From Corynebacterium falsenii (lineage in GTDB: Bacteria > Actinomycetota > Actinomycetes > Mycobacteriales > Mycobacteriaceae), in the NCBI RefSeq assembly GCF_020099275.1, contig NZ_CP083646.1:496001-560000 (forward strand): DNA of 64,000 nt, written 5' to 3'. The translations under genes were made by a program, and so were the position numbers. Shown here piece after piece: positions 1-64,000 of the stretch. Below the pieces are notes generated by a model that worked only from the letters and a program-made list of their open reading frames with translations, had not been told where the DNA came from and made no database searches. The stretch's first letter is position 1, and each line of letters begins with the position of its first letter.

Positions 1-63
1 CTTCTTTTCACTCGGCAAGCACGCCACTTTTATCTTCAGCTCCCCCCGCTCGAAAATATGGCG

Positions 64-1011
64 TTAAATATCGAGATATTCTGCTCCGCCACTATCCAAT
101 CCGCGTTCGGTTGCCGTGATGAGCGTTGCAGGAATGGCCCCTAGCGTGCCCGGGGCATCTACCTGCCGAAAAGCCGCTTCTCGGAGCGCTTCGGTCGAGT
201 CGAAGACCTCGAGGCTGCTCGACGCCTGCCAGCGGTCAGCTCCAGCAGAGTTTTCCGGGGCGGGCAGTTTTTCGTTCCGCTTTGAGGAGGAATCCGAGTT
301 TGTTGTCTCATTGTCTGTATCGCGGTCCGCATCGCGCCCGGAGTCCTTTTCCGAATTCACGGGAATGGATCCTGAGAATCCAGGAGAGTCGTGCGGGGTG
401 GTGCCGCGGTGTGGCGTCGACGAAGAATGAGAAGTATCAGTGGAATCATGCGTGGAATCATCCGACAGTAGATCAAAAAGCTTCCACGGGTTATTGATCC
501 ATTCCAGGTCCATATCGCGGGTCAGGCGCTGCGCCGGGCCCAGCAGTTTGCCGGTTTTGAGCGGCATGTCTCCGAGCAAAAACTCTTCGATCTTGCCGGT
601 CAGCCCAGTGGAATGGGCTTTGTTCTTCGACGCCGCTACGTTGTCCCCATCCGCGCCGCGGCGAGGTGCGTCTGTCGCTACGCCCACGGTGTCGGGGAGG
701 GTGGTGCGCACGATGACGATGTTGTCCTTCGGCGTGAGGTAGCTGGTCCACACGGTGCGGGTGCCGCTAAAAGACTGATCTAACTGGGCGAGTTGGCGGC
801 CCTGGAAGATTTTGCGGGAAGGGGCGCCGGTGGAGGCATCTGAGTAGTCGGTGACCTGGACTTCCTGGAAGCCCTCGGAGTGGGCTTTCTTGCGCTCGAC
901 AAGGAGTTTCATCCCCTCGACGGCCGCGGCGGACAGGCCACCGCTGAGTTCGGCTGCGGTGTCCACGATGGGGAGGTCGTTGTCGGAGATGTAGATCGTC
1001 TTATTCGGCAT
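64..1011 (-). CDS. EXLDI-family protein, function unknown
   Basis: A 315-residue protein. Its N-terminal third (residues 1-90, beginning MPNKTIYISD) and its last five residues, EYLDI, match what I recall as the actinobacterial EXLDI family, named for that C-terminal motif; the role is unknown. Between them lies a hydrophilic stretch rich in Ser, Thr, Asp and His (about residues 190-270) that makes this copy longer than I would expect. An in-frame ATG lies 12 codons upstream, but the chosen start opens the conserved N-terminus and coincides with an 18-bp palindrome at 1008-1025. That overlap suggests control by a repressor at the start site. No neighbour hints at a function: the next gene is divergent. 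The family assignment comes from memory of the motif and should be checked by profile search. Confidence 0.7.
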   Translation of the reverse strand: MPNKTIYISDNDLPIVDTAAELSGGLSAAAVEGMKLLVERKKAHSEGFQEVQVTDYSDASTGAPSRKIFQGRQLAQLDQSFSGTRTVWTSYLTPKDNIVIVRTTLPDTVGVATDAPRRGADGDNVAASKNKAHSTGLTGKIEEFLLGDMPLKTGKLLGPAQRLTRDMDLEWINNPWKLFDLLSDDSTHDSTDTSHSSSTPHRGTTPHDSPGFSGSIPVNSEKDSGRDADRDTDNETTNSDSSSKRNEKLPAPENSAGADRWQASSSLEVFDSTEALREAAFRQVDAPGTLGAIPATLITATERGLDSGGAEYLDI

Positions 1012-1025
1012 ACGTATAAGTATGC
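1008..1025. promoter_or_regulatory. Near-perfect 18-bp palindrome over the EXLDI gene start
   Basis: GCATACGTATAAGTATGC: 8 of 9 positions of each half pair with the other. It overlaps the ATG of the minus-strand EXLDI gene and the presumed position of its -10 region, so it is placed to act as an operator. No binding protein is identifiable in the window. Confidence 0.5.
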
Positions 1026-1097
1026 ATAGAAATGCGTGGGGTGGCAACGTGAGCGGATTCCAAACTTCACCGGGCGGGAGAAACTAGGCTGGTCACC

Positions 1098-1880
1098 ATG
1101 ACCGCACATGAAGCATCAGAGAGTAACGGCAGCACAAGCAAAACCCGCTGGGCGATTGTCACTGGCGCCTCCGCAGGTATCGGCGAGGCAACCGCCGAGC
1201 TGTTGGCTAAAGACGGCTGGTACGTCATCGCGGCCGCCCGGCGCGAGGATAAGCTGCAGGAAGTAGCCGAGAAGATCCGCACCGCATGCGGCGAGGACCG
1301 CGCCGTCCCGGCGGTGCTGGACGTGACGGACGCCGAGAGCGTGGAGGCATTCACCGAGCGGGTGAAGGAGATCACCGGCGGCACGGTTGATCTGCTGGTC
1401 AACAACGCCGGTGGTGCGCGTGGCCTAGAGCCCATCCTGGAGACGGACTCGGCCGATTGGCGCTGGATGTACGAAGCCAACGTGATGGGCACCCTGCAGG
1501 TCACCCGCGCGATGTTCCCTCAGCTCGAGGCCGCCGAGGCGCCGCAGATCATCAACGTGGTGTCCGTGGCCGGGCGCGGGGCGTACCGCAACGGCGCCGG
1601 GTACAACGCGGCGAAGTTCGGGCAGACGGCACTCACGGACGTGATGCGCATGGAGTTCGCCGAACGCGGTGTGCGCGTGTGCCAGGTGGATCCCGGCCGG
1701 GTGGCCACGGACTTCTCCCTCAACCGCTTCAAGGGGGACAAGGATCGCGCGGACGAGGTGTACGCCGACAAGCTCAACCTGGTGGCTGAGGACATCGGTG
1801 AGACGATCCGGTGGATCGCGGATCGCCCCCGCCACATGGACGTGGAATCCATCATGATCCGGCCCCTGGATCAGGTCTAG
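1098..1880 (+). CDS. SDR-family NAD(P)-dependent oxidoreductase
   Basis: A 260-residue classical short-chain dehydrogenase/reductase. The cofactor motif TGASAGIG is at residues 22-29, NNAG near 101, the catalytic Ser near 155 (VVSVAG) and the YxxxK pair near 168-172 (YNAAK). Length and motif order are normal for the family. It resembles the YdfG type, which oxidises 3-hydroxy acids or serine/allo-threonine with NADP, but the sequence alone does not fix the substrate. It is divergent from the EXLDI gene and convergent with glpD, so it is probably a single transcription unit. Confidence 0.85.
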   Translation: MTAHEASESNGSTSKTRWAIVTGASAGIGEATAELLAKDGWYVIAAARREDKLQEVAEKIRTACGEDRAVPAVLDVTDAESVEAFTERVKEITGGTVDLLVNNAGGARGLEPILETDSADWRWMYEANVMGTLQVTRAMFPQLEAAEAPQIINVVSVAGRGAYRNGAGYNAAKFGQTALTDVMRMEFAERGVRVCQVDPGRVATDFSLNRFKGDKDRADEVYADKLNLVAEDIGETIRWIADRPRHMDVESIMIRPLDQV

Positions 1881-1922
1881 AGGCCGGGACCGGGCAGAAC
1901 GCCGGACATAACAACGAGAAGG

Positions 1923-3656
1923 TTAGTGGGCGTCCTCGCCCACTGAGTCCTCTTCCAGAACACGTGCGGCTTCGAGGGCTTCCTTCGCGGTGGCCTCAGC
2001 GGCGGCACGCTGCTTGGGAACCAGGCCCAACCGGGTGCGGCGGTCCAGGATATCGGCGACCGTCATCGCGCCCTCGTGGGTTACGGCCCAGCTGAACTCG
2101 GCCCGCGTCACATCCGTGCCCTCGGCAACGGGCTTGAGCGGATGATCCAGCAGGCACGCGGACACAACGTGTGTCGCCTCGTTGCCATAGCGGCGGTGCA
2201 GCCGCTCGCGGACTGCCGGGGACGATGCTGCTTCTGTAAACGACGACGCCGGATGCAGCACCGGCTCATCGGTAGTCAGCGCATCATCCCGCGCGCCGAC
2301 CAGGGGAGTGGTGGCGGTGACAGACGTGCCTACGGAACGCACCATGCCGTCGTTGACGAGCTGATCCACCGTCTGCTCAGCCATCAGCCGATACTCGGTG
2401 AGCTTCCCGCCGGTGACGGTCAGCATGGCGCCGTCGCGCAGGATCACATGCTCGCGGGACAGATCCGCCGTGGATTCGTTGTCATCCGCCTCGGTGGAGG
2501 AGGTGCCTTTCTTCTCGAAGTGCACCAGCGGGCGCAGCCCGGCGAACGTGCCGATCACGTCGTCCTCCGTGAGCTTGACCTCCAGCGCCTGATTAACCAC
2601 ATCGAGGATCCAGCGCACGTCCTCCTCCGGAGCGGTGGGCTCTTCCTCGATGGTGGGGGCGGGCTCATCCGTCAAGCCGACGTAGCAGCGCCCCAGCTGG
2701 GTGGGCAGGATGAAGCAGAAGCGGTTGGTCGCGCCGGGCACGGGAACCGTCAGCGCGCCGGTGGGGTTGCCCAACCGCTCGGCGTCCACCACCAGGTGCG
2801 TGCCGCGGGAGGGGCGCACGCTCACCTGCGGGCACAGGCCGCCAGCCCACACGCCGGTGGCGTTGACGATGGCCTCGGCGTGCACGGTCAGGGACTCCTG
2901 CTCGCCCTTTGCGCCGCTGACCTGCAACGACACAGAACCGGACTCGGTGTCCACAGAATCCACATTGGCGTGCAGCAGCACATCCGCGCCGTACCCAGCG
3001 GCGGTTCGAGCTAAGGCAGTCACGAGGGCGGCGTCGTCAATAAGCTGGCCGTCATAGTTGACGTAGCCGAAGCGCACCTTGTCGCGCGGCACGGCGGGGC
3101 AAAGCTTGGCGACCGTGGCCGCGGACACGGTCCGTGAGCGCGGCAACGTGGAGCCGGAGGTGCCGGCGGCGATACGCAGGGCGTCGCCGGCGATGAAAGC
3201 CAGGCGCGGCAACACGCGGTTGGCCACGGAGAAGGAGTCCATCACGGGCACGACCTGCGGGAGCGCGTGGGTGAGGTGCGGGGCGGTGACCTCCATGAGG
3301 ATGCCGCGCTCGCGGGCCGAGCGGTGCGCAATGCCCACGTTGCCGGTGGCCAGATACCGCAGCCCACCGTGCGCGAGCTTGGACGACCACCGAGAGGTGC
3401 CGAAGGCGAGATCCTGCTTGTCGACCAGCAGCACGCTCAGGCCACGGGTGGCGGCATCGAGGGCGACTCCGGCACCGGTCACGCCCGCACCGATGACCAC
3501 GACGTCGTAGCGCTTCCCCTGCCGGAGGGACTCCACAACCCGCTGCCGGGTGGCCGGGGACAGCGCGGCGTCGGCGGGCATAAACGGGGCCTCACCAGCG
3601 GATTGACCGGAGCGAGGGCGGTTGGCAATGGCGGTGGCGAAGCGAATGCGGCTCAT
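1923..3656 (-). CDS. glpD: Aerobic glycerol-3-phosphate dehydrogenase (FAD)
   Basis: A 577-residue flavoprotein that oxidises sn-glycerol-3-phosphate to dihydroxyacetone phosphate and passes electrons to the membrane quinone pool. The FAD-binding motif GAGVTGAG is at residues 56-63, followed by the family signature TSRWSSKLAHGGLRYL at 87-102; the C-terminal part fits the GlpD/GlpA family. Methionine 26 is an alternative start, since the first 25 residues are not obviously conserved and neither start has a strong ribosome site. It is divergent from the alkyl-DHAP-synthase-like gene; glpD, that flavoprotein and a diacylglycerol kinase lie together as in Mycobacterium tuberculosis (Rv2249c, Rv2251, Rv2252), which suggests a glycerolipid module. 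Confidence 0.93.
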   Translation of the reverse strand: MSRIRFATAIANRPRSGQSAGEAPFMPADAALSPATRQRVVESLRQGKRYDVVVIGAGVTGAGVALDAATRGLSVLLVDKQDLAFGTSRWSSKLAHGGLRYLATGNVGIAHRSARERGILMEVTAPHLTHALPQVVPVMDSFSVANRVLPRLAFIAGDALRIAAGTSGSTLPRSRTVSAATVAKLCPAVPRDKVRFGYVNYDGQLIDDAALVTALARTAAGYGADVLLHANVDSVDTESGSVSLQVSGAKGEQESLTVHAEAIVNATGVWAGGLCPQVSVRPSRGTHLVVDAERLGNPTGALTVPVPGATNRFCFILPTQLGRCYVGLTDEPAPTIEEEPTAPEEDVRWILDVVNQALEVKLTEDDVIGTFAGLRPLVHFEKKGTSSTEADDNESTADLSREHVILRDGAMLTVTGGKLTEYRLMAEQTVDQLVNDGMVRSVGTSVTATTPLVGARDDALTTDEPVLHPASSFTEAASSPAVRERLHRRYGNEATHVVSACLLDHPLKPVAEGTDVTRAEFSWAVTHEGAMTVADILDRRTRLGLVPKQRAAAEATAKEALEAARVLEEDSVGEDAH

Positions 3657-3750
3657 GCCTTAAGGATACCGCGCGCCCGGGACAGAAAGATATAGTGAAA
3701 TGCACAATTGCAGCCGCGATGTGCAGGCCTGGCCAGTTACAATCAGGGGC

Positions 3751-5442
3751 ATGAGCCAACAGCGTGAACACAACCAGAGCCACACCTCCGGTGGCCAGCT
3801 GCCCACCCCGCCGATGGATTTCAACCTGTGGGGTACCCCGGATGAGGCGAAGGTCCTGTCGCCCTCCATCAAGAAGATGCTCGTGAAGATGCTGGGCGTG
3901 ACCGATCCTCAGCCACGCATCCCCGCCGAGGACATCCGCTTGGCTCCGGTCCGCCTGAGCGAGTCTGATCTTTCTGCGTTGGAAGGCATCGTGGGCGCTG
4001 GCTACGTGTCCACCGACCACGATCAGCGCCTGCCCCGCGCCCGCGGCAAGTCTTACCTAGATCTGCTGGAATGGCGCCGCGATCATGAGGTCACCGCGCC
4101 CGATGCTGTGGTGGCCCCCGCCACCGACGAAGAGGTCGCGGAGCTGCTCGAGTGGTGCGAGCGCCAGCACGTGGCCGTGGTCCCGTTCGGCGGCGGTACC
4201 TCCGTGGTCGGCGGCCTCAACCCCCGCGAGGGCAACAACCGAGCGGTCATCAGCCTGGACTTGGCGCGCTTCGATCAGCTCGAAGATGTGGATGTGGTCT
4301 CCGGCCTGGCCACCCTCGGCGCCGGCCTGTCCGGTCCGCACGCGGAAATGAAGCTCGCTGAGCACGGCCTACAGCTCGGCCACTTCCCACAGTCCTTCCC
4401 GTACGCCACCATCGGCGGATACGCCGCCACCCGCAGCTCCGGGCAAAACTCGGCGGGCTACGGCCGGTTCGATGAGATGGTGCGCAGCCTCACCGTTGTC
4501 ACCCCGCGCGGCATCATCACCCCTGGTCAGGCATCGCCTGCGACCGCTGCGGGCCCCGCGCTGAAGGAACTATTCCTCGGTTCGGAGGGCACCCTCGGCG
4601 TGATCACGAAGGTGCGTGTGCGCGTGCACCCCATCCCGGAGGCCAAGATCTACGAGGCCTTCAGCTTCCCCACCTTCACCGACGGCGTGAATGCCCTGCG
4701 CGCGGTGGAGCAGGCCGGCGCTGGCCCGACCGTCATGCGCCTGTCTGACGAGATCGAGTCCTCCGTGAACCTCACCAGCACCGACAACATCGGTGAGCAG
4801 GACGAGTCCGAGCACAACGGCTGCCTGGCCATCACCGTGTTCGAGGGCACCATCCAGCACGCCCAGTCGCGGCACCAGGAAACCCGCGCGCTCATGTTGG
4901 CCCATGGTGGCGAGTCCGTGGGCGAAGGCCCCGCCCGTAAGTGGGAGCAGGGTCGTTTCGGGGCGCCCGTGTTGCGGGATTCGTTGATCGACGCCGGTGC
5001 GTTGTGCGAAACCCTGGAAACCGCTACCGACTGGTCAAATGTGCCTGCGCTGAAGAAGGCAGTGGGCGGGGCGTTGGCAAAGACGCTCGTCAAGGATGGT
5101 TCGCCCGCGCTGATCATGTGCCACGTTTCGCACGTGTACGCCGAGGGCTGCTCCCTGTACTTCACTGTGGTCGGCGCGGCCGGCGAGGACCCGACGGCGC
5201 GGTGGAAGGCGGCGAAGAGTGCGGCGTCGGAGGCAATGACCGGAACCGGCGGAACGATCACGCACCACCACGCCGTGGGTACGGATCACCTGCCGTGGAT
5301 GGGCCGGGAGGTCAGCGTGCTGGGCCTGCAGATCCTCAAGGCCGTGAAGAAGCAGCTGGACCCGGCGGGCATTCTGAACCCGGGTAAGACGTTTGACCTC
5401 AACGCGGCGGCGGCGCGTGAGTCCGCGGAGCGGTCGCTATGA
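3751..5442 (+). CDS. FAD-binding oxidase, alkyl-DHAP-synthase-like
   Basis: A 563-residue protein of the vanillyl-alcohol-oxidase fold, with a PP-loop-type FAD-binding segment near residues 143-155 (VPFGGGTSVVGG) and a C-terminal ILNPGKTF motif. It resembles alkyldihydroxyacetonephosphate synthase and mycobacterial Rv2251. The eukaryotic relative exchanges the acyl chain of acyl-DHAP for a fatty alcohol to make ether lipids; whether this one does so, or oxidises an alpha-hydroxy acid, cannot be told from sequence. The ATG at 3751 is preferred to one at 3700 because the conserved part begins just after it. A TACAAT box at 3738-3743 would give an almost leaderless message. The stop overlaps the start of the kinase gene, indicating co-translation. 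Confidence 0.8.
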   Translation: MSQQREHNQSHTSGGQLPTPPMDFNLWGTPDEAKVLSPSIKKMLVKMLGVTDPQPRIPAEDIRLAPVRLSESDLSALEGIVGAGYVSTDHDQRLPRARGKSYLDLLEWRRDHEVTAPDAVVAPATDEEVAELLEWCERQHVAVVPFGGGTSVVGGLNPREGNNRAVISLDLARFDQLEDVDVVSGLATLGAGLSGPHAEMKLAEHGLQLGHFPQSFPYATIGGYAATRSSGQNSAGYGRFDEMVRSLTVVTPRGIITPGQASPATAAGPALKELFLGSEGTLGVITKVRVRVHPIPEAKIYEAFSFPTFTDGVNALRAVEQAGAGPTVMRLSDEIESSVNLTSTDNIGEQDESEHNGCLAITVFEGTIQHAQSRHQETRALMLAHGGESVGEGPARKWEQGRFGAPVLRDSLIDAGALCETLETATDWSNVPALKKAVGGALAKTLVKDGSPALIMCHVSHVYAEGCSLYFTVVGAAGEDPTARWKAAKSAASEAMTGTGGTITHHHAVGTDHLPWMGREVSVLGLQILKAVKKQLDPAGILNPGKTFDLNAAAARESAERSL

Positions 5443-6392
5443 GTGTGCCGGAGACGTTTCAGGTCGGCCACGCGCAGATCGGCACCGTTGCGCTGCTGAC
5501 AAACCCGGCGGCGGGCAAGGGGTCGGCCGCGGATGCCGCCACAGTCGCTAGGGAACGGTTGAACAACCGCGGCGTGGACGTGGTGAGCATCCAGGGCGCC
5601 ACGCCGGAAGCCTCGCGCAAGCTGGCCGCCGATGCGATCAACGACGATCGCGTGGATGCGCTGGTGGTGTGCGGCGGCGATGGGCTGATCAACTTGGCCC
5701 TCCAGGAGCAGGCGCAGTCCGGCAAGCCGTTGGGGATCATCCCCGCTGGTACGGGCAACGATCACGCGCGCGAGTACAACATTCCGCTGCATGCGGAGAA
5801 GGCTGCGGACGTGATTGCCGATGGGTTCTGGACGACCACCGACTTGGGCACCATGCGGGCGGACGCGCCGGATGTGGACCCGCACTGGTTCGGCACGATC
5901 GCGTGCGCGGGCTTCGATTCTTTGGTGAGTGACCGCACGAACAAGATCACGTGGCCGAAGGGGCGCAACCGCTACAACCTGGCGATTGTGTTGGAGTTCC
6001 TGAACTTCCACTCGCTGCCCGCGCGGGTGGTGCTGGATCCGGGGACGGACCAGGAGCGGGAGCTGGGCGACCGCGTGACGCTGTGCGCGATCGGCAATAC
6101 CCGCACTTACGGCGGCGGCATGTACATCTGCCCGGATGCGAATCACCACGATGGGCTGTTCGATGTGACGGTCATGGGGCGCATGAACCGTGCCGAGGTG
6201 GTGTGGAAGTTCGGCAAGATCTTCCGCGGCAGCATCCGTGGGGAAAACGGCATCGAGATGTATCAGGCCAAGAAGGTGCGCGTGGAGATGGATGGCATCA
6301 ACGGCTACGCGGATGGTGAGCTGTACGCACCGTTGCCGATGGAGGTTGAGGTTGTGCCGGGAGCGGGGAAGTACCTGGTGCCGCGGCCGTAG
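5439..6392 (+). CDS. Diacylglycerol/lipid kinase
   Basis: A 317-residue DAGK-family kinase. The nucleotide-binding GGDG motif is at about residues 77-80 and PAGTGND at about 102-108, with the expected C-terminal beta domain. It should phosphorylate diacylglycerol or a related lipid with ATP, feeding phosphatidic acid into membrane phospholipid and mannoside synthesis. The mycobacterial counterpart in the same neighbourhood is Rv2252. Its ATG overlaps the TGA of the flavoprotein gene (ATGA), so the two are translationally coupled and likely act on the same glycerolipid pool. Confidence 0.88.
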   Translation: MSVPETFQVGHAQIGTVALLTNPAAGKGSAADAATVARERLNNRGVDVVSIQGATPEASRKLAADAINDDRVDALVVCGGDGLINLALQEQAQSGKPLGIIPAGTGNDHAREYNIPLHAEKAADVIADGFWTTTDLGTMRADAPDVDPHWFGTIACAGFDSLVSDRTNKITWPKGRNRYNLAIVLEFLNFHSLPARVVLDPGTDQERELGDRVTLCAIGNTRTYGGGMYICPDANHHDGLFDVTVMGRMNRAEVVWKFGKIFRGSIRGENGIEMYQAKKVRVEMDGINGYADGELYAPLPMEVEVVPGAGKYLVPRP

Positions 6393-6428
6393 GCGGTGGG
6401 TGGCGCTGTGGGGGCAGCGCTGTGGATG

Positions 6429-6773
6429 CTACGCCTCCGCCTCCACGTCCTTGATATCCCGATCCAGCGGTGCACTCGGCACGGGCTGCGCTGCCGCGAA
6501 CTGCGCTGCCACCACACCATCCGTGCGGCCGTTGTTCGGCGCTGGCGGGGTGTAGCGCTCGCCGGGCTCGCCGATGGTGGTGCCGAAGCCTACCTTGGGG
6601 GTGTGGCCGGTTGTTTCGGACGGTCCCTGGGCCTTCTTCTTGCCCGACCCACCTGTGACGGCGCGGACGACCTTGCTCGCAGTCTGCGGTGCGTAGACCT
6701 GCGGCAGCGTGAGAGCTGCGTGGCGTGCGGTGGTGGTCGCGCGATTGATGGCGGACTTGATGGGGTTGCTCAT
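6429..6773 (-). CDS. Hypothetical protein
   Basis: A 114-residue basic, Pro/Ala/Thr-rich protein I do not recognise. It starts MSNPIKSAINRATTTARHA and ends in an acidic tail (DIKDVEAEA). No membrane segment, signal peptide or known motif is visible. An ATG 16 codons upstream (6821) is possible but adds only a basic run. It converges with the lipid-kinase gene. It may be a small accessory protein or a chance ORF; codon usage looks compatible with a real gene. Confidence 0.4.
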   Translation of the reverse strand: MSNPIKSAINRATTTARHAALTLPQVYAPQTASKVVRAVTGGSGKKKAQGPSETTGHTPKVGFGTTIGEPGERYTPPAPNNGRTDGVVAAQFAAAQPVPSAPLDRDIKDVEAEA

Positions 6774-6880
6774 CGTCACTCGTTTTCTGGCGGTCGGTGG
6801 GCGGTTCTTGCTGCGCTCCATCTTAGCCGCCCGAGCCGATGAATCCCCTCGCGGCGCGCGCGTACGCCGACCGGACTCAC

Positions 6881-7201
6881 CTAGCTGGCGAACGTCACTG
6901 CGGTGCCGGCCGCGCTGACGAGGATCACCGCCCCGTCGCCCAGCGATTGGTACGCTACGTCCACGCCGACCACCCCGTGCGCACCGAGTTCGATTGCCCT
7001 GTCCACCATCTCCGCGAGGGCGGATTCGCGGGCATTGCGGATCTCGCCTTCGTATGAACCCGAACGACCGCCCACTAAATTGCGGAAGGATGCGCCGATG
7101 TCCTTCAGAGCGTTAATGCCGGCGACGGTCTCGCCCGACACAACACGCAGGTAGTTGTTGATTTCGTGACCGTCGACGGTGTTGGTGGTTGTGACGAGCA
7201 T
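6881..7201 (-). CDS. YbjQ/UPF0145-family protein
   Basis: A 106-residue protein of the YbjQ (PF01906-type) family, small proteins thought to form pentamers and of unproven, possibly heavy-metal-related, function. Characteristic stretches are the opening MLVTTTNTVDG, SFRNLVGGRSGSYEG in the middle, and LGAHGVVGVDVAYQS toward the end. The open frame extends 27 codons further upstream, but ATG 7201 is preceded by a strong AAAGGGAG ribosome site, which fixes the start. It stands alone between the hypothetical gene and the DUF3427 helicase gene. Confidence 0.85.
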   Translation of the reverse strand: MLVTTTNTVDGHEINNYLRVVSGETVAGINALKDIGASFRNLVGGRSGSYEGEIRNARESALAEMVDRAIELGAHGVVGVDVAYQSLGDGAVILVSAAGTAVTFAS

Positions 7202-7334
7202 TGCGGGCTCCCTTTCGGTTCTTCTGGTGCGGCCAACGTTGGCCTCGTGCTCCTTCTTACCTTCGACGCCACCCCCATGCACTTTCGCCTCGAAGTGTGC
7301 GATGGGGTTGGGCGGAGGGCTAAACAGGAAAGAT

Positions 7335-10298
7335 TTAGGACTCGACCTTCGTAGGGGTTTGGATCAGGTCGAGGGTCACGTCGTCCAGCGGGTTAGCGAG
7401 GTCGAGCCTCATTTCAACGACTGATTTCGAACCGGCCATCGTAGTTTCTACCGCATCCCGGGGCGTTCCGGTGCCTACGTAGAAGAAAGACCTTCCTTCG
7501 AAATCATCCTTCTTTACGAAGATCGGGAGCTCATGTTGTCCAGCAGCGATCTCGCGTTCCAGTTTGGAACTGAGCGTCTTTCCGGAGCGAGTGAACCACC
7601 TTAGCGTCTCTCGAGACTCGAAGGCATCTTCGTACTGGGTGGTCGAAGAAATTTGAGAATCTTTGTGATAGGTAACGAAGATCGGGCACGTATTAGTATC
7701 CCGATCCAGCTTGTAGCCGAAAATACCTCCGTACTCATTCTTGCGCCAGTTCAACAAACGGCAGGCATCTTTACGTGTGTACTTTCTGCCGACAACGAGG
7801 GCGATAGCGCAATTATAGTCATGGCGGTTGGTGTGCAAGCCGGCGTCGATAACATCATCAACATGACGCTTAAACTCTGCGGAGTTCTGGTACTCCTGAT
7901 AGAAATCTTCGTTGACTGAAAAGTAACTATCGGGGCCGGCTGATCGGTGAAAATCAGCCAACTTCACATGACCATATTTCTTCTGCTCAGGAGCGGTGAA
8001 CCAATCGAGGCTGAAGATCTGCGTTAGACAGTTAATTGCGACTGAGTTCAGTGTTCCAGCAGGCGCTGGGGAACAGAATTTCGATAGGGCGATATCTAGG
8101 TCTGCTACAGATACCCGTTGGTGCTTCAATAGCTCCCTCAACAAGACCAATTCTTGAGGCCGTTTGCCGTTGAGGAACTCGTTATCAAGCAAATTCAGGT
8201 AGTAGGACTGCTTCTCTGTGGGGCCAGAATCCACCTTACCGATATGTTTTTGGAACTCCCAGAAGTTATTCAACCCAGCGGGATGCGTAGCGATAATGGT
8301 GGGATTCAGCTTCTCGCTAGTTGCAAAATCTAGGCGCATAGGTTGCCGGCCTAGAGCCGCTTCCAGCTGGCGATAAATCCGACACAGATTGACCATACTG
8401 TCAAGCTTCGTGTGATTGAGAGACTTGAGGATGCGCTGGTAGGAAATCTCGTCAACATTGACAGAGCTCAGCCCAAAGATGGTTCGAGACCTGCGTGCTG
8501 TCGCTAGTTCCTGCCGCAGTCCATCTTTGTCAAGATTCTTGTCCTCGAACAACGAAAGTGCGATGTTGTAATTGTTTTGGTAGTTGCCAACAAAGTCGAT
8601 TACCCGGAGATGGGTCTTTCCCTTGAGTTTGCGTAGACCACGCCCAAGCTGCTGGGTAAAGATAATGGGCGACTGTGTTGGACGCATCATGACTATCTGG
8701 TTTACGCAAGGGATGTCAATACCCTCGTTGAAGATGTCAACAGTGAGAATGTAATCCAGTTGGCCGGATTCCAATTCCTTAACGATGTTAACTCTCGAGC
8801 TCATTGAATCGGTGCCCGTGAGGACTTTCGTGCGAAGCTTCCTTCCGTACACCTCTTTCTCATTGAGAAGCATTGAAAGCTCGTCTGCCTCAGTGGTAGA
8901 GGAACAGAACATGAGACCGTGAACATCGCGAGAAAGTCCGTAGATTCCCAAACAATCCACGAGATGTTCGACCCTCTCAGGGCTCACAAGCCTGGCTAGA
9001 TCAGAACTCTCCGTAACGGTATTTCCATCGCTGTCCACGTAGTCGGTCACAGCCTGGTATGTGAATGGTACAAGCATCTTTTCTTCAAGAGCTTGCTGGA
9101 GCCGAATATTCTGCGCAACGTTATGATCAAATAGGCTGAAAACGTTGAAGCCGTCAGTTCTCTCCGGTGTAGCCGTCATGCCGAGTGTGAACTTAGCACT
9201 GAAGTGCTCCAAGATCTTTCGGTAAGACTGTGCTCCCGCGCGGTGCACTTCATCGATAATGATGAGATCGAAGTGATTCGGATCGATTGACTCGAGCGTA
9301 TTCCTGTTGGTCAACGACTGGATGGTGGCGAACGTGTAATTTTGGTCTAGTTCTCGACGAGAACCAACAAATTTCCCGCATGTATCAGAGGACGCGTCTT
9401 CGAGGACTCGTTGGTACTCCTCGGTCGCCTTGTCGAGAATTTGTTCACGGTGGGCAATGAACAGCATCCGTTCGGGATTGAACTGTTGCGTGGCGAAAGC
9501 CGAGAGGATTGTTTTACCTGTACCTGTAGCCGAGACAATCAGCGCCTTCGATTCCCCAGCGAGCTCGAGCTTCTTTAACTCATCCAGCGTGTCGTTTTGC
9601 ATCTTGTTCGGTACGAGTTTGCCATCAGGGACGACCTCCTCGCTGGCTCCATCGTCTGCGGCCGGGTTGGGTCGCGGGCGCCGGGTCTCGGCGTAGTGAT
9701 CTATCCACTCTTGGGTAAGTGGTTCTGATTCACGATGGAGATGGTCGATAGCATTGTTGAGTTGATCAACGATATCGCCTCCAGGCAGTGCGGAAAACTG
9801 CATATTCCATTCGCTGTTTTCCAGCAGTGCTCCTCTCGTCAGATTGGAGCTGCCGATGATTGCCGTAGTGGCTCCCTCTTGCTCGAAGATGTAGCCCTTA
9901 CTGTGGAAGGCATCCTTGTTCTTGAGAACACGTACTTCGACATTTTCTAAAGCCATCAACTCTTCGAAGGCTGCTGGCTCATTGAAGTCCAGATACGTGG
10001 ACGTGTATATAGTTCCTTTTCTGCCCCTTGCCAGTTCAACGAGATCATTCTTTAGTTCGGCGATGGCGCTCGTTGTGATGAACGCGACGGAAAACTTGAA
10101 CGTCGTACACCGTGCAAGTTCGTGCTGAATGGCGGCCTTCATCGTTATCGGTCCGGCATTAGCGATCAATCTCGGGTGAAAACCGCGATTAACGTCGCCT
10201 TCTCTATCCAAAAACCCGAAGTTCGTATCGGCCTTAATGGCATCTTCGGTGCTTAGCTTGGACCCGGTCTTGGTGATGATGTTATCGAGGCTCTCCAT
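7335..10298 (-). CDS. PLD-like nuclease / SF2 helicase / DUF3427 protein
   Basis: A 987-residue multidomain protein. An N-terminal phospholipase-D-like nuclease domain carries a single HxK motif (FHSKG, residues 131-135) and GSSN (149-152). It is followed by a superfamily-2 DEAD/DEAH helicase with Walker A GTGKT (259-263), DEVH (349-352) and a C-terminal helicase motif QQLGRGLR (near 560), then a long C-terminal region of the DUF3427 type. Such proteins are presumed to act on DNA or RNA in repair or defence; none of this is proven here. The coding sequence is clearly more AT-rich than its neighbours, suggesting acquisition by transfer. A MutT-type gene lies just upstream on the same strand and probably travels with it. 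The ATG follows a TATAGT box by a few bases, so the mRNA may be leaderless. Confidence 0.85.
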   Translation of the reverse strand: MESLDNIITKTGSKLSTEDAIKADTNFGFLDREGDVNRGFHPRLIANAGPITMKAAIQHELARCTTFKFSVAFITTSAIAELKNDLVELARGRKGTIYTSTYLDFNEPAAFEELMALENVEVRVLKNKDAFHSKGYIFEQEGATTAIIGSSNLTRGALLENSEWNMQFSALPGGDIVDQLNNAIDHLHRESEPLTQEWIDHYAETRRPRPNPAADDGASEEVVPDGKLVPNKMQNDTLDELKKLELAGESKALIVSATGTGKTILSAFATQQFNPERMLFIAHREQILDKATEEYQRVLEDASSDTCGKFVGSRRELDQNYTFATIQSLTNRNTLESIDPNHFDLIIIDEVHRAGAQSYRKILEHFSAKFTLGMTATPERTDGFNVFSLFDHNVAQNIRLQQALEEKMLVPFTYQAVTDYVDSDGNTVTESSDLARLVSPERVEHLVDCLGIYGLSRDVHGLMFCSSTTEADELSMLLNEKEVYGRKLRTKVLTGTDSMSSRVNIVKELESGQLDYILTVDIFNEGIDIPCVNQIVMMRPTQSPIIFTQQLGRGLRKLKGKTHLRVIDFVGNYQNNYNIALSLFEDKNLDKDGLRQELATARRSRTIFGLSSVNVDEISYQRILKSLNHTKLDSMVNLCRIYRQLEAALGRQPMRLDFATSEKLNPTIIATHPAGLNNFWEFQKHIGKVDSGPTEKQSYYLNLLDNEFLNGKRPQELVLLRELLKHQRVSVADLDIALSKFCSPAPAGTLNSVAINCLTQIFSLDWFTAPEQKKYGHVKLADFHRSAGPDSYFSVNEDFYQEYQNSAEFKRHVDDVIDAGLHTNRHDYNCAIALVVGRKYTRKDACRLLNWRKNEYGGIFGYKLDRDTNTCPIFVTYHKDSQISSTTQYEDAFESRETLRWFTRSGKTLSSKLEREIAAGQHELPIFVKKDDFEGRSFFYVGTGTPRDAVETTMAGSKSVVEMRLDLANPLDDVTLDLIQTPTKVES

Positions 10299-10304
10299 AC
10301 TTGG

Positions 10305-10310
10305 ACTATA
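10305..10310 (-). promoter_or_regulatory. Probable -10 box of the DUF3427 helicase gene
   Basis: TATAGT, read on the minus strand, ends 6 bases before the ATG at 10298, the distance expected for a leaderless transcript. No convincing -35 element was found, which is usual in corynebacteria. Confidence 0.35.
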
Positions 10311-10399
10311 GCCAAGGTACTGTGTTAGTGCTGGGCCAAAGTTAGGATTTGATGAAATACCATTCGTATTTCCGGAGCTATAGCGCGAGCATTCCCAAC

Positions 10400-10792
10400 T
10401 TAGATCTGCTCGTTGACGATTTTCTTCACAGTCGGTACGTCAGCTGGAGCCCACTCGAGCGTCTCAAGCTCCTCGGGAGTGCACCAACGGACTTGCGCAT
10501 GCTCGGTGAGTTCCGGTTCTCCTGAATCGAGGCTGGCATAGAACGTGGTCAGGATTACGATACCGAAGTCGTATTCGTGTTCAGTAGTTTCGATCTTGTC
10601 ACCGATTTGTGCCGTGATGTGTAACTCTTCTTCGAGTTCCCGGGCCAGTGCTTCCTCGGGAGTTTCGCCCTTTTCGATCTTTCCACCGGGAAACTCCCAC
10701 AAGCCGCCCAGAGACATATCTGTGCCTCGTTGAGCTGCCAGGATCTTCCCATCTCGAAGGAGGACCGCACCAACAACATTAATTCTCTTCAT
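10400..10792 (-). CDS. MutT/NUDIX nucleoside-triphosphate pyrophosphohydrolase
   Basis: A 130-residue NUDIX protein. The box pattern Gx5Ex7REUxEExGU is seen from GGKIEKGETPEEAL to RELEEEL at about residues 36-57, with the catalytic REXXEE at 51-56. It is of the MutT (8-oxo-dGTP/CTP) type that removes damaged nucleotides. The open frame continues far upstream antisense to the sirtuin gene, but ATG 10792 with a GGAGAAG ribosome site is the true start. It lies upstream of, and co-directional with, the PLD-helicase-DUF3427 gene, a pairing I believe is recurrent, and shares its lower GC. The sirtuin gene is divergent, 45 bp away. Confidence 0.88.
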   Translation of the reverse strand: MKRINVVGAVLLRDGKILAAQRGTDMSLGGLWEFPGGKIEKGETPEEALARELEEELHITAQIGDKIETTEHEYDFGIVILTTFYASLDSGEPELTEHAQVRWCTPEELETLEWAPADVPTVKKIVNEQI

Positions 10793-10837
10793 AGCTTCTC
10801 CAGCATATCCAATCTCATTACTGGATATCGTGGAAGC

Positions 10838-11668
10838 ATGTCTCACCACACCGAACAAGCTGACCAGAATCCGCATCGCCGGTTGCCCTCTGACCTCCGC
10901 GAAGCCATCCGCGCCGCTCGCTGCGTGAACTTCTTCACCGGCGCTGGCATGAGCGCCGACTCCGGCCTTGACACGTTCCGCGATGCCCAAACCGGCATCT
11001 GGTCCCACGTCGATCCGCAGGCCATGGCTAGCCTCTCGTCCTGGGCGCGGGACCCCGATCCCATGCTCGCTTGGTACCTGTGGCGCGGCACCCTCTGCCG
11101 CCGTGCGGAACCAAACCCTGGCCACCGAGCAATTGGTGAATGGTCGCGGCGTGATGGCGTCGAAGTTAATGTGACAACCCAAAACATCGACGACCTGCAC
11201 GAGCGAGGTGGGGCGGACAACATCGCCCACCTCCACGGCAGCCTGTTCGCGTACCGTTGCTCCATCTGCGGCAAGCCCGCTGCAACCCCCGAGTTGCCAG
11301 AAGAGCAAGTCGAGCGCGTCACCCCACCCGCCTGCAGTCTGTGCGGGAACCCCGTGCGACCCGGCGTGGTGTGGTTCGGGGAATCCCTGCCGCAGAAAGA
11401 GTGGGAGCGCGCCGAACGGTGGATGCGGGAGGCGGATCTCGTGGTGATCGTCGGCACCTCCGGCGTGGTGTGGCCTGCCGCTGGCTTGCCCGCCATCGCG
11501 GCGCGACAAGGCACGCCCATCGTGGAGATCTCGCCGGCCGATACGGACCTCACCGACCTGGCCACGTGGTCGATCCGCGCTACGGCTGCTGAGGGTGTGC
11601 CGGCGCTGCTCGCCGCCCTCGACGACCAGCCTCTCGACAACTCGGTCCCCGGCAACCCAGCCGACTAA
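10838..11668 (+). CDS. NAD-dependent protein deacylase (sirtuin, CobB type)
   Basis: A 276-residue sirtuin that removes acyl groups from lysines using NAD. The NAD-binding GAGMSADSG is at residues 35-43, TQNIDDLH near 111-118 and the catalytic His in HLHGS near 132. Two zinc-knuckle Cys pairs (CSICG near 141, CSLCG near 166) show it is a metabolic or regulatory deacylase and not one of the zinc-free SIR2 domains of phage-defence systems. The start is the ATG after GTGGAAGC; an upstream in-frame ATG runs into the MutT gene. The MscS channel gene follows after 33 bp. Confidence 0.88.
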   Translation: MSHHTEQADQNPHRRLPSDLREAIRAARCVNFFTGAGMSADSGLDTFRDAQTGIWSHVDPQAMASLSSWARDPDPMLAWYLWRGTLCRRAEPNPGHRAIGEWSRRDGVEVNVTTQNIDDLHERGGADNIAHLHGSLFAYRCSICGKPAATPELPEEQVERVTPPACSLCGNPVRPGVVWFGESLPQKEWERAERWMREADLVVIVGTSGVVWPAAGLPAIAARQGTPIVEISPADTDLTDLATWSIRATAAEGVPALLAALDDQPLDNSVPGNPAD

Positions 11669-11701
11669 CCGCCCCCACAAAAGTCCGATAGACTGCCCCA
11701 C

Positions 11702-12598
11702 ATGAAGGGTGAGGAAATTATCAGGGCCGTGACCTGGCACGATGCCTTGGAAGGCTTGAAAGTATTCGTCATCGGACTGGCCATCGCCGCCGTCGTGTGG
11801 TTCCTCGTGGGCCTGTTCCTCAAGGCGCGGCACCGCGGCGAAAGCTCCCGGCGCGTCCTGGGCAAGCTCGTGTTCTGGATCGGCGCGATCATCGCGTTGC
11901 TCGCCGCCCTCACCGTCATCTTCCCCTCCATCAACCCCGTGGACGTCCTCGGTGGCCTGGGCGTTGTCTCCATCGCCGCCGGTATTGCCTTCCAAACGGT
12001 GCTGGGCAACATGTTCGCCGGCATCGTCATCCTCAGCCGCGATCAGTTCCGCGTGGGCGACCAGGTCAAAGTTGAGGACAACGGTGGCACCATTACCGCT
12101 ATCCATTTGTCGTCGACGACCATACGCCGCTTTGACGGTCAGCTGGTGATCGTGCCGAATACCGTGATGCACTCCAGCCAGATCATCGTGCAGACCGGGT
12201 TCGAGACCACGCGCGCGACCGTCCCGGTGGCGATCTCCACGTCGGCCGATCTGGAACGCGCCCGCACCGTAGCCGAAGAAACCATGCGCGGGCTCGACCT
12301 AGTCCTTAACGACCCGCAGCCGCGCGGCCTCTACACCACCGTGGGCGTGGAAGACGTGACTCTCGAGCTCATCTTCTGGTCCGGTTCCACCCGCCTGGAA
12401 GCCCGCGAGGCCACCGATGCGGTCATCACCGCCGTGATGCAGGCCTTCGCTCGGGAGGAAATTCCGCTGTCCACCAGCCCATTCTCCGACCTGCTCAGTA
12501 GGTCGTCCGAGCCCGCGAAAACCGCCCGCACCCAGGCCAATGGCGAAGCCCCGCCGCCGAGCAAGATCGCGGGCGCGAAGAAGCCGAAGCGCCGCTAG
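11702..12598 (+). CDS. MscS-family small-conductance mechanosensitive channel
   Basis: A 298-residue membrane protein with three N-terminal hydrophobic helices (about residues 20-41, 57-75 and 82-105). The third is the Gly/Ala-rich pore helix (GVVSIAAGIAFQTVLGNMFAG), followed by the soluble beta domain with the RDQFRVGDQVKVED motif. It should open under membrane tension and release small solutes during osmotic downshift. The C-terminal tail is basic and proline-rich and lacks an extra domain, unlike the larger YggB/MscCG glutamate exporter of C. glutamicum. It lies downstream of the sirtuin gene, possibly in one transcript. Confidence 0.88.
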   Translation: MKGEEIIRAVTWHDALEGLKVFVIGLAIAAVVWFLVGLFLKARHRGESSRRVLGKLVFWIGAIIALLAALTVIFPSINPVDVLGGLGVVSIAAGIAFQTVLGNMFAGIVILSRDQFRVGDQVKVEDNGGTITAIHLSSTTIRRFDGQLVIVPNTVMHSSQIIVQTGFETTRATVPVAISTSADLERARTVAEETMRGLDLVLNDPQPRGLYTTVGVEDVTLELIFWSGSTRLEAREATDAVITAVMQAFAREEIPLSTSPFSDLLSRSSEPAKTARTQANGEAPPPSKIAGAKKPKRR

Positions 12599-12606
12599 CG
12601 CACCCG

Positions 12607-14904
12607 CTACCGCACCACCGTCTTCGGGACCTCGTAGGTCGGGTCAAACATCTGCGCCTCCAGCTCCGGCGCAAGCGTTTCCGCGAACACGTTCGTGTAG
12701 TGGTGCGCGTCGCGGTAGACCACCATGTTGCCGATGATCCCCGGGCACCAGCCGTCCTCGCACACACCTGCGGTGACGTCCAGCAACGTGACATCCAGCC
12801 CCGCATACGCCGCGATGGACGGATCCACCGGCCGCAGTGACTCACCCGCCGGCGTGCCGCACACGGCGTTGATCTCCTCGACTTCCTCCGCCGTGGGCGT
12901 GCCCGGCGTTGCGAGCCCGGGGAAATCCTTGCCGCGGTGGGTCGGGCCGATCCCCGGGAACTTGCCATCCATCATTTCCGCCACGCAGGTGCGCATGTTC
13001 AGCCAATCGTTGCCGGCGGGGAGCATGTGCCACGGGTTGTCGCGGATGAGGTAGCTGTGAATTCCCCAGTCGGTGAACTTCTGCACCGTCTTCACGTATT
13101 CTTTCGGCACAATTTCCGGCCCGTTGCCCGCGATGGTCGTGGGCCGCGTCCCAGTCATGAAAATACCCAGCTCCGGCGGGTTATTCTTGATGTACTGCAT
13201 GGCCTTTTTCGACCATTCGCGGCAGTCCGGGTAGTCCTCGCCGTTCCACAGCGTCACGTTCGCGTTGATGGGGCAGCCCATCTTCAGCACCGGCTCGAAC
13301 CGGATGCCCTTGCGCTTGCCGATGATGTCCAGCGCCGGCAAGTAGTGCTCGCTGTGGCTGCCGCCGATAACGTAGAGGGTCTTGCCATTCGGGTCACCAT
13401 AGGCGCAATCCTCCTGGCTCCTATTGAACCCCTTCTTGGTGGCCACGAATGTGCCCTCGAAGCCGGTGAAGCACTGGTCTTGCTGCGTTGGGGGCAGCAG
13501 ACGTTCAAAGTCGTCTAGCGGCGGGATTAGCGGCATGTCCGCCGGCACTTTGTCGCCATCGAGGAACGCCTCGGCGCCGGGATACAGCCCGCGTTCCTCG
13601 GCCAGCGCCCATAGCTCTTCGTTGCCCATGGCGATACGTCGCTCGATATATGTTGGCGACGCCACAACGCTCAGCGCCACCACGATGATCGCGGAGCCAT
13701 AGATCGCCTTGGGTCGGGCGGCAAAGGAGCGCTTCCAATAAGTCGGATTGGTCAGCACTCTGCTGCGGGCTGGCTTGCCTTTCTGGCGCAGCGGGGTTTC
13801 TACGAGCTTGTGCGACAGCCAGGCCAGGACCACGCTGGCTCCGATCACCGATAGTCCAATGGCTGGGGTGACCGTTGGGGCGTCGAAGTGGTTCATGACC
13901 AGCACGAGCAGCGGCCAGTGCCACAGGTACAGGGCGTAGGAGATGCGGCCGAAGAATTGGAACGGCGAGGTCTCCAGCAAGCGGGTAAGGCCAACTGGGG
14001 TGCCGGACGAGCCCGCGATGACCACCAGCAACGCACCGCCGAGGGGCAGCAGCGTGAGGGGGCCGGGGAAGGTCTGTGCGCCGTTGACGACCCATCCGGT
14101 CATGACGATCATCGCGAGGCCGACCACACCCATGACGCGGCGCAGCCACGCCGGGATGGGCCCCATCTGTGCCGCGCCTTTATCCCGGCGCAGAATAACC
14201 AGGCCGACGAGGCCACCCAGGCCGATCTCCCAGAAGCGAGAGAGGGAGGAGTAGTAATTGAGGTCCTGGTCAACGGCGTTGAGGTAGATCGCGTAGCAGA
14301 ACGAGGCGACCGTGGCGGCGGAGACCACAACGATGACGGCGGGGCGGGCGAGCCGGCGGAAGATCAGCGCGATCAGGGTGATGACCAGCAGCGATGCCAC
14401 GTAGATCTGCAGCTGCGCGGACATCGACCAAAGGTGTTGGAAGGGGCTGACCGTGGTGCGGATGGCGGTGTACTCGCGCCCGGAGAAGGCGAGTTTCCAG
14501 TTGATGACGTAACCGAGGGAAGCGGCGGCGTCGCTGGCCATGGTCTGGTGCACCAGCCGATTCATGAGCAGCAGGCTGGCTGCGAGCGTGGAGGCCACGA
14601 CCACGGCCAACAGCGGAAATAGGCGTCGCAGCATCCGGATGAGGGACTGCACCAACGTCAGACCCTTGGGGTTGCGCGCGTTGGCCAGCTGCGAGGAGAA
14701 GAAGAAAATGCCGCCGAGCAGCAGGAACACGTCCACGCCGGCAGAGACGCGGCCAACGAAAACGTGGAAGATGACCACCAGGGCGATGGCGACGCCACGC
14801 AGCCCCTCGATGTCGTAGCGCATGGAGGAGCGGGCCGCGGGTGCAGCGCTTGTTGCAGGTACAGTGCTGGGCGCTGCGGAAGTTTCTGGTGGTGCCGGGG
14901 TCAT
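12607..14904 (-). CDS. Membrane O-acyltransferase with SGNH domain (OafA/YrhL type)
   Basis: A 765-residue protein. The N-terminal half is an acyltransferase-3 domain with about ten membrane helices, beginning MRYDIEGLRGVAIALVVIFH, which supplies the R/H signature. The C-terminal half is an extracytoplasmic SGNH hydrolase-like domain with GGSHSEHY and a late DAHHYT motif supplying the Asp-His pair. Such proteins take acyl groups from the cytoplasm and attach them to surface glycans or peptidoglycan. The acceptor is unknown; cell-envelope polysaccharide or a trehalose lipid are plausible in this organism. It follows a gamma carbonic anhydrase gene on the same strand with a 32-bp gap. Confidence 0.85.
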   Translation of the reverse strand: MTPAPPETSAAPSTVPATSAAPAARSSMRYDIEGLRGVAIALVVIFHVFVGRVSAGVDVFLLLGGIFFFSSQLANARNPKGLTLVQSLIRMLRRLFPLLAVVVASTLAASLLLMNRLVHQTMASDAAASLGYVINWKLAFSGREYTAIRTTVSPFQHLWSMSAQLQIYVASLLVITLIALIFRRLARPAVIVVVSAATVASFCYAIYLNAVDQDLNYYSSLSRFWEIGLGGLVGLVILRRDKGAAQMGPIPAWLRRVMGVVGLAMIVMTGWVVNGAQTFPGPLTLLPLGGALLVVIAGSSGTPVGLTRLLETSPFQFFGRISYALYLWHWPLLVLVMNHFDAPTVTPAIGLSVIGASVVLAWLSHKLVETPLRQKGKPARSRVLTNPTYWKRSFAARPKAIYGSAIIVVALSVVASPTYIERRIAMGNEELWALAEERGLYPGAEAFLDGDKVPADMPLIPPLDDFERLLPPTQQDQCFTGFEGTFVATKKGFNRSQEDCAYGDPNGKTLYVIGGSHSEHYLPALDIIGKRKGIRFEPVLKMGCPINANVTLWNGEDYPDCREWSKKAMQYIKNNPPELGIFMTGTRPTTIAGNGPEIVPKEYVKTVQKFTDWGIHSYLIRDNPWHMLPAGNDWLNMRTCVAEMMDGKFPGIGPTHRGKDFPGLATPGTPTAEEVEEINAVCGTPAGESLRPVDPSIAAYAGLDVTLLDVTAGVCEDGWCPGIIGNMVVYRDAHHYTNVFAETLAPELEAQMFDPTYEVPKTVVR

Positions 14905-14936
14905 AACGGGGAGTTAGTGTATTGACCCCCGTGGGT

Positions 14937-15491
14937 TTAGTCGAACCAGGTGTCCTCGAGGGTGAGTGCCTCGGAGGGGTCGGGCTGCTGCTGGGCGGTG
15001 GTCACGTAGCGCGCGGCGTGGGCGATGAAGCCGCGGGATTGTTCCTCCGTGAGCTCGCGGCGCACCTTGGCCGGAACGCCCGCGGCAAGGCTGCGCGCCG
15101 GAATCTCCTGGTCTTCTAGGACGATGGCGCCGGCGGCGATGAGCGAGCCTGGCCCGATCGTGCAGCGCGAGAGCAGCGCGGACTTCATGCCCACGAGGGT
15201 GCCCGCGCCCACGTGGCAGGCGTGCACGAGGGCGAGGTGGCCCACGGTGACGTCGTCCTCAAGGACACAGTCCGATTCGCTTTCGGTGTGCAGCACGCAG
15301 TTGTCCTGGATATTGGTGCGCTCGCCGATGCGGATGGCGCCCACGTCGCCGCGCAATACGCAGCCGTAGAACACGGAGGAATCGGCGCCGATCTCAACGT
15401 CTCCGATGATGGTGACGCCAGGAGCGATGTATGCGCTGCGGTGGATGCGTGGGGTCTTGCCGTTGAACGGCAGGATCAAGGGGCTGTTCAT
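14937..15491 (-). CDS. Gamma-carbonic-anhydrase-family hexapeptide protein
   Basis: A 184-residue left-handed beta-helix protein with hexapeptide repeats over residues 20-150 (PGVTIIGDVEIGADSSVFYG and similar). Zinc-binding positions resemble the gamma carbonic anhydrase/PaaY/YrdA family, including His residues in VGHLALVHACHVG. Members hydrate CO2 or act on thioesters; many are of uncertain activity. The ATG at 15491 begins the conserved region; two upstream ATGs add only a few residues. The flavodoxin-like gene is divergent, and the acyltransferase gene lies downstream on the same strand. Confidence 0.85.
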   Translation of the reverse strand: MNSPLILPFNGKTPRIHRSAYIAPGVTIIGDVEIGADSSVFYGCVLRGDVGAIRIGERTNIQDNCVLHTESESDCVLEDDVTVGHLALVHACHVGAGTLVGMKSALLSRCTIGPGSLIAAGAIVLEDQEIPARSLAAGVPAKVRRELTEEQSRGFIAHAARYVTTAQQQPDPSEALTLEDTWFD

Positions 15492-15529
15492 GCTTCTCAT
15501 GCTAGCCGTGCATGGCACGATGGGAAGGC

Positions 15530-16030
15530 ATGAATGCCATCACCATTCTCGTTGTTCACCACAGTCCCACGCCCACCGCCCGTGGCATCGCTGACACGGT
15601 GCTGACCGCTGCCCGCGAGGCGGCCGCCGAGGTTGCGGAATCCATGGGGGACGCATGTCAGGTGCGGATCGTCGAGCGCGCCGCCTTAGAACCCGACGTG
15701 GAGGAGCTCCTCGCCGCAGATGCCGTGATCCTCGGTACAACGGCCAACTTCGGGTACATCTCTGGGGCGTTGAAGCACTACTTTGATTCCACGTTCGTCG
15801 CCGCGCACGAGCCGACCGCGGGGTTGCCCGTGAGCTGGTGGATCCGTGGAGGGTACGACACCGCCGGGGCGGAGAAAGCCATGCGCAGCCTGACCACGGG
15901 GATGAATTGGGAAATTGCCGCCGAACCGGTCGAGTTCGTCGGCGATCCCAGCGAGCACGCTGACCAGTTAATCACCATGGCTCAATCCGTGGTCGGTGCG
16001 GCCGTTATGGCGTCGGAAAAAGAAAAATAG
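15530..16030 (+). CDS. Flavodoxin-like / NADPH-dependent FMN reductase-fold protein
   Basis: A 166-residue protein with a flavodoxin-like fold. The N-terminal strand and phosphate-binding loop (LVVHHSPTPTARGIAD) and the second FMN loop (GTTANFGYISGALKHYFD) resemble WrbA/flavodoxin-type proteins. It probably binds FMN and carries electrons or reduces a quinone-like substrate; the partner is unknown. ATG 15530 has a GGGAAGG ribosome site, and an ATG six codons earlier is less favoured. It converges with the small membrane-protein gene. Confidence 0.75.
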   Translation: MNAITILVVHHSPTPTARGIADTVLTAAREAAAEVAESMGDACQVRIVERAALEPDVEELLAADAVILGTTANFGYISGALKHYFDSTFVAAHEPTAGLPVSWWIRGGYDTAGAEKAMRSLTTGMNWEIAAEPVEFVGDPSEHADQLITMAQSVVGAAVMASEKEK

Positions 16031-16036
16031 GCGGAC

Positions 16037-16408
16037 TTACTTGGCGTCCGACAGAGCGTAGGCGGCGCCGGCGGCCACGGCGGTCACCGTGATAACGGCC
16101 GGCCACGAGCCCATCTTCTTCGCTAGCGGGTGAGACGCGCCGAAGGCGAGCGTGTACAGAGCGGTCAGGCCAGCGGCGGTGCCAGCGCCAGCCTTGGCGT
16201 TCCACGACCGGGCGGCGTAGCCACCAGCGGCAGCGAGGATCACACCACCGAGCGGGCGGATGCCGGTCTCGCGGGCGGTCAGCCATCCGCCAACCAGGCC
16301 GGTGACAACCACAGCCGCGGTGTTGACCTCGCGGGCGGGCTTGAGTGTCGTGGTTGGCTTCAGCTTTTCTAACGTATCCTTGGACTTGTTCTTTTTGAAG
16401 ATGCTCAT
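16037..16408 (-). CDS. Small membrane protein, unknown function
   Basis: A 123-residue protein with a lysine-rich N-terminus (MSIFKKNKSKDTLEKLK) and three or four hydrophobic Gly/Ala-rich stretches (about residues 31-45, 53-68, 77-90 and 102-119), so it is likely a small polytopic membrane protein. I recognise no family. It is transcribed alone, convergent with the flavodoxin-like gene and divergent from the nitronate-monooxygenase-like gene. Confidence 0.6.
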   Translation of the reverse strand: MSIFKKNKSKDTLEKLKPTTTLKPAREVNTAAVVVTGLVGGWLTARETGIRPLGGVILAAAGGYAARSWNAKAGAGTAAGLTALYTLAFGASHPLAKKMGSWPAVITVTAVAAGAAYALSDAK

Positions 16409-16499
16409 GGGTGCGATCGTACCCTTGAAGCCATGTGCAGCGACTGCACAAGCTCGCCTTCAGGGCATAGACTCAGGGAATAAGAAGGAGGAGCTTCGG

Positions 16500-17507
16500 A
16501 TGAGTAGTCAACTCCCAGAAGAACCCCACGCAATCCACACTCGGCTCACAAAGCTGTGGGGCATCGACAAGCCCATTATCGGCGCGCCCATGGCTGGGCG
16601 ATCGGGTGGGCACCTCGCCGCTGCTGTGAGTCGCGCCGGGGGACTGGGCATGATCGGCGTCGGCGCGGCAACCAGTGCTGAGTGGATCAAGGACAATGCG
16701 TCCATCGCGGCCGAGGCAGGCCCCTACGGAATCGGCCTGATGCTGTGGGCTCAGGACGATGCGCCGGAGCAGTGGGAGGCCGTGCTGGAGGCGCGGCCCA
16801 CGGTGGTGTCTCTGGGGTTCGGCGACCCATTGCCGTACGTGGAGCAGGCGCACAAGGCCGGAATCTCGGTGGTCGCGCCGGTCAATGACTTGGCACAGCT
16901 CCGCCAAGCGCTCGATGCCGAGGTGGATGCCATCTGTATTCAAGGCACCGACGCGGGCGGGCCCACCGGCCGGATCGGCACCATGCCGCTCATGCAGTTG
17001 GTGCTGGATTACATCGAGGTCAACGCGCCGGGCATTCCCACTGCCGTTGCTGGTGGCATTGGCAGTGGCCGTGGCGTGGCGGCGTGCTTGGCTGCGGGTG
17101 CCGATGCTGCGTGGGTGGGGACGGCGCTGTTGGCGTCGCCCGAAGCACTCGGATCGGACGAGCTCCGTGCCGCAGCGGTGCGGGCAACGAGCGACCAGAC
17201 GGTGCTGACGGACATTTATGACCGCGCCGAAGGCCAAAAGTGGAACACGGACAAGTGGCCCACGCGTACAGTGAGAAATTCTTTCGTGGACATCTTCGGG
17301 CCGATGTCTGAATCCGGTGACGTGACGGATGCAGAACTGCGCGATGCGCGTGGCGAGGGAGGGGACTTCTCGGAGGATCTCAAGCTTCACGCCGGGCAGG
17401 GGATCGGGCTGCTGCGCGCGGAGTTGAGCGCCGAAGAAATAGTTAGAAAACTCAACGATGATGCCTACCAATATTTGCGTAGGGGCACATTACCCTGCGT
17501 AAACTGA
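16500..17507 (+). CDS. Nitronate monooxygenase-like FMN protein
   Basis: A 335-residue TIM-barrel flavoprotein of the class-I nitronate monooxygenase/2-nitropropane dioxygenase family. The opening PIIGAPMAGRSGGHLAAAVSRAGG and the phosphate-binding AVAGGIGSGRGVAACLAAGADAAWVGT region are typical. The usual catalytic His of the AGGHxG motif is Pro here (IQGTDAGGPTGRIG), so nitronate oxidation as usually understood is doubtful and another FMN-dependent activity is possible. ATG 16500 follows AAGAAGGAGGAG, a strong ribosome site that fixes the start within a longer frame. The DUF488 gene begins 4 bp after its stop, so the two are probably co-transcribed. Confidence 0.82.
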   Translation: MSSQLPEEPHAIHTRLTKLWGIDKPIIGAPMAGRSGGHLAAAVSRAGGLGMIGVGAATSAEWIKDNASIAAEAGPYGIGLMLWAQDDAPEQWEAVLEARPTVVSLGFGDPLPYVEQAHKAGISVVAPVNDLAQLRQALDAEVDAICIQGTDAGGPTGRIGTMPLMQLVLDYIEVNAPGIPTAVAGGIGSGRGVAACLAAGADAAWVGTALLASPEALGSDELRAAAVRATSDQTVLTDIYDRAEGQKWNTDKWPTRTVRNSFVDIFGPMSESGDVTDAELRDARGEGGDFSEDLKLHAGQGIGLLRAELSAEEIVRKLNDDAYQYLRRGTLPCVN

Positions 17508-17511
17508 GGTC

Positions 17512-17991
17512 ATGGCTAAGAAGAACGTTAAGAAATTTACGAAGTACCTCCGCATCGACCGCGTCCAGAACTGGACGGACGAGGATAAGAAGCAGCCGAA
17601 GCTGTACCTCATCGACAGCATCTGGCCGGTGGGCGTGCGCAAGGAGCGCCTGGCGCTGCAGGGCTGGCCCAAGGAGCTCGCGCCCAGCGAGGAGCTGCGC
17701 AAGCGCTTCCAGGGAACCAGCGACGAGCCCACCCTGGGATACAAGGAGTTTTCCGCTGAATATCAAACCGAGCTCGACCAGCGACTCGAGAATGGCGAGT
17801 TGGATGAGATTCTGCCGGAGCTGAAGCAGGGTCTGAAGAAGACGCACAAAAAGATCAAGAAGAAGCAGAAAAAGGGAAAATCTCTCAAGAAGAAGGACAA
17901 GAAGCGGGGAATCGTTCTTCTCTACACTGCGCGCGACGAAGATAATCAGCACGCGAAAATCCTCAAAAAGTGGCTGAAGAAGAACCTCTAA
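17512..17991 (+). CDS. DUF488 (YeaO-like) protein with lysine-rich insert
   Basis: A 159-residue protein. Its N-terminal two thirds and its C-terminus align with DUF488/YeaO proteins: LYLIDSIWPVGVRKERLAL corresponds to the usual LVDRLWPRGVSKE, then ELAPSEELRKRF, and the closing VLLYTARDEDNQHAKIL. The function of the family is unknown. Between these parts an extra stretch of about 30 residues (about 108-133, KKTHKKIKKKQKKGKSLKKK) is almost all Lys, which is unusual for DUF488 and would favour nucleic-acid or membrane binding. It starts 4 bp after the nitronate-monooxygenase-like gene. Confidence 0.75.
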   Translation: MAKKNVKKFTKYLRIDRVQNWTDEDKKQPKLYLIDSIWPVGVRKERLALQGWPKELAPSEELRKRFQGTSDEPTLGYKEFSAEYQTELDQRLENGELDEILPELKQGLKKTHKKIKKKQKKGKSLKKKDKKRGIVLLYTARDEDNQHAKILKKWLKKNL

Positions 17992-18100
17992 CGGGAGCGC
18001 TGCGCCTGCCTGCTGGTTGGCCGTGGTGCCCAATTTTGGCAAATTTAGCTTAAGAATTGATTAAGATTTCGCGTCGTTAACGAAAATGTTGTGTCAGCTA

Positions 18101-18131
18101 TTGCATTTTCCGCAATGGTTTGCGCTAAAAT
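18101..18131 (+). promoter_or_regulatory. Probable promoter of the GlsB-like gene
   Basis: The 147-bp gap before the GlsB-like gene is AT-rich. A TAAAAT box at 18126-18131 lies 7 bases before the ATG, and a TTGCAT box at 18101-18106 lies 19 bases further upstream. The short distance to the ATG implies a leaderless or nearly leaderless mRNA. Confidence 0.4.
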
Positions 18132-18138
18132 ATGACCT

Positions 18139-18453
18139 ATGACTACACAATTTCTTGCAGAGGCAAGCACTCAGATTCTTGCCGCTTCCGGTACTCCTGC
18201 TCTCGGCTTCATCGGCTGGATCATCATCGGCGGTCTCGCCGGTTGGATCGGCTCTAAGGTAATGGGCACCGACGCCCAGATGGGCGTCATCGCCAACATC
18301 ATCGTCGGTATCATCGGTGGTTTCCTCGGTGGCTGGATCCTGACCCTGTTCAACATCGGCAACGGTGGCTGGATCTGGAGCTTCCTGACCTGTCTGCTGG
18401 GCGCCGTCGTCCTGCTGTGGATCCTCAAGCTGATCTTCGGCAACAAGCGCTAA
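18139..18453 (+). CDS. GlsB/YeaQ/YmgE-family stress membrane protein
   Basis: A 104-residue Gly-rich membrane protein of the transglycosylase-associated (GlsB/YeaQ/YmgE) family. It has three hydrophobic segments (about residues 23-41, 50-70 and 77-99), with GWIIIGGLAGWIGSKVMG and NIIVGIIGGFLGGWIL typical of the family. The N-terminus is about 18 residues longer than the shortest members. Members are often stress-induced; their mechanism is unknown. A strong terminator follows at 18536, so this is a single-gene unit. Confidence 0.87.
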   Translation: MTTQFLAEASTQILAASGTPALGFIGWIIIGGLAGWIGSKVMGTDAQMGVIANIIVGIIGGFLGGWILTLFNIGNGGWIWSFLTCLLGAVVLLWILKLIFGNKR

Positions 18454-18535
18454 GCAGCCAACATCCCCCCGTTCCTACGACGTCATCCGCGGTTCCTGTC
18501 TAAGGATCCGCACACACTTGCTTCGTGAGAATGAA

Positions 18536-18562
18536 GGCCCGCACTTCGGTGCGGGCCTTTTT
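18536..18562 (+). terminator. Rho-independent terminator after the GlsB-like gene
   Basis: A perfect 9-bp stem (GGCCCGCAC with GTGCGGGCC), a TTCG tetraloop and a run of five T. It also lies just beyond the end of the convergent hrpB gene. Confidence 0.9.
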
Positions 18563-18577
18563 GCATGGCTCTTCACT

Positions 18578-21196
18578 CTACGGATTCTCCGGCCAGTCAT
18601 GCTTGGGGTAGCGCCCACGCATGTCCTTACGGACACCCTGGTACGACCCATCCCAAAAGCTCGCCAGATCATCCGTCACCGCCACCGGCCGTTGCGCCGG
18701 CGACAGCAGATGAAACTGCACCGTCCGCCCAGCGATTATTGGCGATTCGCGCAACCCAAAGCAGTTCTGCAGCTTTGTCGCCACCACGGGCGGACCGGGC
18801 GGATTGTCGGGGTCCGTGTACGCGCTGAGCTCGGGGTACGTCACCTTCGCCCGTCGACCGTTCGGCAGCTCGATCGTTGCCGGAGCCACCTGATCGACCG
18901 GCTGATCCCACGGCAGAACCCCTTTAAGCAGCTGCATAACGTCGGGCGATCGGCCCGCCGCAAGGTCGTCCACCACGTAGCTCACCACTGTGTCCGGCAG
19001 CCCTTTCGTCAGATCCGGATATCCGACGACGCCACCAGCATGCCCACATTGCACCCTCCGCAGGAACTCCAGGGTTGCCTGCGACAAGGGAATGAGGTCC
19101 CCGCCGAGCATCGCCTGCTCGCTGGGCTGGCCGCCAGCGCTGGCTACCGTGAGGACGCGGTGCAGAGCTTCGCGTAGGGCCTCGCGCGTCTCCTCCGCGG
19201 TGGGCTGCACCGGCCGGGAGGACAGTTCGAGTGCGCCGAGGGCCGTGACTTCGCGGGCTTTGGCCTTTCGGGCGGAACCGTCCCAGGTGACCACCCGGGT
19301 TGTTGCCACGCCGGTTCCCACGGCGCGCTGGGCCAGCTCGAAGGGGAGGGGGAGGGCTGAGCGGATGACGGCCCCCGTGCCGTCGCCGGTATTCGCCTTC
19401 GCGACATCCGCAATGGCGTACCAGTGGTCGGGGGAGGCTGGTGGCGTCGAACGAAAAGAGGCGGCGGAGCCGCCCACGGTGGCCACGCGATCGCCGCCAG
19501 CGGTGACCCGGCCGATGAGGTGCGGGAAAGCACAGGCCACGGTGTAGGCGATGGCGTCGGTGCCGGTGAGCTCGGCAGACGAATGGTTGGCTACATCGCG
19601 GAGCGAGCGGACGAAACGGCGGACCGTAGGATGGCGGCGATCCGCGCGCGCCACGGCCTGCGGCAGGTTATCGGGCACGCGGCCCTGCTCGAGGAGGAAC
19701 AAGACAACGGCGACGGTCACGGGATCCACCAGCTCGGACGCACGCAGACCGCCCCGGGCCAAGTGCGGATCCATCGGCAGGCGGGCAAGGGTGCGGCCAA
19801 GATCGGTAACCTCACCGGATGCTGTGACGGCGCCCAGCAGCTCCAGTTGGCGCTGAGCAGCGGCGGCCGACGCGGCGGGGAAAGAATCGGGCAGCGGCAG
19901 GTCAGCGCCTCCCGGTGCGCCCCACACCGCGCAGTCCAGCAGGGCGCCGGTGAGATCGGCGGTGGCGACCTCCGGCGCGGAAAACGCGGGGAGCTTCGGG
20001 TACTCCTCGGCGGTGATGCAGCGGAACACCGTGCCGGGGCCCTCGCGGCCGGCGCGACCGGCGCGCTGTGTGGCGGAGGCCTGGGAGGAAAGTTCGGTGA
20101 CCAGCACGTTCATGCCGCGGGAGGAATCGCGGCGGTTGACGCGCGAGAGGCAGGAATCGACCACGACGCGCACGCCGGGGATGGTGAGCGAGGACTCTGC
20201 GACGTTGGTGGCGACGATGACCCGGCGGGCGGGGGAGTCGGTTGAGGTTGGAGCGGAGCCGGCGTGGGTGGTGCCGCGGACGATGGCGGCCTGCTCGTCG
20301 GCGCTGAGCTGGCCGTGCAGGGCGACGGCCGGGATGCCCGTGCGCTGCGTGACGAGGTCCGCGACCAGTTCGGTGCCGCGGATCGTGGGGACGAAGGCGA
20401 GGAGGTCGGCGGGGTGCGTGTCGGTGGCGTCAGTGCGGGTTTCGGTGGCGGCGAGGGCCTCCACGACCGCCGATGCCACGATGTCCTCAATAGACCCCGG
20501 CTGCCCGGGCCGAGCCCGGCGCTGCCGCGCGGTGATGGTGGTAGCCGAGGTAGCGTAATGAATATCGAGGGGATGGATGGGAGACTCGACCGCCACGACT
20601 GGGGCGGCGAGCACGTCGGCGAACGCGGGGGCATCCACGGTTGCGGACATGGCCACGACCAGCAGGTCCTCCCGAAGCTCGCGCAGTTGGGCGAGCATGG
20701 CGAGAGCGAGGTCAGTATCGAGGGCGCGCTCGTGGACTTCGTCGAGGATGACGGCCGCCACGCCCGTCAGGTCGGGATCGTTGAGCAAACGCCGGAGCAA
20801 CACGCCTGCGGTGACGAACTCGATGCGCGTGTCGCTGGTCACGGACGATTCGCCGCGAACCGTGTACCCGGCGATCGGAGTTTGCGATAGCTCGTTGATC
20901 CGCGCCGCGCTGGAGCGGGCGGCCACGCGCCGGGGCTGGGTGACAACGACGCGGGGGAGCGCGGCGTGGTGCTCGTCGGTAGTGGCGTTGGCATCGACGA
21001 AGCCCAGCACGATCCCCGGCGCCAGCGTGGTCTTGCCCGTTCCGGGCGGAGACTGTACGACCGCCGCGCCCGCCGAGGTCAGCGCGCGCTGCAGATCGTC
21101 CGTGGCGGCAGCGAAGGGCAGGTGCGCTGCCGCCGACGTGCGAAGATACGCCGGCGTTGCGCCCGAACTGTCGGTGGAGGCCACGGATGCACACAT
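18578..21196 (-). CDS. hrpB: ATP-dependent RNA helicase HrpB
   Basis: An 872-residue DEAH-box helicase. The ATP-binding loop SPPGTGKTTLAPG is near residues 48-58, then DEVHERALDTDLALAM (DEVH), SATVD, and the helicase-C and HA2 regions. The C-terminal HrpB signature is present, including LSPAQRPVAVTDDLASFW near the end and KDMRGRYPKHDWPENP at the terminus. Its cellular role is poorly known; relatives act on structured RNA. ATG 21196 is preferred over one 23 codons earlier, because the upstream part is not conserved. A 20-bp match to the dispersed GTGGCGTCGA-type motif lies inside the gene at 19431-19450, antisense to it. It is divergent from tag, with two DnaA boxes between them. Confidence 0.9.
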   Translation of the reverse strand: MCASVASTDSSGATPAYLRTSAAAHLPFAAATDDLQRALTSAGAAVVQSPPGTGKTTLAPGIVLGFVDANATTDEHHAALPRVVVTQPRRVAARSSAARINELSQTPIAGYTVRGESSVTSDTRIEFVTAGVLLRRLLNDPDLTGVAAVILDEVHERALDTDLALAMLAQLRELREDLLVVAMSATVDAPAFADVLAAPVVAVESPIHPLDIHYATSATTITARQRRARPGQPGSIEDIVASAVVEALAATETRTDATDTHPADLLAFVPTIRGTELVADLVTQRTGIPAVALHGQLSADEQAAIVRGTTHAGSAPTSTDSPARRVIVATNVAESSLTIPGVRVVVDSCLSRVNRRDSSRGMNVLVTELSSQASATQRAGRAGREGPGTVFRCITAEEYPKLPAFSAPEVATADLTGALLDCAVWGAPGGADLPLPDSFPAASAAAAQRQLELLGAVTASGEVTDLGRTLARLPMDPHLARGGLRASELVDPVTVAVVLFLLEQGRVPDNLPQAVARADRRHPTVRRFVRSLRDVANHSSAELTGTDAIAYTVACAFPHLIGRVTAGGDRVATVGGSAASFRSTPPASPDHWYAIADVAKANTGDGTGAVIRSALPLPFELAQRAVGTGVATTRVVTWDGSARKAKAREVTALGALELSSRPVQPTAEETREALREALHRVLTVASAGGQPSEQAMLGGDLIPLSQATLEFLRRVQCGHAGGVVGYPDLTKGLPDTVVSYVVDDLAAGRSPDVMQLLKGVLPWDQPVDQVAPATIELPNGRRAKVTYPELSAYTDPDNPPGPPVVATKLQNCFGLRESPIIAGRTVQFHLLSPAQRPVAVTDDLASFWDGSYQGVRKDMRGRYPKHDWPENP
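19431..19450 (+). repeat. Dispersed GTGGCGTCGA motif, extended copy
   Basis: A copy of the dispersed motif with the longer context GGGGAGGCTG directly before GTGGCGTCGA, followed by an A-rich tail. It lies within hrpB on the opposite strand. Other long copies are at 46587-46606, 49917-49936 and 52517-52538. Confidence 0.6.
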
Positions 21197-21300
21197 GCCA
21201 CTGATGCTATCCGGACGTTTGCGGGGGCGGACACTGTGCCCCGCAGTGCCCCCGCTGCACCGCACTGTGCGTCCTACTGCGAACGCTACTGTGAACGCGG

Positions 21301-21309
21301 TTATCCACA
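21301..21309 (+). promoter_or_regulatory. DnaA box
   Basis: TTATCCACA, a perfect match to the DnaA-box consensus, in the hrpB-tag intergenic region. A second copy in the same orientation starts 18 bp downstream. Confidence 0.6.
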
Positions 21310-21318
21310 GGCGCCGAG

Positions 21319-21327
21319 TTATCCACA
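21319..21327 (+). promoter_or_regulatory. DnaA box, second copy
   Basis: TTATCCACA again, directly repeated 18 bp after the first. The pair lies in a short divergent intergenic region with no replication genes nearby, so it is not evidence for oriC. It could titrate DnaA or regulate tag or hrpB. Confidence 0.6.
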
Positions 21328-21461
21328 GCCACCCCGTCCCACCCGCAGCATTCAGCGCTGCGCAACGACCACGGCGGGTTAGGCTTGGGCGAGCACGTCA
21401 CAGCACACAGATCGAGCACACAGATCCCGTCCAACGTCCAGCACAACCAAGGAGCACCTCC

Positions 21462-22142
21462 GTGATCGACGATCACCTCACCCCCTCACCGACCGGTCAG
21501 CTCATCGACTCCGAGGGCGTCGCCCGACCACCGTGGGCCTACCGCAGCGATGCAGAACTCGACTACTACGACAACGAGTGGGGCCGCCCCGTCATTACCG
21601 AGCACGGCCTGCTGGAGCGCATCACCCTGGAAGGATTCCAATCCGGCCTGTCGTGGGCCACCGTATTGCGCAAGCGCCGCGATTTCCGATCGGTGTTTTC
21701 TATGTTCGACGCCACCAGGATCACCGCCATGACCGAGTCCGATAGGGAAACAGCCCTGTCGGATGCACGGTTGATCCGCAATCCGCAGAAACACCGGGCG
21801 CTGTACGTCAATGCCCAGGCCACCGTGGAGTTGCGGGACGATCCGGACTATCAGAAGCTCCCCGCAGATGCCCCGGCCTACCGAATCCTGGGCGGCGCTG
21901 CGGAGCGCCTTGCGCCGGGGTTGCCCGTGCTGGTGTGGTCTTTTGTCCCAGAGGTCGAGCAGCGCCCAGCGTCGCTGGAGGAGATCCCCACAACCTCGCC
22001 GGAGGCGAAGGCGCTGGCGAAGGCGCTGAAGTCCCACGGATTTAGCTTTGTGGGCCCCACCACCTGTTATGCGTTGATGCAGGCCATCGGGATGGTCAAC
22101 GATCGGGTCGATGAAGGGGAGGGCTCAGCTGCCGGGTGCTGA
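21462..22142 (+). CDS. tag: DNA-3-methyladenine glycosylase I (Tag-like), zinc ligands replaced
   Basis: A 226-residue Tag-family base-excision enzyme that should remove 3-methyladenine from alkylated DNA. Aligned by eye with E. coli Tag, the base-recognition and catalytic residues are kept: the Tyr before DNEWG, the Glu of ITLEGFQSGLSW, and its Trp. The four zinc ligands are not: Cys4 aligns with Pro (ARPPWAY), His17 with Tyr (DYYDNEWG), and His175 and Cys179 with Arg and Gly (GMVNDRVDEG). The protein may be a zinc-free variant. The start is GTG 21462, chosen for its AAGGAG ribosome site 7 bases upstream; the open frame continues upstream only as a shadow of hrpB. Confidence 0.83.
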   Translation: MIDDHLTPSPTGQLIDSEGVARPPWAYRSDAELDYYDNEWGRPVITEHGLLERITLEGFQSGLSWATVLRKRRDFRSVFSMFDATRITAMTESDRETALSDARLIRNPQKHRALYVNAQATVELRDDPDYQKLPADAPAYRILGGAAERLAPGLPVLVWSFVPEVEQRPASLEEIPTTSPEAKALAKALKSHGFSFVGPTTCYALMQAIGMVNDRVDEGEGSAAGC

Positions 22143-22497
22143 CCGGCAGCGGGGGGAGTGCATGTTTCGAGCATGTTAACTACGGCTGGATCTATGGCTG
22201 TGGAGTATGCAACGGGGCTCTATGCGATTAAAGTGCTTATCAAAATGTGAGTAATGCATCCCAAAGATGAGTTGCCTGTGAGGGTCGCGCGTCGTTCGTT
22301 CATCCGACTCAGGAAATAAGGCTCACCTAATTTTGCTGGTAACGGTCGCTAGGGTCACTCTAGTTACCTGTCCCAACGGCGATCGTGATCTGAGTCCGCA
22401 CAGTCCGTGTTTTTGAATCAGATCACAACCGCTACGGCAAAATTATTTGCATATACACAACGCCGCTGTTTTTGTGACGAGAGTAAGGCCACAGATC
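22143..22497. other. Intergenic region upstream of gltB
   Basis: A 355-bp stretch without a gene, more AT-rich than its surroundings, and the likely control region of gltBD. It contains a 9-bp inverted repeat at 22385-22436 and an AT-rich block before the start. I searched for the AmtR-type sites known in C. glutamicum and found no convincing match. Confidence 0.5.
22385..22436. promoter_or_regulatory. Inverted repeat GTGATCTGA / TCAGATCAC upstream of gltB
   Basis: Two perfect 9-bp inverted arms at 22385-22393 and 22428-22436, their centres 43 bp apart, about four helical turns. They lie 60-110 bp before the gltB ATG. This could be a looping operator or a leader hairpin. Confidence 0.45.
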
Positions 22498-25400
22498 ATG
22501 AATAACTACCCAGCACGCCAGGGTCTCTATGATCCGCAATTCGAGCATGATGCGTGTGGTGTCGCCTTCGTGGTGGACATGCATGGCCGCGCCAGCCGAG
22601 ACATTGTGGATAAGGGCATCCAGGCACTGGTCAATCTGGATCACCGCGGCGCCGCAGGTGCCGAGAAAAACACCGGCGACGGCGCGGGCATCCTTATTCA
22701 GATCCCTGACCGCTTCTACCGCGAAGAAATGGCTGCTCAGGGCATCGAGCTGCCGCCCGCAGGCCAGTACGCCACTGGTATCGCCTTCCTCCCGAACTCG
22801 CGCATGGCGGCCCTCGAGGCCGTCCGCGATGTCGAGCAGATCGTCAAGGAAGAAGGGCTGAAGCTCATCGGTTGGCGCGACGTGCCAGTCGACGATTCCT
22901 CCCTAGGCGCCATCGCCCGCGATGCCGAGCCGCTGTTCCACCAGCTCTTCGTGGCTTGCGACGACGAGAACGGCAAGCCCCTCGAGGGGCTTGAGCTGGA
23001 CCGTCGCGCATGGTTCGTTCGCAAGCGCGCCGAGCGCGAGCTGGGCCGCCGCGGCGCAGGCTCCGGCTCCGGTGGCGACACGGTGTACTTCCCGTCCCTG
23101 TCCTCCCGCACCGTGGTGTACAAGGGCATGCTCACTACCCCGCAGCTCCGCGAGTTCTACCTCGACCTGCAGGACGAGCGCCTGGAATCCGCCCTGGCGA
23201 TCGTGCACTCCCGCTTCTCCACCAACACCTTCCCCTCCTGGCCGCTGGCTCACCCGTACCGCATGCTCGCCCACAACGGCGAGATCAACACCGTGCGCGG
23301 CAACGAGAACTGGATGCGCGCCCGCGAGTCCCAGATCCACTCCGAGATCCTGGGCGACCTCGACCGCGTGCTGCCGATCTGCGACCCGGATGGTTCCGAC
23401 ACCGGCCGTTTCGACGAAGCGCTAGAGCTGCTGCACCTTGGCGGCCGCAGCCTGCCGCACGCCGTGCTCATGATGGTTCCGCAGGCATGGGAGCGCAACG
23501 AGAACGTTGACCCCCAGGTCCGCGCCTTCTACGAGTTCCACTCCACCTTCATGGAGCCCTGGGACGGCCCGGCTGCCCTCGCCTTCACCGATGGCACCAT
23601 CATCGGCGCCACCCTGGACCGCAACGGTCTGCGTCCGGGACGCATCTGGATCACCAAGGATGGCCTCGTCGTCATGGCGTCCGAAGCCGGCGTGTTGGAC
23701 ATCCCCGATTCCGACATCGTGGAGCGCACCCGTGTGGAACCCGGAAAGATGTTCCTAGTCGATACCGCCCGGGGCTGCGTCGTCAGCGATGAAGAAATCA
23801 AGGAAAAGCTGGCTTCCCGCCCGTTCCAGCAGTGGGTCGATGACAACCTGGTCCGCGGCGACGAGCTCCCCGAGGCCGAGACCATCGAAATGAACCACGA
23901 GCGCACCGTGCTGCGCCAGCGTGTGTTCGGCTACACCGAGGAAGACATCGAGACGCTCGTGCGCCCGATGGCTGCCGTCGGTGCCGAAGGCATCGGCTCC
24001 ATGGGTACCGATACTCCCATCGCCGCTCTGTCCAACCGTCCGCGCATGCTGTACGACTTCTTCGCGCAGCGCTTCGCCCAGGTCACCAACCCGCCGCTGG
24101 ATAGCTACCGCGAGAAGATGGTGACCAGCATGTTCACCCACCTGGGTGCGCAGGCCGACCTGCTCAACCCGGGGCGCGACGCGGCACACCGCATCCACCT
24201 GGATACCCCGATCATCCGCAACCAGCTGCTCGCCAACCTCAAGGGTCTTAGCGAGTACAAGAAGTATGGCGCCTTCAAGACCGTCACCATCTCCGGCCTG
24301 TACCCGGTTGCCCACGGCGGCCGCGGCCTCAGCCAGGCCATCCAGCGGGTGCGCCGCGAGGTGTCCCAGGCCATCGCCGACGGTGCCACCATCGTGGTGA
24401 TCAGCGACCGTGAGTCCAACGAGCGCCTGGCGCCCATCCCGTCGCTGCTGCTGACTTCTGCCGTCCACCACCACATGGTCAATGAGAAGACCCGTACGTG
24501 CGCGTCCTTGGTCGTCGAGACCGGTGACGCCCGCGAGGTCCACCACATGGCCATGCTGCTGAGCTTTGGTGCGGACGCCATCAACCCGTACATGGCTCTG
24601 CAGACGATCCACGACCTGGCAGCCGAAGGGCGCCTTGGTGACGTCGACGCCGAAACCGGCGAGGATAACTTCATCAACGCCGCCACCACGGGTGTGCAGA
24701 AGGTGATGTCCAAGATGGGTATCGCCACCGTGGCCAGCTACCGCGGTGCGCAGCTCGCCGACGTCACCGGCTTGCACCAGAACCTGCTGGACGAGTACTT
24801 CACGGGTGCCTTCAGCCCGATCTCCGGCATGGGTCTGGAAGAGATCGCCGGCGACGTGGCTGCCCGGCACCGCGAGGCCTTCCTGCCCCGCCCGGAGGAG
24901 CAGGCTCACCGCGAGCTGGAAATCGGCGGCGAGTACAAGTGGCGCCGCGAAGGCGAGTACCACCTGTTCAACCCGGAGACCGTATTCAAGCTGCAGCACG
25001 CCACCCGCACGGGCCAGTACCGCATCTTCAAGGAGTACACCGAGAAGGTCAACAACCAGTCCGAGCGCCTGGCAACCCTGCGCGGCCTGTTCAAGTTCAA
25101 CTCCAACCGCCCGCCGGTGCCGATTGAGGAAGTGGAGCCGGTCAGCGAGATCGTCAAGCGCTTCGCCACCGGCGCGATGAGCTATGGGTCCATCTCCGCC
25201 GAGGCGCACGAGACGCTGGCTATCGCCATGAACCGCCTCAAGGGCATGTCCAACTCCGGTGAGGGTGGCGAGGATCCTGCTCGTTTCGAGCCGGAGGCCA
25301 ACGGTGACTGGAAGCGCTCCGCCATCAAGCAGGTCGCATCCGGACGCTTCGGTGTGACCAGCCACTACCTCAACAACTGCACGGACATCCAGATCAAGAT

Positions 25401-27087
25401 GGCCCAGGGCGCAAAGCCCGGCGAGGGCGGCCAGCTGCCCCCGCACAAGGTCTACCCCTGGATCGCCGAGGTGCGCGTGACCACCCCGGGCGTGGGCCTG
25501 ATCTCCCCGCCGCCGCACCACGATATCTACTCCATCGAGGACTTGGCTCAGCTCATCCACGACCTGAAGAATGCCAACCCGGATGCGCGCATCCACGTCA
25601 AGCTCGTTGCCGAGCAGGGCGTGGGCACGGTCGCCGCCGGTGTGTCTAAGGCGCACGCTGACGTGGTGCTCATCTCCGGCCACGATGGCGGCACGGGCGC
25701 ATCCCCGCTGACCTCGCTGAAGCACGCCGGCGGTCCCTGGGAGCTCGGCCTGGCCGAGACCCAGCAGACCCTGCTGATGAACGGTCTGCGTGACCGCATC
25801 ACCGTGCAGTGCGACGGCCAGCTCAAGACCGGCCGCGACGTTGTGGTGGCAGCCCTGCTGGGTGCCGAGGAGTTCGGCTTCGCGACCGCCCCGCTGGTGG
25901 TCACGGGCTGCATCATGATGCGCGTGTGCCACCTGGATACCTGCCCGGTGGGCGTGGCTACCCAGAACCCGGACCTGCGCAAGCGCTACAAGGGCCAGGC
26001 CGAGCACGTGGTGAACTTCTTCAAGTTCATCGCCGAGGAGGTGCGCGAGTACCTCGCCGAGCTGGGCTTCCGCAGCATCGAAGAGGCCGTGGGCCACTCC
26101 GAGTGCCTCACCGGCGGCTCGATGGCCGTGGAGCACAAGACCGCTGGCAAGCTGGATCTCAGCCCGATCTTTGAGCGCCCGGACAGCCCGTTCATGTTCC
26201 AGGACCTGCACTGCACCAAGGAGCAGGACCACAGCCTGGACAAGGCTCTGGACAACCAGATCCTCGCCGACGTGGAGGACACCATCCGCGAGGCAGCCAA
26301 GGGCAACGATGTGTCCATCACCCGCAGCTACCCGATCACCAACGTCAACCGCACGGTGGGCACGATGACCGGCTCGCTGATCTCCCGCGTGGCTGGCCGC
26401 GAAGGCCTGGCACCGAACACGGTGAACCTGGAGTTCACCGGCTCGGCCGGCAACTCCTTCGGCGCCTTCACCACGCACGGCATGACCCTGACCCTCAATG
26501 GCGATGCCAACGACTACGTGGGCAAGGGCCTGTCCGGTGGCCGGATCATCATCCGCCCGTCTGAGGACAACGCTTCCGGCGACGCCTCCACGGATGTCAT
26601 CGCCGGTAACGTGCTGGGCTTCGGCGGCGTGGAAGGCGAAATGTTCATCCGCGGCACCGTGGGCGAACGCTTCTGCGTACGTAACTCTGGCCTGACCGCA
26701 GTGGTCGAGGGCATCGGCAATCACGGTTGTGAGTACATGACCGGCGGCCGCGTGATCGTCCTCGGCAAGGTGGGCAACAACTTCGCGGCCGGTATGTCCG
26801 GCGGCATCGCCTACCTGCTCGATGACGGCACGGACGTGGAGAGCCGGATCAACAAGGATCTGGTGGACATCGAACGCATCACCGACGAAGAAGAACTGCA
26901 CTGGGTGGAGGAGACCATCGCCACCCACCGCGAACTCACCGGATCTACTGTTGAGGTAGATGCGGCCAAGCTGATCAAGATCATGCCGCGGGATTACGCC
27001 CGCGTTCTGGATGCCATCGCGCGTGCAGAAGCTGCAGGATTGGACAAAGACGGCGTTGCCGCCGCAATCATGGAGGAAGTGAACTAA
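22498..27087 (+). CDS. gltB: Glutamate synthase (NADPH), large subunit
   Basis: A 1529-residue large subunit that uses glutamine-derived ammonia to convert 2-oxoglutarate to glutamate. The class-II amidotransferase domain begins at Cys20 ([10 protein letters not shown]), which becomes the N-terminal nucleophile after removal of a 19-residue propeptide. The central and FMN-binding domains follow, with the 3Fe-4S cysteines in [15 protein letters not shown] (about 1135-1150), and then the C-terminal GXGXG beta-helix domain. ATG 22498 gives the short propeptide usual in the family; an ATG 17 codons upstream is possible. It overlaps gltD by one base (TAATG), so the subunits are co-translated. Confidence 0.97.
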
Positions 27088-28625
27088 TGGCTGATCCACG
27101 CGGATTCCTTAAGCATGGGCGCGAAGCAGCAGCACACCGCCCCGTTCCCCTGCGCCTCATGGACTGGAACGAGATCTACGAAGACTTCGCAGATGACAAG
27201 GTCCAGGTGCAGGCCAGCCGCTGCATGGACTGCGGCATCCCGTTCTGCCACGATGGCTGCCCGCTGGGCAACATCATCCCGGAGTGGAACGACCTGGTTC
27301 GCCAGGGTCGCTGGCGTGAGGCTTACGACCGCCTGCACGCCACCAACAACTTCCCCGAGTTCACCGGTCGCCTGTGCCCCGCCCCCTGTGAGGGCGCTTG
27401 CGTGCTGGGCATCGGCGACGACCCGGTGAACATCAAGACCGTGGAATACACGATCATCGAGCACGCCTGGAAGCAGGGCTGGGTGGAGCCCATCAAGCCG
27501 ACCTTCCAGACTGGCCAGAAGGTCGCCATCGTCGGCTCCGGCCCGGCCGGCCTGGCCGCAGCTCAGCAGCTCACCCGCGCGGGCCACGAGGTCACGGTGT
27601 TCGAGCGTGCCGACCGCATCGGTGGCCTGATGCGCTACGGCGTGCCCGAGTACAAGATGGAAAAGAAGTGGATCAACCGCCGCCTCGAGCAGATGGAGGC
27701 CGAGGGCACGAAGTTCGTGACCGGCGTGTCGCCGACCGGTGATGACCTCAAGGGCTTCGACGCTGTTGTTCTGGCCCTCGGTTCCACCATCGGCCGTGAT
27801 CTCCCGGTCACCGGCCGCGAGCTCAAGGGCGTGTACCAGGCCATGGAGTACCTGCCCGCCGCCAACCACGTCACCGAGGGCGACCGCGAGGTTTCCGAGA
27901 TCGACGCCAAGGGCAAGAAGGTCGTCATCATCGGCGGTGGCGACACCGGTACCGACTGCTTCGGCACCGCCCTGCGCCAGGGTGCTGTCTCCGTGACGCA
28001 GTTCGACATTGGCCCCCGCCCGCCGAAGACCCGTGGCGCCAGCACCCCGTGGCCGACCTACCCGCGCGTGTGGCGCGTGGCCAGTGCCCACGAGGAAGGC
28101 GAGTACCGCGTGACCGGCAACGAGTCCGCCGACGAGATCGCTGCTCTGGGCCTCGCCGAGCGCACCCCGGGCGACGAGCTGGGCGTGCGTAAGTTCAGCA
28201 TCAACACGGTCGAGCTCACCGGCGACGGCGAGAAGGTCACCGGCCTCAAGGGTGCTGAGTGCCGCAAGGGGGAGAACGGCTTGGAGAACGTGCCGGACTC
28301 CGACTTCGAGATGGATGCCGACCTGGTGCTGCTGGCGATGGGCTTCGTGTCCGTCGAAGAGACCCCGGTGGTTCGCGACCTCGGCATCGAGGTTGACGAG
28401 CGTGGCCGCCTGGTCCGCGACGAGCACTTCCGTGCCACCGCCACTTCCCCCGAGTTCGCGGACGTCCCGGTGTTCGTGGCTGGCGACGCTGGCCGTGGTC
28501 AGTCCCTGATCGTGTGGGGCATCTCCGAGGGCCGTTCCGCAGCCGCCGAGCTGGATCGCGTGCTCATGGGCGAGACCGCTCTGCCGAAGCCGATCAACCC
28601 GACCGACGTGGCAATGCGCGCATAG
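27087..28625 (+). CDS. gltD: Glutamate synthase, small subunit
   Basis: A 512-residue FAD/iron-sulfur subunit that takes electrons from NADPH and passes them to GltB. Two N-terminal 4Fe-4S cysteine clusters are visible: Cys46, 49, 54 and 58 (CMDCGIPFCHDGC) and Cys97, 101 and 105 (CPAPCEGAC). The FAD motif GSGPAGLAAAQ and a second nucleotide-binding motif GGGDTGTDCFG follow. Length and order are normal. It is translationally coupled to gltB and ends before a strong terminator at 28658. Confidence 0.97.
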   Translation: MADPRGFLKHGREAAAHRPVPLRLMDWNEIYEDFADDKVQVQASRCMDCGIPFCHDGCPLGNIIPEWNDLVRQGRWREAYDRLHATNNFPEFTGRLCPAPCEGACVLGIGDDPVNIKTVEYTIIEHAWKQGWVEPIKPTFQTGQKVAIVGSGPAGLAAAQQLTRAGHEVTVFERADRIGGLMRYGVPEYKMEKKWINRRLEQMEAEGTKFVTGVSPTGDDLKGFDAVVLALGSTIGRDLPVTGRELKGVYQAMEYLPAANHVTEGDREVSEIDAKGKKVVIIGGGDTGTDCFGTALRQGAVSVTQFDIGPRPPKTRGASTPWPTYPRVWRVASAHEEGEYRVTGNESADEIAALGLAERTPGDELGVRKFSINTVELTGDGEKVTGLKGAECRKGENGLENVPDSDFEMDADLVLLAMGFVSVEETPVVRDLGIEVDERGRLVRDEHFRATATSPEFADVPVFVAGDAGRGQSLIVWGISEGRSAAAELDRVLMGETALPKPINPTDVAMRA

Positions 28626-28657
28626 TTCGCCTCATTTGAGCTCTTTTGAGCTCTGCA

Positions 28658-28688
28658 GGGCCCCGCTGATTCCTCAGCGGGGCCCTTT
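28658..28688 (+). terminator. Rho-independent terminator of gltBD
   Basis: A perfect 12-bp stem (GGGCCCCGCTGA with TCAGCGGGGCCC), a 4-base loop TTCC and a short T run, 32 bases after the gltD stop. Confidence 0.92.
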
Positions 28689-29104
28689 GCGCTGCGCCTG
28701 CGCTGTTTCTGCCCGGTGTGGGGGTGTGCTTGCTCGGTGCTTGCGCGGTACTGGCGCGGTGCGGGGCTGTGCTGGTTCTGCGTTAGGCAGCTTGGCGGAG
28801 CTAAACCGCTAATGTAGCAAGTTTGCAGCGAAATTGTTGACGTTATTGCACGTTTCGAGGGGTAAAAACGGCCCCTTCGGTGGTTAATGTCGCTGCACAT
28901 TTGATACAGGCTGCTGCGGTCATGCGACGAGCTGGAGGTCGCCACGACGGTCTAACCAGACCAATGCTTCGCGCCCGAAACCCCCAGCGCCGCACTCCAC
29001 TCGGCCGTTCCGCACCCCCGCACCCCCGCACCCGCTGCCGCACTCCGCTACTTCATCTTCCTCGTTGATCCTGCGCTCCAACAGGCGGTGATAAGCTACC
29101 CGCC
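28689..29104. other. Intergenic region with no gene seen
   Basis: About 415 bp between the gltD terminator and the LysE gene. All six frames were considered and only short overlapping ORFs without recognisable content were seen. The right half contains C-rich runs (CACCCCCGCACCC-like). No tRNA, riboswitch or repeat was recognised. Confidence 0.5.
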
Positions 29105-29788
29105 ATGACCGTCGCTGCATACCTAGGCCTTCTTGGCGCATGGCTGATCGCCATCATGTCGCCTGGGCCCGATACGGTGCAGCTCCTCCGCCTCGGCTCC
29201 CGCTCACGCCGCAACGCCGTCCTGGCTGCGGTGGGTATCTGCACCGGCAACGTTATATGGCCGGTCGTAACCATGCTGGGCCTCGCAGCCCTGATCGCTA
29301 CCTTCCCCTGGATTCTCACGATTCTCTATCTCGGCGGTGGCGCCTTCCTGCTGCGCATGGGGTTCGGCGCCTTCCGCGGCGGCCGCGCCGACCTGCGTAC
29401 TCGCGCCTCGGTGCCGGTCCCTCGCAGCGATGCTTCTCCCGCCGTCGACCCCACGCCGGCCACCACCATCCCCCATCTCAACGACGCCCAAGCCTGGCGC
29501 CTCGGCCTCGCCACCAACCTCTCCAACCCCAAGGCTCTGCTGTTCTTCGGCTCCGTCTTCGCCCAATTCCTCCCCGTCGGCATCAGTATCCCCGAGCGCA
29601 TTGCTGTGCTGGTCATGATGACCGTCTCCGGCCTGGCCTGGTTCAGCAGCTTCGCCTACCTCGTCTCCAACCCCGCCTGGTCCACGCGCCTGAAGAAATT
29701 CAACCCGTGGATCGAGATCATCGCGGGCATCGTCTTCATGATTCTTGGCGGTTTTCTGGTCGCCGAGGGCATCCACCGCCTCCTGTGA
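29105..29788 (+). CDS. LysE/RhtB-family amino-acid exporter
   Basis: A 227-residue membrane protein of the LysE/RhtB superfamily. The N-terminal LGAWLIAIMSPGPDTVQLLRLGSR carries the family PGPD motif in the first helix. It has about six hydrophobic segments, and a hydrophilic loop (about residues 97-130) longer than usual and rich in Pro, Ala and Thr. Members export amino acids or related small molecules; the substrate here is unknown. It stands alone before the gluconate permease gene. Confidence 0.85.
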   Translation: MTVAAYLGLLGAWLIAIMSPGPDTVQLLRLGSRSRRNAVLAAVGICTGNVIWPVVTMLGLAALIATFPWILTILYLGGGAFLLRMGFGAFRGGRADLRTRASVPVPRSDASPAVDPTPATTIPHLNDAQAWRLGLATNLSNPKALLFFGSVFAQFLPVGISIPERIAVLVMMTVSGLAWFSSFAYLVSNPAWSTRLKKFNPWIEIIAGIVFMILGGFLVAEGIHRLL

Positions 29789-29948
29789 TGTCCCGCCGGT
29801 GAATACCCTTCTGAAATCTTCCACCTGCTCTTTTCGCCGCTGATTCACCCCTTTGCCTCCGTGACTGCTTGGGGCGACACCCGCCCCCGTGGGAAGCTGA
29901 CACTGGCTTTTATCGCCTGGCTCTATCAGTTTCGTGGAAAGTTACATC

Positions 29949-31343
29949 ATGGATACGTGGGAACCGACGCTATCGACCGGCCCCCTCCTAGGCATCGCGG
30001 TGATCGCGGTGGCCGTCATTCTCGTCATGGTCATCCGCTTCAAGATCCATGCGTTTGTCACCCTCATCAGCGTCTCTGCGCTGACGGCTTTGGCGGCCGG
30101 CATCCCGTTCGAGAAGGTCGTCCCCACCATGACCGAGGGCTTCGGCAAGACCCTCGCGTCCGTCGCCCTGCTGGTTGGCCTGGGCGCGATGCTCGGCCGG
30201 CTGGTGGAAAACTCCGGCGGTGCGCAGTCCCTCGCGGACGCCCTTATCGGCCGTTTCGGCGAGAAGCGGGCCCCTTCAGCTCTCGGCGTCGCCTCGCTCA
30301 TCATGGGCTTTCCCATCTTTTTCGACGCCGGACTGATCGTCATGCTTCCAGTCATCTTCGCGGTAGCTCGGAGGCTGAACGGCCCCATTTTGGCGTACGG
30401 AATCCCAGCCGCTGGTGCGTTCTCCGTGACTCACGTTTTTCTTCCCCCACACCCGGGGCCGGTGGCTGCTGCGGAATTTTTCAAGGGAGACATCGGCCTC
30501 ATCCTCCTCATGGGCCTCATCGTCGCACTGCCGACGTGGTATCTCTCCGGCTACCTGTGGGGACAGTACCTCGGTAAGAAGTACCCGCTCCCGGTTCCCG
30601 AGTTGTTGATCGGCACCAAGGCCGAGGATGACGACCTGCCGAAGGCGCCGGCCTCGGCGGGTCTCATCATTGCGATTCTTCTGCTGCCGATGGTGTTGAT
30701 CTTCGGCAACACCGGCATCAATACCGCGGCGTCGGCTGGGTGGATCAATGGCGATGTCGCCTGGGCCAGGTTTCTCCAGTTCCTGGGGCAGACGCCGATC
30801 GCGCTTCTGCTCACCACGTTGGTGGCCATGGTGTTCCTGGGCACCCGGCGAGGCGTGTCCCGCGAGAGCATCGAGAAGGCCATGGATGGCGCATTGGGTC
30901 CGATCTGCTCGGTCGTGCTGATCACCGGCGCGGGCGGCATGTTCGGCGGGGTGCTGCGTACCTCGGGTATTGGTGACGCCTTGTCGACCTCTCTGGAAGG
31001 GCTTGGAATCCCCGTCATTGTGGCGTGCTACCTCATCGCCGCCTGCCTGCGCGTGGCACAGGGCTCGGCCACCGTGGCGCTGACCACGGCTGCCGCGTTG
31101 ATGGCTCCGGCCGTGACCACAGGAGATTTCAGCGCGCTGCAGGTGGCGTTGATCGTCATCGCAACCGCCGCAGGATCGGTCATTGCCTCTCACGTGAACG
31201 ACTCGGGATTCTGGCTGGTCGGTCGCCTTATGGGCATGGACACCGCCACGACGTTGAAGACCTGGACGGTCAACCAGACGCTCATCTCCGTCATCGGCTT
31301 CGCCATCGTCATGGTGCTGTACGGAGCGTCGCTAGCCTTGTAA
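29949..31343 (+). CDS. gntP: Gluconate:H+ symporter (GntP family)
   Basis: A 464-residue membrane protein with about 12-14 hydrophobic segments and conserved GntP stretches: GLGAMLGRLVENSGGAQSLA, GFPIFFDAGLIVMLPVIF, PHPGPVAAA and HVNDSGFWLVGR near the C-terminus. It imports gluconate or related sugar acids with protons. ATG 29949 is chosen for the GGAAAG ribosome site 8 bases upstream; a GTG at 29934 is in frame but lies on that site. It converges with the gluconokinase gene (2-bp gap), and together they form a gluconate uptake and phosphorylation pair. Confidence 0.93.
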   Translation: MDTWEPTLSTGPLLGIAVIAVAVILVMVIRFKIHAFVTLISVSALTALAAGIPFEKVVPTMTEGFGKTLASVALLVGLGAMLGRLVENSGGAQSLADALIGRFGEKRAPSALGVASLIMGFPIFFDAGLIVMLPVIFAVARRLNGPILAYGIPAAGAFSVTHVFLPPHPGPVAAAEFFKGDIGLILLMGLIVALPTWYLSGYLWGQYLGKKYPLPVPELLIGTKAEDDDLPKAPASAGLIIAILLLPMVLIFGNTGINTAASAGWINGDVAWARFLQFLGQTPIALLLTTLVAMVFLGTRRGVSRESIEKAMDGALGPICSVVLITGAGGMFGGVLRTSGIGDALSTSLEGLGIPVIVACYLIAACLRVAQGSATVALTTAAALMAPAVTTGDFSALQVALIVIATAAGSVIASHVNDSGFWLVGRLMGMDTATTLKTWTVNQTLISVIGFAIVMVLYGASLAL

Positions 31344-31345
31344 GC

Positions 31346-31903
31346 CTATGGATGCTGCGAGCCTGGTTCGTCCTCGTGCTGGTTCCGAAGCCAATCAATC
31401 ATCTCATCCGTGATCAACGCGGGGCTGGCGGCAATGTCAAAGGCTCGCCCGGGTTCGTCGGCCTGCAGGGTCTCGAGCGTATCGAGCTGGGAATCCAGCA
31501 AGGCCACAGGCATGAAATGCCCCACGCGCTGGCTCATCCGCTCCAGCAGCAACTCACGAGTGCCATCGCAGTGCACGAAGACGGCATCGGGGCACAGTTC
31601 GCGGATGCTGTCGCGGTAGCTGCGCTTCAGGGCGCTGCAAGCCACCACGCCACCGCCGGGGTGGTCGGACAGCCACTGGCCGACTGAGCGCAGCCAGGGC
31701 CAGCGGTCGTCATCCGTTAGGGGAATACCGTGGGACATTTTCTCGACATTCGCTGGCGGATGCAGATCGTCGCCGTCAATGAACGGCAGTCCCAGGCGAT
31801 CGGCGAGAGTGACCCCCACGGTCGATTTCCCTGACCCGCTCACCCCCATGACCACTACACAGTGAGGTGCCGTCTGGGGCGAAGCATCCGAATCAGCGTG
31901 CAT
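31346..31903 (-). CDS. gntK: Gluconokinase
   Basis: A 185-residue P-loop kinase of the GntK family, which phosphorylates gluconate to 6-phosphogluconate for the pentose phosphate pathway. The Walker A loop GVSGSGKST is at residues 20-28, with DGDDLHPPANVEKMSHGIPL at about 43-62 and ACSALKRSYRDSIR near 88-101, all diagnostic. It is transcribed toward gntP from the opposite strand, so the pair is adjacent but not an operon. It is divergent from the S4-protein gene. Confidence 0.95.
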   Translation of the reverse strand: MHADSDASPQTAPHCVVVMGVSGSGKSTVGVTLADRLGLPFIDGDDLHPPANVEKMSHGIPLTDDDRWPWLRSVGQWLSDHPGGGVVACSALKRSYRDSIRELCPDAVFVHCDGTRELLLERMSQRVGHFMPVALLDSQLDTLETLQADEPGRAFDIAASPALITDEMIDWLRNQHEDEPGSQHP

Positions 31904-31975
31904 AGTCGTGATCCTAACACCGGCACCGGACAGTGCCTGGGGGTGGCTGTCTCCGACCTGCGTAGAATGGCCACC

Positions 31976-32323
31976 ATGCAGCTACCCGAAGTACCCATCC
32001 GAGACGGGGAGATCCGCCTCGGTCAATTCATCAAGCTGGCCAACCTTGTCGAGACGGGTGGCATCGCGAAGGAAGTCATCGCGTCCGGTGCCGTCCTCGT
32101 CAACGGGGAGGTTGATACGCGCCGCGGCAAAGTTCTGCGGCCGGGCGACGAGGTTCAGCTGATCGATCTCGACTCTGGTGAGCCCATGGCGGGCGCGACG
32201 GTGGGGAGCATGGTGGCGTCGGATATGAACGGCGAAGCCGGTGATCCGGATGACCTGGGCGAATACTTTGACGAAGCCACCGCCGACGATGACTTCGACC
32301 CCGAAAAATGGAGGAACATGTAA
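31976..32323 (+). CDS. S4-domain RNA-binding protein
   Basis: A 115-residue protein with an S4 RNA-binding domain over residues 10-65 (IRLGQFIKLANLVETGGIAKEVIASGAVLVNGEVDTRRGKVL, seen in segments) and an acidic C-terminal tail. It resembles YaaA/YbcJ-type small S4 proteins, which bind ribosomal or other structured RNA. A TAGAAT box at 31963-31968 is 7 bases before the ATG at 31976, suggesting a leaderless mRNA; an ATG three codons upstream is less likely. The tail region contains a copy of the dispersed GTGGCGTCG motif. The stop overlaps the start of the VOC gene (TAATG). Confidence 0.85.
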   Translation: MQLPEVPIRDGEIRLGQFIKLANLVETGGIAKEVIASGAVLVNGEVDTRRGKVLRPGDEVQLIDLDSGEPMAGATVGSMVASDMNGEAGDPDDLGEYFDEATADDDFDPEKWRNM

Positions 32324-33132
32324 TGCCAGCAATGATTGCGCACCCCGGAATGCCCGTGTGGCAAACGCTCATCACCCGTGACCTCGGCCAGGCTAAGGAG
32401 TTCTACGGGCCGCTGTTTGGGTGGGAGTTCCGTGACGACGACCCCAGCTATGCCGTGGCGACGAAGGAAGGCATGCCGGTCGCCGGGATCATTGCGAACC
32501 CGGACAGCCCCGGCACACGGTGGGGGCTGTACTTCCACGCCGAGAACGTTGAATCCGCGCACGAGGCGGCGCTGGCCGTGGGAGGACAGTCCGGGCTCGC
32601 GCCGACGCCCACGGACGATGGCGCGGTGCAATCACTGCTGATGGACCCGACGGGCGCGATTGCGTCGCTGCGGAAGGGTCCGGATGAGCAAGCAATCATG
32701 GCCGCCGGCGAACCGGGCACGCCGGTGTGGTTCGAGCTGGCCGTGACGCGCAATTGGGATGAGACGCTGAAGTTCTACCACGAGCTGTGCGGCTTCGATG
32801 TGAAGCTGCAGGGCGGCGGCGAGGGGCAGCGTTATGCCACCGGCGACGTGGAAGGCTCGCCCGTTGTGGGCTTCTGGGAGCGCGTCGGCAACGGCCACCA
32901 GCAGGGGGAGGAAGTCCCCGGCATGTGGACGATCTCTTGGGGTGTGAGCAACCTCAGCGAGGCCCTGGAGAAGGTGAAAAACCACGGCGGGCTGGTGCTG
33001 CAGGTCGACAACGCAGGTCACGAGCCGGCGGCGCTGATCCAGGACGTGGCGGGGGCGCCGCTGCAGCTGGTGGAGGTGCCGGAGTTTGAGCCGGCTGAGG
33101 ACGATGTCCACGAGCCGGATCTCTTCGCCTAG
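32323..33132 (+). CDS. Two-domain VOC (glyoxalase/bleomycin-resistance-like) protein
   Basis: A 269-residue protein made of two vicinal-oxygen-chelate domains (about residues 8-125 and 135-258), each opening with GxPVW..L-type sequence followed by AKEFYGPLFGWEF or TLKFYHELCGFDV. Such proteins are lyases, dioxygenases or drug-binding proteins; this two-domain type is common in actinobacteria, usually without a known substrate. A GGAGGAAC ribosome site precedes the ATG, which overlaps the S4-gene stop codon, so the two genes are translationally coupled. Confidence 0.83.
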   Translation: MPAMIAHPGMPVWQTLITRDLGQAKEFYGPLFGWEFRDDDPSYAVATKEGMPVAGIIANPDSPGTRWGLYFHAENVESAHEAALAVGGQSGLAPTPTDDGAVQSLLMDPTGAIASLRKGPDEQAIMAAGEPGTPVWFELAVTRNWDETLKFYHELCGFDVKLQGGGEGQRYATGDVEGSPVVGFWERVGNGHQQGEEVPGMWTISWGVSNLSEALEKVKNHGGLVLQVDNAGHEPAALIQDVAGAPLQLVEVPEFEPAEDDVHEPDLFA

Positions 33133-33159
33133 AGGTTTACGTTCTCGCGGCGGCGGGGG

Positions 33160-35220
33160 CTACCAGATGGTGACGCGCTGATCCTCGTCCAGCCACATGG
33201 CATCGTCCTTGGATACGTCGAATGCCTCGTAGAACTCCGCGATGTTGCTGGAGACTACGTTGCAGCGGAACTCCGCGGGAGAGTGGGGGTCGATGGAGGC
33301 GTACTGCGCCGCCATCTGCGGGCGGATCGCGGTCTGCCAGATCCGGGCCCAGCGTAGGAACACGCGCTGCAGGGCGGTGTACTCGGTGGTGTCCGGGTTG
33401 CCGTCCGCATCCTCGAGGCCCTCGACCGGCAGCTTCGGTGCGGACTCGAAAGTCTCTCCGTGATCCGCGAGGTAGCGGCGCAGGGCGACGATGGCGATGC
33501 CCAGGCCGCCGAGGTCACCGATGTTCTCGCCCAGGGTGAACTTGCCGTTGACCTTGTGGTCCGTGATGCCACGCTGCGCGAGGCCGGTGGGGACCAGGCC
33601 GTCGTACTGGGCAACCAACTTGTCGGTGAGCTCGGTGAAGGCGGCGCGGTCTTCGTCGGTCCACCAGGAGTTGAGGTTTCCGTCGCCGTCGTACTTGGAG
33701 CCCTGGTCGTCGAAGCCATGGCCGATCTCGTGGCCGATGACCGCGCCGATTGCGCCGAAGTTGCCGGCCATGTCGGCCTGCGGGTCGAAGAACGGCGGGC
33801 GCAGGATGGCGGCGGGGAAGGTGATGTCGTTTTTCACCGGGTTGTAGAACGCGTTGACCGTCTGCGGCGTGGCGAACCACGTTTCATCGTCGGAGGGCTT
33901 GCCCAGCTTGTTGACCTCGTAATCATGGTTGAATTCCGTGGCAGCGCGCACGTTGGCCACGAGGTCCGCCCCGGAGGCTCCGAAGCTGAGGCCGTCGAAG
34001 GAACGCCACTTATCTGGGTAGCCGATCTTGGCCTGGAACTTCTCCAGCTTCGCCAGCGCCTTGTCGCGCGTGGTTGGGGTCATCCACGGAAGGTCGCTGA
34101 TGCGCTCGCGGTAGGCACCGATGAGGTAGTCCACCAGCTCCAGCATCTTTTCCTTGTATTCGGCGGGGAAGTGCTCGGCCACGAACTTCTTGCCGACTTC
34201 CTCGCCGATCTGAGATTCCACGAGCCCCACGCCACGCTTCCAACGCGCCCGCTGCTCGGTGGCGCCGGAGAGCGTGCGGCCATAGAACTCCCAGTTGCGG
34301 CGGCCCACTTCTTCCGGAAGCAGCCCTGCGCGGGAGGTCACGACGTGCCAGTAGGCCCACATCTTCCAGGCATCGAGATCCTCGTTCTGGGCCATCTCGG
34401 CCACGTGATCGAGGTAGCTGGGCTGGCTCACCACGATGATCTTCCCACCCGCCGAGTCCGTGTCGATGTGGGTGGCACGCAGCCACTGCGCGAACGGGAA
34501 CCCGGCCGGCAAGTCGGACACGTCCGTGGGGTTGTACGTCTTGTCCGCATCGCGGCTGGTCACATTGTCCCAGTGGCCCTTGGCCAGCTGCGTTTCGAAC
34601 TCCATCACGGCCTGGGCCGCCTCTTCCGCGGAAGCATCGGCGAACCGTCCGGGGCGTTCCTGGTCGGAGACGAGCTCCAGCATCTCCGTGATGAAGCGCT
34701 GGTATTCCTCGCGCGTCTGCTGGTGCTGATCTTCCCGGTAGTAGGCCTCATCCGGCAGCCCCAGCCCGGTCTGCACCAGGTAGGCGCGCTCGATATCCGA
34801 GCCGGAATCCTTCTCCACGAAGTACCCCACCACGCCACCAACACCGGTGACATCCAGCTCGCCGAGCGCCACCGCGAGTTCCTCAATGGAGCTGGCCTCG
34901 CGGATCTTCTGCAGGTCCGCATCGAGCACGCCCAGCCCGGCCTGCTCGATACCGTCGACATCCATAAACGAGCTATATAGTGCGCCCACGCGCCCGTCCG
35001 GCTCGTCCTGCGCCGCGGCTTCAATAATCGTGCGCACGTCCTTCTCCGCGCGGTCGCGCAGCTCGTGGAACGTGCCATCGACGGGCCGGTCGTTGGGGAT
35101 GGTGTGCGACCCCAGCCATGCGCCGTTGACGTGGCGGTAGAGATCCTGCGCCGCGCTCACCGCGCCGGTTGGTGCCTCGGAGATGTTGTCGGGGATGGTC
35201 TTGTCGGTGTTGTCAGTCAT
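33160..35220 (-). CDS. pepO: M13-family zinc metallopeptidase (PepO-like)
   Basis: A 686-residue neprilysin-family endopeptidase. The zinc-binding HEIGH motif is near residue 495 (VIGHEIGHGFDDQGSKYD), the third ligand Glu is in ENIGDLGG some 65 residues later, and the substrate-binding NAFYNP motif lies before it. No signal peptide is visible, so it is probably cytoplasmic, as for many actinobacterial PepO proteins, degrading oligopeptides. ATG 35220 is preferred over upstream ATGs because a GGTGGGGA ribosome site precedes it. It is convergent with the VOC gene and divergent from the next gene. Confidence 0.92.
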   Translation of the reverse strand: MTDNTDKTIPDNISEAPTGAVSAAQDLYRHVNGAWLGSHTIPNDRPVDGTFHELRDRAEKDVRTIIEAAAQDEPDGRVGALYSSFMDVDGIEQAGLGVLDADLQKIREASSIEELAVALGELDVTGVGGVVGYFVEKDSGSDIERAYLVQTGLGLPDEAYYREDQHQQTREEYQRFITEMLELVSDQERPGRFADASAEEAAQAVMEFETQLAKGHWDNVTSRDADKTYNPTDVSDLPAGFPFAQWLRATHIDTDSAGGKIIVVSQPSYLDHVAEMAQNEDLDAWKMWAYWHVVTSRAGLLPEEVGRRNWEFYGRTLSGATEQRARWKRGVGLVESQIGEEVGKKFVAEHFPAEYKEKMLELVDYLIGAYRERISDLPWMTPTTRDKALAKLEKFQAKIGYPDKWRSFDGLSFGASGADLVANVRAATEFNHDYEVNKLGKPSDDETWFATPQTVNAFYNPVKNDITFPAAILRPPFFDPQADMAGNFGAIGAVIGHEIGHGFDDQGSKYDGDGNLNSWWTDEDRAAFTELTDKLVAQYDGLVPTGLAQRGITDHKVNGKFTLGENIGDLGGLGIAIVALRRYLADHGETFESAPKLPVEGLEDADGNPDTTEYTALQRVFLRWARIWQTAIRPQMAAQYASIDPHSPAEFRCNVVSSNIAEFYEAFDVSKDDAMWLDEDQRVTIW

Positions 35221-35389
35221 GATCCCCACCATAGACGGCACTGTGGACAACGTCTTTTACTCCGACGCCACCACGCGCCCCAACCTCCATTGACCAGCGG
35301 TGATCGCCATGGTGTTCGTCTGGCAGGGCGTGGGGGAGCGGCGTGATCGGACCGTCGGTGTCTCAGCCACCGTTATGCTTAGGCGCGTG

Positions 35390-36202
35390 ATGCCCCATCA
35401 GTTTCCACCACAGGGCCCGTCGCAGGGCTCGCAGCCGGGTCCAATACAGGGCCCGCCTCCTCAGGTGCCGGCCGCCGATCCCCACGGTTGGTACCGTCCT
35501 GCGCCGACTAACCGCAAGACATCGGCCGGTTATCTGTTCGCAGTCCTCGGCGCGGTTGTTGTCCTATGCCTCATTCCGTACTTTGTCGATCGCGCTCTTC
35601 CCGAGAACTCGGTGGAGGGTAATGCCTCTGAACTTTTGACGACACAGCTCAGAACCGCCACGAGCTGGCCGCTGACGTTCGAGGCGCTGGATCAGTGCAC
35701 GGGCGATCCCGGCTTCAACGTCGACGAGCGCGTTTACCTGGAGTGCAGCGCCAGCAACGTCAACGTGATCGGCATGGTGGATGTGAAGGATGATCCGAGC
35801 GCGGTCGCCACGGCATTTGATCGGGCGGTACGGGCGATGTGGTCCATCGTCAGCGCGGACGTTGGGCCTCGCGATGACACAGCCGACGCACAAACAAGGG
35901 TGCCCGGCTTATTGGAGCGCTCGGGTGCGGATCAGGTGTGGATCTCGGAGTATTTCGCGGTCGATGCCGAACTCCCGGGAGATGTAGGTCTCGCGCCGAC
36001 CGCCCAGGGAGTGCACCGATCCGTCGGCTTCTTCCGAGGCAGCGGAGACAGTGCATTCACCGGTGGGGACTTGGTGGTGGTCGACGTTGTGGCGTCGACC
36101 GAAAGGGATGTCGATGAGGCGCTGAACAGGGTCATTGAGACTGCCCGGGAGACCAACGTGGAGAGTGGCTCCGGTAAGGAAGGAGCGCACCAGGATGTCT
36201 AA
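35390..36202 (+). CDS. Proline-rich single-pass membrane protein, unknown
   Basis: A 270-residue protein I do not recognise. The first 40 residues are Pro/Gln/Gly-rich (repeats of QGP and GSQPGP), then a single membrane helix (about residues 47-65, AGYLFAVLGAVVVLCLIPYF), then an extracytoplasmic domain of about 200 residues with two Cys (near residues 104 and 123) that could form a disulfide. The layout suits a membrane-anchored envelope protein. Its stop overlaps the start of the PrsW-like gene by 8 bp, so the two are probably made together and may interact. Confidence 0.7.
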   Translation: MPHQFPPQGPSQGSQPGPIQGPPPQVPAADPHGWYRPAPTNRKTSAGYLFAVLGAVVVLCLIPYFVDRALPENSVEGNASELLTTQLRTATSWPLTFEALDQCTGDPGFNVDERVYLECSASNVNVIGMVDVKDDPSAVATAFDRAVRAMWSIVSADVGPRDDTADAQTRVPGLLERSGADQVWISEYFAVDAELPGDVGLAPTAQGVHRSVGFFRGSGDSAFTGGDLVVVDVVASTERDVDEALNRVIETARETNVESGSGKEGAHQDV

Positions 36203-37328
36203 CTACCTGGTCATGGATGTGCCGCGCGCCTTCCACATGGCGCAGCCGGCGGCCACGCGACCGACGCTGCGGATGTTCAAGGGTGCCTGGTTCTGGGTGT
36301 ATTGGGTGATTGTGGTGCCGTCAGTGCTGATGATGATTGGTACGGTGGCGCTTCCTGCGTTGCTGCTGGACGGCACGGTGAGCGTCGTTGCGGCGCTACT
36401 GATGCTCGTGGAAATCCTGGTCGTCGTGGCGGCGGTGCTGTGGTTGAAGATAAGCCGCGGCACGCCGATTCGAATGGCCGTGCTGTCAGTGCTGTGGGGA
36501 GGGTCGGCCGCGATGATCATGACCAGCACGTTCGGGGCCGCTCCGATGATGAGCATCGTGGACAAGCTGGGGTGGTATTCCCTGACCGCGAGCTTCGTTG
36601 GGGCCTATCCGGAGGAGATCATGAAGGGCCTCGGGATCTGGTTCGTGCTCATGATCGGACGGTCCTGGTGGAACCGCCCATGGCACGGCATCGTGGCGGG
36701 AATGCTGGTCGGGGTCGGTTTCGACGCGGTGGAAAACATGATCTATTCGCTGAATCTGGCACCGATGAACCCCGAAAGCGACATGCAGGGAATGCTGCAG
36801 ATATTCGGTATGCGCACGGTGGTCGGCGCGGGCCTGCACATTATTTTCAGCGGCTTCGTGGGATTCGGTATCGGCCAGGCACTGTTCGCGCGGACGGATC
36901 GGCGCGGGGTGCCTCGGACGAAAGCATGGAGGCTGGGGCAGGTGGTCCTGTGGGGAGCGGCGGGCTTTGCGGCTCACTTCGCGTTCAATGCGATGATGTT
37001 CTCCGACTATCCGGTGATCCAGCTGATCTGGCACATCGGGGTGTGGCTGGTGATCGTGACGGGGCTGGTCGTTTTGATCTGGCGCCAGACGAAGCAACTG
37101 AAGCCGGAATTGGACGCCGGGCTGTATCCGGCGGTGACGCTATATATAAAGCAATTCGCGCCAGAGACTCGCTTCGCCGGGGTGCCGCTCGGTGTTAGTG
37201 GACTGCCGGCCGCGTGGCCGCAGCCGGTGGGGCAACACGCACCGCTGCAGCCGCACCACCAGGCCTACGTACCCACGACTCCGCAGCACAGGGTTCCCAT
37301 GCCGTCGCGCTCGGATCGCTTTCGGTAG
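36195..37328 (+). CDS. PrsW-family intramembrane metalloprotease (M82-like)
   Basis: A 377-residue polytopic membrane protein with about eight hydrophobic helices. The protease signatures are present: EEIMKG (YPEEIMKGLGIWFVLM, near residues 138-150), GVGFDAVENMIYS, and the later His-containing helices AGLHIIFSGFVGFG and HFAFNAMM. PrsW in Bacillus cleaves an anti-sigma factor; the substrate here is unknown. The ATG has an AAGGAAGGAG ribosome site that lies within the end of the upstream gene. The overlapping upstream gene, encoding a single-pass envelope protein, is an obvious candidate partner or substrate. Confidence 0.85.
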   Translation: MSNYLVMDVPRAFHMAQPAATRPTLRMFKGAWFWVYWVIVVPSVLMMIGTVALPALLLDGTVSVVAALLMLVEILVVVAAVLWLKISRGTPIRMAVLSVLWGGSAAMIMTSTFGAAPMMSIVDKLGWYSLTASFVGAYPEEIMKGLGIWFVLMIGRSWWNRPWHGIVAGMLVGVGFDAVENMIYSLNLAPMNPESDMQGMLQIFGMRTVVGAGLHIIFSGFVGFGIGQALFARTDRRGVPRTKAWRLGQVVLWGAAGFAAHFAFNAMMFSDYPVIQLIWHIGVWLVIVTGLVVLIWRQTKQLKPELDAGLYPAVTLYIKQFAPETRFAGVPLGVSGLPAAWPQPVGQHAPLQPHHQAYVPTTPQHRVPMPSRSDRFR

Positions 37329-37458
37329 TACAGAAAGGTCCGGAAGCCCCGGAAAATCCGGAAACTCAGGAAACTCCCATGGTCGGAGGCTGGCCCCGCC
37401 GCGCAGCCCCCGCAACAGATTCTCAGCATTTCCGCAGGTAGATGATTCGGGCGTGTCG

Positions 37459-37474
37459 TGTGATGAAAGTCACT
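37459..37474 (+). promoter_or_regulatory. GlxR/CRP-type binding site upstream of the muramidase gene
   Basis: TGTGATGAAAGTCACT matches the corynebacterial GlxR consensus (TGTGAnnTAnnTCACA) at both half-sites except for one centre base and the last base. It lies 112 bp before the muramidase start. GlxR often controls cell-wall hydrolase and resuscitation genes in corynebacteria. Confidence 0.5.
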
Positions 37475-37585
37475 CAAAGCTGTGACCAGCGCTTTTGCAG
37501 CAATGCTGGCAGGGGGCCGAAAATTTTCGCCACGTGAACAGTGTTGCTTGTGTGAAAACTGTGACATTTGGGTATCGTGTGACTC

Positions 37586-38971
37586 ATGTTATCACTGCCA
37601 TGGCGCCGCTCTGCGCGCAAAACCGCTCCCGCACGCATCACGGCAGCAGCCTTGCTGGGCTCTGCTGCCACGGTGGCAGCGCTCGTTGCCACAGACGTAG
37701 TCCCCGTCCCGTCGTGGGCGCTTAGTGGCGTCGACGTTGCTTCCCACCAGCACCCCGGAGACTCTGCCATCGATTGGCAGCAGGTCAAGGCCAACGGCCA
37801 GTCCTTCGCCTTCATCAAGGCCACCGAGGGCACCGGCTACACCAACCCCTACTTCTCCGGCGACTCGATCAAGGCGAAGGAAGCAGGCATCACCCCGGGC
37901 AGCTACCACTACGCCCGCCCGGGCCAGAACGACGCCCGCTCCGAAGCCCGCTTCTACGCGGCAACGCTGGCGACTGGCGCTCAGCCCTCCCTACCTCCGG
38001 TGCTTGACCTCGAGGAAGACGAAGGCCTGACCCCGACGCAGCTGCAGAACTGGACCCGCGAGTGGATCGACGAGATCAAGACCCTCACCGGCCGCGACCC
38101 GATCATCTACACCTACAAGTGGTTCTGGGAAAACCGGATGGCCAACACCACCGAGTTCAACAAGTACCCCCTCTGGCTGGCGTACTACAGCGACACCCTG
38201 CCCGATGAAGCCATCCCCGGCGGCTGGAAGTACGTGACCTTCTGGCAGAAGGCGGACAAGGCCAGCGTCGACGGGATCGTGGGTCCCGTTGATATGAACG
38301 AGTATTTCGGCGACGACGCCCAACTGAAGGCCCTGTCTGAGGATCTGCCGTCGGGCACCGTCGCGGGCGATACCGCAGACGCACTGGAGCCGGTCCGCCA
38401 GGTCGCGGGTGCCGAGGCGAACGTGGCCAACGAAATTGAGCACGCCACGGGCGTGGATGTGCCGATGGCCAGCGACTTCTTCATGGTTCTGCTCGGCGTG
38501 ATCGGCGGCCGCCTGCCGGCCGAGGCGCTGCTGACCCAGGGCGCGACGGAGATTGAGAACGCGAACGCTGCCAACGGCGGTGACGGTGGCGATGTGTCCC
38601 GCGCGACGGCCGCGGCCCAGAACATCCTGCGTGCCTACACCGCACTGGCTGGCGCCCTCGAGGAGTTCAACGCTAACGGCAACAAGATCCCCGTGGATCA
38701 GCTGACTGCAGCGCTGAGCCAGCAGAAGTCTGCTGGCGCTAACGGCAGTGCTGGCACGGTGAATGTGAGCCAGGTGCTGTCTCTGCTGCAGCAGTCCGGC
38801 GGGGTTTCCGACTGGAACGCCAAGCTGCGCAACGGCGAGGTTCAGCCCGATCCTGATGCGCTGAAGAAGCTGGATGAGGCTGCCAAGGCTGCTTCCGCTG
38901 CGGAGCAGGGCGGCGCTGCCACACCGGCAACGCCCGCTGCGCCTACTGCGCCGGCAGCGCCCGCGCAGTAG
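37586..38971 (+). CDS. Secreted GH25 muramidase
   Basis: A 461-residue exported lysozyme-like enzyme that should cut peptidoglycan between MurNAc and GlcNAc. An N-terminal signal peptide (about residues 1-45, basic RRSARK then a hydrophobic core) leads directly into the GH25 domain, with GVDVASHQ at 48-55 and the catalytic DLEED near 140-145. The domain ends near residue 245. The remaining 200 residues are Ala/Glu-rich and probably helical, ending in a Pro/Ala-rich tail, and match no domain I know. A GlxR-like site lies upstream, and a possible terminator follows at 38984. Confidence 0.88.
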   Translation: MLSLPWRRSARKTAPARITAAALLGSAATVAALVATDVVPVPSWALSGVDVASHQHPGDSAIDWQQVKANGQSFAFIKATEGTGYTNPYFSGDSIKAKEAGITPGSYHYARPGQNDARSEARFYAATLATGAQPSLPPVLDLEEDEGLTPTQLQNWTREWIDEIKTLTGRDPIIYTYKWFWENRMANTTEFNKYPLWLAYYSDTLPDEAIPGGWKYVTFWQKADKASVDGIVGPVDMNEYFGDDAQLKALSEDLPSGTVAGDTADALEPVRQVAGAEANVANEIEHATGVDVPMASDFFMVLLGVIGGRLPAEALLTQGATEIENANAANGGDGGDVSRATAAAQNILRAYTALAGALEEFNANGNKIPVDQLTAALSQQKSAGANGSAGTVNVSQVLSLLQQSGGVSDWNAKLRNGEVQPDPDALKKLDEAAKAASAAEQGGAATPATPAAPTAPAAPAQ

Positions 38972-38983
38972 AACCCAAGGAGA

Positions 38984-39013
38984 GTGTGGCGTCGCAGTCG
39001 GACGCCCACTTTC
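38984..39013 (+). terminator. Possible terminator after the muramidase gene
   Basis: A hairpin of GGCGTC with GACGCC (7-base loop), extended imperfectly by GTGT/CACT, then TTTCC. The T run is short, so the call is tentative. Confidence 0.4.
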
Positions 39014-39204
39014 CTAAGAGGGGCGCACTAGCGCCCAGGGGGCCTCCTATTCAGGCGCTTACTTTTCAGGGGAGGGTGCACCAACGCTCAGGGGGGCTCG
39101 GGCGGTCGGCATGTGTCGCCCGAAATGCACCGAATCCCATCAGCATTTGATCTAGGCTCGCTGCTATACCATTTCGAGGTCGAGCCCGAGGGGGTGGCAT
39201 CGCT

Positions 39205-40410
39205 ATGACAGGCGCAGCTGAATCCGGACATTCACGCAGAATGCTTGTGGTTCTTTCCGCAAGTCAAGGGTTCTATTTGTCCGCCATGAGCATTGACCTG
39301 ACCGTCACAGCGTTGGCTGGTGCGTCGTTGGCACCGAGCCCAGTGTGGTCAACCCTGCCGATGGCCGCCATAGCCATCGGTAGTGTGCTTGTCGCTCCCA
39401 TGGTCAGCTGGCTCATGGCGAAGCTCGGAACAAAGCCAACACTCATCGCTGGGGCTGTCACCGCCGTGCTGGGTGGTGTGTTGTCATGGCTGGCTATGAC
39501 CAAGGGGATCTTTGTGCTGCTCTGCCTCGGCACGTTCGCCGTGGGCGTGTACCAGTCAATAGCGAACTATTACCGATACATCGCTGCGGATTCCAGGCCA
39601 GGGCAGGAGGCCAAGAGCGTTGCTGTGGTCCTGTCAGCAGGGGTGGTCGCGGCGATCATCGGACCGATCATCGCCACAGTGACCGGTGACCTACTGGTCC
39701 CGCTGTACTCGGGAGCGTACCTAGCCGTCGCTGTTCTAGGCCTCGGCGCGATTGCCACTCTGAGCTTGTTGCCGCGTCACTGCGCATCAGCCAACCTCGT
39801 TGCTGAACAGGATGCACGACCCGGGCAAGCGGCATCAGTGTCGGTGCTCGACTTGTTTCGTAGACCCCTTTTCAGCACCGGTGCGTTGTTGAGCTTTGCT
39901 GGATGCTTCTCCATGGCGATCGTGATGGCGGGGGCGCCTCTCGAAATGGAGCACAGTCTTCATACGAGCGAGACCATGCGAATGTTCGGCATGCAGCTAC
40001 ACATGGTTGGCATGTACGCGCCGATGTTGATTCTTCCGCTGATAGCTGGCCGGCTGAGTCACTGTGCGCAGGCGATCATAGGAATCGTGCTTGGCCTCAT
40101 AGGTTTGCTCGTCGGTCTCGTCGGCAGCGGACCCGCGATTACCGTCACGCTATTTTTGGTGGGTGTGGCCTGGGCCATCAGCTATGCGATAGGCAGCGCA
40201 CTGCTGACAACGTCCTATACGGCGGCCGAGCGGCGAATCGCCCGCGGCATTGGTGAGCTGTTCCCCGTGTCCGGCCTCGCCGTGGGCAGCCTGCTCGCGG
40301 GCCCGCTGACCACGCAGGTCGGGTGGGGTTTTCTCACCAGCGCCTGCATCGCAGTCCTTGTCTCTGCTGGAGCGATGGTCGTCTTTTATCGGCGGAGCTT
40401 GTTGAACTGA
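39205..40410 (+). CDS. Major facilitator superfamily transporter
   Basis: A 401-residue polytopic membrane protein with about 12 hydrophobic segments and MFS loop motifs (LMAKLGTKPTLIAGAVTAVLGG after helix 2). The substrate is unknown; overall it resembles drug- or metabolite-proton antiporters. A GAGGGGGTGG ribosome site precedes the ATG. It lies next to the purine/ureide island but is separated from it by 893 bp, so membership in that pathway is not established. Confidence 0.78.
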   Translation: MTGAAESGHSRRMLVVLSASQGFYLSAMSIDLTVTALAGASLAPSPVWSTLPMAAIAIGSVLVAPMVSWLMAKLGTKPTLIAGAVTAVLGGVLSWLAMTKGIFVLLCLGTFAVGVYQSIANYYRYIAADSRPGQEAKSVAVVLSAGVVAAIIGPIIATVTGDLLVPLYSGAYLAVAVLGLGAIATLSLLPRHCASANLVAEQDARPGQAASVSVLDLFRRPLFSTGALLSFAGCFSMAIVMAGAPLEMEHSLHTSETMRMFGMQLHMVGMYAPMLILPLIAGRLSHCAQAIIGIVLGLIGLLVGLVGSGPAITVTLFLVGVAWAISYAIGSALLTTSYTAAERRIARGIGELFPVSGLAVGSLLAGPLTTQVGWGFLTSACIAVLVSAGAMVVFYRRSLLN

Positions 40411-41303
40411 CTGTGAAGGGCTGCGGGGAGCGCCCGGCCCTCGCAGGCCCCAGCCTAGCTTTCACAACATCCGTGCCTGCATGGATACGGCCGAACGCGC
40501 CATAAGAGGTTTCCGCCAGTCGTTGATGGAGGGCCCAGCGGTAGGAAGAACCTACCGACAGCGTTGACTCCGCTGGAATGTCAATCAGCTCACTCCGACC
40601 CCAATCGAGGTGACGACACGTTTCGCCAAACCGTACATAGGGTTTGGTGAAAACAGCATGAAAAGGCCATGCGATGATTGACGATTTCAACGTCACGGAG
40701 AGCTTCACGGAGACCTTCATGGAGAAACTCGTCTCTCTTCTGTTGGGACCTATCTTGCTGCATTCCGCTCTAAGGTCGGCGTAGCTTGAGCATGAACGTT
40801 TCGTCGCTGTCGCTTGGCGCCCACCATGTTTCTCGAGCGTTAAAACTTTCCCCCCGTTCATCCGGCCATCACCATCAGCAGTCACCATTGCTGCACTTTC
40901 GCTGACCAGCGTTTTTCCAGTCCAACACTTGTCGAGTCTCCGGCGCTGCCACAGCAAGATCAGTACGCCCTCCGTCACTGTGAACGCGCAGGGGTTTTCC
41001 GTGCGCACCCATCATGCCTTGGAGCTTGAGCTCATAGGAAATGCCGTCTATCAGCACTTTCGCTCCATCCTGACCGCCACGCGGCGTGCACACGCTTATG
41101 CCCAGACACACTTCAACGCCTGCTAGTTTCCACCGTGTTAACGCGATCTCCGAACTTTAACCCCCGCTGCTCCGGCGGCCCTTTTCAGCGTGTGGATGCA
41201 CTCCGCGCCACCTTAGTATCCAAATTGCCCACGACAAGAGGGCACCCAGCTCCACGCAAGCCAATCCAGCACAAGGCAGATACGCCGGAAAGGTCCCCAT
41301 CGG
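40411..41303. other. Long intergenic region upstream of the ureide island
   Basis: An 893-bp stretch that looks non-coding or degenerate: somewhat lower GC than its flanks and only short ORFs in all frames. One long minus-strand ORF (224 codons, partly antisense to the MFS gene) resembles nothing I know. The region could hold the promoter of the racemase-allantoicase block, remnants of a decayed gene such as a lost regulator, or both. No PucR/AllR/IclR-type regulator is present in the window. Confidence 0.45.
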
Positions 41304-42149
41304 ATGCCCACTATCGGAATCGTGAACGTCAACACGTCGGAGTCGATGACCACCACCATCGTTGACGCCGCCCGCGCCGTCGCAGCCCCTGACACAACCA
41401 TTGTGGGACTCACCCCGCAGCGCGGTCCGGTATCGGTCGAGACTCATGTGGAGGCCTATCTCTCCGCTGTCGGCGTGATTGAGGCGGTGCATCGTTACAC
41501 TCTTGAATCCGCGTCCCAAGGCGCGCAAACGGACTCCCCAGCCACCACATCGCTCCCTGCCGATGCACAGTTACCTGACACCGCATCGCTCCCCGTCGAC
41601 GCATGGATCATCGCCGGCTACGGCGACCAAGGAAAAGAGGCTCTGCAGGAGCTTGTTGACGTGCCCGTCATCGATATCACCGAGGCCGCAGCAGTGGCCG
41701 CGATGTCTGTGGGCGATGCCTACGCGGTGGTCACCACGCTCGACCGCACAGTGCCCATGATTCGCGCGCGGCTAAGCCAGGCGGGGCTCATCGATCGGTG
41801 CGTGTCGATTACCGGAACCGGCCTCGGCGTGCTCGAGCTGGAAGAAGATCCACAACGCACCCGCCAAGCAATCATCGATGCCGCTACCGCAGCGTTGCGC
41901 CGCACCGAGCATCCCGCGGAGTCCATCTGCCTAGGCTGCGGCGGAATGGCGGGCCAGGGCCCCGAGCTGTCGAAGGAACTCGGTGTCCCCGTCGTCGATG
42001 GCGTGGCTGCCGCGGTGGGACAGGCCGAATCGCTTGTGCGACAGGGGCTCACGACCTCCCGCATCGGAACCTTCGCGCCGCGCGGTCCCAAGCGCCTTCA
42101 TGGCTTTGAGCAACTCGAACTCCCTACCGAATCCCTCACGGAAAGTTGA
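41304..42149 (+). CDS. Asp/Glu/hydantoin racemase-superfamily protein (ureide island)
   Basis: A 281-residue protein of the superfamily that includes allantoin and hydantoin racemases and arylmalonate decarboxylase. The second catalytic Cys is present (ICLGCGGM, Cys212). At the site of the first, where racemases usually read ACFGD, it has Gly105 (IIAGYGDQG). One Cys opposite a Gly is the arrangement of arylmalonate decarboxylase rather than of a two-base racemase, so racemase activity is uncertain. There is also an insert at about residues 68-97. It is the first gene of the allantoin block (permease, aldolase-like protein, allantoinase, allantoicase), and a GGAAAGG ribosome site precedes it. 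Confidence 0.75.
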   Translation: MPTIGIVNVNTSESMTTTIVDAARAVAAPDTTIVGLTPQRGPVSVETHVEAYLSAVGVIEAVHRYTLESASQGAQTDSPATTSLPADAQLPDTASLPVDAWIIAGYGDQGKEALQELVDVPVIDITEAAAVAAMSVGDAYAVVTTLDRTVPMIRARLSQAGLIDRCVSITGTGLGVLELEEDPQRTRQAIIDAATAALRRTEHPAESICLGCGGMAGQGPELSKELGVPVVDGVAAAVGQAESLVRQGLTTSRIGTFAPRGPKRLHGFEQLELPTESLTES

Positions 42150-42159
42150 CCCCATCCCC

Positions 42160-43653
42160 ATGAATACCGGAGATATCAGCGGCAATGACGTTGTCATTCC
42201 TGCCAATGCCGACCCCGACCTCATCAACCCAGACCTTGCACCGCTGAAGAACCAACACTGGGGTGCTTACAACGTCTTCGCCTTCTGGATGTCAGACGTC
42301 CACTCCGTCGGCGGCTACATCACAGCCGGAGCACTGTTCGCCCTAGGGTTGACGGCATGGCAGGTTCTGCTTGTCCTATTGCTGGGCATCACCATCGTCT
42401 ATTTCCTTTGCAACCTCGTGTCGCTGCCATCCCAGCGCACCGCCACACCCTTCCCAGTCGTGTGCCGCGCCGCGTTTGGTATTCAGGGCGCGAAGATCCC
42501 TGCCATCATCCGCGGACTCATCGCGGTGGCGTGGTACGGAATCCAGACGTATCTCGCCAGCCATGCACTCGTCGTGCTGCTGGTGAAGCTCGTCCCATCC
42601 TGGGCACCCTACGCAGACAAGGATCTCCACGGTTTCCTCGGACTGTCTGTGCTGGGATACATCGGTTTCTTCATCCTGTGGGTGCTCCAAGCGCTGGTGT
42701 TCTGGCGCGGCATGGAGGCCATTCGAAAGTTCATCGACTTCTGTGGTCCGGCTGTCTACGTGGTGATGTTCCTGCTGGCGATCTACCTCATTTCCCAGGC
42801 TGGGTGGTCGAACATCAGCTTCTCATTGGCAGATTTCCAGCTCTCCGGCTGGGCGGCGTTCTCGGCTTTCTGTGCCGGAACCGCCACGGTGGTCAGCTAC
42901 TTCTCCGGTCCAATGCTCAATTTCGGTGACATTTCTCGCTACAGCTCTTCCCAGGCTGCGGTGAAGCGCGGTAACTTCCTGGGACTGCCGGTGAACTTCC
43001 TGGTCTTCTCGATCCTCGTGGTGGTCACGGCCTCGGCAACAGTCCCGGTTTACGGCCGCCTCATCACCGACCCTGTGGAAACAATCGCGCAGCTCAGCAA
43101 CACGTTTGCCATTGCTTTCGGTGCACTCACGTTGATGATCGCCACGATTGGCATCAACATCGTTGCGAACTTCATCGCCCCGGCCTTCGACTTCTCTAAC
43201 GTGGCTCCGTCGAAAATTTCGTGGCGCACCGGTGGCATGATCGCGGCGGTCGGGTCGATCTTCCTCACCCCATGGAATCTCTACAACTCTCCGGAGGTCA
43301 TTCACTACACGCTGGATACGCTGGCTTCCTTCATCGGTCCGCTGTTTGGCGTGCTGATCGCCTTCTTCTACGTCATTCACAAGCACCGCGTGGACGTGGA
43401 CGCCCTGTTCAGCTCCTCACCCGAGGGCCCGTATTTTTATCGCAACGGTTTCAATATCAACGCTGTGATCGCCACGGTTGTGGGCGCTGTACTGAGCCTG
43501 TTGACCATCCTTGTCCCCGCCCTCCAACCTGCCGCCACTTACACTTGGTTCATCGGCGCCGGGGTCGCAGCCGCAGTGCTCGTCGGCCTGGAGCGCCTGC
43601 GCCCCTCGTTGCCTCGCACGTCGCCCCAGCAGAAAGCCCTCGTCAACGCATGA
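42160..43653 (+). CDS. NCS1-family permease, probably for allantoin or hydantoins
   Basis: A 497-residue membrane transporter of the nucleobase:cation symporter-1 family with about 12 helices. Typical sequence includes the opening LAPLKNQHWGAYNVFAFWMS near residues 27-46, GLTAWQVLLVLLLGITIVYF near 66-85 and later PVVCRAAFGIQGAKIPAIIRG. Its position between the racemase-family gene and allantoinase genes points to allantoin or another ureide. The ATG at 42160 opens the conserved part; the open frame extends upstream only as a shadow. The next gene starts in its stop codon (ATGA). Confidence 0.88.
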   Translation: MNTGDISGNDVVIPANADPDLINPDLAPLKNQHWGAYNVFAFWMSDVHSVGGYITAGALFALGLTAWQVLLVLLLGITIVYFLCNLVSLPSQRTATPFPVVCRAAFGIQGAKIPAIIRGLIAVAWYGIQTYLASHALVVLLVKLVPSWAPYADKDLHGFLGLSVLGYIGFFILWVLQALVFWRGMEAIRKFIDFCGPAVYVVMFLLAIYLISQAGWSNISFSLADFQLSGWAAFSAFCAGTATVVSYFSGPMLNFGDISRYSSSQAAVKRGNFLGLPVNFLVFSILVVVTASATVPVYGRLITDPVETIAQLSNTFAIAFGALTLMIATIGINIVANFIAPAFDFSNVAPSKISWRTGGMIAAVGSIFLTPWNLYNSPEVIHYTLDTLASFIGPLFGVLIAFFYVIHKHRVDVDALFSSSPEGPYFYRNGFNINAVIATVVGAVLSLLTILVPALQPAATYTWFIGAGVAAAVLVGLERLRPSLPRTSPQQKALVNA

Positions 43654-45047
43654 TCTCGCCCCTGTCACGCCGCGCCGCCGACCTCGCCGCCGCGCGCCTC
43701 ACCGCCACGGATCCCAAGGTCACGGGCGAGTGGTCGAGCCCCCTGTCGTGGCGTCAACCCATCCACACCGTTTACATCCCGGCGTCGACCTTCTTTCTCG
43801 ACGCCACACCCCACCCGCCCCACACCCTCCCGCAGCGGTGGGGCCAGCAGATAGTGGATGTGTTGCAGGAGCGCGCCGGGGAGTCAGCGTCGGCCGCCGA
43901 TGCGGCCCGTGACCTGGCAGAATCCCTGGGCGTGGAGGATCCACAGCGCGTGGCAAGCCTAGCCGTGGACAAGCTGCTGCGCGAGCCGATCGAGGACGTG
44001 CGCATCGACTTCGAGGACGGTTTCACCCAGCGCGGGGTGCCTTCCGAGCGCCGAGATCAGCAGGAGTCCGATTTCGCTGCCCGGGCCGCCGACCTGCTCG
44101 CGGACTGGCTCCTCGACGGCGGGACGGGAGTGCCGCCGTTTTGCGGTATCCGATTCAAGTCCTTCGACCCGCTGGTGCGCGAGCGGGGCATCGATACGCT
44201 CATCACCGTCCTCACCGGGCTACACGAGCGAGGCGTGCTGCAGGCGTTGTACCGCCCAGATTCGCCGCGCTTCGACCCCCGCGCCCTGCGGCTGACGTTC
44301 CCGAAGGTGCAGGATACGTCGCAGGTAGAGGCATTGGTGGAGATCCTGCAGATGCTGGAAGCCGAGTGGGGCTTGGATGCTCGAGGCGTGCAGATCCGTT
44401 TCGAAATTCAGGTGGAAACACCCCAGGCCGTCATCGGAGATGACGGCCTGGTCGAGGCCGCGCGGATGATCAAGGCCGCGCAAGGCCGGTGCCTGTCGCT
44501 GCACTACGGCACGTACGATTACTCGGCATTCCTGGGCGTGGACCCGGCCCAGCAGTCCATGGAGCACCCCGTCGCTGATACGGCCAAGGGCCTGCTGCAG
44601 GTCGTGGCCCGCGGTCACGGGGTCGAGCTCTCCGACGGGTCCACGAACCGCATCCCCGTGGGGAGCTCGGCGGCTATGGAGCAGGCGTGGGCGCTGCACT
44701 ATCGCCTCGTCACCCGGCACCTGACCAGGGGAATTAGGCAGGGTTGGGATCTGCACCCACACCAGCTGATCACCCGGCACCTCGCTACGATTGCGTACTT
44801 CCGGCGCGACTGGGAACTGTCCGCCCGGCGTCTCAAGGCCTACGTGGCCGGGGATACCTCGGAGTGGATGGACGAGCCAGCTACCGCGAAGATGCTGGCG
44901 AGCTTCCTCCGACGCGCGCACGCCTGCGGCGCGATCGCCGACGCCGAAGTGCGCACCGCCGGAGTAACAGCAGGTCAGCTCGTGCAACTCGAGGCAACCG
45001 GGCGCCTCACCGACCATCCCACCGACCATCTCACCAACCAGGAGTAA
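43650..45047 (+). CDS. DUF6986 / HpcH-CitE-type aldolase-like protein
   Basis: A 465-residue protein resembling the DUF6986 group within the HpcH/CitE-type TIM-barrel superfamily, which includes citrate lyase beta and malate-synthase-like enzymes. The metal-ligand motifs are visible: IDFEDG at residues 119-124 (as LEDAV in CitE) and IQVETPQAV near 253-261, plus HYGTYDYSAFLG near 289-300 (the FGTDDL-like motif). No activity is established. Sitting among allantoin genes, it might handle glyoxylate or ureidoglycolate, the end products of allantoicase, for which no other enzyme is present here. It overlaps the permease gene by 4 bp and precedes allantoinase by 9 bp. Confidence 0.78.
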   Translation: MISPLSRRAADLAAARLTATDPKVTGEWSSPLSWRQPIHTVYIPASTFFLDATPHPPHTLPQRWGQQIVDVLQERAGESASAADAARDLAESLGVEDPQRVASLAVDKLLREPIEDVRIDFEDGFTQRGVPSERRDQQESDFAARAADLLADWLLDGGTGVPPFCGIRFKSFDPLVRERGIDTLITVLTGLHERGVLQALYRPDSPRFDPRALRLTFPKVQDTSQVEALVEILQMLEAEWGLDARGVQIRFEIQVETPQAVIGDDGLVEAARMIKAAQGRCLSLHYGTYDYSAFLGVDPAQQSMEHPVADTAKGLLQVVARGHGVELSDGSTNRIPVGSSAAMEQAWALHYRLVTRHLTRGIRQGWDLHPHQLITRHLATIAYFRRDWELSARRLKAYVAGDTSEWMDEPATAKMLASFLRRAHACGAIADAEVRTAGVTAGQLVQLEATGRLTDHPTDHLTNQE

Positions 45048-45056
45048 TTTCCCACT

Positions 45057-46640
45057 ATGACAGTGCAGATCTTCCGTGCTCGGCGCGCGGTCATCGGATA
45101 CCCAGAGGTCCATGAATCACCGGTGACGGTGGTGGTGCGTGGTGGCGTCGTCGAGAAAATCTATGAGGGAGGCTCCGCCGAGATCACCAGCGCCGACCTC
45201 CCCGGCACCGCCGACGCCGAGATCATCACCATTCCCGACGATCAGATTCTGCTGCCCGGCCTGGTGGACACGCACGTGCACGTCAACGAGCCGGGGCGCA
45301 CGGACTGGGAAGGGTTCGTCAGCGTCACCCGGGCCGCAGCGGCCGGAGGCGTGACCACGCTGCTGGACATGCCGCTGAACTCGATCCCCTCGACTGTGAC
45401 GATGGATGCGCTGCGCACCAAGCGCGACATCGCGCAGGACAAAGCCAAGATCAGCGTGGGTTTCTGGGGTGGCGTGGTGCCGGAGAATCTCGGCACTGGA
45501 GAGCTGCGCGAGCTGTGGGATACGGGGCGCGTGTTCGGCTTCAAGTGCTTCCTGCTGCACTCAGGCGTGGACGAATTCCGGCCTCTCACACCGATCCAGC
45601 TACAGCGCGCGATGGAGGAAATTGCGGACTTCGATGGGCTGCTCATCGTCCACGCCGAGGACTCCGAGACCATCGAACGCGCCGAACAGGAGCAGCAGGG
45701 CCGCGGCGGGATTACGCAGGTCTATGCGACATTCGAGGCGTCCCGACCACCGGAGGCCGAGCGAACCGCCATTGAAACGGTAATCGACGCCGCCGAGCGC
45801 ACCGGCTGCCGGGCGCACATCCTGCACCTCTCGGACGCGGGCTCGCTGGAGCTACTGCGGGATGCGCAGCGCCGAGGGGTGCGCATCACCGCGGAGACAT
45901 GCCCGCATTACCTGTCGCTGTTCAGTGAGGAAATCCAGAACGGCGCGACCCAGTACAAGTGCTGCCCGCCGATCCGCACCGCAGGTAACCGCGAGCGGCT
46001 GTGGGCCGGGCTAGTGGATGGGGTGATCTCCACGGTGGTCTCGGATCACTCGCCGTGCACCGCGGAGCTGAAGAAGTTCGCCACCGCCGCTCCCGCGCCG
46101 TTCTCCGCCATGGACGCCGAAGGCACCAACCTCGGCGGCGCCGGCGCAGACGGCCGCGGCTCCGAAGGCAGCTTCGGGCAAGCCTGGGGAGGCGTGGCAT
46201 CCGTGCAGCTTGGGCTGCCCGTCGTGTGGTCACAGGCCCGCCTGCGTGGACTGGGGCTCACGGACGTGGTGCGCTGGATGTGCACCAACCCAGCACGGTG
46301 GTGCGGCCTCACCGACCGTGGCGCGATCGTCCCCGGCGCGCGTGCTGACTTCGTGGCCGTCAGCGCAGATGACGCCTTCGTTGTGCTCCCAGACAAACTC
46401 CACCACAAGAACAAGGTCTCCGCGTACGCCCAGCGCGCCCTGGCCGGGGTAGTGCACACCACCTGGGTCGCCGGGGAGGTCGTGTACACAGCTGATGCTG
46501 CACGTCCCACGGACTCGGCAGCCCAGGCGGACACCGCTACCTTCCCCGGGGGCACACCGCCTCTCGTCGATAGGCCGGATGCGGTGGGGGAGCATGGTGG
46601 CGTCGACGCTAAAACACACAACGGTGGACAAGGAAACTAG
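45057..46640 (+). CDS. allB: Allantoinase
   Basis: A 527-residue zinc amidohydrolase that opens allantoin to allantoate. Metal and substrate motifs are seen in order: HVHVNEPGRTDWEGF near residues 72-86, the carboxylated-Lys region GFKCFLLHSG near 160-170, HAED near 199, HILHLSDAGS near 257, and DHSPCT near 333. It is about 70 residues longer than common AllB proteins, mostly from a Thr/Pro/Ala-rich C-terminal tail that includes a translated copy of the dispersed GTGGCGTCGA motif (VGEHGGVDAK). Allantoicase follows after 4 bp. Confidence 0.93.
   Translation: MTVQIFRARRAVIGYPEVHESPVTVVVRGGVVEKIYEGGSAEITSADLPGTADAEIITIPDDQILLPGLVDTHVHVNEPGRTDWEGFVSVTRAAAAGGVTTLLDMPLNSIPSTVTMDALRTKRDIAQDKAKISVGFWGGVVPENLGTGELRELWDTGRVFGFKCFLLHSGVDEFRPLTPIQLQRAMEEIADFDGLLIVHAEDSETIERAEQEQQGRGGITQVYATFEASRPPEAERTAIETVIDAAERTGCRAHILHLSDAGSLELLRDAQRRGVRITAETCPHYLSLFSEEIQNGATQYKCCPPIRTAGNRERLWAGLVDGVISTVVSDHSPCTAELKKFATAAPAPFSAMDAEGTNLGGAGADGRGSEGSFGQAWGGVASVQLGLPVVWSQARLRGLGLTDVVRWMCTNPARWCGLTDRGAIVPGARADFVAVSADDAFVVLPDKLHHKNKVSAYAQRALAGVVHTTWVAGEVVYTADAARPTDSAAQADTATFPGGTPPLVDRPDAVGEHGGVDAKTHNGGQGN
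46587..46606 (+). repeat. Dispersed GTGGCGTCGA motif, extended copy
   Basis: A longer copy in the allantoinase tail, GGGGAGCATG directly before GTGGCGTCGA; it adds the peptide GEHGGVDAK. It is identical to the copy at 49917 except for one base in the shared 20-base block. Confidence 0.65.
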
Positions 46641-46644
46641 GAAC

Positions 46645-47796
46645 ATGAGCACACCCCAGGACTTCGAAAACTACCCCGACCTGGCCAATCGCCAGCTCGC
46701 GGGATCAGTGATCTGGGCCAGCGACGAGTCCTTCGCCGAGCGCGAGAACCTCATCATGCCCCACGACCCCGCCTTCGACCCCGCCCTGTTCGGCAACAAA
46801 GGCAAGGTCTACGACGGCTGGGAAACACGCCGGCGCCGCCACGAGGAAATTGGCCACAACGATGCCGCCATCGTCCGCCTCGGCGTGCCCGGCCACATCC
46901 GCGGCGTGGTCGTAGACACCTCCTGGTTCACCGGCAACTACCCGCCGCAGTTCGCGGTCAAGGGCATCTGCATTGACGACTACCTCCCCGCAGACGAGAT
47001 CGCCGCGCTGCCCGATAGTGAGTGGTTCGACCTGGTTGGCGTCACCGACGCGCAGGGCGATACGCGGCACGCCGTGGCCATCGACCCGGACAGTGCGGCC
47101 GGGCAGACGCGGGTCACGCACGTGAAGCTCATCATGATTCCGGACGGTGGCATCGCTCGCCTGCGCGTCCACGGCATCCCCGCGCCGAATCCGCAGTTCC
47201 TGGGGTCCACGGTGGACCTCGCGGCGATCGAGCACGGCGGGTGGGTCACCGAATGTTCCAACATGTTCTACTCCTCGCCGAACCAGATCTTGAGCCTCGG
47301 CCGGGCGATCAATATGGGTGGGGGTTGGGAAAATGCTCGACGCCGCAATGGTGGCAACGACCATGTCGTCATCCGGCTGGCTGGGGAGAGCGTCCCGGAG
47401 TTCGTGGAGGTGGATACGAGCTACTTCGTGTTCAACGCGCCGGGGGAGATCCGGCTGACCGGGTGGAACGCTGGCGGTGATGTGGATGCTGATGGCAGTG
47501 CTGGCGTGGATGCTGATGGCAGCGATGGCGGTGCGAGCAGTGCTGGTGTGGATGCTGATGGCAGTGATGGCAGTGCTGGTAGCAATGCTGGGCCCGAGAT
47601 CATCGAATTGGTATCCAAGCGCCGGGTTCTGCCGGACACGCGCCACCGATTCGCGGTATCCGAGGAAGCCCGCGACCTTCCGATTACCCACGTGCGTCTG
47701 GACGTGTACCCGGACGGAGGCTTGGCACGGCTGCGCGTGTTTGGCTCGTTGACGGGTGCGGGGTTGCGCGAGCTCGAGGCGCGCTGGGAACGCTGA
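46645..47796 (+). CDS. alc: Allantoicase
   Basis: A 383-residue two-repeat beta-jelly protein that hydrolyses allantoate to ureidoglycolate and urea. The first repeat carries GKVYDGWETRRRR and VVDTSWFTGNYPP (about residues 50-105), and the second carries GWENARRRNGGNDHVVIRLAG and VEVDTSYFVFNAPGEIRL (about 230-275). A low-complexity insert of some 43 residues (about 276-318, DADGSAGVDADGSDGG and so on) separates the second repeat from its C-terminal strands (PDTRHRF). It is encoded by tandem DNA repeats at 47482-47564, so this protein is about 45 residues longer than usual. It follows allantoinase by 4 bp, after which comes a 400-bp gap. Confidence 0.93.
   Translation: MSTPQDFENYPDLANRQLAGSVIWASDESFAERENLIMPHDPAFDPALFGNKGKVYDGWETRRRRHEEIGHNDAAIVRLGVPGHIRGVVVDTSWFTGNYPPQFAVKGICIDDYLPADEIAALPDSEWFDLVGVTDAQGDTRHAVAIDPDSAAGQTRVTHVKLIMIPDGGIARLRVHGIPAPNPQFLGSTVDLAAIEHGGWVTECSNMFYSSPNQILSLGRAINMGGGWENARRRNGGNDHVVIRLAGESVPEFVEVDTSYFVFNAPGEIRLTGWNAGGDVDADGSAGVDADGSDGGASSAGVDADGSDGSAGSNAGPEIIELVSKRRVLPDTRHRFAVSEEARDLPITHVRLDVYPDGGLARLRVFGSLTGAGLRELEARWER
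47482..47564 (+). repeat. Coding tandem repeat in allantoicase
   Basis: The 17-base unit GTGGATGCTGATGGCAG occurs at 47482, 47506 and 47548, in frame, encoding VDADGS. Likely expansion sequence in a loop of the protein. Confidence 0.8.
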
Positions 47797-48203
47797 ATTG
47801 CTGCGTGGTGGAAGCATTCGATGCGTTGAGGGCTTCCCGGAACGTGCAATGCTGTTCCACGTCGAGGCTGTGTGGGGGTCCTGAGATGCCAATGGAGATT
47901 TGGTCAGATTTTGTCAAGGCAAAACTACGTAAAAACCTGCTTTTTGCTTAGTTCTGCCTTGACCAAAATTGCACTTTTCCCTTGACGGGGTCATTGACGC
48001 CACGGAAACCCCTTCTCCTTCCCCTTGACCTTTTACTTTCCAGTCCCGCCAATGCTCTGGCTCCGTTAACACCGCTGAAAACAGATCCCCGGCCATCGCT
48101 TTCTATATGTAATCGCTGTTTAACTGCTGCGAAACATTCATCGATCAGACTTATCCCTATCGGCGCAACACCGGCCCCGATGATGAGATGAGGAGACCTG
48201 ATC
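47797..48203. other. Intergenic region between the two purine blocks
   Basis: A 407-bp gap, more AT-rich than its surroundings, with a 20-bp-arm imperfect hairpin at 47908-47969 and no gene seen. The promoter of the NCS2 permease block is probably in the right half, and the hairpin may end the allantoicase transcript. Confidence 0.5.
47908..47969. repeat. Imperfect 20-bp inverted repeat between the purine blocks
   Basis: The arms TTTTGTCAAGGCAAAACTA and, inverted, TTTTGGTCAAGGCAGAACTA pair with one indel and one mismatch around a 21-base loop that itself contains AAAAA and TTTTT. It may be a terminator, a protein-binding site or a mobile-element remnant. Confidence 0.55.
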
Positions 48204-49991
48204 ATGACAACCGGAGACAGCCTGGCATTAGCCACAGCGAGACTTGAAGCAGCCGCAGCGAAAGCCCGAGCCCGCGCAGAGGCTGAGCGCACGATCTGGG
48301 CCAGCGCTACAAATCGAGTGAAGTCCGGGGTAACTACAGCGAGGTCGAGGGTCTCCATGCGTCGCAGCTCCACCGCCACGGCCTCCACCGCCACGGCCTC
48401 CACCGCCACGGCCTCCACCGCCACGGCCTCCACCGCCACGGCCTCCACCGCTGCGACCACCACCCCGGCCACCACTTCGACTACCGCCATGGCAAACACC
48501 ACAACAGCGGCCACCACCGCTGCAACCCCCAACACCCCGCACCCCGTGGACCAGCGCCCACCCTTCGGCAAGCTTTTCATCCTCGGCCTCCAGCACGTCC
48601 TCGCCATGTACGCAGGCGCCGTGGCCGTGCCGCTGATCGTCGGCGGAGCCATGGTCGCCGCGGGCAAGCTGCAGCAGTCCGATATCCACCACCTCATCGT
48701 CGCGGACCTGTTCGTGGCAGGCATCGCCTCCATCATCCAGTCCGTCGGCTTCTGGAAGTTCGGCTCACGCCTTCCGCTGATCCAGGGCGTGTCCTTCGTA
48801 TCCGTGGCCCCCATGATCGCCATCGGAAGCCAATTCGGAGTGCAGGCCATCTACGGCTCCGTCATCACCACTGGCCTCATCATGATCGCCGTGGCCCCCG
48901 TGTTCTCGAAGATCGTCAAGTACTTCCCGGCGATTGTCACCGGCACCATCATGACGATCATTGGTCTTTCCCTCATGAAGGTCCCCGCCGGCTGGATCGT
49001 CTCGGACAAGATGGCCCCGAACCTCAGCGGCGGCCTGAACTTCCTCCTCGCCCTGGTCACGCTCCTCACGGTCGTTGTCATTCACCGCTTTTCTTCCGCC
49101 AGCTGGCGCCCCATGGCGATCCTCGGCGGCGTGATCGTCGGCACCATCGTCGCGCAGCTCTTCGGCGCCACGAACTGGACTGAGATGCACAAGGCCGAGT
49201 GGATCGGCGTGCCCACTCCCTTCCAGTTTGGCCTTCCCACCTTCCAGATCGGCGCGATCCTCACCATGGCCATCGTGGGCCTCGTCATTATGACGGAAAC
49301 CACGGGCGACATCATCGCCGTCGGCAAGATCACCGGCCGCCCCGCAAGCAAGCAGGTGCTCGGCAACGGCCTGCGCGCCGACGGCCTGTCCACCCTCCTC
49401 GGCGGCGTGTTCAACACGTTCCCCTACACGGCATTCGCGCAGAACGTGGGCTTGGTGAGCCTCTCCCGCGTGTTCTCCCGCTTCGTGGTGACCGCCTCGG
49501 GCGTGATCCTCATTGCCCTCGGCTTGCTGCCGAAGCTCGGTGGCGCCGTGGCCGCGATCCCCACCCCGGTTCTCGGCGGCGCGGGCATCGCGCTGTTCGG
49601 CATGATTACCGCCTCGGGCATCCGCACCCTTGCCAGCATCGAATGGAATGAGACCCGCGCTCTCATCGTCGGCGTGTCTGTGTCCATCGCCCTGTTGCCC
49701 TCTATTTCTTCTGGTTTTTACGACGCCCTACCGAAGACCTTCGCCATGATCCTTGATTCGGGAATCACGATGGGCGCAATCAGCATTATCCTTCTGAACT
49801 TGCTGATTAACCGCCAAGGCAATGGTCATGTGGACGAGACCATGGGTGCGGAGACCACCCCGCTGGGCGCAGCCGAGGTCAGCGCAGAGCTGGCCAGCGA
49901 GGCGGACGCTGAGGTGGGGGAGCCTGGTGGCGTCGAGAAAAAGACGGCGACCGAGACCAAGCGCGCGCTCGAAGGGGCGGGCACGCCATGA
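48204..49991 (+). CDS. NCS2-family urate/xanthine permease with repetitive N-terminus
   Basis: A 595-residue membrane transporter of the nucleobase-ascorbate (NCS2) family with about 12-14 helices; QHVLAMYAG near residue 132 and ETTGDIIAVGKITGR near 373 are signature motifs, the latter typical of urate/xanthine carriers. A cytoplasmic N-terminal extension of about 115 residues is unusual and contains STATA repeated five times, encoded by a 15-bp tandem repeat (48368-48442). A GAGGAGAC ribosome site supports the ATG at 48204. It is the first gene of the guanine/urate block. The C-terminal tail contains a copy of the dispersed GTGGCGTCGA motif (GEPGGVEKK). Confidence 0.88.
   Translation: MTTGDSLALATARLEAAAAKARARAEAERTIWASATNRVKSGVTTARSRVSMRRSSTATASTATASTATASTATASTATASTAATTTPATTSTTAMANTTTAATTAATPNTPHPVDQRPPFGKLFILGLQHVLAMYAGAVAVPLIVGGAMVAAGKLQQSDIHHLIVADLFVAGIASIIQSVGFWKFGSRLPLIQGVSFVSVAPMIAIGSQFGVQAIYGSVITTGLIMIAVAPVFSKIVKYFPAIVTGTIMTIIGLSLMKVPAGWIVSDKMAPNLSGGLNFLLALVTLLTVVVIHRFSSASWRPMAILGGVIVGTIVAQLFGATNWTEMHKAEWIGVPTPFQFGLPTFQIGAILTMAIVGLVIMTETTGDIIAVGKITGRPASKQVLGNGLRADGLSTLLGGVFNTFPYTAFAQNVGLVSLSRVFSRFVVTASGVILIALGLLPKLGGAVAAIPTPVLGGAGIALFGMITASGIRTLASIEWNETRALIVGVSVSIALLPSISSGFYDALPKTFAMILDSGITMGAISIILLNLLINRQGNGHVDETMGAETTPLGAAEVSAELASEADAEVGEPGGVEKKTATETKRALEGAGTP
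48368..48451 (+). repeat. 15-bp coding tandem repeat in the NCS2 permease
   Basis: The unit CTCCACCGCCACGGC is repeated five times exactly (48368-48442) plus a partial sixth copy, in frame, encoding STATA repeats. Such perfect repeats are prone to slippage, and copy number may differ between strains. Confidence 0.9.
49917..49936 (+). repeat. Dispersed GTGGCGTCGA motif, extended copy
   Basis: A longer copy in the NCS2 permease tail, GGGGAGCCTG before GTGGCGTCGA, then an A-rich run. It encodes GEPGGVEKK, close to the peptide in allantoinase (GEHGGVDAK) and guanine deaminase (GEAGGVEIK). Confidence 0.65.
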
Positions 49992-50106
49992 ACTCAGTGA
50001 TCACGGAGCGGTACGCGGGCTGGCCGGTGGGCCAGATCGCGCACGGGGCGTAGGGCCGCGCAGACCCCCACAACCCCGCTGAGCAACCGACCGATAAGGA
50101 CACCCT

Positions 50107-51279
50107 GTGACTACTAGCCTGCGCAGAATGGCAGGTCGTGGCGGACAGACCGCCCCGACTGCCGCAACCACCCCGACCGACAACACGCATCAAGCGCGCG
50201 AGACCAGCCAGAACCCAGGCGACCTGCCGCTGCCGCGTACCCTCACGTTCATCCCAAGTGACTGGCAGATCCTCGCCCGCTACTGGTACCCGGTGGCGCG
50301 GATTGAGGATGTCACCGAGGGGCCGATGGGCGTGACGCTGCTGGACATGCCGCTGGTGGTGTACCGCCATGAAGGTGAGATAATTGTCGCTGACGATCTC
50401 TGCCCGCACCGCGGCATGAAACTGTCCATGGGTTCGGACCAGGGCGATGGCCAGGGCATCAAGTGCCCGTACCATGGCCTGCGCTTCGGCAAGGGCGGCC
50501 GGTGCATTTCGGTTCCGGCGCACCCGGATAACAAGATCCCGGAGAAGATGCATCTGCGCTCCTACGGTGTGGTGCTGCGCTATGGATTGGTGTGGACCTG
50601 CCTGGCCGTCCGCGCCGGGGAGGCCGGTGCCGGGGAGGCGGCGGACCCCGCCGCACACATCCCGCCGGTGCCGCATTGGGACGAGCCGGAGTTCCAGCAG
50701 ATCAACTGCCCGTATATCGACGTGGAGGCCTTCGCGGGCCGCCAAGTCGAGGGCTTCTTGGACGTGGCGCATTTCCCCTTCGTCCACGCCGATTCCTTCG
50801 CCGATGCCGCCATTGAGGAAGTGCCGAACTACACCCCCGTGCTCACCGACGATGGCTTCGAGGCCGAGTACTGGTCCACCATGCCGAACGTCCCGCACGG
50901 CGTGGAGCTGGACGTTCCGGAAGGCTTCCAGTGGCTGCGGCATTTCCGGTTGCATGTGCCTTTTGCGGCGTCGTTGGTGGTGCATTTCCCCGGGGGAGCG
51001 CGGTTGTCGATGCTCAACGCCGCGAGCCCCGTCTCGGCGAAAAAGACTCGGCTGTTCGACGCCCGCTGCCGCAACTTCGACACCGACCAGCCCGTGCAGG
51101 ACGTCTACGACTTCAACCGCCAAGTCTTCGAGGAAGACCGCGCGATGGTGGAGGCCCAGAAGCCGGAGAACCTCCCGCTCGATCCGAAGCTGGAGGTGCA
51201 CATCCCCGCGGACAAGTCGTCCATCGCGTACCGGCGGGCGTTGCGCGCCCTCGGCCTGTCTGAGTTCTTCACGGCGTAA
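50107..51279 (+). CDS. Rieske non-heme iron oxygenase subunit in the purine block
   Basis: A 390-residue Rieske oxygenase of the VanA/PaO-like type. The 2Fe-2S ligands are CPHRG (Cys99, His101) and CPYHG (Cys120, His123); the mononuclear iron site has GFLDVAHFPFVH (Asp219, His222, His227). These enzymes hydroxylate, demethylate or cleave ring substrates with O2 and electrons from a reductase. Its partner reductase is the next gene. Between a urate/xanthine permease and guanine deaminase, its substrate is plausibly a purine: xanthine, urate or a methylxanthine. This is inference. Translation starts at a GTG (50107) after AAGGAC; there is also an ATG seven codons downstream. Confidence 0.85.
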   Translation: MTTSLRRMAGRGGQTAPTAATTPTDNTHQARETSQNPGDLPLPRTLTFIPSDWQILARYWYPVARIEDVTEGPMGVTLLDMPLVVYRHEGEIIVADDLCPHRGMKLSMGSDQGDGQGIKCPYHGLRFGKGGRCISVPAHPDNKIPEKMHLRSYGVVLRYGLVWTCLAVRAGEAGAGEAADPAAHIPPVPHWDEPEFQQINCPYIDVEAFAGRQVEGFLDVAHFPFVHADSFADAAIEEVPNYTPVLTDDGFEAEYWSTMPNVPHGVELDVPEGFQWLRHFRLHVPFAASLVVHFPGGARLSMLNAASPVSAKKTRLFDARCRNFDTDQPVQDVYDFNRQVFEEDRAMVEAQKPENLPLDPKLEVHIPADKSSIAYRRALRALGLSEFFTA

Positions 51280-51289
51280 GGGGGCGAGC

Positions 51290-52360
51290 ATGACAACCAG
51301 CATGTCTGCCAGCACGCCCTCCGGCACTATTGAGGCCTACGTGCACTCCGTGACCTGGGGTGGACCGGACGTCCTCATCGTCGAACTCCGCCCCGTTACC
51401 GGCGCATTCCCGCAGGCCAGCGCGGGTTCGCACATCGATATCCATCTTCCCGTCGATGGCCGCGACGCCATTCGCCAGTACTCCCTCATCAACTCCGACG
51501 CCACACCCCAGCGCTATCTCATAGCCGTCTTTCGGGAGCCGCAGTCCCGTGGTGGCTCGCGGTTGATCCACGACGTGCTGCGCGTCGGCCACATCGTGGA
51601 CATCTCCGCGCCGCGGAACACCTTTCCGTTGGCTCGTGGGGATCACCACACCGCCGGAGGACAGCACGTGCTGCTTGGCGGCGGCATCGGGGTGACACCC
51701 CTGGCCGCCATGGCTCAGCACCTGGTCGGGGCGGGCGAGGAGTTCGAGCTGCACACGTATGCCTCCACGCGCCGGGACGCCCCGCTGGCGGACTACATCG
51801 GAAGTGTCCTTGTACCCGACCCGCCAACTGCGCCAACCGTGCCAACAGCGCCAACCGTGCCAACCGCACCAACCGCGCAGGCGGCGTGGCACCAGCACTA
51901 CTCGGACGAGGAACCCAGCTTCCGCACTGCCACCGCCCTGCCACGGAAATATCAGCCCGGTGACCACGTGTATATCTGCGGGCCGGCCGGCTTCATCGAC
52001 CATGCCGTGGCAGTAGCGCGAGACGCAGGCTGGCCGGAAGACACCATCCACGTGGAACGATTCCGGCTCTCCGAGCCGGTGGACACCACGGGCGAGGCGT
52101 TCGAGGTGGTTGCCCACTCCACGGGCGAGCGCATGCCCGTCGGCGAACAGCAGACCATTGCAGAGGTATTGGCCGATCACGGCTACCACGTGGAACTGTC
52201 CTGCGAGCAGGGCATCTGCGGGTCGTGCATCACGGGAGTGGTCTCCGGCGTGCCGGATCACCGCGATGAGGTGCAAAGCGAGGCTGAGCATCAGGCGAAC
52301 ACGCAGATCAACGTGTGTTGTTCGCGCAGTCGCTCGGCGGAGTTGGTGTTGGATCTGTAA
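51290..52360 (+). CDS. Rieske oxygenase reductase (VanB-like, flavin and 2Fe-2S)
   Basis: A 356-residue phthalate-reductase-type protein. The N-terminal flavin domain has RQYSLINSD near residues 63-71, then the NAD domain opens with GGGIGVTPLAAMA near 126 and CGPAGFIDHA, and a C-terminal plant-type 2Fe-2S ferredoxin domain has CEQGICGSC (Cys305, 310, 313) plus a later Cys near 343. It passes electrons from NAD(P)H to the Rieske oxygenase encoded immediately upstream. A repeat of PTAPTV-type residues, coded by a 9-bp tandem repeat (51824-51877), lies in the linker of the NAD domain. Guanine deaminase starts within its stop codon (TAATG). Confidence 0.9.
   Translation: MTTSMSASTPSGTIEAYVHSVTWGGPDVLIVELRPVTGAFPQASAGSHIDIHLPVDGRDAIRQYSLINSDATPQRYLIAVFREPQSRGGSRLIHDVLRVGHIVDISAPRNTFPLARGDHHTAGGQHVLLGGGIGVTPLAAMAQHLVGAGEEFELHTYASTRRDAPLADYIGSVLVPDPPTAPTVPTAPTVPTAPTAQAAWHQHYSDEEPSFRTATALPRKYQPGDHVYICGPAGFIDHAVAVARDAGWPEDTIHVERFRLSEPVDTTGEAFEVVAHSTGERMPVGEQQTIAEVLADHGYHVELSCEQGICGSCITGVVSGVPDHRDEVQSEAEHQANTQINVCCSRSRSAELVLDL
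51824..51877 (+). repeat. 9-bp coding tandem repeat in the reductase
   Basis: Six copies of a degenerate 9-base unit (consensus CCAACCGNG), in frame, encoding alternating PTA/PTV. It sits in a surface-loop position. Confidence 0.8.
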
Positions 52361-53835
52361 TGCTGGATTCGGTGAACACTCAGCAGCCCCAGACCGCACA
52401 CCGCAGCGGCAACCCCATCGGCAGCCCCAACCCCAGCGGCGTGATGATCCTGCGCGGCCACGTCCTCACCCCTCTCGCCCAGGGCTCCGCAGCACTCCGA
52501 CAGGGGCAGGTGAGATGGGGAGAGGCTGGTGGCGTCGAGATCAAAGATATTCCCGACGGAGCCATCGCCATCGACACCGCCACGGGCACGATCGAAGCCG
52601 TGGGAGACTACGCCAGCGTGCGTGCGGAGTGCGCGGAACAAGCAGCGGACCAGGTAACCGTGCGCGACCACCGTGGCTGCTTCCTGCTGCCTGGGTTCGT
52701 GGACTGCCATGTGCATTTCCCGCAGCTCGATATGGTGGCCTCCCCGGGCGAAGAGCTGCTCGGCTGGCTGAACACCTACACGTTCCCCGCCGAGCAGGCT
52801 TACGCCGACCGCGCCTTCGCCGAGGCGAAAGCAGACGTGTTCGCGGATGCACTCATCGCCCACGGCGTGACCACCGCCAGCGTGTACGCCACCAGCCACC
52901 CCCACTCCGCGGCCGCCATGTTCCGCGCTGCCCAGGCCAGGGACATGCGCGTGATCTGCGGCAAAGTGTGCATGGACCGCAACGCCCCCGAGCCGCTGCT
53001 GGACACCCCGGACACCGCCTACGCCGACAGCCGTGCGCTCATCGAAGCGTGGCACGGCGTGGGCCGGTTGGAGTACGCGATCACGCCGCGATTCGCCCCC
53101 ACGAGCTCGCCTGCGCAACTGGACGCGCTGGGAGAGCTGGCGCGCGAGTTTCCCACTGTGGTGATCCAGACGCATCTGGCGGAGAACCGCGGCGAGGTCG
53201 AGTGGGTTCGCGAGCTGTACCCGGAGGCTGCCGACTACACGGATGTGTACGCCAGCCGCGGCCTGGTCCGCGAGCGCAGCATCCTGGGGCACTCGATCTA
53301 CCTGTCGCCTGCTGAGCTGCACCGCATCGCGGAGACAGGGGCGGGGTTGGCTCACTGTCCGTCGTCTAACTTGTTTTTGGGGTCTGGTTTATTCGACGCC
53401 ACAACGGCCTGGAACGCGGGCGTCCGCGTGGGGCTGGGATCGGATGTCGGTGCTGGGCCGAGTCTGTGGGCGCCGTCCGTGGCTGCGGACGCATACAAGG
53501 TGTCGCGGCTGCTCGGCACCCCGGTGAACGCGGGGCAGATGCTGTACCTGGCGACGCTCGCCGGCGCGGAGGCGCTGGGTGTGGATGCGCACGTGGGGAG
53601 CCTGGAGGTGGGCAAGGATGCGGACGTGCTGGTGGTGGATCCGGCGGCGTGTCCGGCGCTGGCGGCGCGGTTGGGCGGTGGTGTGTCTGGGGACGCGTGC
53701 AGTGGTGCTTCCGGTGGTGGCCCTGGTGGGAGCACCGAGGAAGCGCTGTTCGCGACGTTCCTCCTTGCCGACGAGCGCGTCCTTCGCGAAGTCTGGGTGC
53801 ACGGGCGACCGGCACGTGCCGTGGAGCGCGGGTAG
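52360..53835 (+). CDS. guaD: Guanine deaminase
   Basis: A 491-residue amidohydrolase that deaminates guanine to xanthine. The metal motif HVHFPQ is at His117/His119 (PGFVDCHVHFPQLDM), followed by TPRFAPTSS (near 242), QTHLAENRGE (near 268) with its zinc His, ILGHSIYL (near 308) and GLGSDVGAG (near 360) with the catalytic Asp. The protein is some 40-50 residues longer than common GuaD enzymes because of a low-complexity N-terminus that includes the motif-encoded peptide GEAGGVEIK and a Gly-rich loop near the end. The start overlaps the reductase stop, so the two are coupled. It makes xanthine, yet no xanthine dehydrogenase is present here. Confidence 0.92.
   Translation: MLDSVNTQQPQTAHRSGNPIGSPNPSGVMILRGHVLTPLAQGSAALRQGQVRWGEAGGVEIKDIPDGAIAIDTATGTIEAVGDYASVRAECAEQAADQVTVRDHRGCFLLPGFVDCHVHFPQLDMVASPGEELLGWLNTYTFPAEQAYADRAFAEAKADVFADALIAHGVTTASVYATSHPHSAAAMFRAAQARDMRVICGKVCMDRNAPEPLLDTPDTAYADSRALIEAWHGVGRLEYAITPRFAPTSSPAQLDALGELAREFPTVVIQTHLAENRGEVEWVRELYPEAADYTDVYASRGLVRERSILGHSIYLSPAELHRIAETGAGLAHCPSSNLFLGSGLFDATTAWNAGVRVGLGSDVGAGPSLWAPSVAADAYKVSRLLGTPVNAGQMLYLATLAGAEALGVDAHVGSLEVGKDADVLVVDPAACPALAARLGGGVSGDACSGASGGGPGGSTEEALFATFLLADERVLREVWVHGRPARAVERG
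52517..52538 (+). repeat. Dispersed GTGGCGTCGA motif, extended copy
   Basis: A longer copy near the 5' end of guaD, GGGGAGAGGCTG before GTGGCGTCGA, encoding GEAGGVEIK in a stretch that looks dispensable for the fold. Confidence 0.6.
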
Positions 53836-53883
53836 CCCCATGACACTATGCACCATGACACTATGCGGAAGCGGCAGGCAATA

Positions 53884-54948
53884 ATGAATGAACACATCAC
53901 TGAAGAGAGGATCGAGGTAATGGCATCGGGAACGGCATCGGGGAAGGGCGAGACTGGCGGCGTCGAAGCGTTTAATCACGCCCCTGAGCGGCAAGCTGTT
54001 TCGCTGCTTGAACCGCTTTTCTGCAGCGCGCAGCTGGCCGAGCAGGTGGTGGCGGCGCGTCCTTTCGCAACGGCGGATGATGCCGTCGACGAAATGAAGG
54101 AATTGCTCCGTGACCTGCCCGAAGATGCCATTTTGGAAAGCGTCAATGCGCATCCTCCGATTGGTGGTTCGGTGGAGAAGGGGTCGCTGTCGGAATCGGA
54201 GCAGTCGGCGGCCCTGGGTGATCAGGGCGCAGGTGGCGAAGGCGGTGGTGAAGGCGATGGTGCTGATCCCCTCACCACGATTCGCGCACTCAACGAAGAG
54301 TACCGAGGGCGCTTTGGCTACACGTTCCTCATTCGTGCGGCGGGGTTGACGGCAGGGCAGATCTTGGCCAACCTCGAGCAGCGCCTCACCAACACACCCG
54401 AAGCTGAGTGGAGTGAGGTGCTGGGCAACCTTGCGGCAATCAATGAGCTGCGGATGCGGCAGATGCTGGAGTCTCTGGGTGTGACCGGCCCGACGCTATC
54501 AACTCATGTGCTGGACACATCCACTGGGCTTCCGGCGTCTGGGGTGCATTTCGAGCTGCAACTGATTCAATGGGTCAGTGGTGGTAGCGGTACCAGCAGC
54601 GATAGCAGTGCCAGTGCCAGCAGTGCCATCGCCAACAGTGCCAACAGTGCTGAGGAAAGTGCAGGTGTCGGCAGCGATGCGACTGTCAATCCTGGTCAGT
54701 CGGTAGTGGAGAGCGGAGAGACCAACGCTGACGGCCGTTTCTCCTTCGCCGATCGCTTGGGGGCCGGCGTGTACAACCTGCGGTTCGACACGGACTCTTA
54801 CTTTGCTGCACGCGGTATTCGTGGACTGTATCCCTGGGTCGATGTGACGTTCCGGGTGGACGATGTGGACCTCGGTGCGGGGGCGTCGCATCTCCACATT
54901 CCATTGCTGCTGTCCCCATACGGCTACTCAACGTACCGCGGGTCCTGA
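53884..54948 (+). CDS. Fused OHCU decarboxylase / HIU hydrolase (UraD-UraH)
   Basis: A 354-residue two-domain enzyme. The N-terminal part (about residues 35-195) is the UraD decarboxylase that turns OHCU into (S)-allantoin, with the catalytic His in NAHPPIGG (about 88-95) and the conserved FGYTFLIRAAG later. The C-terminal part (about 205-354) is transthyretin-like HIU hydrolase: STHVLDTSTGLPASGV, TNADGR and the closing HIPLLLSPYGYSTYRGS. Together they process the product of urate oxidation, although no urate oxidase gene is recognised in the window. The two domains carry low-complexity inserts (Gly/Glu-rich near 118-128, Ser/Ala/Asn-rich near 230-262). The start could also be ATG 53920. Confidence 0.9.
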   Translation: MNEHITEERIEVMASGTASGKGETGGVEAFNHAPERQAVSLLEPLFCSAQLAEQVVAARPFATADDAVDEMKELLRDLPEDAILESVNAHPPIGGSVEKGSLSESEQSAALGDQGAGGEGGGEGDGADPLTTIRALNEEYRGRFGYTFLIRAAGLTAGQILANLEQRLTNTPEAEWSEVLGNLAAINELRMRQMLESLGVTGPTLSTHVLDTSTGLPASGVHFELQLIQWVSGGSGTSSDSSASASSAIANSANSAEESAGVGSDATVNPGQSVVESGETNADGRFSFADRLGAGVYNLRFDTDSYFAARGIRGLYPWVDVTFRVDDVDLGAGASHLHIPLLLSPYGYSTYRGS

Positions 54949-54969
54949 GCGTGAGCGCCGGGCTTCAGA

Positions 54970-55056
54970 TGTGACAATGTTGTGTTTTGTCGAAATTCAC
55001 TTTGCAAAACCCCAGGTCGAAATTTTTGTAACCCCTCAAAACACAACATTGTCACA
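54970..55056. repeat. 87-bp inverted-repeat element 1
   Basis: Perfect 20-bp arms, TGTGACAATGTTGTGTTTTG and its inverse complement, flank a 47-base centre. It lies 21 bp after uraD-uraH. Element 2, of identical length, lies 119 bp downstream; the arms differ in sequence but keep base pairing. Confidence 0.8.
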
Positions 55057-55175
55057 AGTGAAGCACCGCTGGCGGTGAGAAGGCGGAGGGTTCAGGCGAT
55101 TGGAGGTCTTCAAATCAGCGTGCAGATCAGCGCGGCACGGTCTGGACCGACGATCCGGAAAACCCAGCAGGGACA

Positions 55176-55262
55176 TGTACGAATGCCGTGGTTTGTGGAT
55201 TTCGCGGGCACAAAAGACCAGATGGTCAAATGTGCTACCTCACAAAACACGGCATTCGTACA
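55176..55262. repeat. 87-bp inverted-repeat element 2
   Basis: The arms are 22 bp (TGTACGAATGCCGTGGTTTG then TG) with one mismatch, around a 43-base centre that holds a smaller palindrome, GACCAGATGGTC. It ends 15 bp before the stop of the convergent monooxygenase gene. The total length equals that of element 1. Confidence 0.8.
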
Positions 55263-55277
55263 CGCAGAGCTCGCTGC

Positions 55278-56903
55278 CTAGTAGCGCGGCTGCTGGGGGT
55301 ACCAGGGGTCGCCTTCTTTGTGGCGACCCACATTGGTGACTTCGACATGCTCAAAAGCCTTGAAGTCCTCGAAGAAATCGTCCCAGTTCTCGGCCATAAT
55401 GTCCGTGGCGATGCGCGCGGACATTCGAGTAATACCTGCATAAATGCCGGAAAGCTGGTTGCCCGCAAGGCCATGGGAAGCCCGCGCCCCGGTAGAGAAG
55501 TGGTACAGCCGGGGAATGTATTCGGCCGGATCGGCGCCAGCTTCAGCCTCAACCCCAACCTCTGCCTCAGCCTCAGCCCCAGCTTTCGGCTGGAACTGGA
55601 ACCCATCGCCCAAGTACGGGCACTTGCCCATCGGGTGCCCCGCAGCAGGGGAGTACTGATCACTCCACAGCTGAATGTCGCCCACGAACTCCTGCAGCTC
55701 CGGCCGCAGGGCCAGATCCACGGTGTAGCCCGTTGCGGAGATGATGAAGTCGACCACGGTGACGTCGCCGTGATTGTCGGTGACCAGCAGCTCCTCCGTG
55801 CCACCTGTGCCACCAGCGGCGTCACCATCCGAGATCACCTCAATCGACTGAATCGTGGTGCCCTCATGGAGCGAGAAGTTGTCGAAGGCGAACGCGCGCC
55901 AGATGCTCGCTTGCGTCGGCGGCTGGGGAAGGCCGCCGTTGAACAGGCCAAACTCCCACTTTTTGTCGTCCGGCAGGTCGAAGAAGCGCTCCTGCATGCC
56001 GGGGAACTCCATCCACCGCAGCGAGTTCTTCGTGGCGACCTGCGCCGAACGCTGGAACAAGGTCACCGACTCCGCGCCTGCCTCCAAGGCCGTACCCGCG
56101 TTGTCGAAGCCGGAAGCGCCGCCGCCGACCACTAACACTCGCCGCCCTTCGAACTGCGAGAAGTCGATCATGTCCTCGGTGTGCACCCAGAACTTATGCG
56201 GCAGCTCACGGATTAAAGATGGCACGAAGGCTCCGCCGCCGCCGTCGAGCCCCAGGGCGAAAATGACCCGTTGCGCGCGGTACTCCACGCCCTCACTACC
56301 GCCGTCGCCGTCGCCGTCGCCACCGCGCCGCGCCCGAACGGTAAACGCCCCACCCGGCTCGCTCGGTGGCAGCACTTCCGTCACCTCTGTTTCAAAGTCC
56401 ACATCCGCGTCGGTGACCGTGCGGTACCACTCCAAGTATTCGTGCCAGTCCAGCCGCGGCACGAGCGTGGTGTGCTCCCAGGCTTCGTCCCCGTACTTCG
56501 CCCGGAACCACGACTCAGTGTGCAACGAAGGCACATCCAACTCGATGCCTTTCATATTCTTTGGACTCCGCAGCGTGTGCATCCGCGCGTACCGCGACCA
56601 GCATCCGATGGAATCGGCTGGGGCGGCGTCGAGAATCTTTACCTTCCCGATTCGGTGCCGTTGCAGCGCGAACGCGGCCCCGAGCCCCGCCTGTCCACCG
56701 CCGATGATGAGCACGTTGTACGCGCCGTCGGAGGGGTCGGGTACCCAGTCGTGGTTGTGGCCGAGGATTTCCATTTCGCGCCGGGCGCCGGCCTCTAGTT
56801 CCTTTAACCTCGACGCCGCCCTCATCCCATCAATCGCCGGCGGGCGTTGGTCGGCTGGCAAGGTATGCCGGTGGACCGTGGGCTTGGAGAGGCTGGTGGT
56901 CAC
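55278..56903 (-). CDS. Class-B flavin monooxygenase-like protein
   Basis: A 541-residue flavoprotein with two Rossmann motifs: FAD-binding GGGQAGLGAA (residues 68-77) and NADP-binding VVGGGASGFDNAG (near 254-266). A distinctive stretch, RYARMHTLRSPKNMKGIE, lies near residue 104. An N-terminal extension of about 60 residues and acidic/alanine repeats (AEAEAEVGVEAEAGA) are also seen. It resembles class-B monooxygenases and not the p-hydroxybenzoate-hydroxylase class to which HpxO belongs. Convergent with the uraD-uraH gene and at the end of the purine block, it is one candidate for the missing urate-oxidising enzyme. Its gene lies downstream of emb on the same strand with a 156-bp gap. Confidence 0.8.
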   Translation of the reverse strand: MTTSLSKPTVHRHTLPADQRPPAIDGMRAASRLKELEAGARREMEILGHNHDWVPDPSDGAYNVLIIGGGQAGLGAAFALQRHRIGKVKILDAAPADSIGCWSRYARMHTLRSPKNMKGIELDVPSLHTESWFRAKYGDEAWEHTTLVPRLDWHEYLEWYRTVTDADVDFETEVTEVLPPSEPGGAFTVRARRGGDGDGDGGSEGVEYRAQRVIFALGLDGGGGAFVPSLIRELPHKFWVHTEDMIDFSQFEGRRVLVVGGGASGFDNAGTALEAGAESVTLFQRSAQVATKNSLRWMEFPGMQERFFDLPDDKKWEFGLFNGGLPQPPTQASIWRAFAFDNFSLHEGTTIQSIEVISDGDAAGGTGGTEELLVTDNHGDVTVVDFIISATGYTVDLALRPELQEFVGDIQLWSDQYSPAAGHPMGKCPYLGDGFQFQPKAGAEAEAEVGVEAEAGADPAEYIPRLYHFSTGARASHGLAGNQLSGIYAGITRMSARIATDIMAENWDDFFEDFKAFEHVEVTNVGRHKEGDPWYPQQPRY

Positions 56904-57059
56904 GATGAGCTCCTGATCATTCGAGGGAAAAGCCGCGCGGAAGGCGTGTGCGTTCCGCGATTGCTTTCACCCTAGGAGCGCTGTGAGTCGTGCGAACTAC
57001 GGTTTTGTTAATACCGCGTTACCGGCCCCAGCCAGCTCAGCGGCTCCGGCCCCAGCGCC

Positions 57060-60000
57060 CTACGACGAGAACTTCATCGGCCCCGGGTACCACAGCCCGG
57101 ACCGCGTCACCGTGGTGACATCGAGCTTCGCCGGCTTCGGCGCCTGCCCCGTCACGGAGTGGTAGGTGTAGAGCCGGTCGAGCACGCCCCAGTCGCGCTG
57201 CCAGTCGTTGTTGAGGTACGTCGGAACCTCGTTCGGCTGGGTGGTCATCTGCATGAGGCCGATGGAGCCACCGCCGGCGTAGTCCATCACCGGCGTGTGC
57301 GCGCGGCGGGCGCTGTGGTCCGGCGAGATGCGGAACTTCGGCACCTCGGCCACGCCTGCCCAGTGGTGGTAGTTGCGCTGGCAGGGGAACTGGAAGGCGG
57401 TGGACCAGTCCAGCAGGCCCGGTTCGTTCTTGCCGAGGTACTGGTTCAGGCCCTCCATTTCGGGAGCGCGCGGCGGCGTGAACGCCAGCCACTGGTCGGG
57501 CGTGAGGTTCGTGTCCACGGCGACGATGCGCATGTCGGTGGCGTCTTGCGGCACCACGGACATGGGGATGCGCATGTTGCGCCACTCCGGCCCGGTGCCG
57601 ATGTCGAGCGGCACGTAGTCGCTGATGACCTTGAACTTCCCGTTCGGTTCCTTCTCGCCGAACTGGACCTTCATTTCCTGGCCGTACTGGAACACGCCGT
57701 TCATGTCGTTGTGTGCCATGCGCCCGGCGGCAGTGAACACGATGAGCGGGGTGTCGGCGTTGCGCGGCGGCAGGGTGTACCACTTGGTGGTGGTCTGCGC
57801 GGGTTCCTGCAGTCCGTCGCGGTAGCTGCCGACCACGGGGATCTTGTTGCCGTCGATTCCGAAGGGCAGTTGCGCGTAGGAGCCGTTGATGCCGGGGGTC
57901 TTGCGCGTGCCGCCGGTCGTGCCGGAGTCGTTGGGGTTGCTGGAGGCCGTGGGTGCGGCCTCGTTGTTGTTTGTCTTCTCGGGGCTATCTTGGTTCGACG
58001 CCTCAACGTCGCCCGTTCCCGACTTATCCGTTCCGGAGCCGGCGGTCGTGTTGCTGCTATCGGAACTGGAGAACTGGTCTCCTTGGGTGGTGGCGGTGGC
58101 TGCCTCCGAGGAGCCTTCGGAGCCGGCTTGGATCTTGGCGGGGATGTTGTTCGGCTTGAAGCCGGTGCTGCCCTCGGTGGTGAGGGAGTCCTTGAGCGGG
58201 CTGCCGTCGGCGACGGGCAGGAAGGAGTCGTTGGTGTTCTTCTCCACGAGCACGTCACTGGCCAGGTTGCAGGTGTTGCCTGTGAGGGCCTCGACGTTGC
58301 CCTTGCCCACGGTGTATGCCGGCCATTGGCCAATGAAGCCCTTGGTGAGGGAGAGCAGGGTGAAGACCACCACGATGCTGGTGAGCACACCGATGGGCGC
58401 GGCCGCGACACCGTTGAATCGGCGGAGGCGTTTGCGCTCGGCGGCGTCGATATCCCGAAGGTCCTGGGTGGTTTCGGCGCGGGCGTGGCGGGCGTCGGAG
58501 AGAAAGCCGACGAGCACGCCCCACACGAGCACCAGCAGAGAGAGGGCGAGCATCACGGAGGAGGCCTGGATGCCGCCGAGCTGGATGGTCTTGTCCCACC
58601 ACGGCACACCGTAGGAGCTGATGTACCACCAGCCGTTGGTGCCGGCGAGGGTGAAGGCGAACAGCAGCAGGGAGGCGCCGATGAATAGGATGCGGTTGCG
58701 CCGCGAGCGTAGGGCAACGTGGCTGGCGGCCACGGCGGCGAGGCCAGCGAGGGCTGCGCCGATGCCGGCGTACACGCCGAAGTGGTGGGTCCACTTGGTG
58801 GGCGCGAACGTCATGAAGAACATCGTGCCCAGGATGATGAGCGTCAGGCGGGTGGATGGGCCCTTGGCCGCACCGGGCACGCGCCCGCCGTTGCGCAGCA
58901 TGGAGGCGATGACCACGGCGAAGCAGAAGAACAGCATGAGCATGCTGAAGCGGCGGGGGAAGCTGCCGTCCACGGTCTGCTCGAGGAGCGCTTCGTAGCG
59001 CAGGTATTCCTGGTACCAGGGCACGGATGGGCCGATGGCGCTGCGTACCTTGATGGCTTCCATGACGGTGCGGAAGGTCTGGTCGGCGAACACGGCGATG
59101 AGGATGGCCGTGCCGGAGGCCAGGAACGGGGCGATCTGCGCCAGTACTGCGACGATGGAGGTGGAGCGCTTCGAGCCCTTCGGGGCGCCGAGCATGGGCA
59201 GGCGGCGGATCACGATCTTGATGAGCGAACCGAGCGATGCCAGCAGGGCCGCGACGGCCATGAGGCCCGTGGGTCCGGCGCCGAGGGCCAGGGTGGCCAG
59301 GATGGTGCCGATGGCGGCGGGGAGCAGGCGGCGGGTGGCGATGGCGCGCTCGAAGGAGACCCAGGCTAGGAGGCTGAACATGGCGATGATCGGCTCGGGG
59401 CGGGTGCCGTTGTTGTACGTCATCCAGAACAGCAGGAACATGCTGGCCATGGTCCAGTGGGCCACGCGCCGGGAGTTGATCTTGGTGCCGAGGCGGGGCA
59501 TGACTTCGCGCGAGAGCACGAGCCACGTGATGATGCCCGCGATGAGGGAGGGCAGGCGCATCCAGATGGAGGCGGTGGACACGTGGACCATGAGGCCCAG
59601 CAGGTCGTAGTACGGGGAGCCGAAGGGAGATTCGGGCACACCGAACCAGCGGTAGAAGTTGGCCATGTAGCCGGAGGATTGGGATTCCTCGGCCATGGTG
59701 AGCAGGTAGCCGTCGTCGGCGGTGTTGGCGCCCACGAAGTACCAGGCGAGCAAGACGAAGCCCACTACGGCGTCCAGCGGGCGCGGCTTCCACCAGTTCT
59801 TGTGCAGGAAGCGCCCGGAGCGGCGGCGGCCGTCCATGGCGTCGATGCGGTAGAGGGCCCACAGGGACACGAGGGTGGCGAGGATGCCCAGCCACATCGC
59901 GAGCGTCTTAATCAGCGAGGGCGAGGTGGTGAAGCGGGAGTCGACCTTGACGTCGACTTTCAGTCCAGCAGCTTCCGCAGCCTGGGTGTTGGCTGGGGTG

Positions 60001-60590
60001 TTGTCCATCTCGGAGTAGATGCCCGTGAGCATCGGCCGGATGTCATCGTTGATGGTGGAATCGTAGGGCTGACCATCGGGGCGGTCTGCGTCGGGGATCC
60101 ACACGTGTGTCTTCGTGGAATCGCTGGTGATGCGCAGCACGGCGTTGGCGGGGAGTTTGCTCAGGTCATCCTTGGGGATGCTCAGCGGCACCACGTTGCG
60201 GATGACCACATCTAGGCCGTTGTCCGTGGAGCGCACGAAGAGGCCGCGTAGCGTGGCCTCTTGTGCGTCTTGGGGCACGGTGGAAAGCACCGTGGTCGCG
60301 CCCGGGTTAAGTTTTGTTGTCTCTTCAATCGGCAGCGAGATGTCCAGGTCCTGCGGGACGTAGGACATCAGCGGGGCCGTCACGGAGGTGAGGTCCCCGC
60401 CCTGCGGCCAGCTGAAGCTGGCCTGTTCCTGCTTGACGGGCAGGAATGGGATGGAGAGGAAAAGGAAGAATCCGAGGAAGCCGGAGATGATCGAGATCAG
60501 CTTGATCCGGCGGCGCTTGTCTGCCGCGCCGCTGTCTGCGGAATCGGAAAACCCTTCTTCTGTTCGTTTCTGCTGCTGGACTGTAGACAC
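57060..60590 (-). CDS. emb: Arabinosyltransferase (Emb family)
   Basis: A 1176-residue GT-C membrane glycosyltransferase that extends the arabinan of arabinogalactan or lipoarabinomannan from decaprenyl-phospho-arabinose. There is an N-terminal membrane helix, a large extracytoplasmic domain, a core of about 12 helices, and a C-terminal carbohydrate-binding domain (ending WYPGPMKFSS). Corynebacteria usually carry one Emb, the target of ethambutol. A Ser/Thr/Asn-rich insert of about 75 residues (about 820-900) in the C-terminal region is unusual. Translation starts at a GTG. It lies 156 bp downstream of the AftA-like gene, an arrangement conserved among mycolate-containing actinobacteria. Confidence 0.95.
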   Translation of the reverse strand: MSTVQQQKRTEEGFSDSADSGAADKRRRIKLISIISGFLGFFLFLSIPFLPVKQEQASFSWPQGGDLTSVTAPLMSYVPQDLDISLPIEETTKLNPGATTVLSTVPQDAQEATLRGLFVRSTDNGLDVVIRNVVPLSIPKDDLSKLPANAVLRITSDSTKTHVWIPDADRPDGQPYDSTINDDIRPMLTGIYSEMDNTPANTQAAEAAGLKVDVKVDSRFTTSPSLIKTLAMWLGILATLVSLWALYRIDAMDGRRRSGRFLHKNWWKPRPLDAVVGFVLLAWYFVGANTADDGYLLTMAEESQSSGYMANFYRWFGVPESPFGSPYYDLLGLMVHVSTASIWMRLPSLIAGIITWLVLSREVMPRLGTKINSRRVAHWTMASMFLLFWMTYNNGTRPEPIIAMFSLLAWVSFERAIATRRLLPAAIGTILATLALGAGPTGLMAVAALLASLGSLIKIVIRRLPMLGAPKGSKRSTSIVAVLAQIAPFLASGTAILIAVFADQTFRTVMEAIKVRSAIGPSVPWYQEYLRYEALLEQTVDGSFPRRFSMLMLFFCFAVVIASMLRNGGRVPGAAKGPSTRLTLIILGTMFFMTFAPTKWTHHFGVYAGIGAALAGLAAVAASHVALRSRRNRILFIGASLLLFAFTLAGTNGWWYISSYGVPWWDKTIQLGGIQASSVMLALSLLVLVWGVLVGFLSDARHARAETTQDLRDIDAAERKRLRRFNGVAAAPIGVLTSIVVVFTLLSLTKGFIGQWPAYTVGKGNVEALTGNTCNLASDVLVEKNTNDSFLPVADGSPLKDSLTTEGSTGFKPNNIPAKIQAGSEGSSEAATATTQGDQFSSSDSSNTTAGSGTDKSGTGDVEASNQDSPEKTNNNEAAPTASSNPNDSGTTGGTRKTPGINGSYAQLPFGIDGNKIPVVGSYRDGLQEPAQTTTKWYTLPPRNADTPLIVFTAAGRMAHNDMNGVFQYGQEMKVQFGEKEPNGKFKVISDYVPLDIGTGPEWRNMRIPMSVVPQDATDMRIVAVDTNLTPDQWLAFTPPRAPEMEGLNQYLGKNEPGLLDWSTAFQFPCQRNYHHWAGVAEVPKFRISPDHSARRAHTPVMDYAGGGSIGLMQMTTQPNEVPTYLNNDWQRDWGVLDRLYTYHSVTGQAPKPAKLDVTTVTRSGLWYPGPMKFSS

Positions 60591-60745
60591 GGGTGTTGAT
60601 TCTATGCGACGACACCAGGCATTCCGAACTGCTCTAGCTGAAAAAAGCTAACCGTGATGGATACAACATCATCGCAGCATCATCTCAGCATCATCTCAAC
60701 ACCGTCGCAGTCCGCTGGGGGAACTGTGCGTGGGACGGCCGGGGA

Positions 60746-62839
60746 CTACCGCTGACGGATGGCAACGACGTACGGGCCGACCTGGTTGAGGTCCCAGCCT
60801 TCCGCGAATGCCTTGGCCTTGAACTTCACGGTGCGGAAGCGCACGTTGGGCTGGTTGGGGTAGATGTCGTCGGCGATCATGTAGCTGAACTCGCCGTCGC
60901 CGGTGCCCTTGACGGTGGGCAGCGACCCGTCCTTGGGCATCAGTGACCCGGATTTGTCTATCTCGCCTTCGACGTCCAACTGCCCGCGCAGGATCAGGGC
61001 GTCTGGGGCTTGCCAGCCGTGGGTCTCCTGGGCCTTGTCCATGGCGGCGGTGAGCTTCGCGGGGTCGGTGATCTTGGTCCAGGTTTCGATCTCGTCATTG
61101 CGCTTGGCGAATTCGCCGAGCGGGTTGGCGTAGTGGGCGGTAATGGCCTGGTAGCCGTGGTAGGGGTAGTAGGCCATGAAGTTCTTCTCATCCGTGAGGA
61201 TGATCGCGCCCGCTCGGGTGCCGAGCTTGTCGAACAGGACCTTGTCGATGGTGGCGTAGTAGGCGGTGGAGTCCGCGGGGAAGCGGTCGCCGCGGTTGGC
61301 GTTCCCATCGGAGTCGGTGTAGGCCAAGTCGATGTGCCGCTCGTTGAGGCTGGGGATCGTGGTGGCGTAGTAGATGCCGGAGAAGGCGAGCACGATCGCC
61401 ATGATGCGGACGAACACCGTGTTGCCGTCGGCGGAGTGTCCGCCCTTCACGGCGACGTCGTCACCGGCCACCTCTGCCTTTGTTTTGCTCGACGCCGCCG
61501 CGAGGGCTCCCCAGTTCACCGTGATGAACTGGGGCCGGTCTTGACGCAGCCATTCGGTGATGCCGAGGGCGCCGGCAGTGGACAGGATGAGCATGATCGG
61601 CAGTTCTACGCGGAATCCCAGCAGCGTGGTTCCTAGGACGGTGACGAGCATGGAGAGGATGACCCAGGCGTAGCTGACGATGAGGCCGATGCCGAGGCTG
61701 AAGGCATCTGCGTCTCGGCGTCGGGTCACCAGCCAGATCACCGCGATGATGCTGAGCAAGGCGAGCACTACCGACTCAAAGAAGGGGGCGGGGATCTGCG
61801 TGCCCATCTCGGGCAGGTAGTGCTGCGCCTTGCCGGTCGGCCCGTGGGGGCGCGTGGCCAGGGCGTAGAGGTAGGGTCCCCATCCCACGAGGGCGAGTGC
61901 GATGGATCCCAGGCCGATGGCGGTGACGCGCAGCAGCGGGCGGATGGAACGCAGGTTCCACGCGGTGATGAGGGCCAGCACCACCACGGATAGTGCCGAG
62001 ATTCCGGTGAACAGGGTGTAGAGGTTGGCAGACAGCCCCAGGTACACGATCATGCCGAGGATGGCCAGGGTGGAGCCGCGGACCGCACGGTAGCCGAGCA
62101 CCATGGCAGGGGCCACGCCCATGGCGACGATGGCGGCGTAGGGCTCCTCGGGTGCTACGGCCAGGGTGACGGCCACGGTCAGCAGGGAGATGGCGCTGGA
62201 GGTCGGCAGCGAGGCGGTGATGCGCTGCCACACCGGCACCAGCATCGCGCCGGTGGCGGACAGTGTGATGAGCGCCCACGGTTGGTACGCCGCCCATGCG
62301 GCGATGCCGGTGACCTTGGCGAAGATGCCGCCGGTGAAGAACCACAGCCCGGGGTAGAAGGAGGGCATGTCCATGTAGGCCATGTCTTCCCAGCCGGGGT
62401 GGTTGGTCATGCGGGTGAGGTATTGGGTGCGGAAGACTTGGTCCACGCTGATGCCGTCGAGGTACAGGCGGGTAGCGGCCAGCGGCACGCCGATGGCGGT
62501 GATCACCAATAGCGCCGGGGCGAGGTGCACCACGGCCTTGATAAGGAAGGTGGACGCCCGCGTGTGGTGACCTTTGCGCGGGTGTACCCAGAAGTAACAG
62601 GCCACGGCGGTGCCCACGATGGAGATGGTGATGCCGGCGACGGCCAGGGCGCGCAGCACGTAGCTGTTGCTGAAGGCCGGCATGTTGGTGTGGCCCATCA
62701 CGGCCCAGGCCACGAGCGCCAGCACAGCGGACGCGCCGCCGGCGAGGATCATCTCCAGCACCATCGTGCGCACGCGCAGGAAATCTCCGGCGGGTGCGGC
62801 GGGTGTGCTGGGTCGGCTGGCCTGATCCTGCTGAGTCAT
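60746..62839 (-). CDS. aftA: Galactan arabinofuranosyltransferase AftA
   Basis: A 697-residue GT-C membrane enzyme with about 10-13 helices followed by a C-terminal extracytoplasmic domain (ending GPYVVAIRQR). AftA places the first arabinose residues on the galactan chain. The opening VLEMILAGGASAVLALVAWA, the loop YLDGISVDQVFRTQYLTRMTNHPGWEDMAYMD (seen in segments, about 129-160), which resembles the conserved acidic region of the family, and the neighbouring emb gene support the call. It probably shares a transcript with emb. Confidence 0.93.
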   Translation of the reverse strand: MTQQDQASRPSTPAAPAGDFLRVRTMVLEMILAGGASAVLALVAWAVMGHTNMPAFSNSYVLRALAVAGITISIVGTAVACYFWVHPRKGHHTRASTFLIKAVVHLAPALLVITAIGVPLAATRLYLDGISVDQVFRTQYLTRMTNHPGWEDMAYMDMPSFYPGLWFFTGGIFAKVTGIAAWAAYQPWALITLSATGAMLVPVWQRITASLPTSSAISLLTVAVTLAVAPEEPYAAIVAMGVAPAMVLGYRAVRGSTLAILGMIVYLGLSANLYTLFTGISALSVVVLALITAWNLRSIRPLLRVTAIGLGSIALALVGWGPYLYALATRPHGPTGKAQHYLPEMGTQIPAPFFESVVLALLSIIAVIWLVTRRRDADAFSLGIGLIVSYAWVILSMLVTVLGTTLLGFRVELPIMLILSTAGALGITEWLRQDRPQFITVNWGALAAASSKTKAEVAGDDVAVKGGHSADGNTVFVRIMAIVLAFSGIYYATTIPSLNERHIDLAYTDSDGNANRGDRFPADSTAYYATIDKVLFDKLGTRAGAIILTDEKNFMAYYPYHGYQAITAHYANPLGEFAKRNDEIETWTKITDPAKLTAAMDKAQETHGWQAPDALILRGQLDVEGEIDKSGSLMPKDGSLPTVKGTGDGEFSYMIADDIYPNQPNVRFRTVKFKAKAFAEGWDLNQVGPYVVAIRQR

Positions 62840-62888
62840 GCCCTCAATTTTCGCATACCCGGAACGGCATTAAGGACTTTGAGAGGTG

Positions 62889-64000
62889 CTAGCGCAGCAT
62901 GATGCCACGGATGCCCGAGTGGAATCCGTCGCGCAGCCCCACGCGCTGGGTCTCGGTGAGGGTGTATTCGTGCAGCGTCTCGCACGCGAATTGCAGCAGC
63001 GGCCGGTCGATCTCTGGGGGAAGCCCGCCGCCGGAGAGCAGGTGGGCGTTGTCCTTCTGGTCCTCGGTGGCGGCGTGGTCGTACCACCACACGGCGTATT
63101 GCTGGCCGATGTCGAAGGGGCTCTGCTCGCCCGAGGACGCCCACACTTCGTTGGGCAGTGGCACGTACCGGCTGCGGAGCTTGCGGTGCCGCGCCATCAT
63201 GCCGGGGTTGGGGCGGGGCTTGGGCTTGTCATCGCTGGCCGGGCTCTTGTCCGCAGCGGCGCCGACCTCGGTGGCCTGTTGGGTCTGCTCGGCTTCGTCG
63301 ACGCCGTCGTTATCCTCTGTGCCGTCTGCAGCGCCTGCAGCATTTGTGGCATCTGTGGCGGCTGTAGCGGCTGTAGCGTTGTCCCCGATTTCGTTGGCAC
63401 CGGTCGGCTGCGTGCCGCGCGACGTGGCCTCCGGGCCACTGCGCACCGGCCCGGGAATCTGCGCCTCGGCAGGCTCCGCCGGGGCTGCTTTTTCTGTGTC
63501 AACCTCGGCACTGGGTGCGGTTTCGGCCTTGGTGTTCGACGCCACCTCGGTCGGCTCATCCGCCGTGGAGCCTTCGGGCTGCTGGGGCTGGTCACCCGCG
63601 GGAGCGTCCTGGGGGCTGGGCTCGCTCGGCGTGGCGTCGGACCGAGAGGTGGGAGAAGTGAGGACGCACGGCGTGGGCTCCTCGGGGGAGGTTGCGTCGC
63701 CGAGCGGCTTGGGTGCCGGTTCCATGGGCTGGTCGCCGGCGGGCAGCGGGCCTTCCAGGATCTGCAGGCGCATGGTGTCCCGGAAGTCCTCGCGCGGGTC
63801 GAGGATGGTGGTGGTGTCGCAGGCGAAGCGCAGGGCGGAGGACATGGAGTCCCAGCCGAAGCCGTAGAGGTGTACGCGGATGCCCGCGTTGACGGCCTCT
63901 TCCACGCCGGGGAGCATGTCGGCATCGCCGGAGACGAGCACGATGTCGGAGACGTGCCCGCGGGTGGCGGCGAGCACCATGTCCGCTACCAGGCGTGTGT
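62889..64000 (-). CDS. NYN-domain (PIN-like) protein, 5' end beyond the window
   Basis: An incomplete gene running off the right edge. The visible N-terminal part (TRLVADMVLAATRGHVSDIVLVSGDADMLPGVEEAVNAGIRVHLYG, seen in segments) has the LVSGDADM motif of NYN/LabA-like PIN-fold proteins, presumed RNases. Residues after it form a long acidic, Pro/Ala/Thr/Glu-rich linker, then a C-terminal region (GMMARHRKLRSRYVPLPNEVW...) resembling the winged-helix-type tails of these proteins. The substrate and partners are unknown. It ends 50 bp before the AftA start, on the same strand. Confidence 0.75.
   Translation of the reverse strand, partial: TRLVADMVLAATRGHVSDIVLVSGDADMLPGVEEAVNAGIRVHLYGFGWDSMSSALRFACDTTTILDPREDFRDTMRLQILEGPLPAGDQPMEPAPKPLGDATSPEEPTPCVLTSPTSRSDATPSEPSPQDAPAGDQPQQPEGSTADEPTEVASNTKAETAPSAEVDTEKAAPAEPAEAQIPGPVRSGPEATSRGTQPTGANEIGDNATAATAATDATNAAGAADGTEDNDGVDEAEQTQQATEVGAAADKSPASDDKPKPRPNPGMMARHRKLRSRYVPLPNEVWASSGEQSPFDIGQQYAVWWYDHAATEDQKDNAHLLSGGGLPPEIDRPLLQFACETLHEYTLTETQRVGLRDGFHSGIRGIMLR

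Follow-up and report, generated by a model that had tools for sequence, protein, structure and literature searches.

A gene block on the chromosome of Corynebacterium falsenii likely encodes a pathway from guanine and xanthine to ureidoglycolate. In this pathway, xanthine would be converted to urate by an HpxDE-type Rieske pair, and urate to 5-hydroxyisourate by an HpyO-like flavin monooxygenase. Since the pair resembles HpxDE of Klebsiella and the flavin enzyme resembles HpyO of Xanthomonas, the cluster probably combines known components in a new way, with no chemistry that is new in itself. The remaining novelty is the pairing of HpxDE with an HpyO-like enzyme, together with what looks like a deep branch of its own for the HpyO-like enzymes of Corynebacteriales. 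If correct, this assignment would explain the breakdown of urate and xanthine in a set of Corynebacterium species that lack the textbook enzymes, and the names 'NAD(P)-binding domain-containing protein' and 'aromatic ring-hydroxylating dioxygenase subunit alpha' could be corrected for these proteins.

Organization of the gene block

The source assembly is a single contig of 2,677,377 bases (2.68 Mb), 100% complete, and the window is the 64,000-nucleotide stretch of it that was analysed. The genes that the first-pass annotation had recognised at 48204..56903 were all confirmed at their places by profile searches. On the forward strand, the NCS2 xanthine/urate permease (48204..49991; TIGR03173 pbuX, 471 bits against a cut-off of 414) is followed by an HpxD-like Rieske oxygenase (50107..51279), named from PF00355 and PF19112 (VanA_C), its identity to K. 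pneumoniae HpxD and its motifs, and by an HpxE-like FAD/NAD/2Fe-2S reductase (51290..52360, chosen start; Fer2 and FAD_binding_6 domains). Next come the guanine deaminase GuaD (52444..53835, chosen start; TIGR02967, 490 bits, cut-off 375) and a fused UraD-UraH (53848..54948; PF09349 with E 2e-32 and PF00576 with E 1e-26, both over cut-off), in which the C-terminal YRGS is present. The HpyO-like flavin monooxygenase, a predicted urate hydroxylase on the basis of homology to a Xanthomonas gene and a structure model, lies on the reverse strand (55278..56903), convergent to uraD-uraH.

The block is longer than first noted, as five more forward-strand genes lie directly upstream. These encode a member of the Asp/Glu/hydantoin racemase family, probably an allantoin racemase (41304..42149; PF01177, E 3e-44), an NCS1-type permease named by recognition as a probable allantoin permease (42115..43653, an approximate start within the ORF 41983-43653), a DUF6986 protein (43221..45047; PF22484, E 6e-115), the allantoinase AllB (45057..46640; TIGR03178, 485 bits, cut-off 358) and an allantoicase (46645..47796, chosen start; TIGR02961, 321 bits, cut-off 278). 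The domain of the DUF6986 ORF begins at about residue 163 and its real start is probably farther downstream. An NCS1 permease homologue adjoins the racemase in genomes G071, G119 and G233 as well. A search of the window with Rfam gave 0 matches, hence no xanthine riboswitch at the gathering threshold, and a promoter and terminator scan around the monooxygenase found 0 and 1 sites, no more than in shuffled sequence.

Are the classical enzymes encoded elsewhere on the chromosome? Profile searches of the whole genome returned 0 matches for uricase (PF01014), the Mo-binding subunit of xanthine dehydrogenase (XDH; PF02738) and the membrane urate oxidase PuuD (PF06181). The HpxO model NF033623 found four Rossmann fragments only, which score 20-22 bits (best 22.4; cut-off 500) and all lie outside the monooxygenase gene; with this model 0 of 14 control genomes passed the cut-off as well. 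On these results, we reject the idea that any of the four is encoded at another locus of the chromosome. The first-pass annotation had recognised no urate oxidase or XDH in the window, and this now extends to the whole genome. Its caveat that the missing enzymes might lie elsewhere on the chromosome gained no support from the four models searched, and its observation that two O2-using systems sit at the place of the missing steps stands in a genome with no classical enzyme for them.

The Rieske pair and its probable role in xanthine oxidation

HpxDE of Klebsiella pneumoniae is a molybdenum-cofactor-independent xanthine hydroxylase. How close is the window pair to it? The Rieske oxygenase is 54.9% identical to the annotated K. 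pneumoniae HpxD over residues 43-388 (392 bits by tblastn), and the reductase is 47-48% identical to two reading frames, without annotated feature, behind Klebsiella hpxD. In the oxygenase, C99/H101 and C120/H123, which we take to be the Rieske ligands, and H222 and H227, at the places of presumed ligands of the mononuclear iron, are common to Klebsiella HpxD and eight other aligned rows; D344, presumably the third iron ligand, is common to nine of the ten aligned rows. The C-terminus of the reductase is a plant-type 2Fe-2S domain with the motif CEQGICGSC.

The neighbours of Klebsiella hpxD are hpxR, hpxO, uraD, uraH and an NCS2 permease. The two clusters are thus alike in having an adjacent oxygenase (55% identity) and reductase (47-48%) among purine genes with NCS2, uraD and uraH, but the partners in Klebsiella are the flavoprotein HpxO and the LysR regulator HpxR, whereas the partner in the window is the HpyO-like protein; no LysR gene was noticed next to the window hpxD. 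The pair most likely makes urate from xanthine. The passage of PMC7373994 that cites de la Riva 2008 describes the Klebsiella pair as a Rieske-type system, reported in 2008, tied to the oxidation of hypoxanthine and xanthine. A Rieske purine oxidase had been expected to be new; going by that passage one was already known, and the window proteins are homologous to it.

Could HpxDE act on a different purine, for example a methylxanthine or an 8-oxopurine, with the cluster serving mainly for imported urate and allantoin? The methylxanthine demethylases NdmA and NdmB are likewise Rieske oxygenases with purine substrates and are relatives of the window protein (E 7e-35 to 9e-33), and six of the 18 genomes of the genus that carry the monooxygenase (see below) have neither HpxD nor XDH. 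However, the neighbouring gene encodes guanine deaminase, an enzyme that produces xanthine, and NdmA and NdmB are far more distant from the window protein than Klebsiella HpxD is (124 bits by phmmer for NdmB against the tblastn score given above, the scores coming from different programs). We consider this reading unlikely.

The flavin monooxygenase and its probable role in urate oxidation

At 33-34% identity (497-522 aligned columns; E 1e-77 to 1e-82), the monooxygenase matches the product of a gene located between uraD and uraH in Xanthomonas. This gene is one intact frame in five of the six loci fetched and is called HpyO here from its genus and its position between these two genes. PMC4562309 describes Xanthomonas HpyO as a flavin urate hydroxylase. 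The first-pass annotation had left room for a relationship between the monooxygenase and HpyO, which this full-length homology bears out, and its expectation that a class-B flavin urate hydroxylase would be new gives way to the known Xanthomonas enzyme.

The two proteins share about 500 homologous residues, an overlapping set of Pfam domains including PF13454, linkage to uraD and uraH, and the residues of an R-x-M-E and a Q-P-P motif. They differ in that their identity is low and the window enzyme falls in a separate, supported clade in two quick trees, and in that its gene adjoins a fused uraD-uraH in convergent orientation. Two GGGxxG dinucleotide-binding motifs begin at residues 68 and 260 of the monooxygenase, and the shared motifs are R296-x-M298-E299 and Q327-P-P. 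R296, M298, E299 and Q327 are kept in at least 25 of 26 monooxygenase rows from genomes with urate genes and are changed in four or five of five relatives from other contexts. The structure model (pLDDT 91.9) has the fold of N-hydroxylating monooxygenases, and its nearest solved folds are ornithine and lysine N-hydroxylases. Unlike SidA and PvdA of that class, the window enzyme has a different genetic context and urate as its predicted substrate. It is predicted to share reaction and cofactors with the FAD urate hydroxylase HpxO of Klebsiella, which is, in contrast, not recognised in C. falsenii. PDB sequence searches gave no molecule named HpyO among the matches listed (5 of 5; best 60 of 140). 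The most likely reaction of the window enzyme is the conversion of urate to 5-hydroxyisourate.

Among the titles and abstract starts listed, we found no mention of HpxDE or HpyO in Corynebacterium, and a literature search on the Xanthomonas campestris urate hydroxylase gave no match. A paper on an Acinetobacter plasmid has text about HpxO and names HpyO in a reference title only.

Distribution within the genus

Which of the two oxygenases acts on urate? The monooxygenase is present in 18 of 242 genomes of the genus, and stand-alone uraD in 19, namely the same 18 and G047, whose uraD cluster retains the monooxygenase in pieces only (Fisher p 3e-26 for the association, the kinship of the genomes being ignored). 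Uricase was found in 0 of the 242 genomes and PuuD in 0 of the 19 with stand-alone uraD. HpxD occurs in eight of the 18 monooxygenase genomes and in none of the rest; five of the 18 carry XDH, and just one of these five also has HpxD. In 16 of the 18, at most 0.5 kb separates the monooxygenase from a gene for purine or allantoin breakdown, and the distance to the nearest such gene is 1.4 kb in G019 and 2.3 kb in G177. If the proposed roles are right, the pattern is a clean one, with HpxD or XDH in many genomes and the monooxygenase wherever a stand-alone uraD cluster is intact.

The Rieske pair itself might be the urate oxidase, or carry out both oxidations, leaving the monooxygenase to some other reaction such as the N-hydroxylation of an amine. 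The position of the Rieske genes between the permease and guaD-uraDH would agree with this, and so would the solved folds nearest to the monooxygenase. On the other hand, ten of the 18 monooxygenase genomes keep stand-alone uraD without HpxD, no uricase is recognised in any of the 242 genomes, and in Klebsiella HpxDE is accompanied by a separate urate hydroxylase, HpxO. The genus survey rules out the pair as sole urate oxidase, and we regard the broader proposal as most improbable. It is also very unlikely that both oxygenases use other substrates and that urate is oxidised by an enzyme of unrecognised type encoded at some other locus. The genome searches used models of known families only, so an unknown urate-oxidising family would be missed, but all 18 monooxygenase genomes also have stand-alone uraD, the single damaged cluster retains fragments of the monooxygenase, and in other phyla its relatives lie beside or between uraD and uraH. 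The survey pattern separates two roles, which points to HpxDE most likely for xanthine to urate and to the monooxygenase most likely for urate to 5-hydroxyisourate.

Proposed pathway

In the proposed route, GuaD would deaminate guanine to xanthine. Electrons from NAD(P)H would travel through the FAD and the 2Fe-2S cluster of HpxE to the Rieske centre of its partner, and the mononuclear iron of HpxD would use O2 to place oxygen on C8 of xanthine, giving urate. In the monooxygenase, NAD(P)H would reduce the FAD, which would then form a hydroperoxide and with it hydroxylate C5 of urate. From 5-hydroxyisourate, UraH and UraD would make S-allantoin, to be opened by AllB and allantoicase. Neither molybdenum cofactor nor uricase would be required on such a route, and the by-product of urate oxidation would be water instead of H2O2. 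If this holds, an enzyme that consumes urate and by prediction forms no peroxide might be of use where the H2O2 of uricase does harm.

Relatives in other bacteria

Two quick trees do not join the window clade with the Xanthomonas and Priestia enzymes, and an AU test of one joint clade gave p 0.031 (for a group named after the first tree was seen). It is conceivable, though doubtful, that the Corynebacteriales monooxygenases are an independently recruited family of urate hydroxylases, apart from Xanthomonas HpyO within a class-B type flavoprotein superfamily and also passed to Malassezia skin yeasts, which with HpxDE would form a fully molybdenum-free, uricase-free and peroxide-free oxidative purine pathway. 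On a published transfer of the monooxygenase to Malassezia, the literature matches listed held nothing relevant.

Among 331 plasmid records with a monooxygenase match, six neighbourhoods were inspected. The gene order is uraD-uraH-monooxygenase on a Priestia plasmid, and in Niveispirillum the monooxygenase gene lies between uraD and uraH. Relatives in Gluconobacter and Salipiger, at 33-34% identity, adjoin non-purine genes, with a dipeptidase; as the identity is the same, homology alone is no proof of urate as substrate. A Mesorhizobium plasmid relative adjoins molybdenum hydroxylase genes, with no uraD or uraH annotated or matched there, and in an unannotated Burkholderia stretch the monooxygenase was the only purine query to match. 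A relative of HpxD with 61% identity lies on a Komagataeibacter plasmid, with no purine genes among its annotated neighbours. In an order-level survey, the monooxygenase was found in four of 397 genomes, two of these within the genus. The relative in G462 (31-34%) lies away from the uraD of its genome, and that in G624 (49-53%) adjoins an NCS2 gene some 7 kb from the end of its contig, the uraD-uraH genes being on a different one.

Purine block and the missing oxidases

The purine block runs from about 41304 to 56903, longer than the stretch described in the first-pass annotation, whose named genes were all confirmed. Its order is racemase, NCS1 permease, DUF6986 protein, allantoinase, allantoicase, NCS2 permease, Rieske oxygenase (50107..51279), reductase (51290..52360), guanine deaminase, fused UraD-UraH and, convergent to the preceding genes, a flavin monooxygenase (55278..56903, minus strand). 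The DUF6986 protein (43221-45047; loci L073-L090) adjoins allantoinase in most clusters fetched and possibly serves a glyoxylate or ureidoglycolate step. Where are the classical oxidases? Their claimed absence, of urate oxidase and xanthine dehydrogenase (XDH) alike, extends to the whole genome (one contig, 2,677,377 bases, 100% complete): uricase (PF01014), the XDH molybdenum subunit (PF02738) and PuuD (PF06181) have no match in it, and the HpxO model gave nothing over its cut-off of 500, with four Rossmann fragments at 20-22 bits. Among 14 control genomes, matches over cut-off were obtained for uricase in 2, XDH in 5, PuuD in 1 and the HpxO model in 0. The gap is real and is filled by two oxygen-using systems, as had been proposed, but both are of previously described kinds.

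Distribution across the genus

Which of the two systems goes with uraD? In a survey of 242 genomes of the genus, the UraD domain was matched in 88, the monooxygenase in 18, XDH in 9, HpxD (the Rieske oxygenase) in 8 and uricase in none. Stand-alone uraD, defined as a frame of at most 370 residues and counted without the split fragment of genome G138, occurs in 19 genomes: every one of the 18 that carry the monooxygenase, and G047 besides (Fisher p 3e-26, uncorrected for shared ancestry). HpxD is confined to monooxygenase genomes (8/8), another 10 of which lack it. Among the 18, XDH is present in 5, HpxD in 8, both in one (G216) and neither in 6; four more XDH-family matches lie outside this set and score lower. 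PuuD was found neither in the 18 nor in G047. Measured by match ends, the monooxygenase is less than 0.5 kb from a purine/allantoin gene in 16 of the 18 genomes, the distance being 1.4 kb in G019 and 2.3 kb in G177. The uraH half was seen in 15 of 18, the fetched loci covering the stand-alone uraD region in all but G119, G120 and G233. The constant companion of stand-alone uraD is thus the monooxygenase; HpxD appears to be an alternative to XDH at the preceding step. This genus-wide pattern makes the role assignment of HpxDE and the monooxygenase testable by two deletions. The novelty is modest and consists of this pattern, HpxDE paired with an HpyO-like enzyme, and a deep actinobacterial branch of HpyO-like enzymes.

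In G047 the cluster is damaged (L092, G047:C24:1-19900). The monooxygenase survives only as pieces (43-58% identity), the NCS2 match is shortened, and a uraH match beside uraD was not found at the threshold used; L092 is a decaying copy of the purine cluster.

What are the other UraD matches? Most in the genus sit in long frames of 466-902 residues, and the one translated (L048, G001:C1 near 1972704-1973174) encodes an NCS2 purine permease that continues in frame into a UraD domain at its C-terminus. UraD occurs in long frames only in 69/242 genomes, and 12 more have a long frame plus stand-alone uraD. The NCS2-UraD fusion was found in species without uricase or monooxygenase, and the Corynebacterium glutamicum control has a UraD match too.

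The Rieske pair and Klebsiella HpxDE

The Rieske oxygenase carries the motifs C99-x-H101 and C120-xx-H123 together with H222, H227 and D344, all of which we take to be iron ligands. A Klebsiella pneumoniae copy from the plasmid collection is 54.9% identical across residues 43-388, with hpxR, hpxO, an NCS2 permease, uraD and uraH as neighbours in the same record. Directly behind it, where the record annotates no feature, two frames are 47-48% identical to the reductase. A Rieske purine oxidase had been thought new; it is already known, since PMC7373994, citing de la Riva 2008, describes K. pneumoniae hpxDE as taking part in two oxidations, from hypoxanthine to xanthine and from xanthine to uric acid. 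A strict HpxD-purine link is countered by a Komagataeibacter plasmid encoding a 61% relative whose annotated neighbours include no purine genes.

The HpyO-like monooxygenase

The flavin monooxygenase, a predicted urate hydroxylase likewise proposed as new, belongs to a kind already described. Its named closest relatives are mostly Corynebacterium, and the family is wide: Gluconobacter and Salipiger relatives of equal identity adjoin a dipeptidase gene. Is it HpyO itself? The two share a broad family, but both of our quick trees (88 and 42 rows) support a clade containing the Corynebacteriales enzymes, with Xanthomonas and Priestia outside it, so the predicted enzyme is termed HpyO-like and orthology is not claimed. 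Forcing the Corynebacteriales, Xanthomonas and Priestia enzymes together, a group named after the first tree, cost 12.9 log units (AU p 0.031).

We aligned 26 enzymes whose genomes carry urate genes with five relatives from other contexts (Salipiger, Gluconobacter, G462, Burkholderia and Mesorhizobium). Of the 26, 19 belong to the genus and family of the window, 5 to Xanthomonas and the others to Priestia and Niveispirillum. At least 25 of the 26 rows, which are not independent, agree at 104 columns, 22 of which differ in at least three of the five relatives; R296 differs in 5/5, and M298, E299 and Q327 in 4/5 each. From the alignment, these residues and their fellow columns are candidate substrate contacts.

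Three Malassezia yeast proteins (P0175, P0179, P0187) are 49-50% identical to the monooxygenase. Two of them are in the 88-row tree, within the actinobacterial clade beside Dietzia, a nesting that suggests bacterial-to-fungal transfer. The uraD and uraH genes of Xanthomonas phaseoli (L187, G630:C1) flank a gene whose frames are broken, in contrast to five other Xanthomonas loci. In Bacillota, plasmid p5 of Priestia filamentosa (L199) carries an NCS2-uraD-uraH-monooxygenase set close to genes for a recombinase and a Tn3-family transposase.
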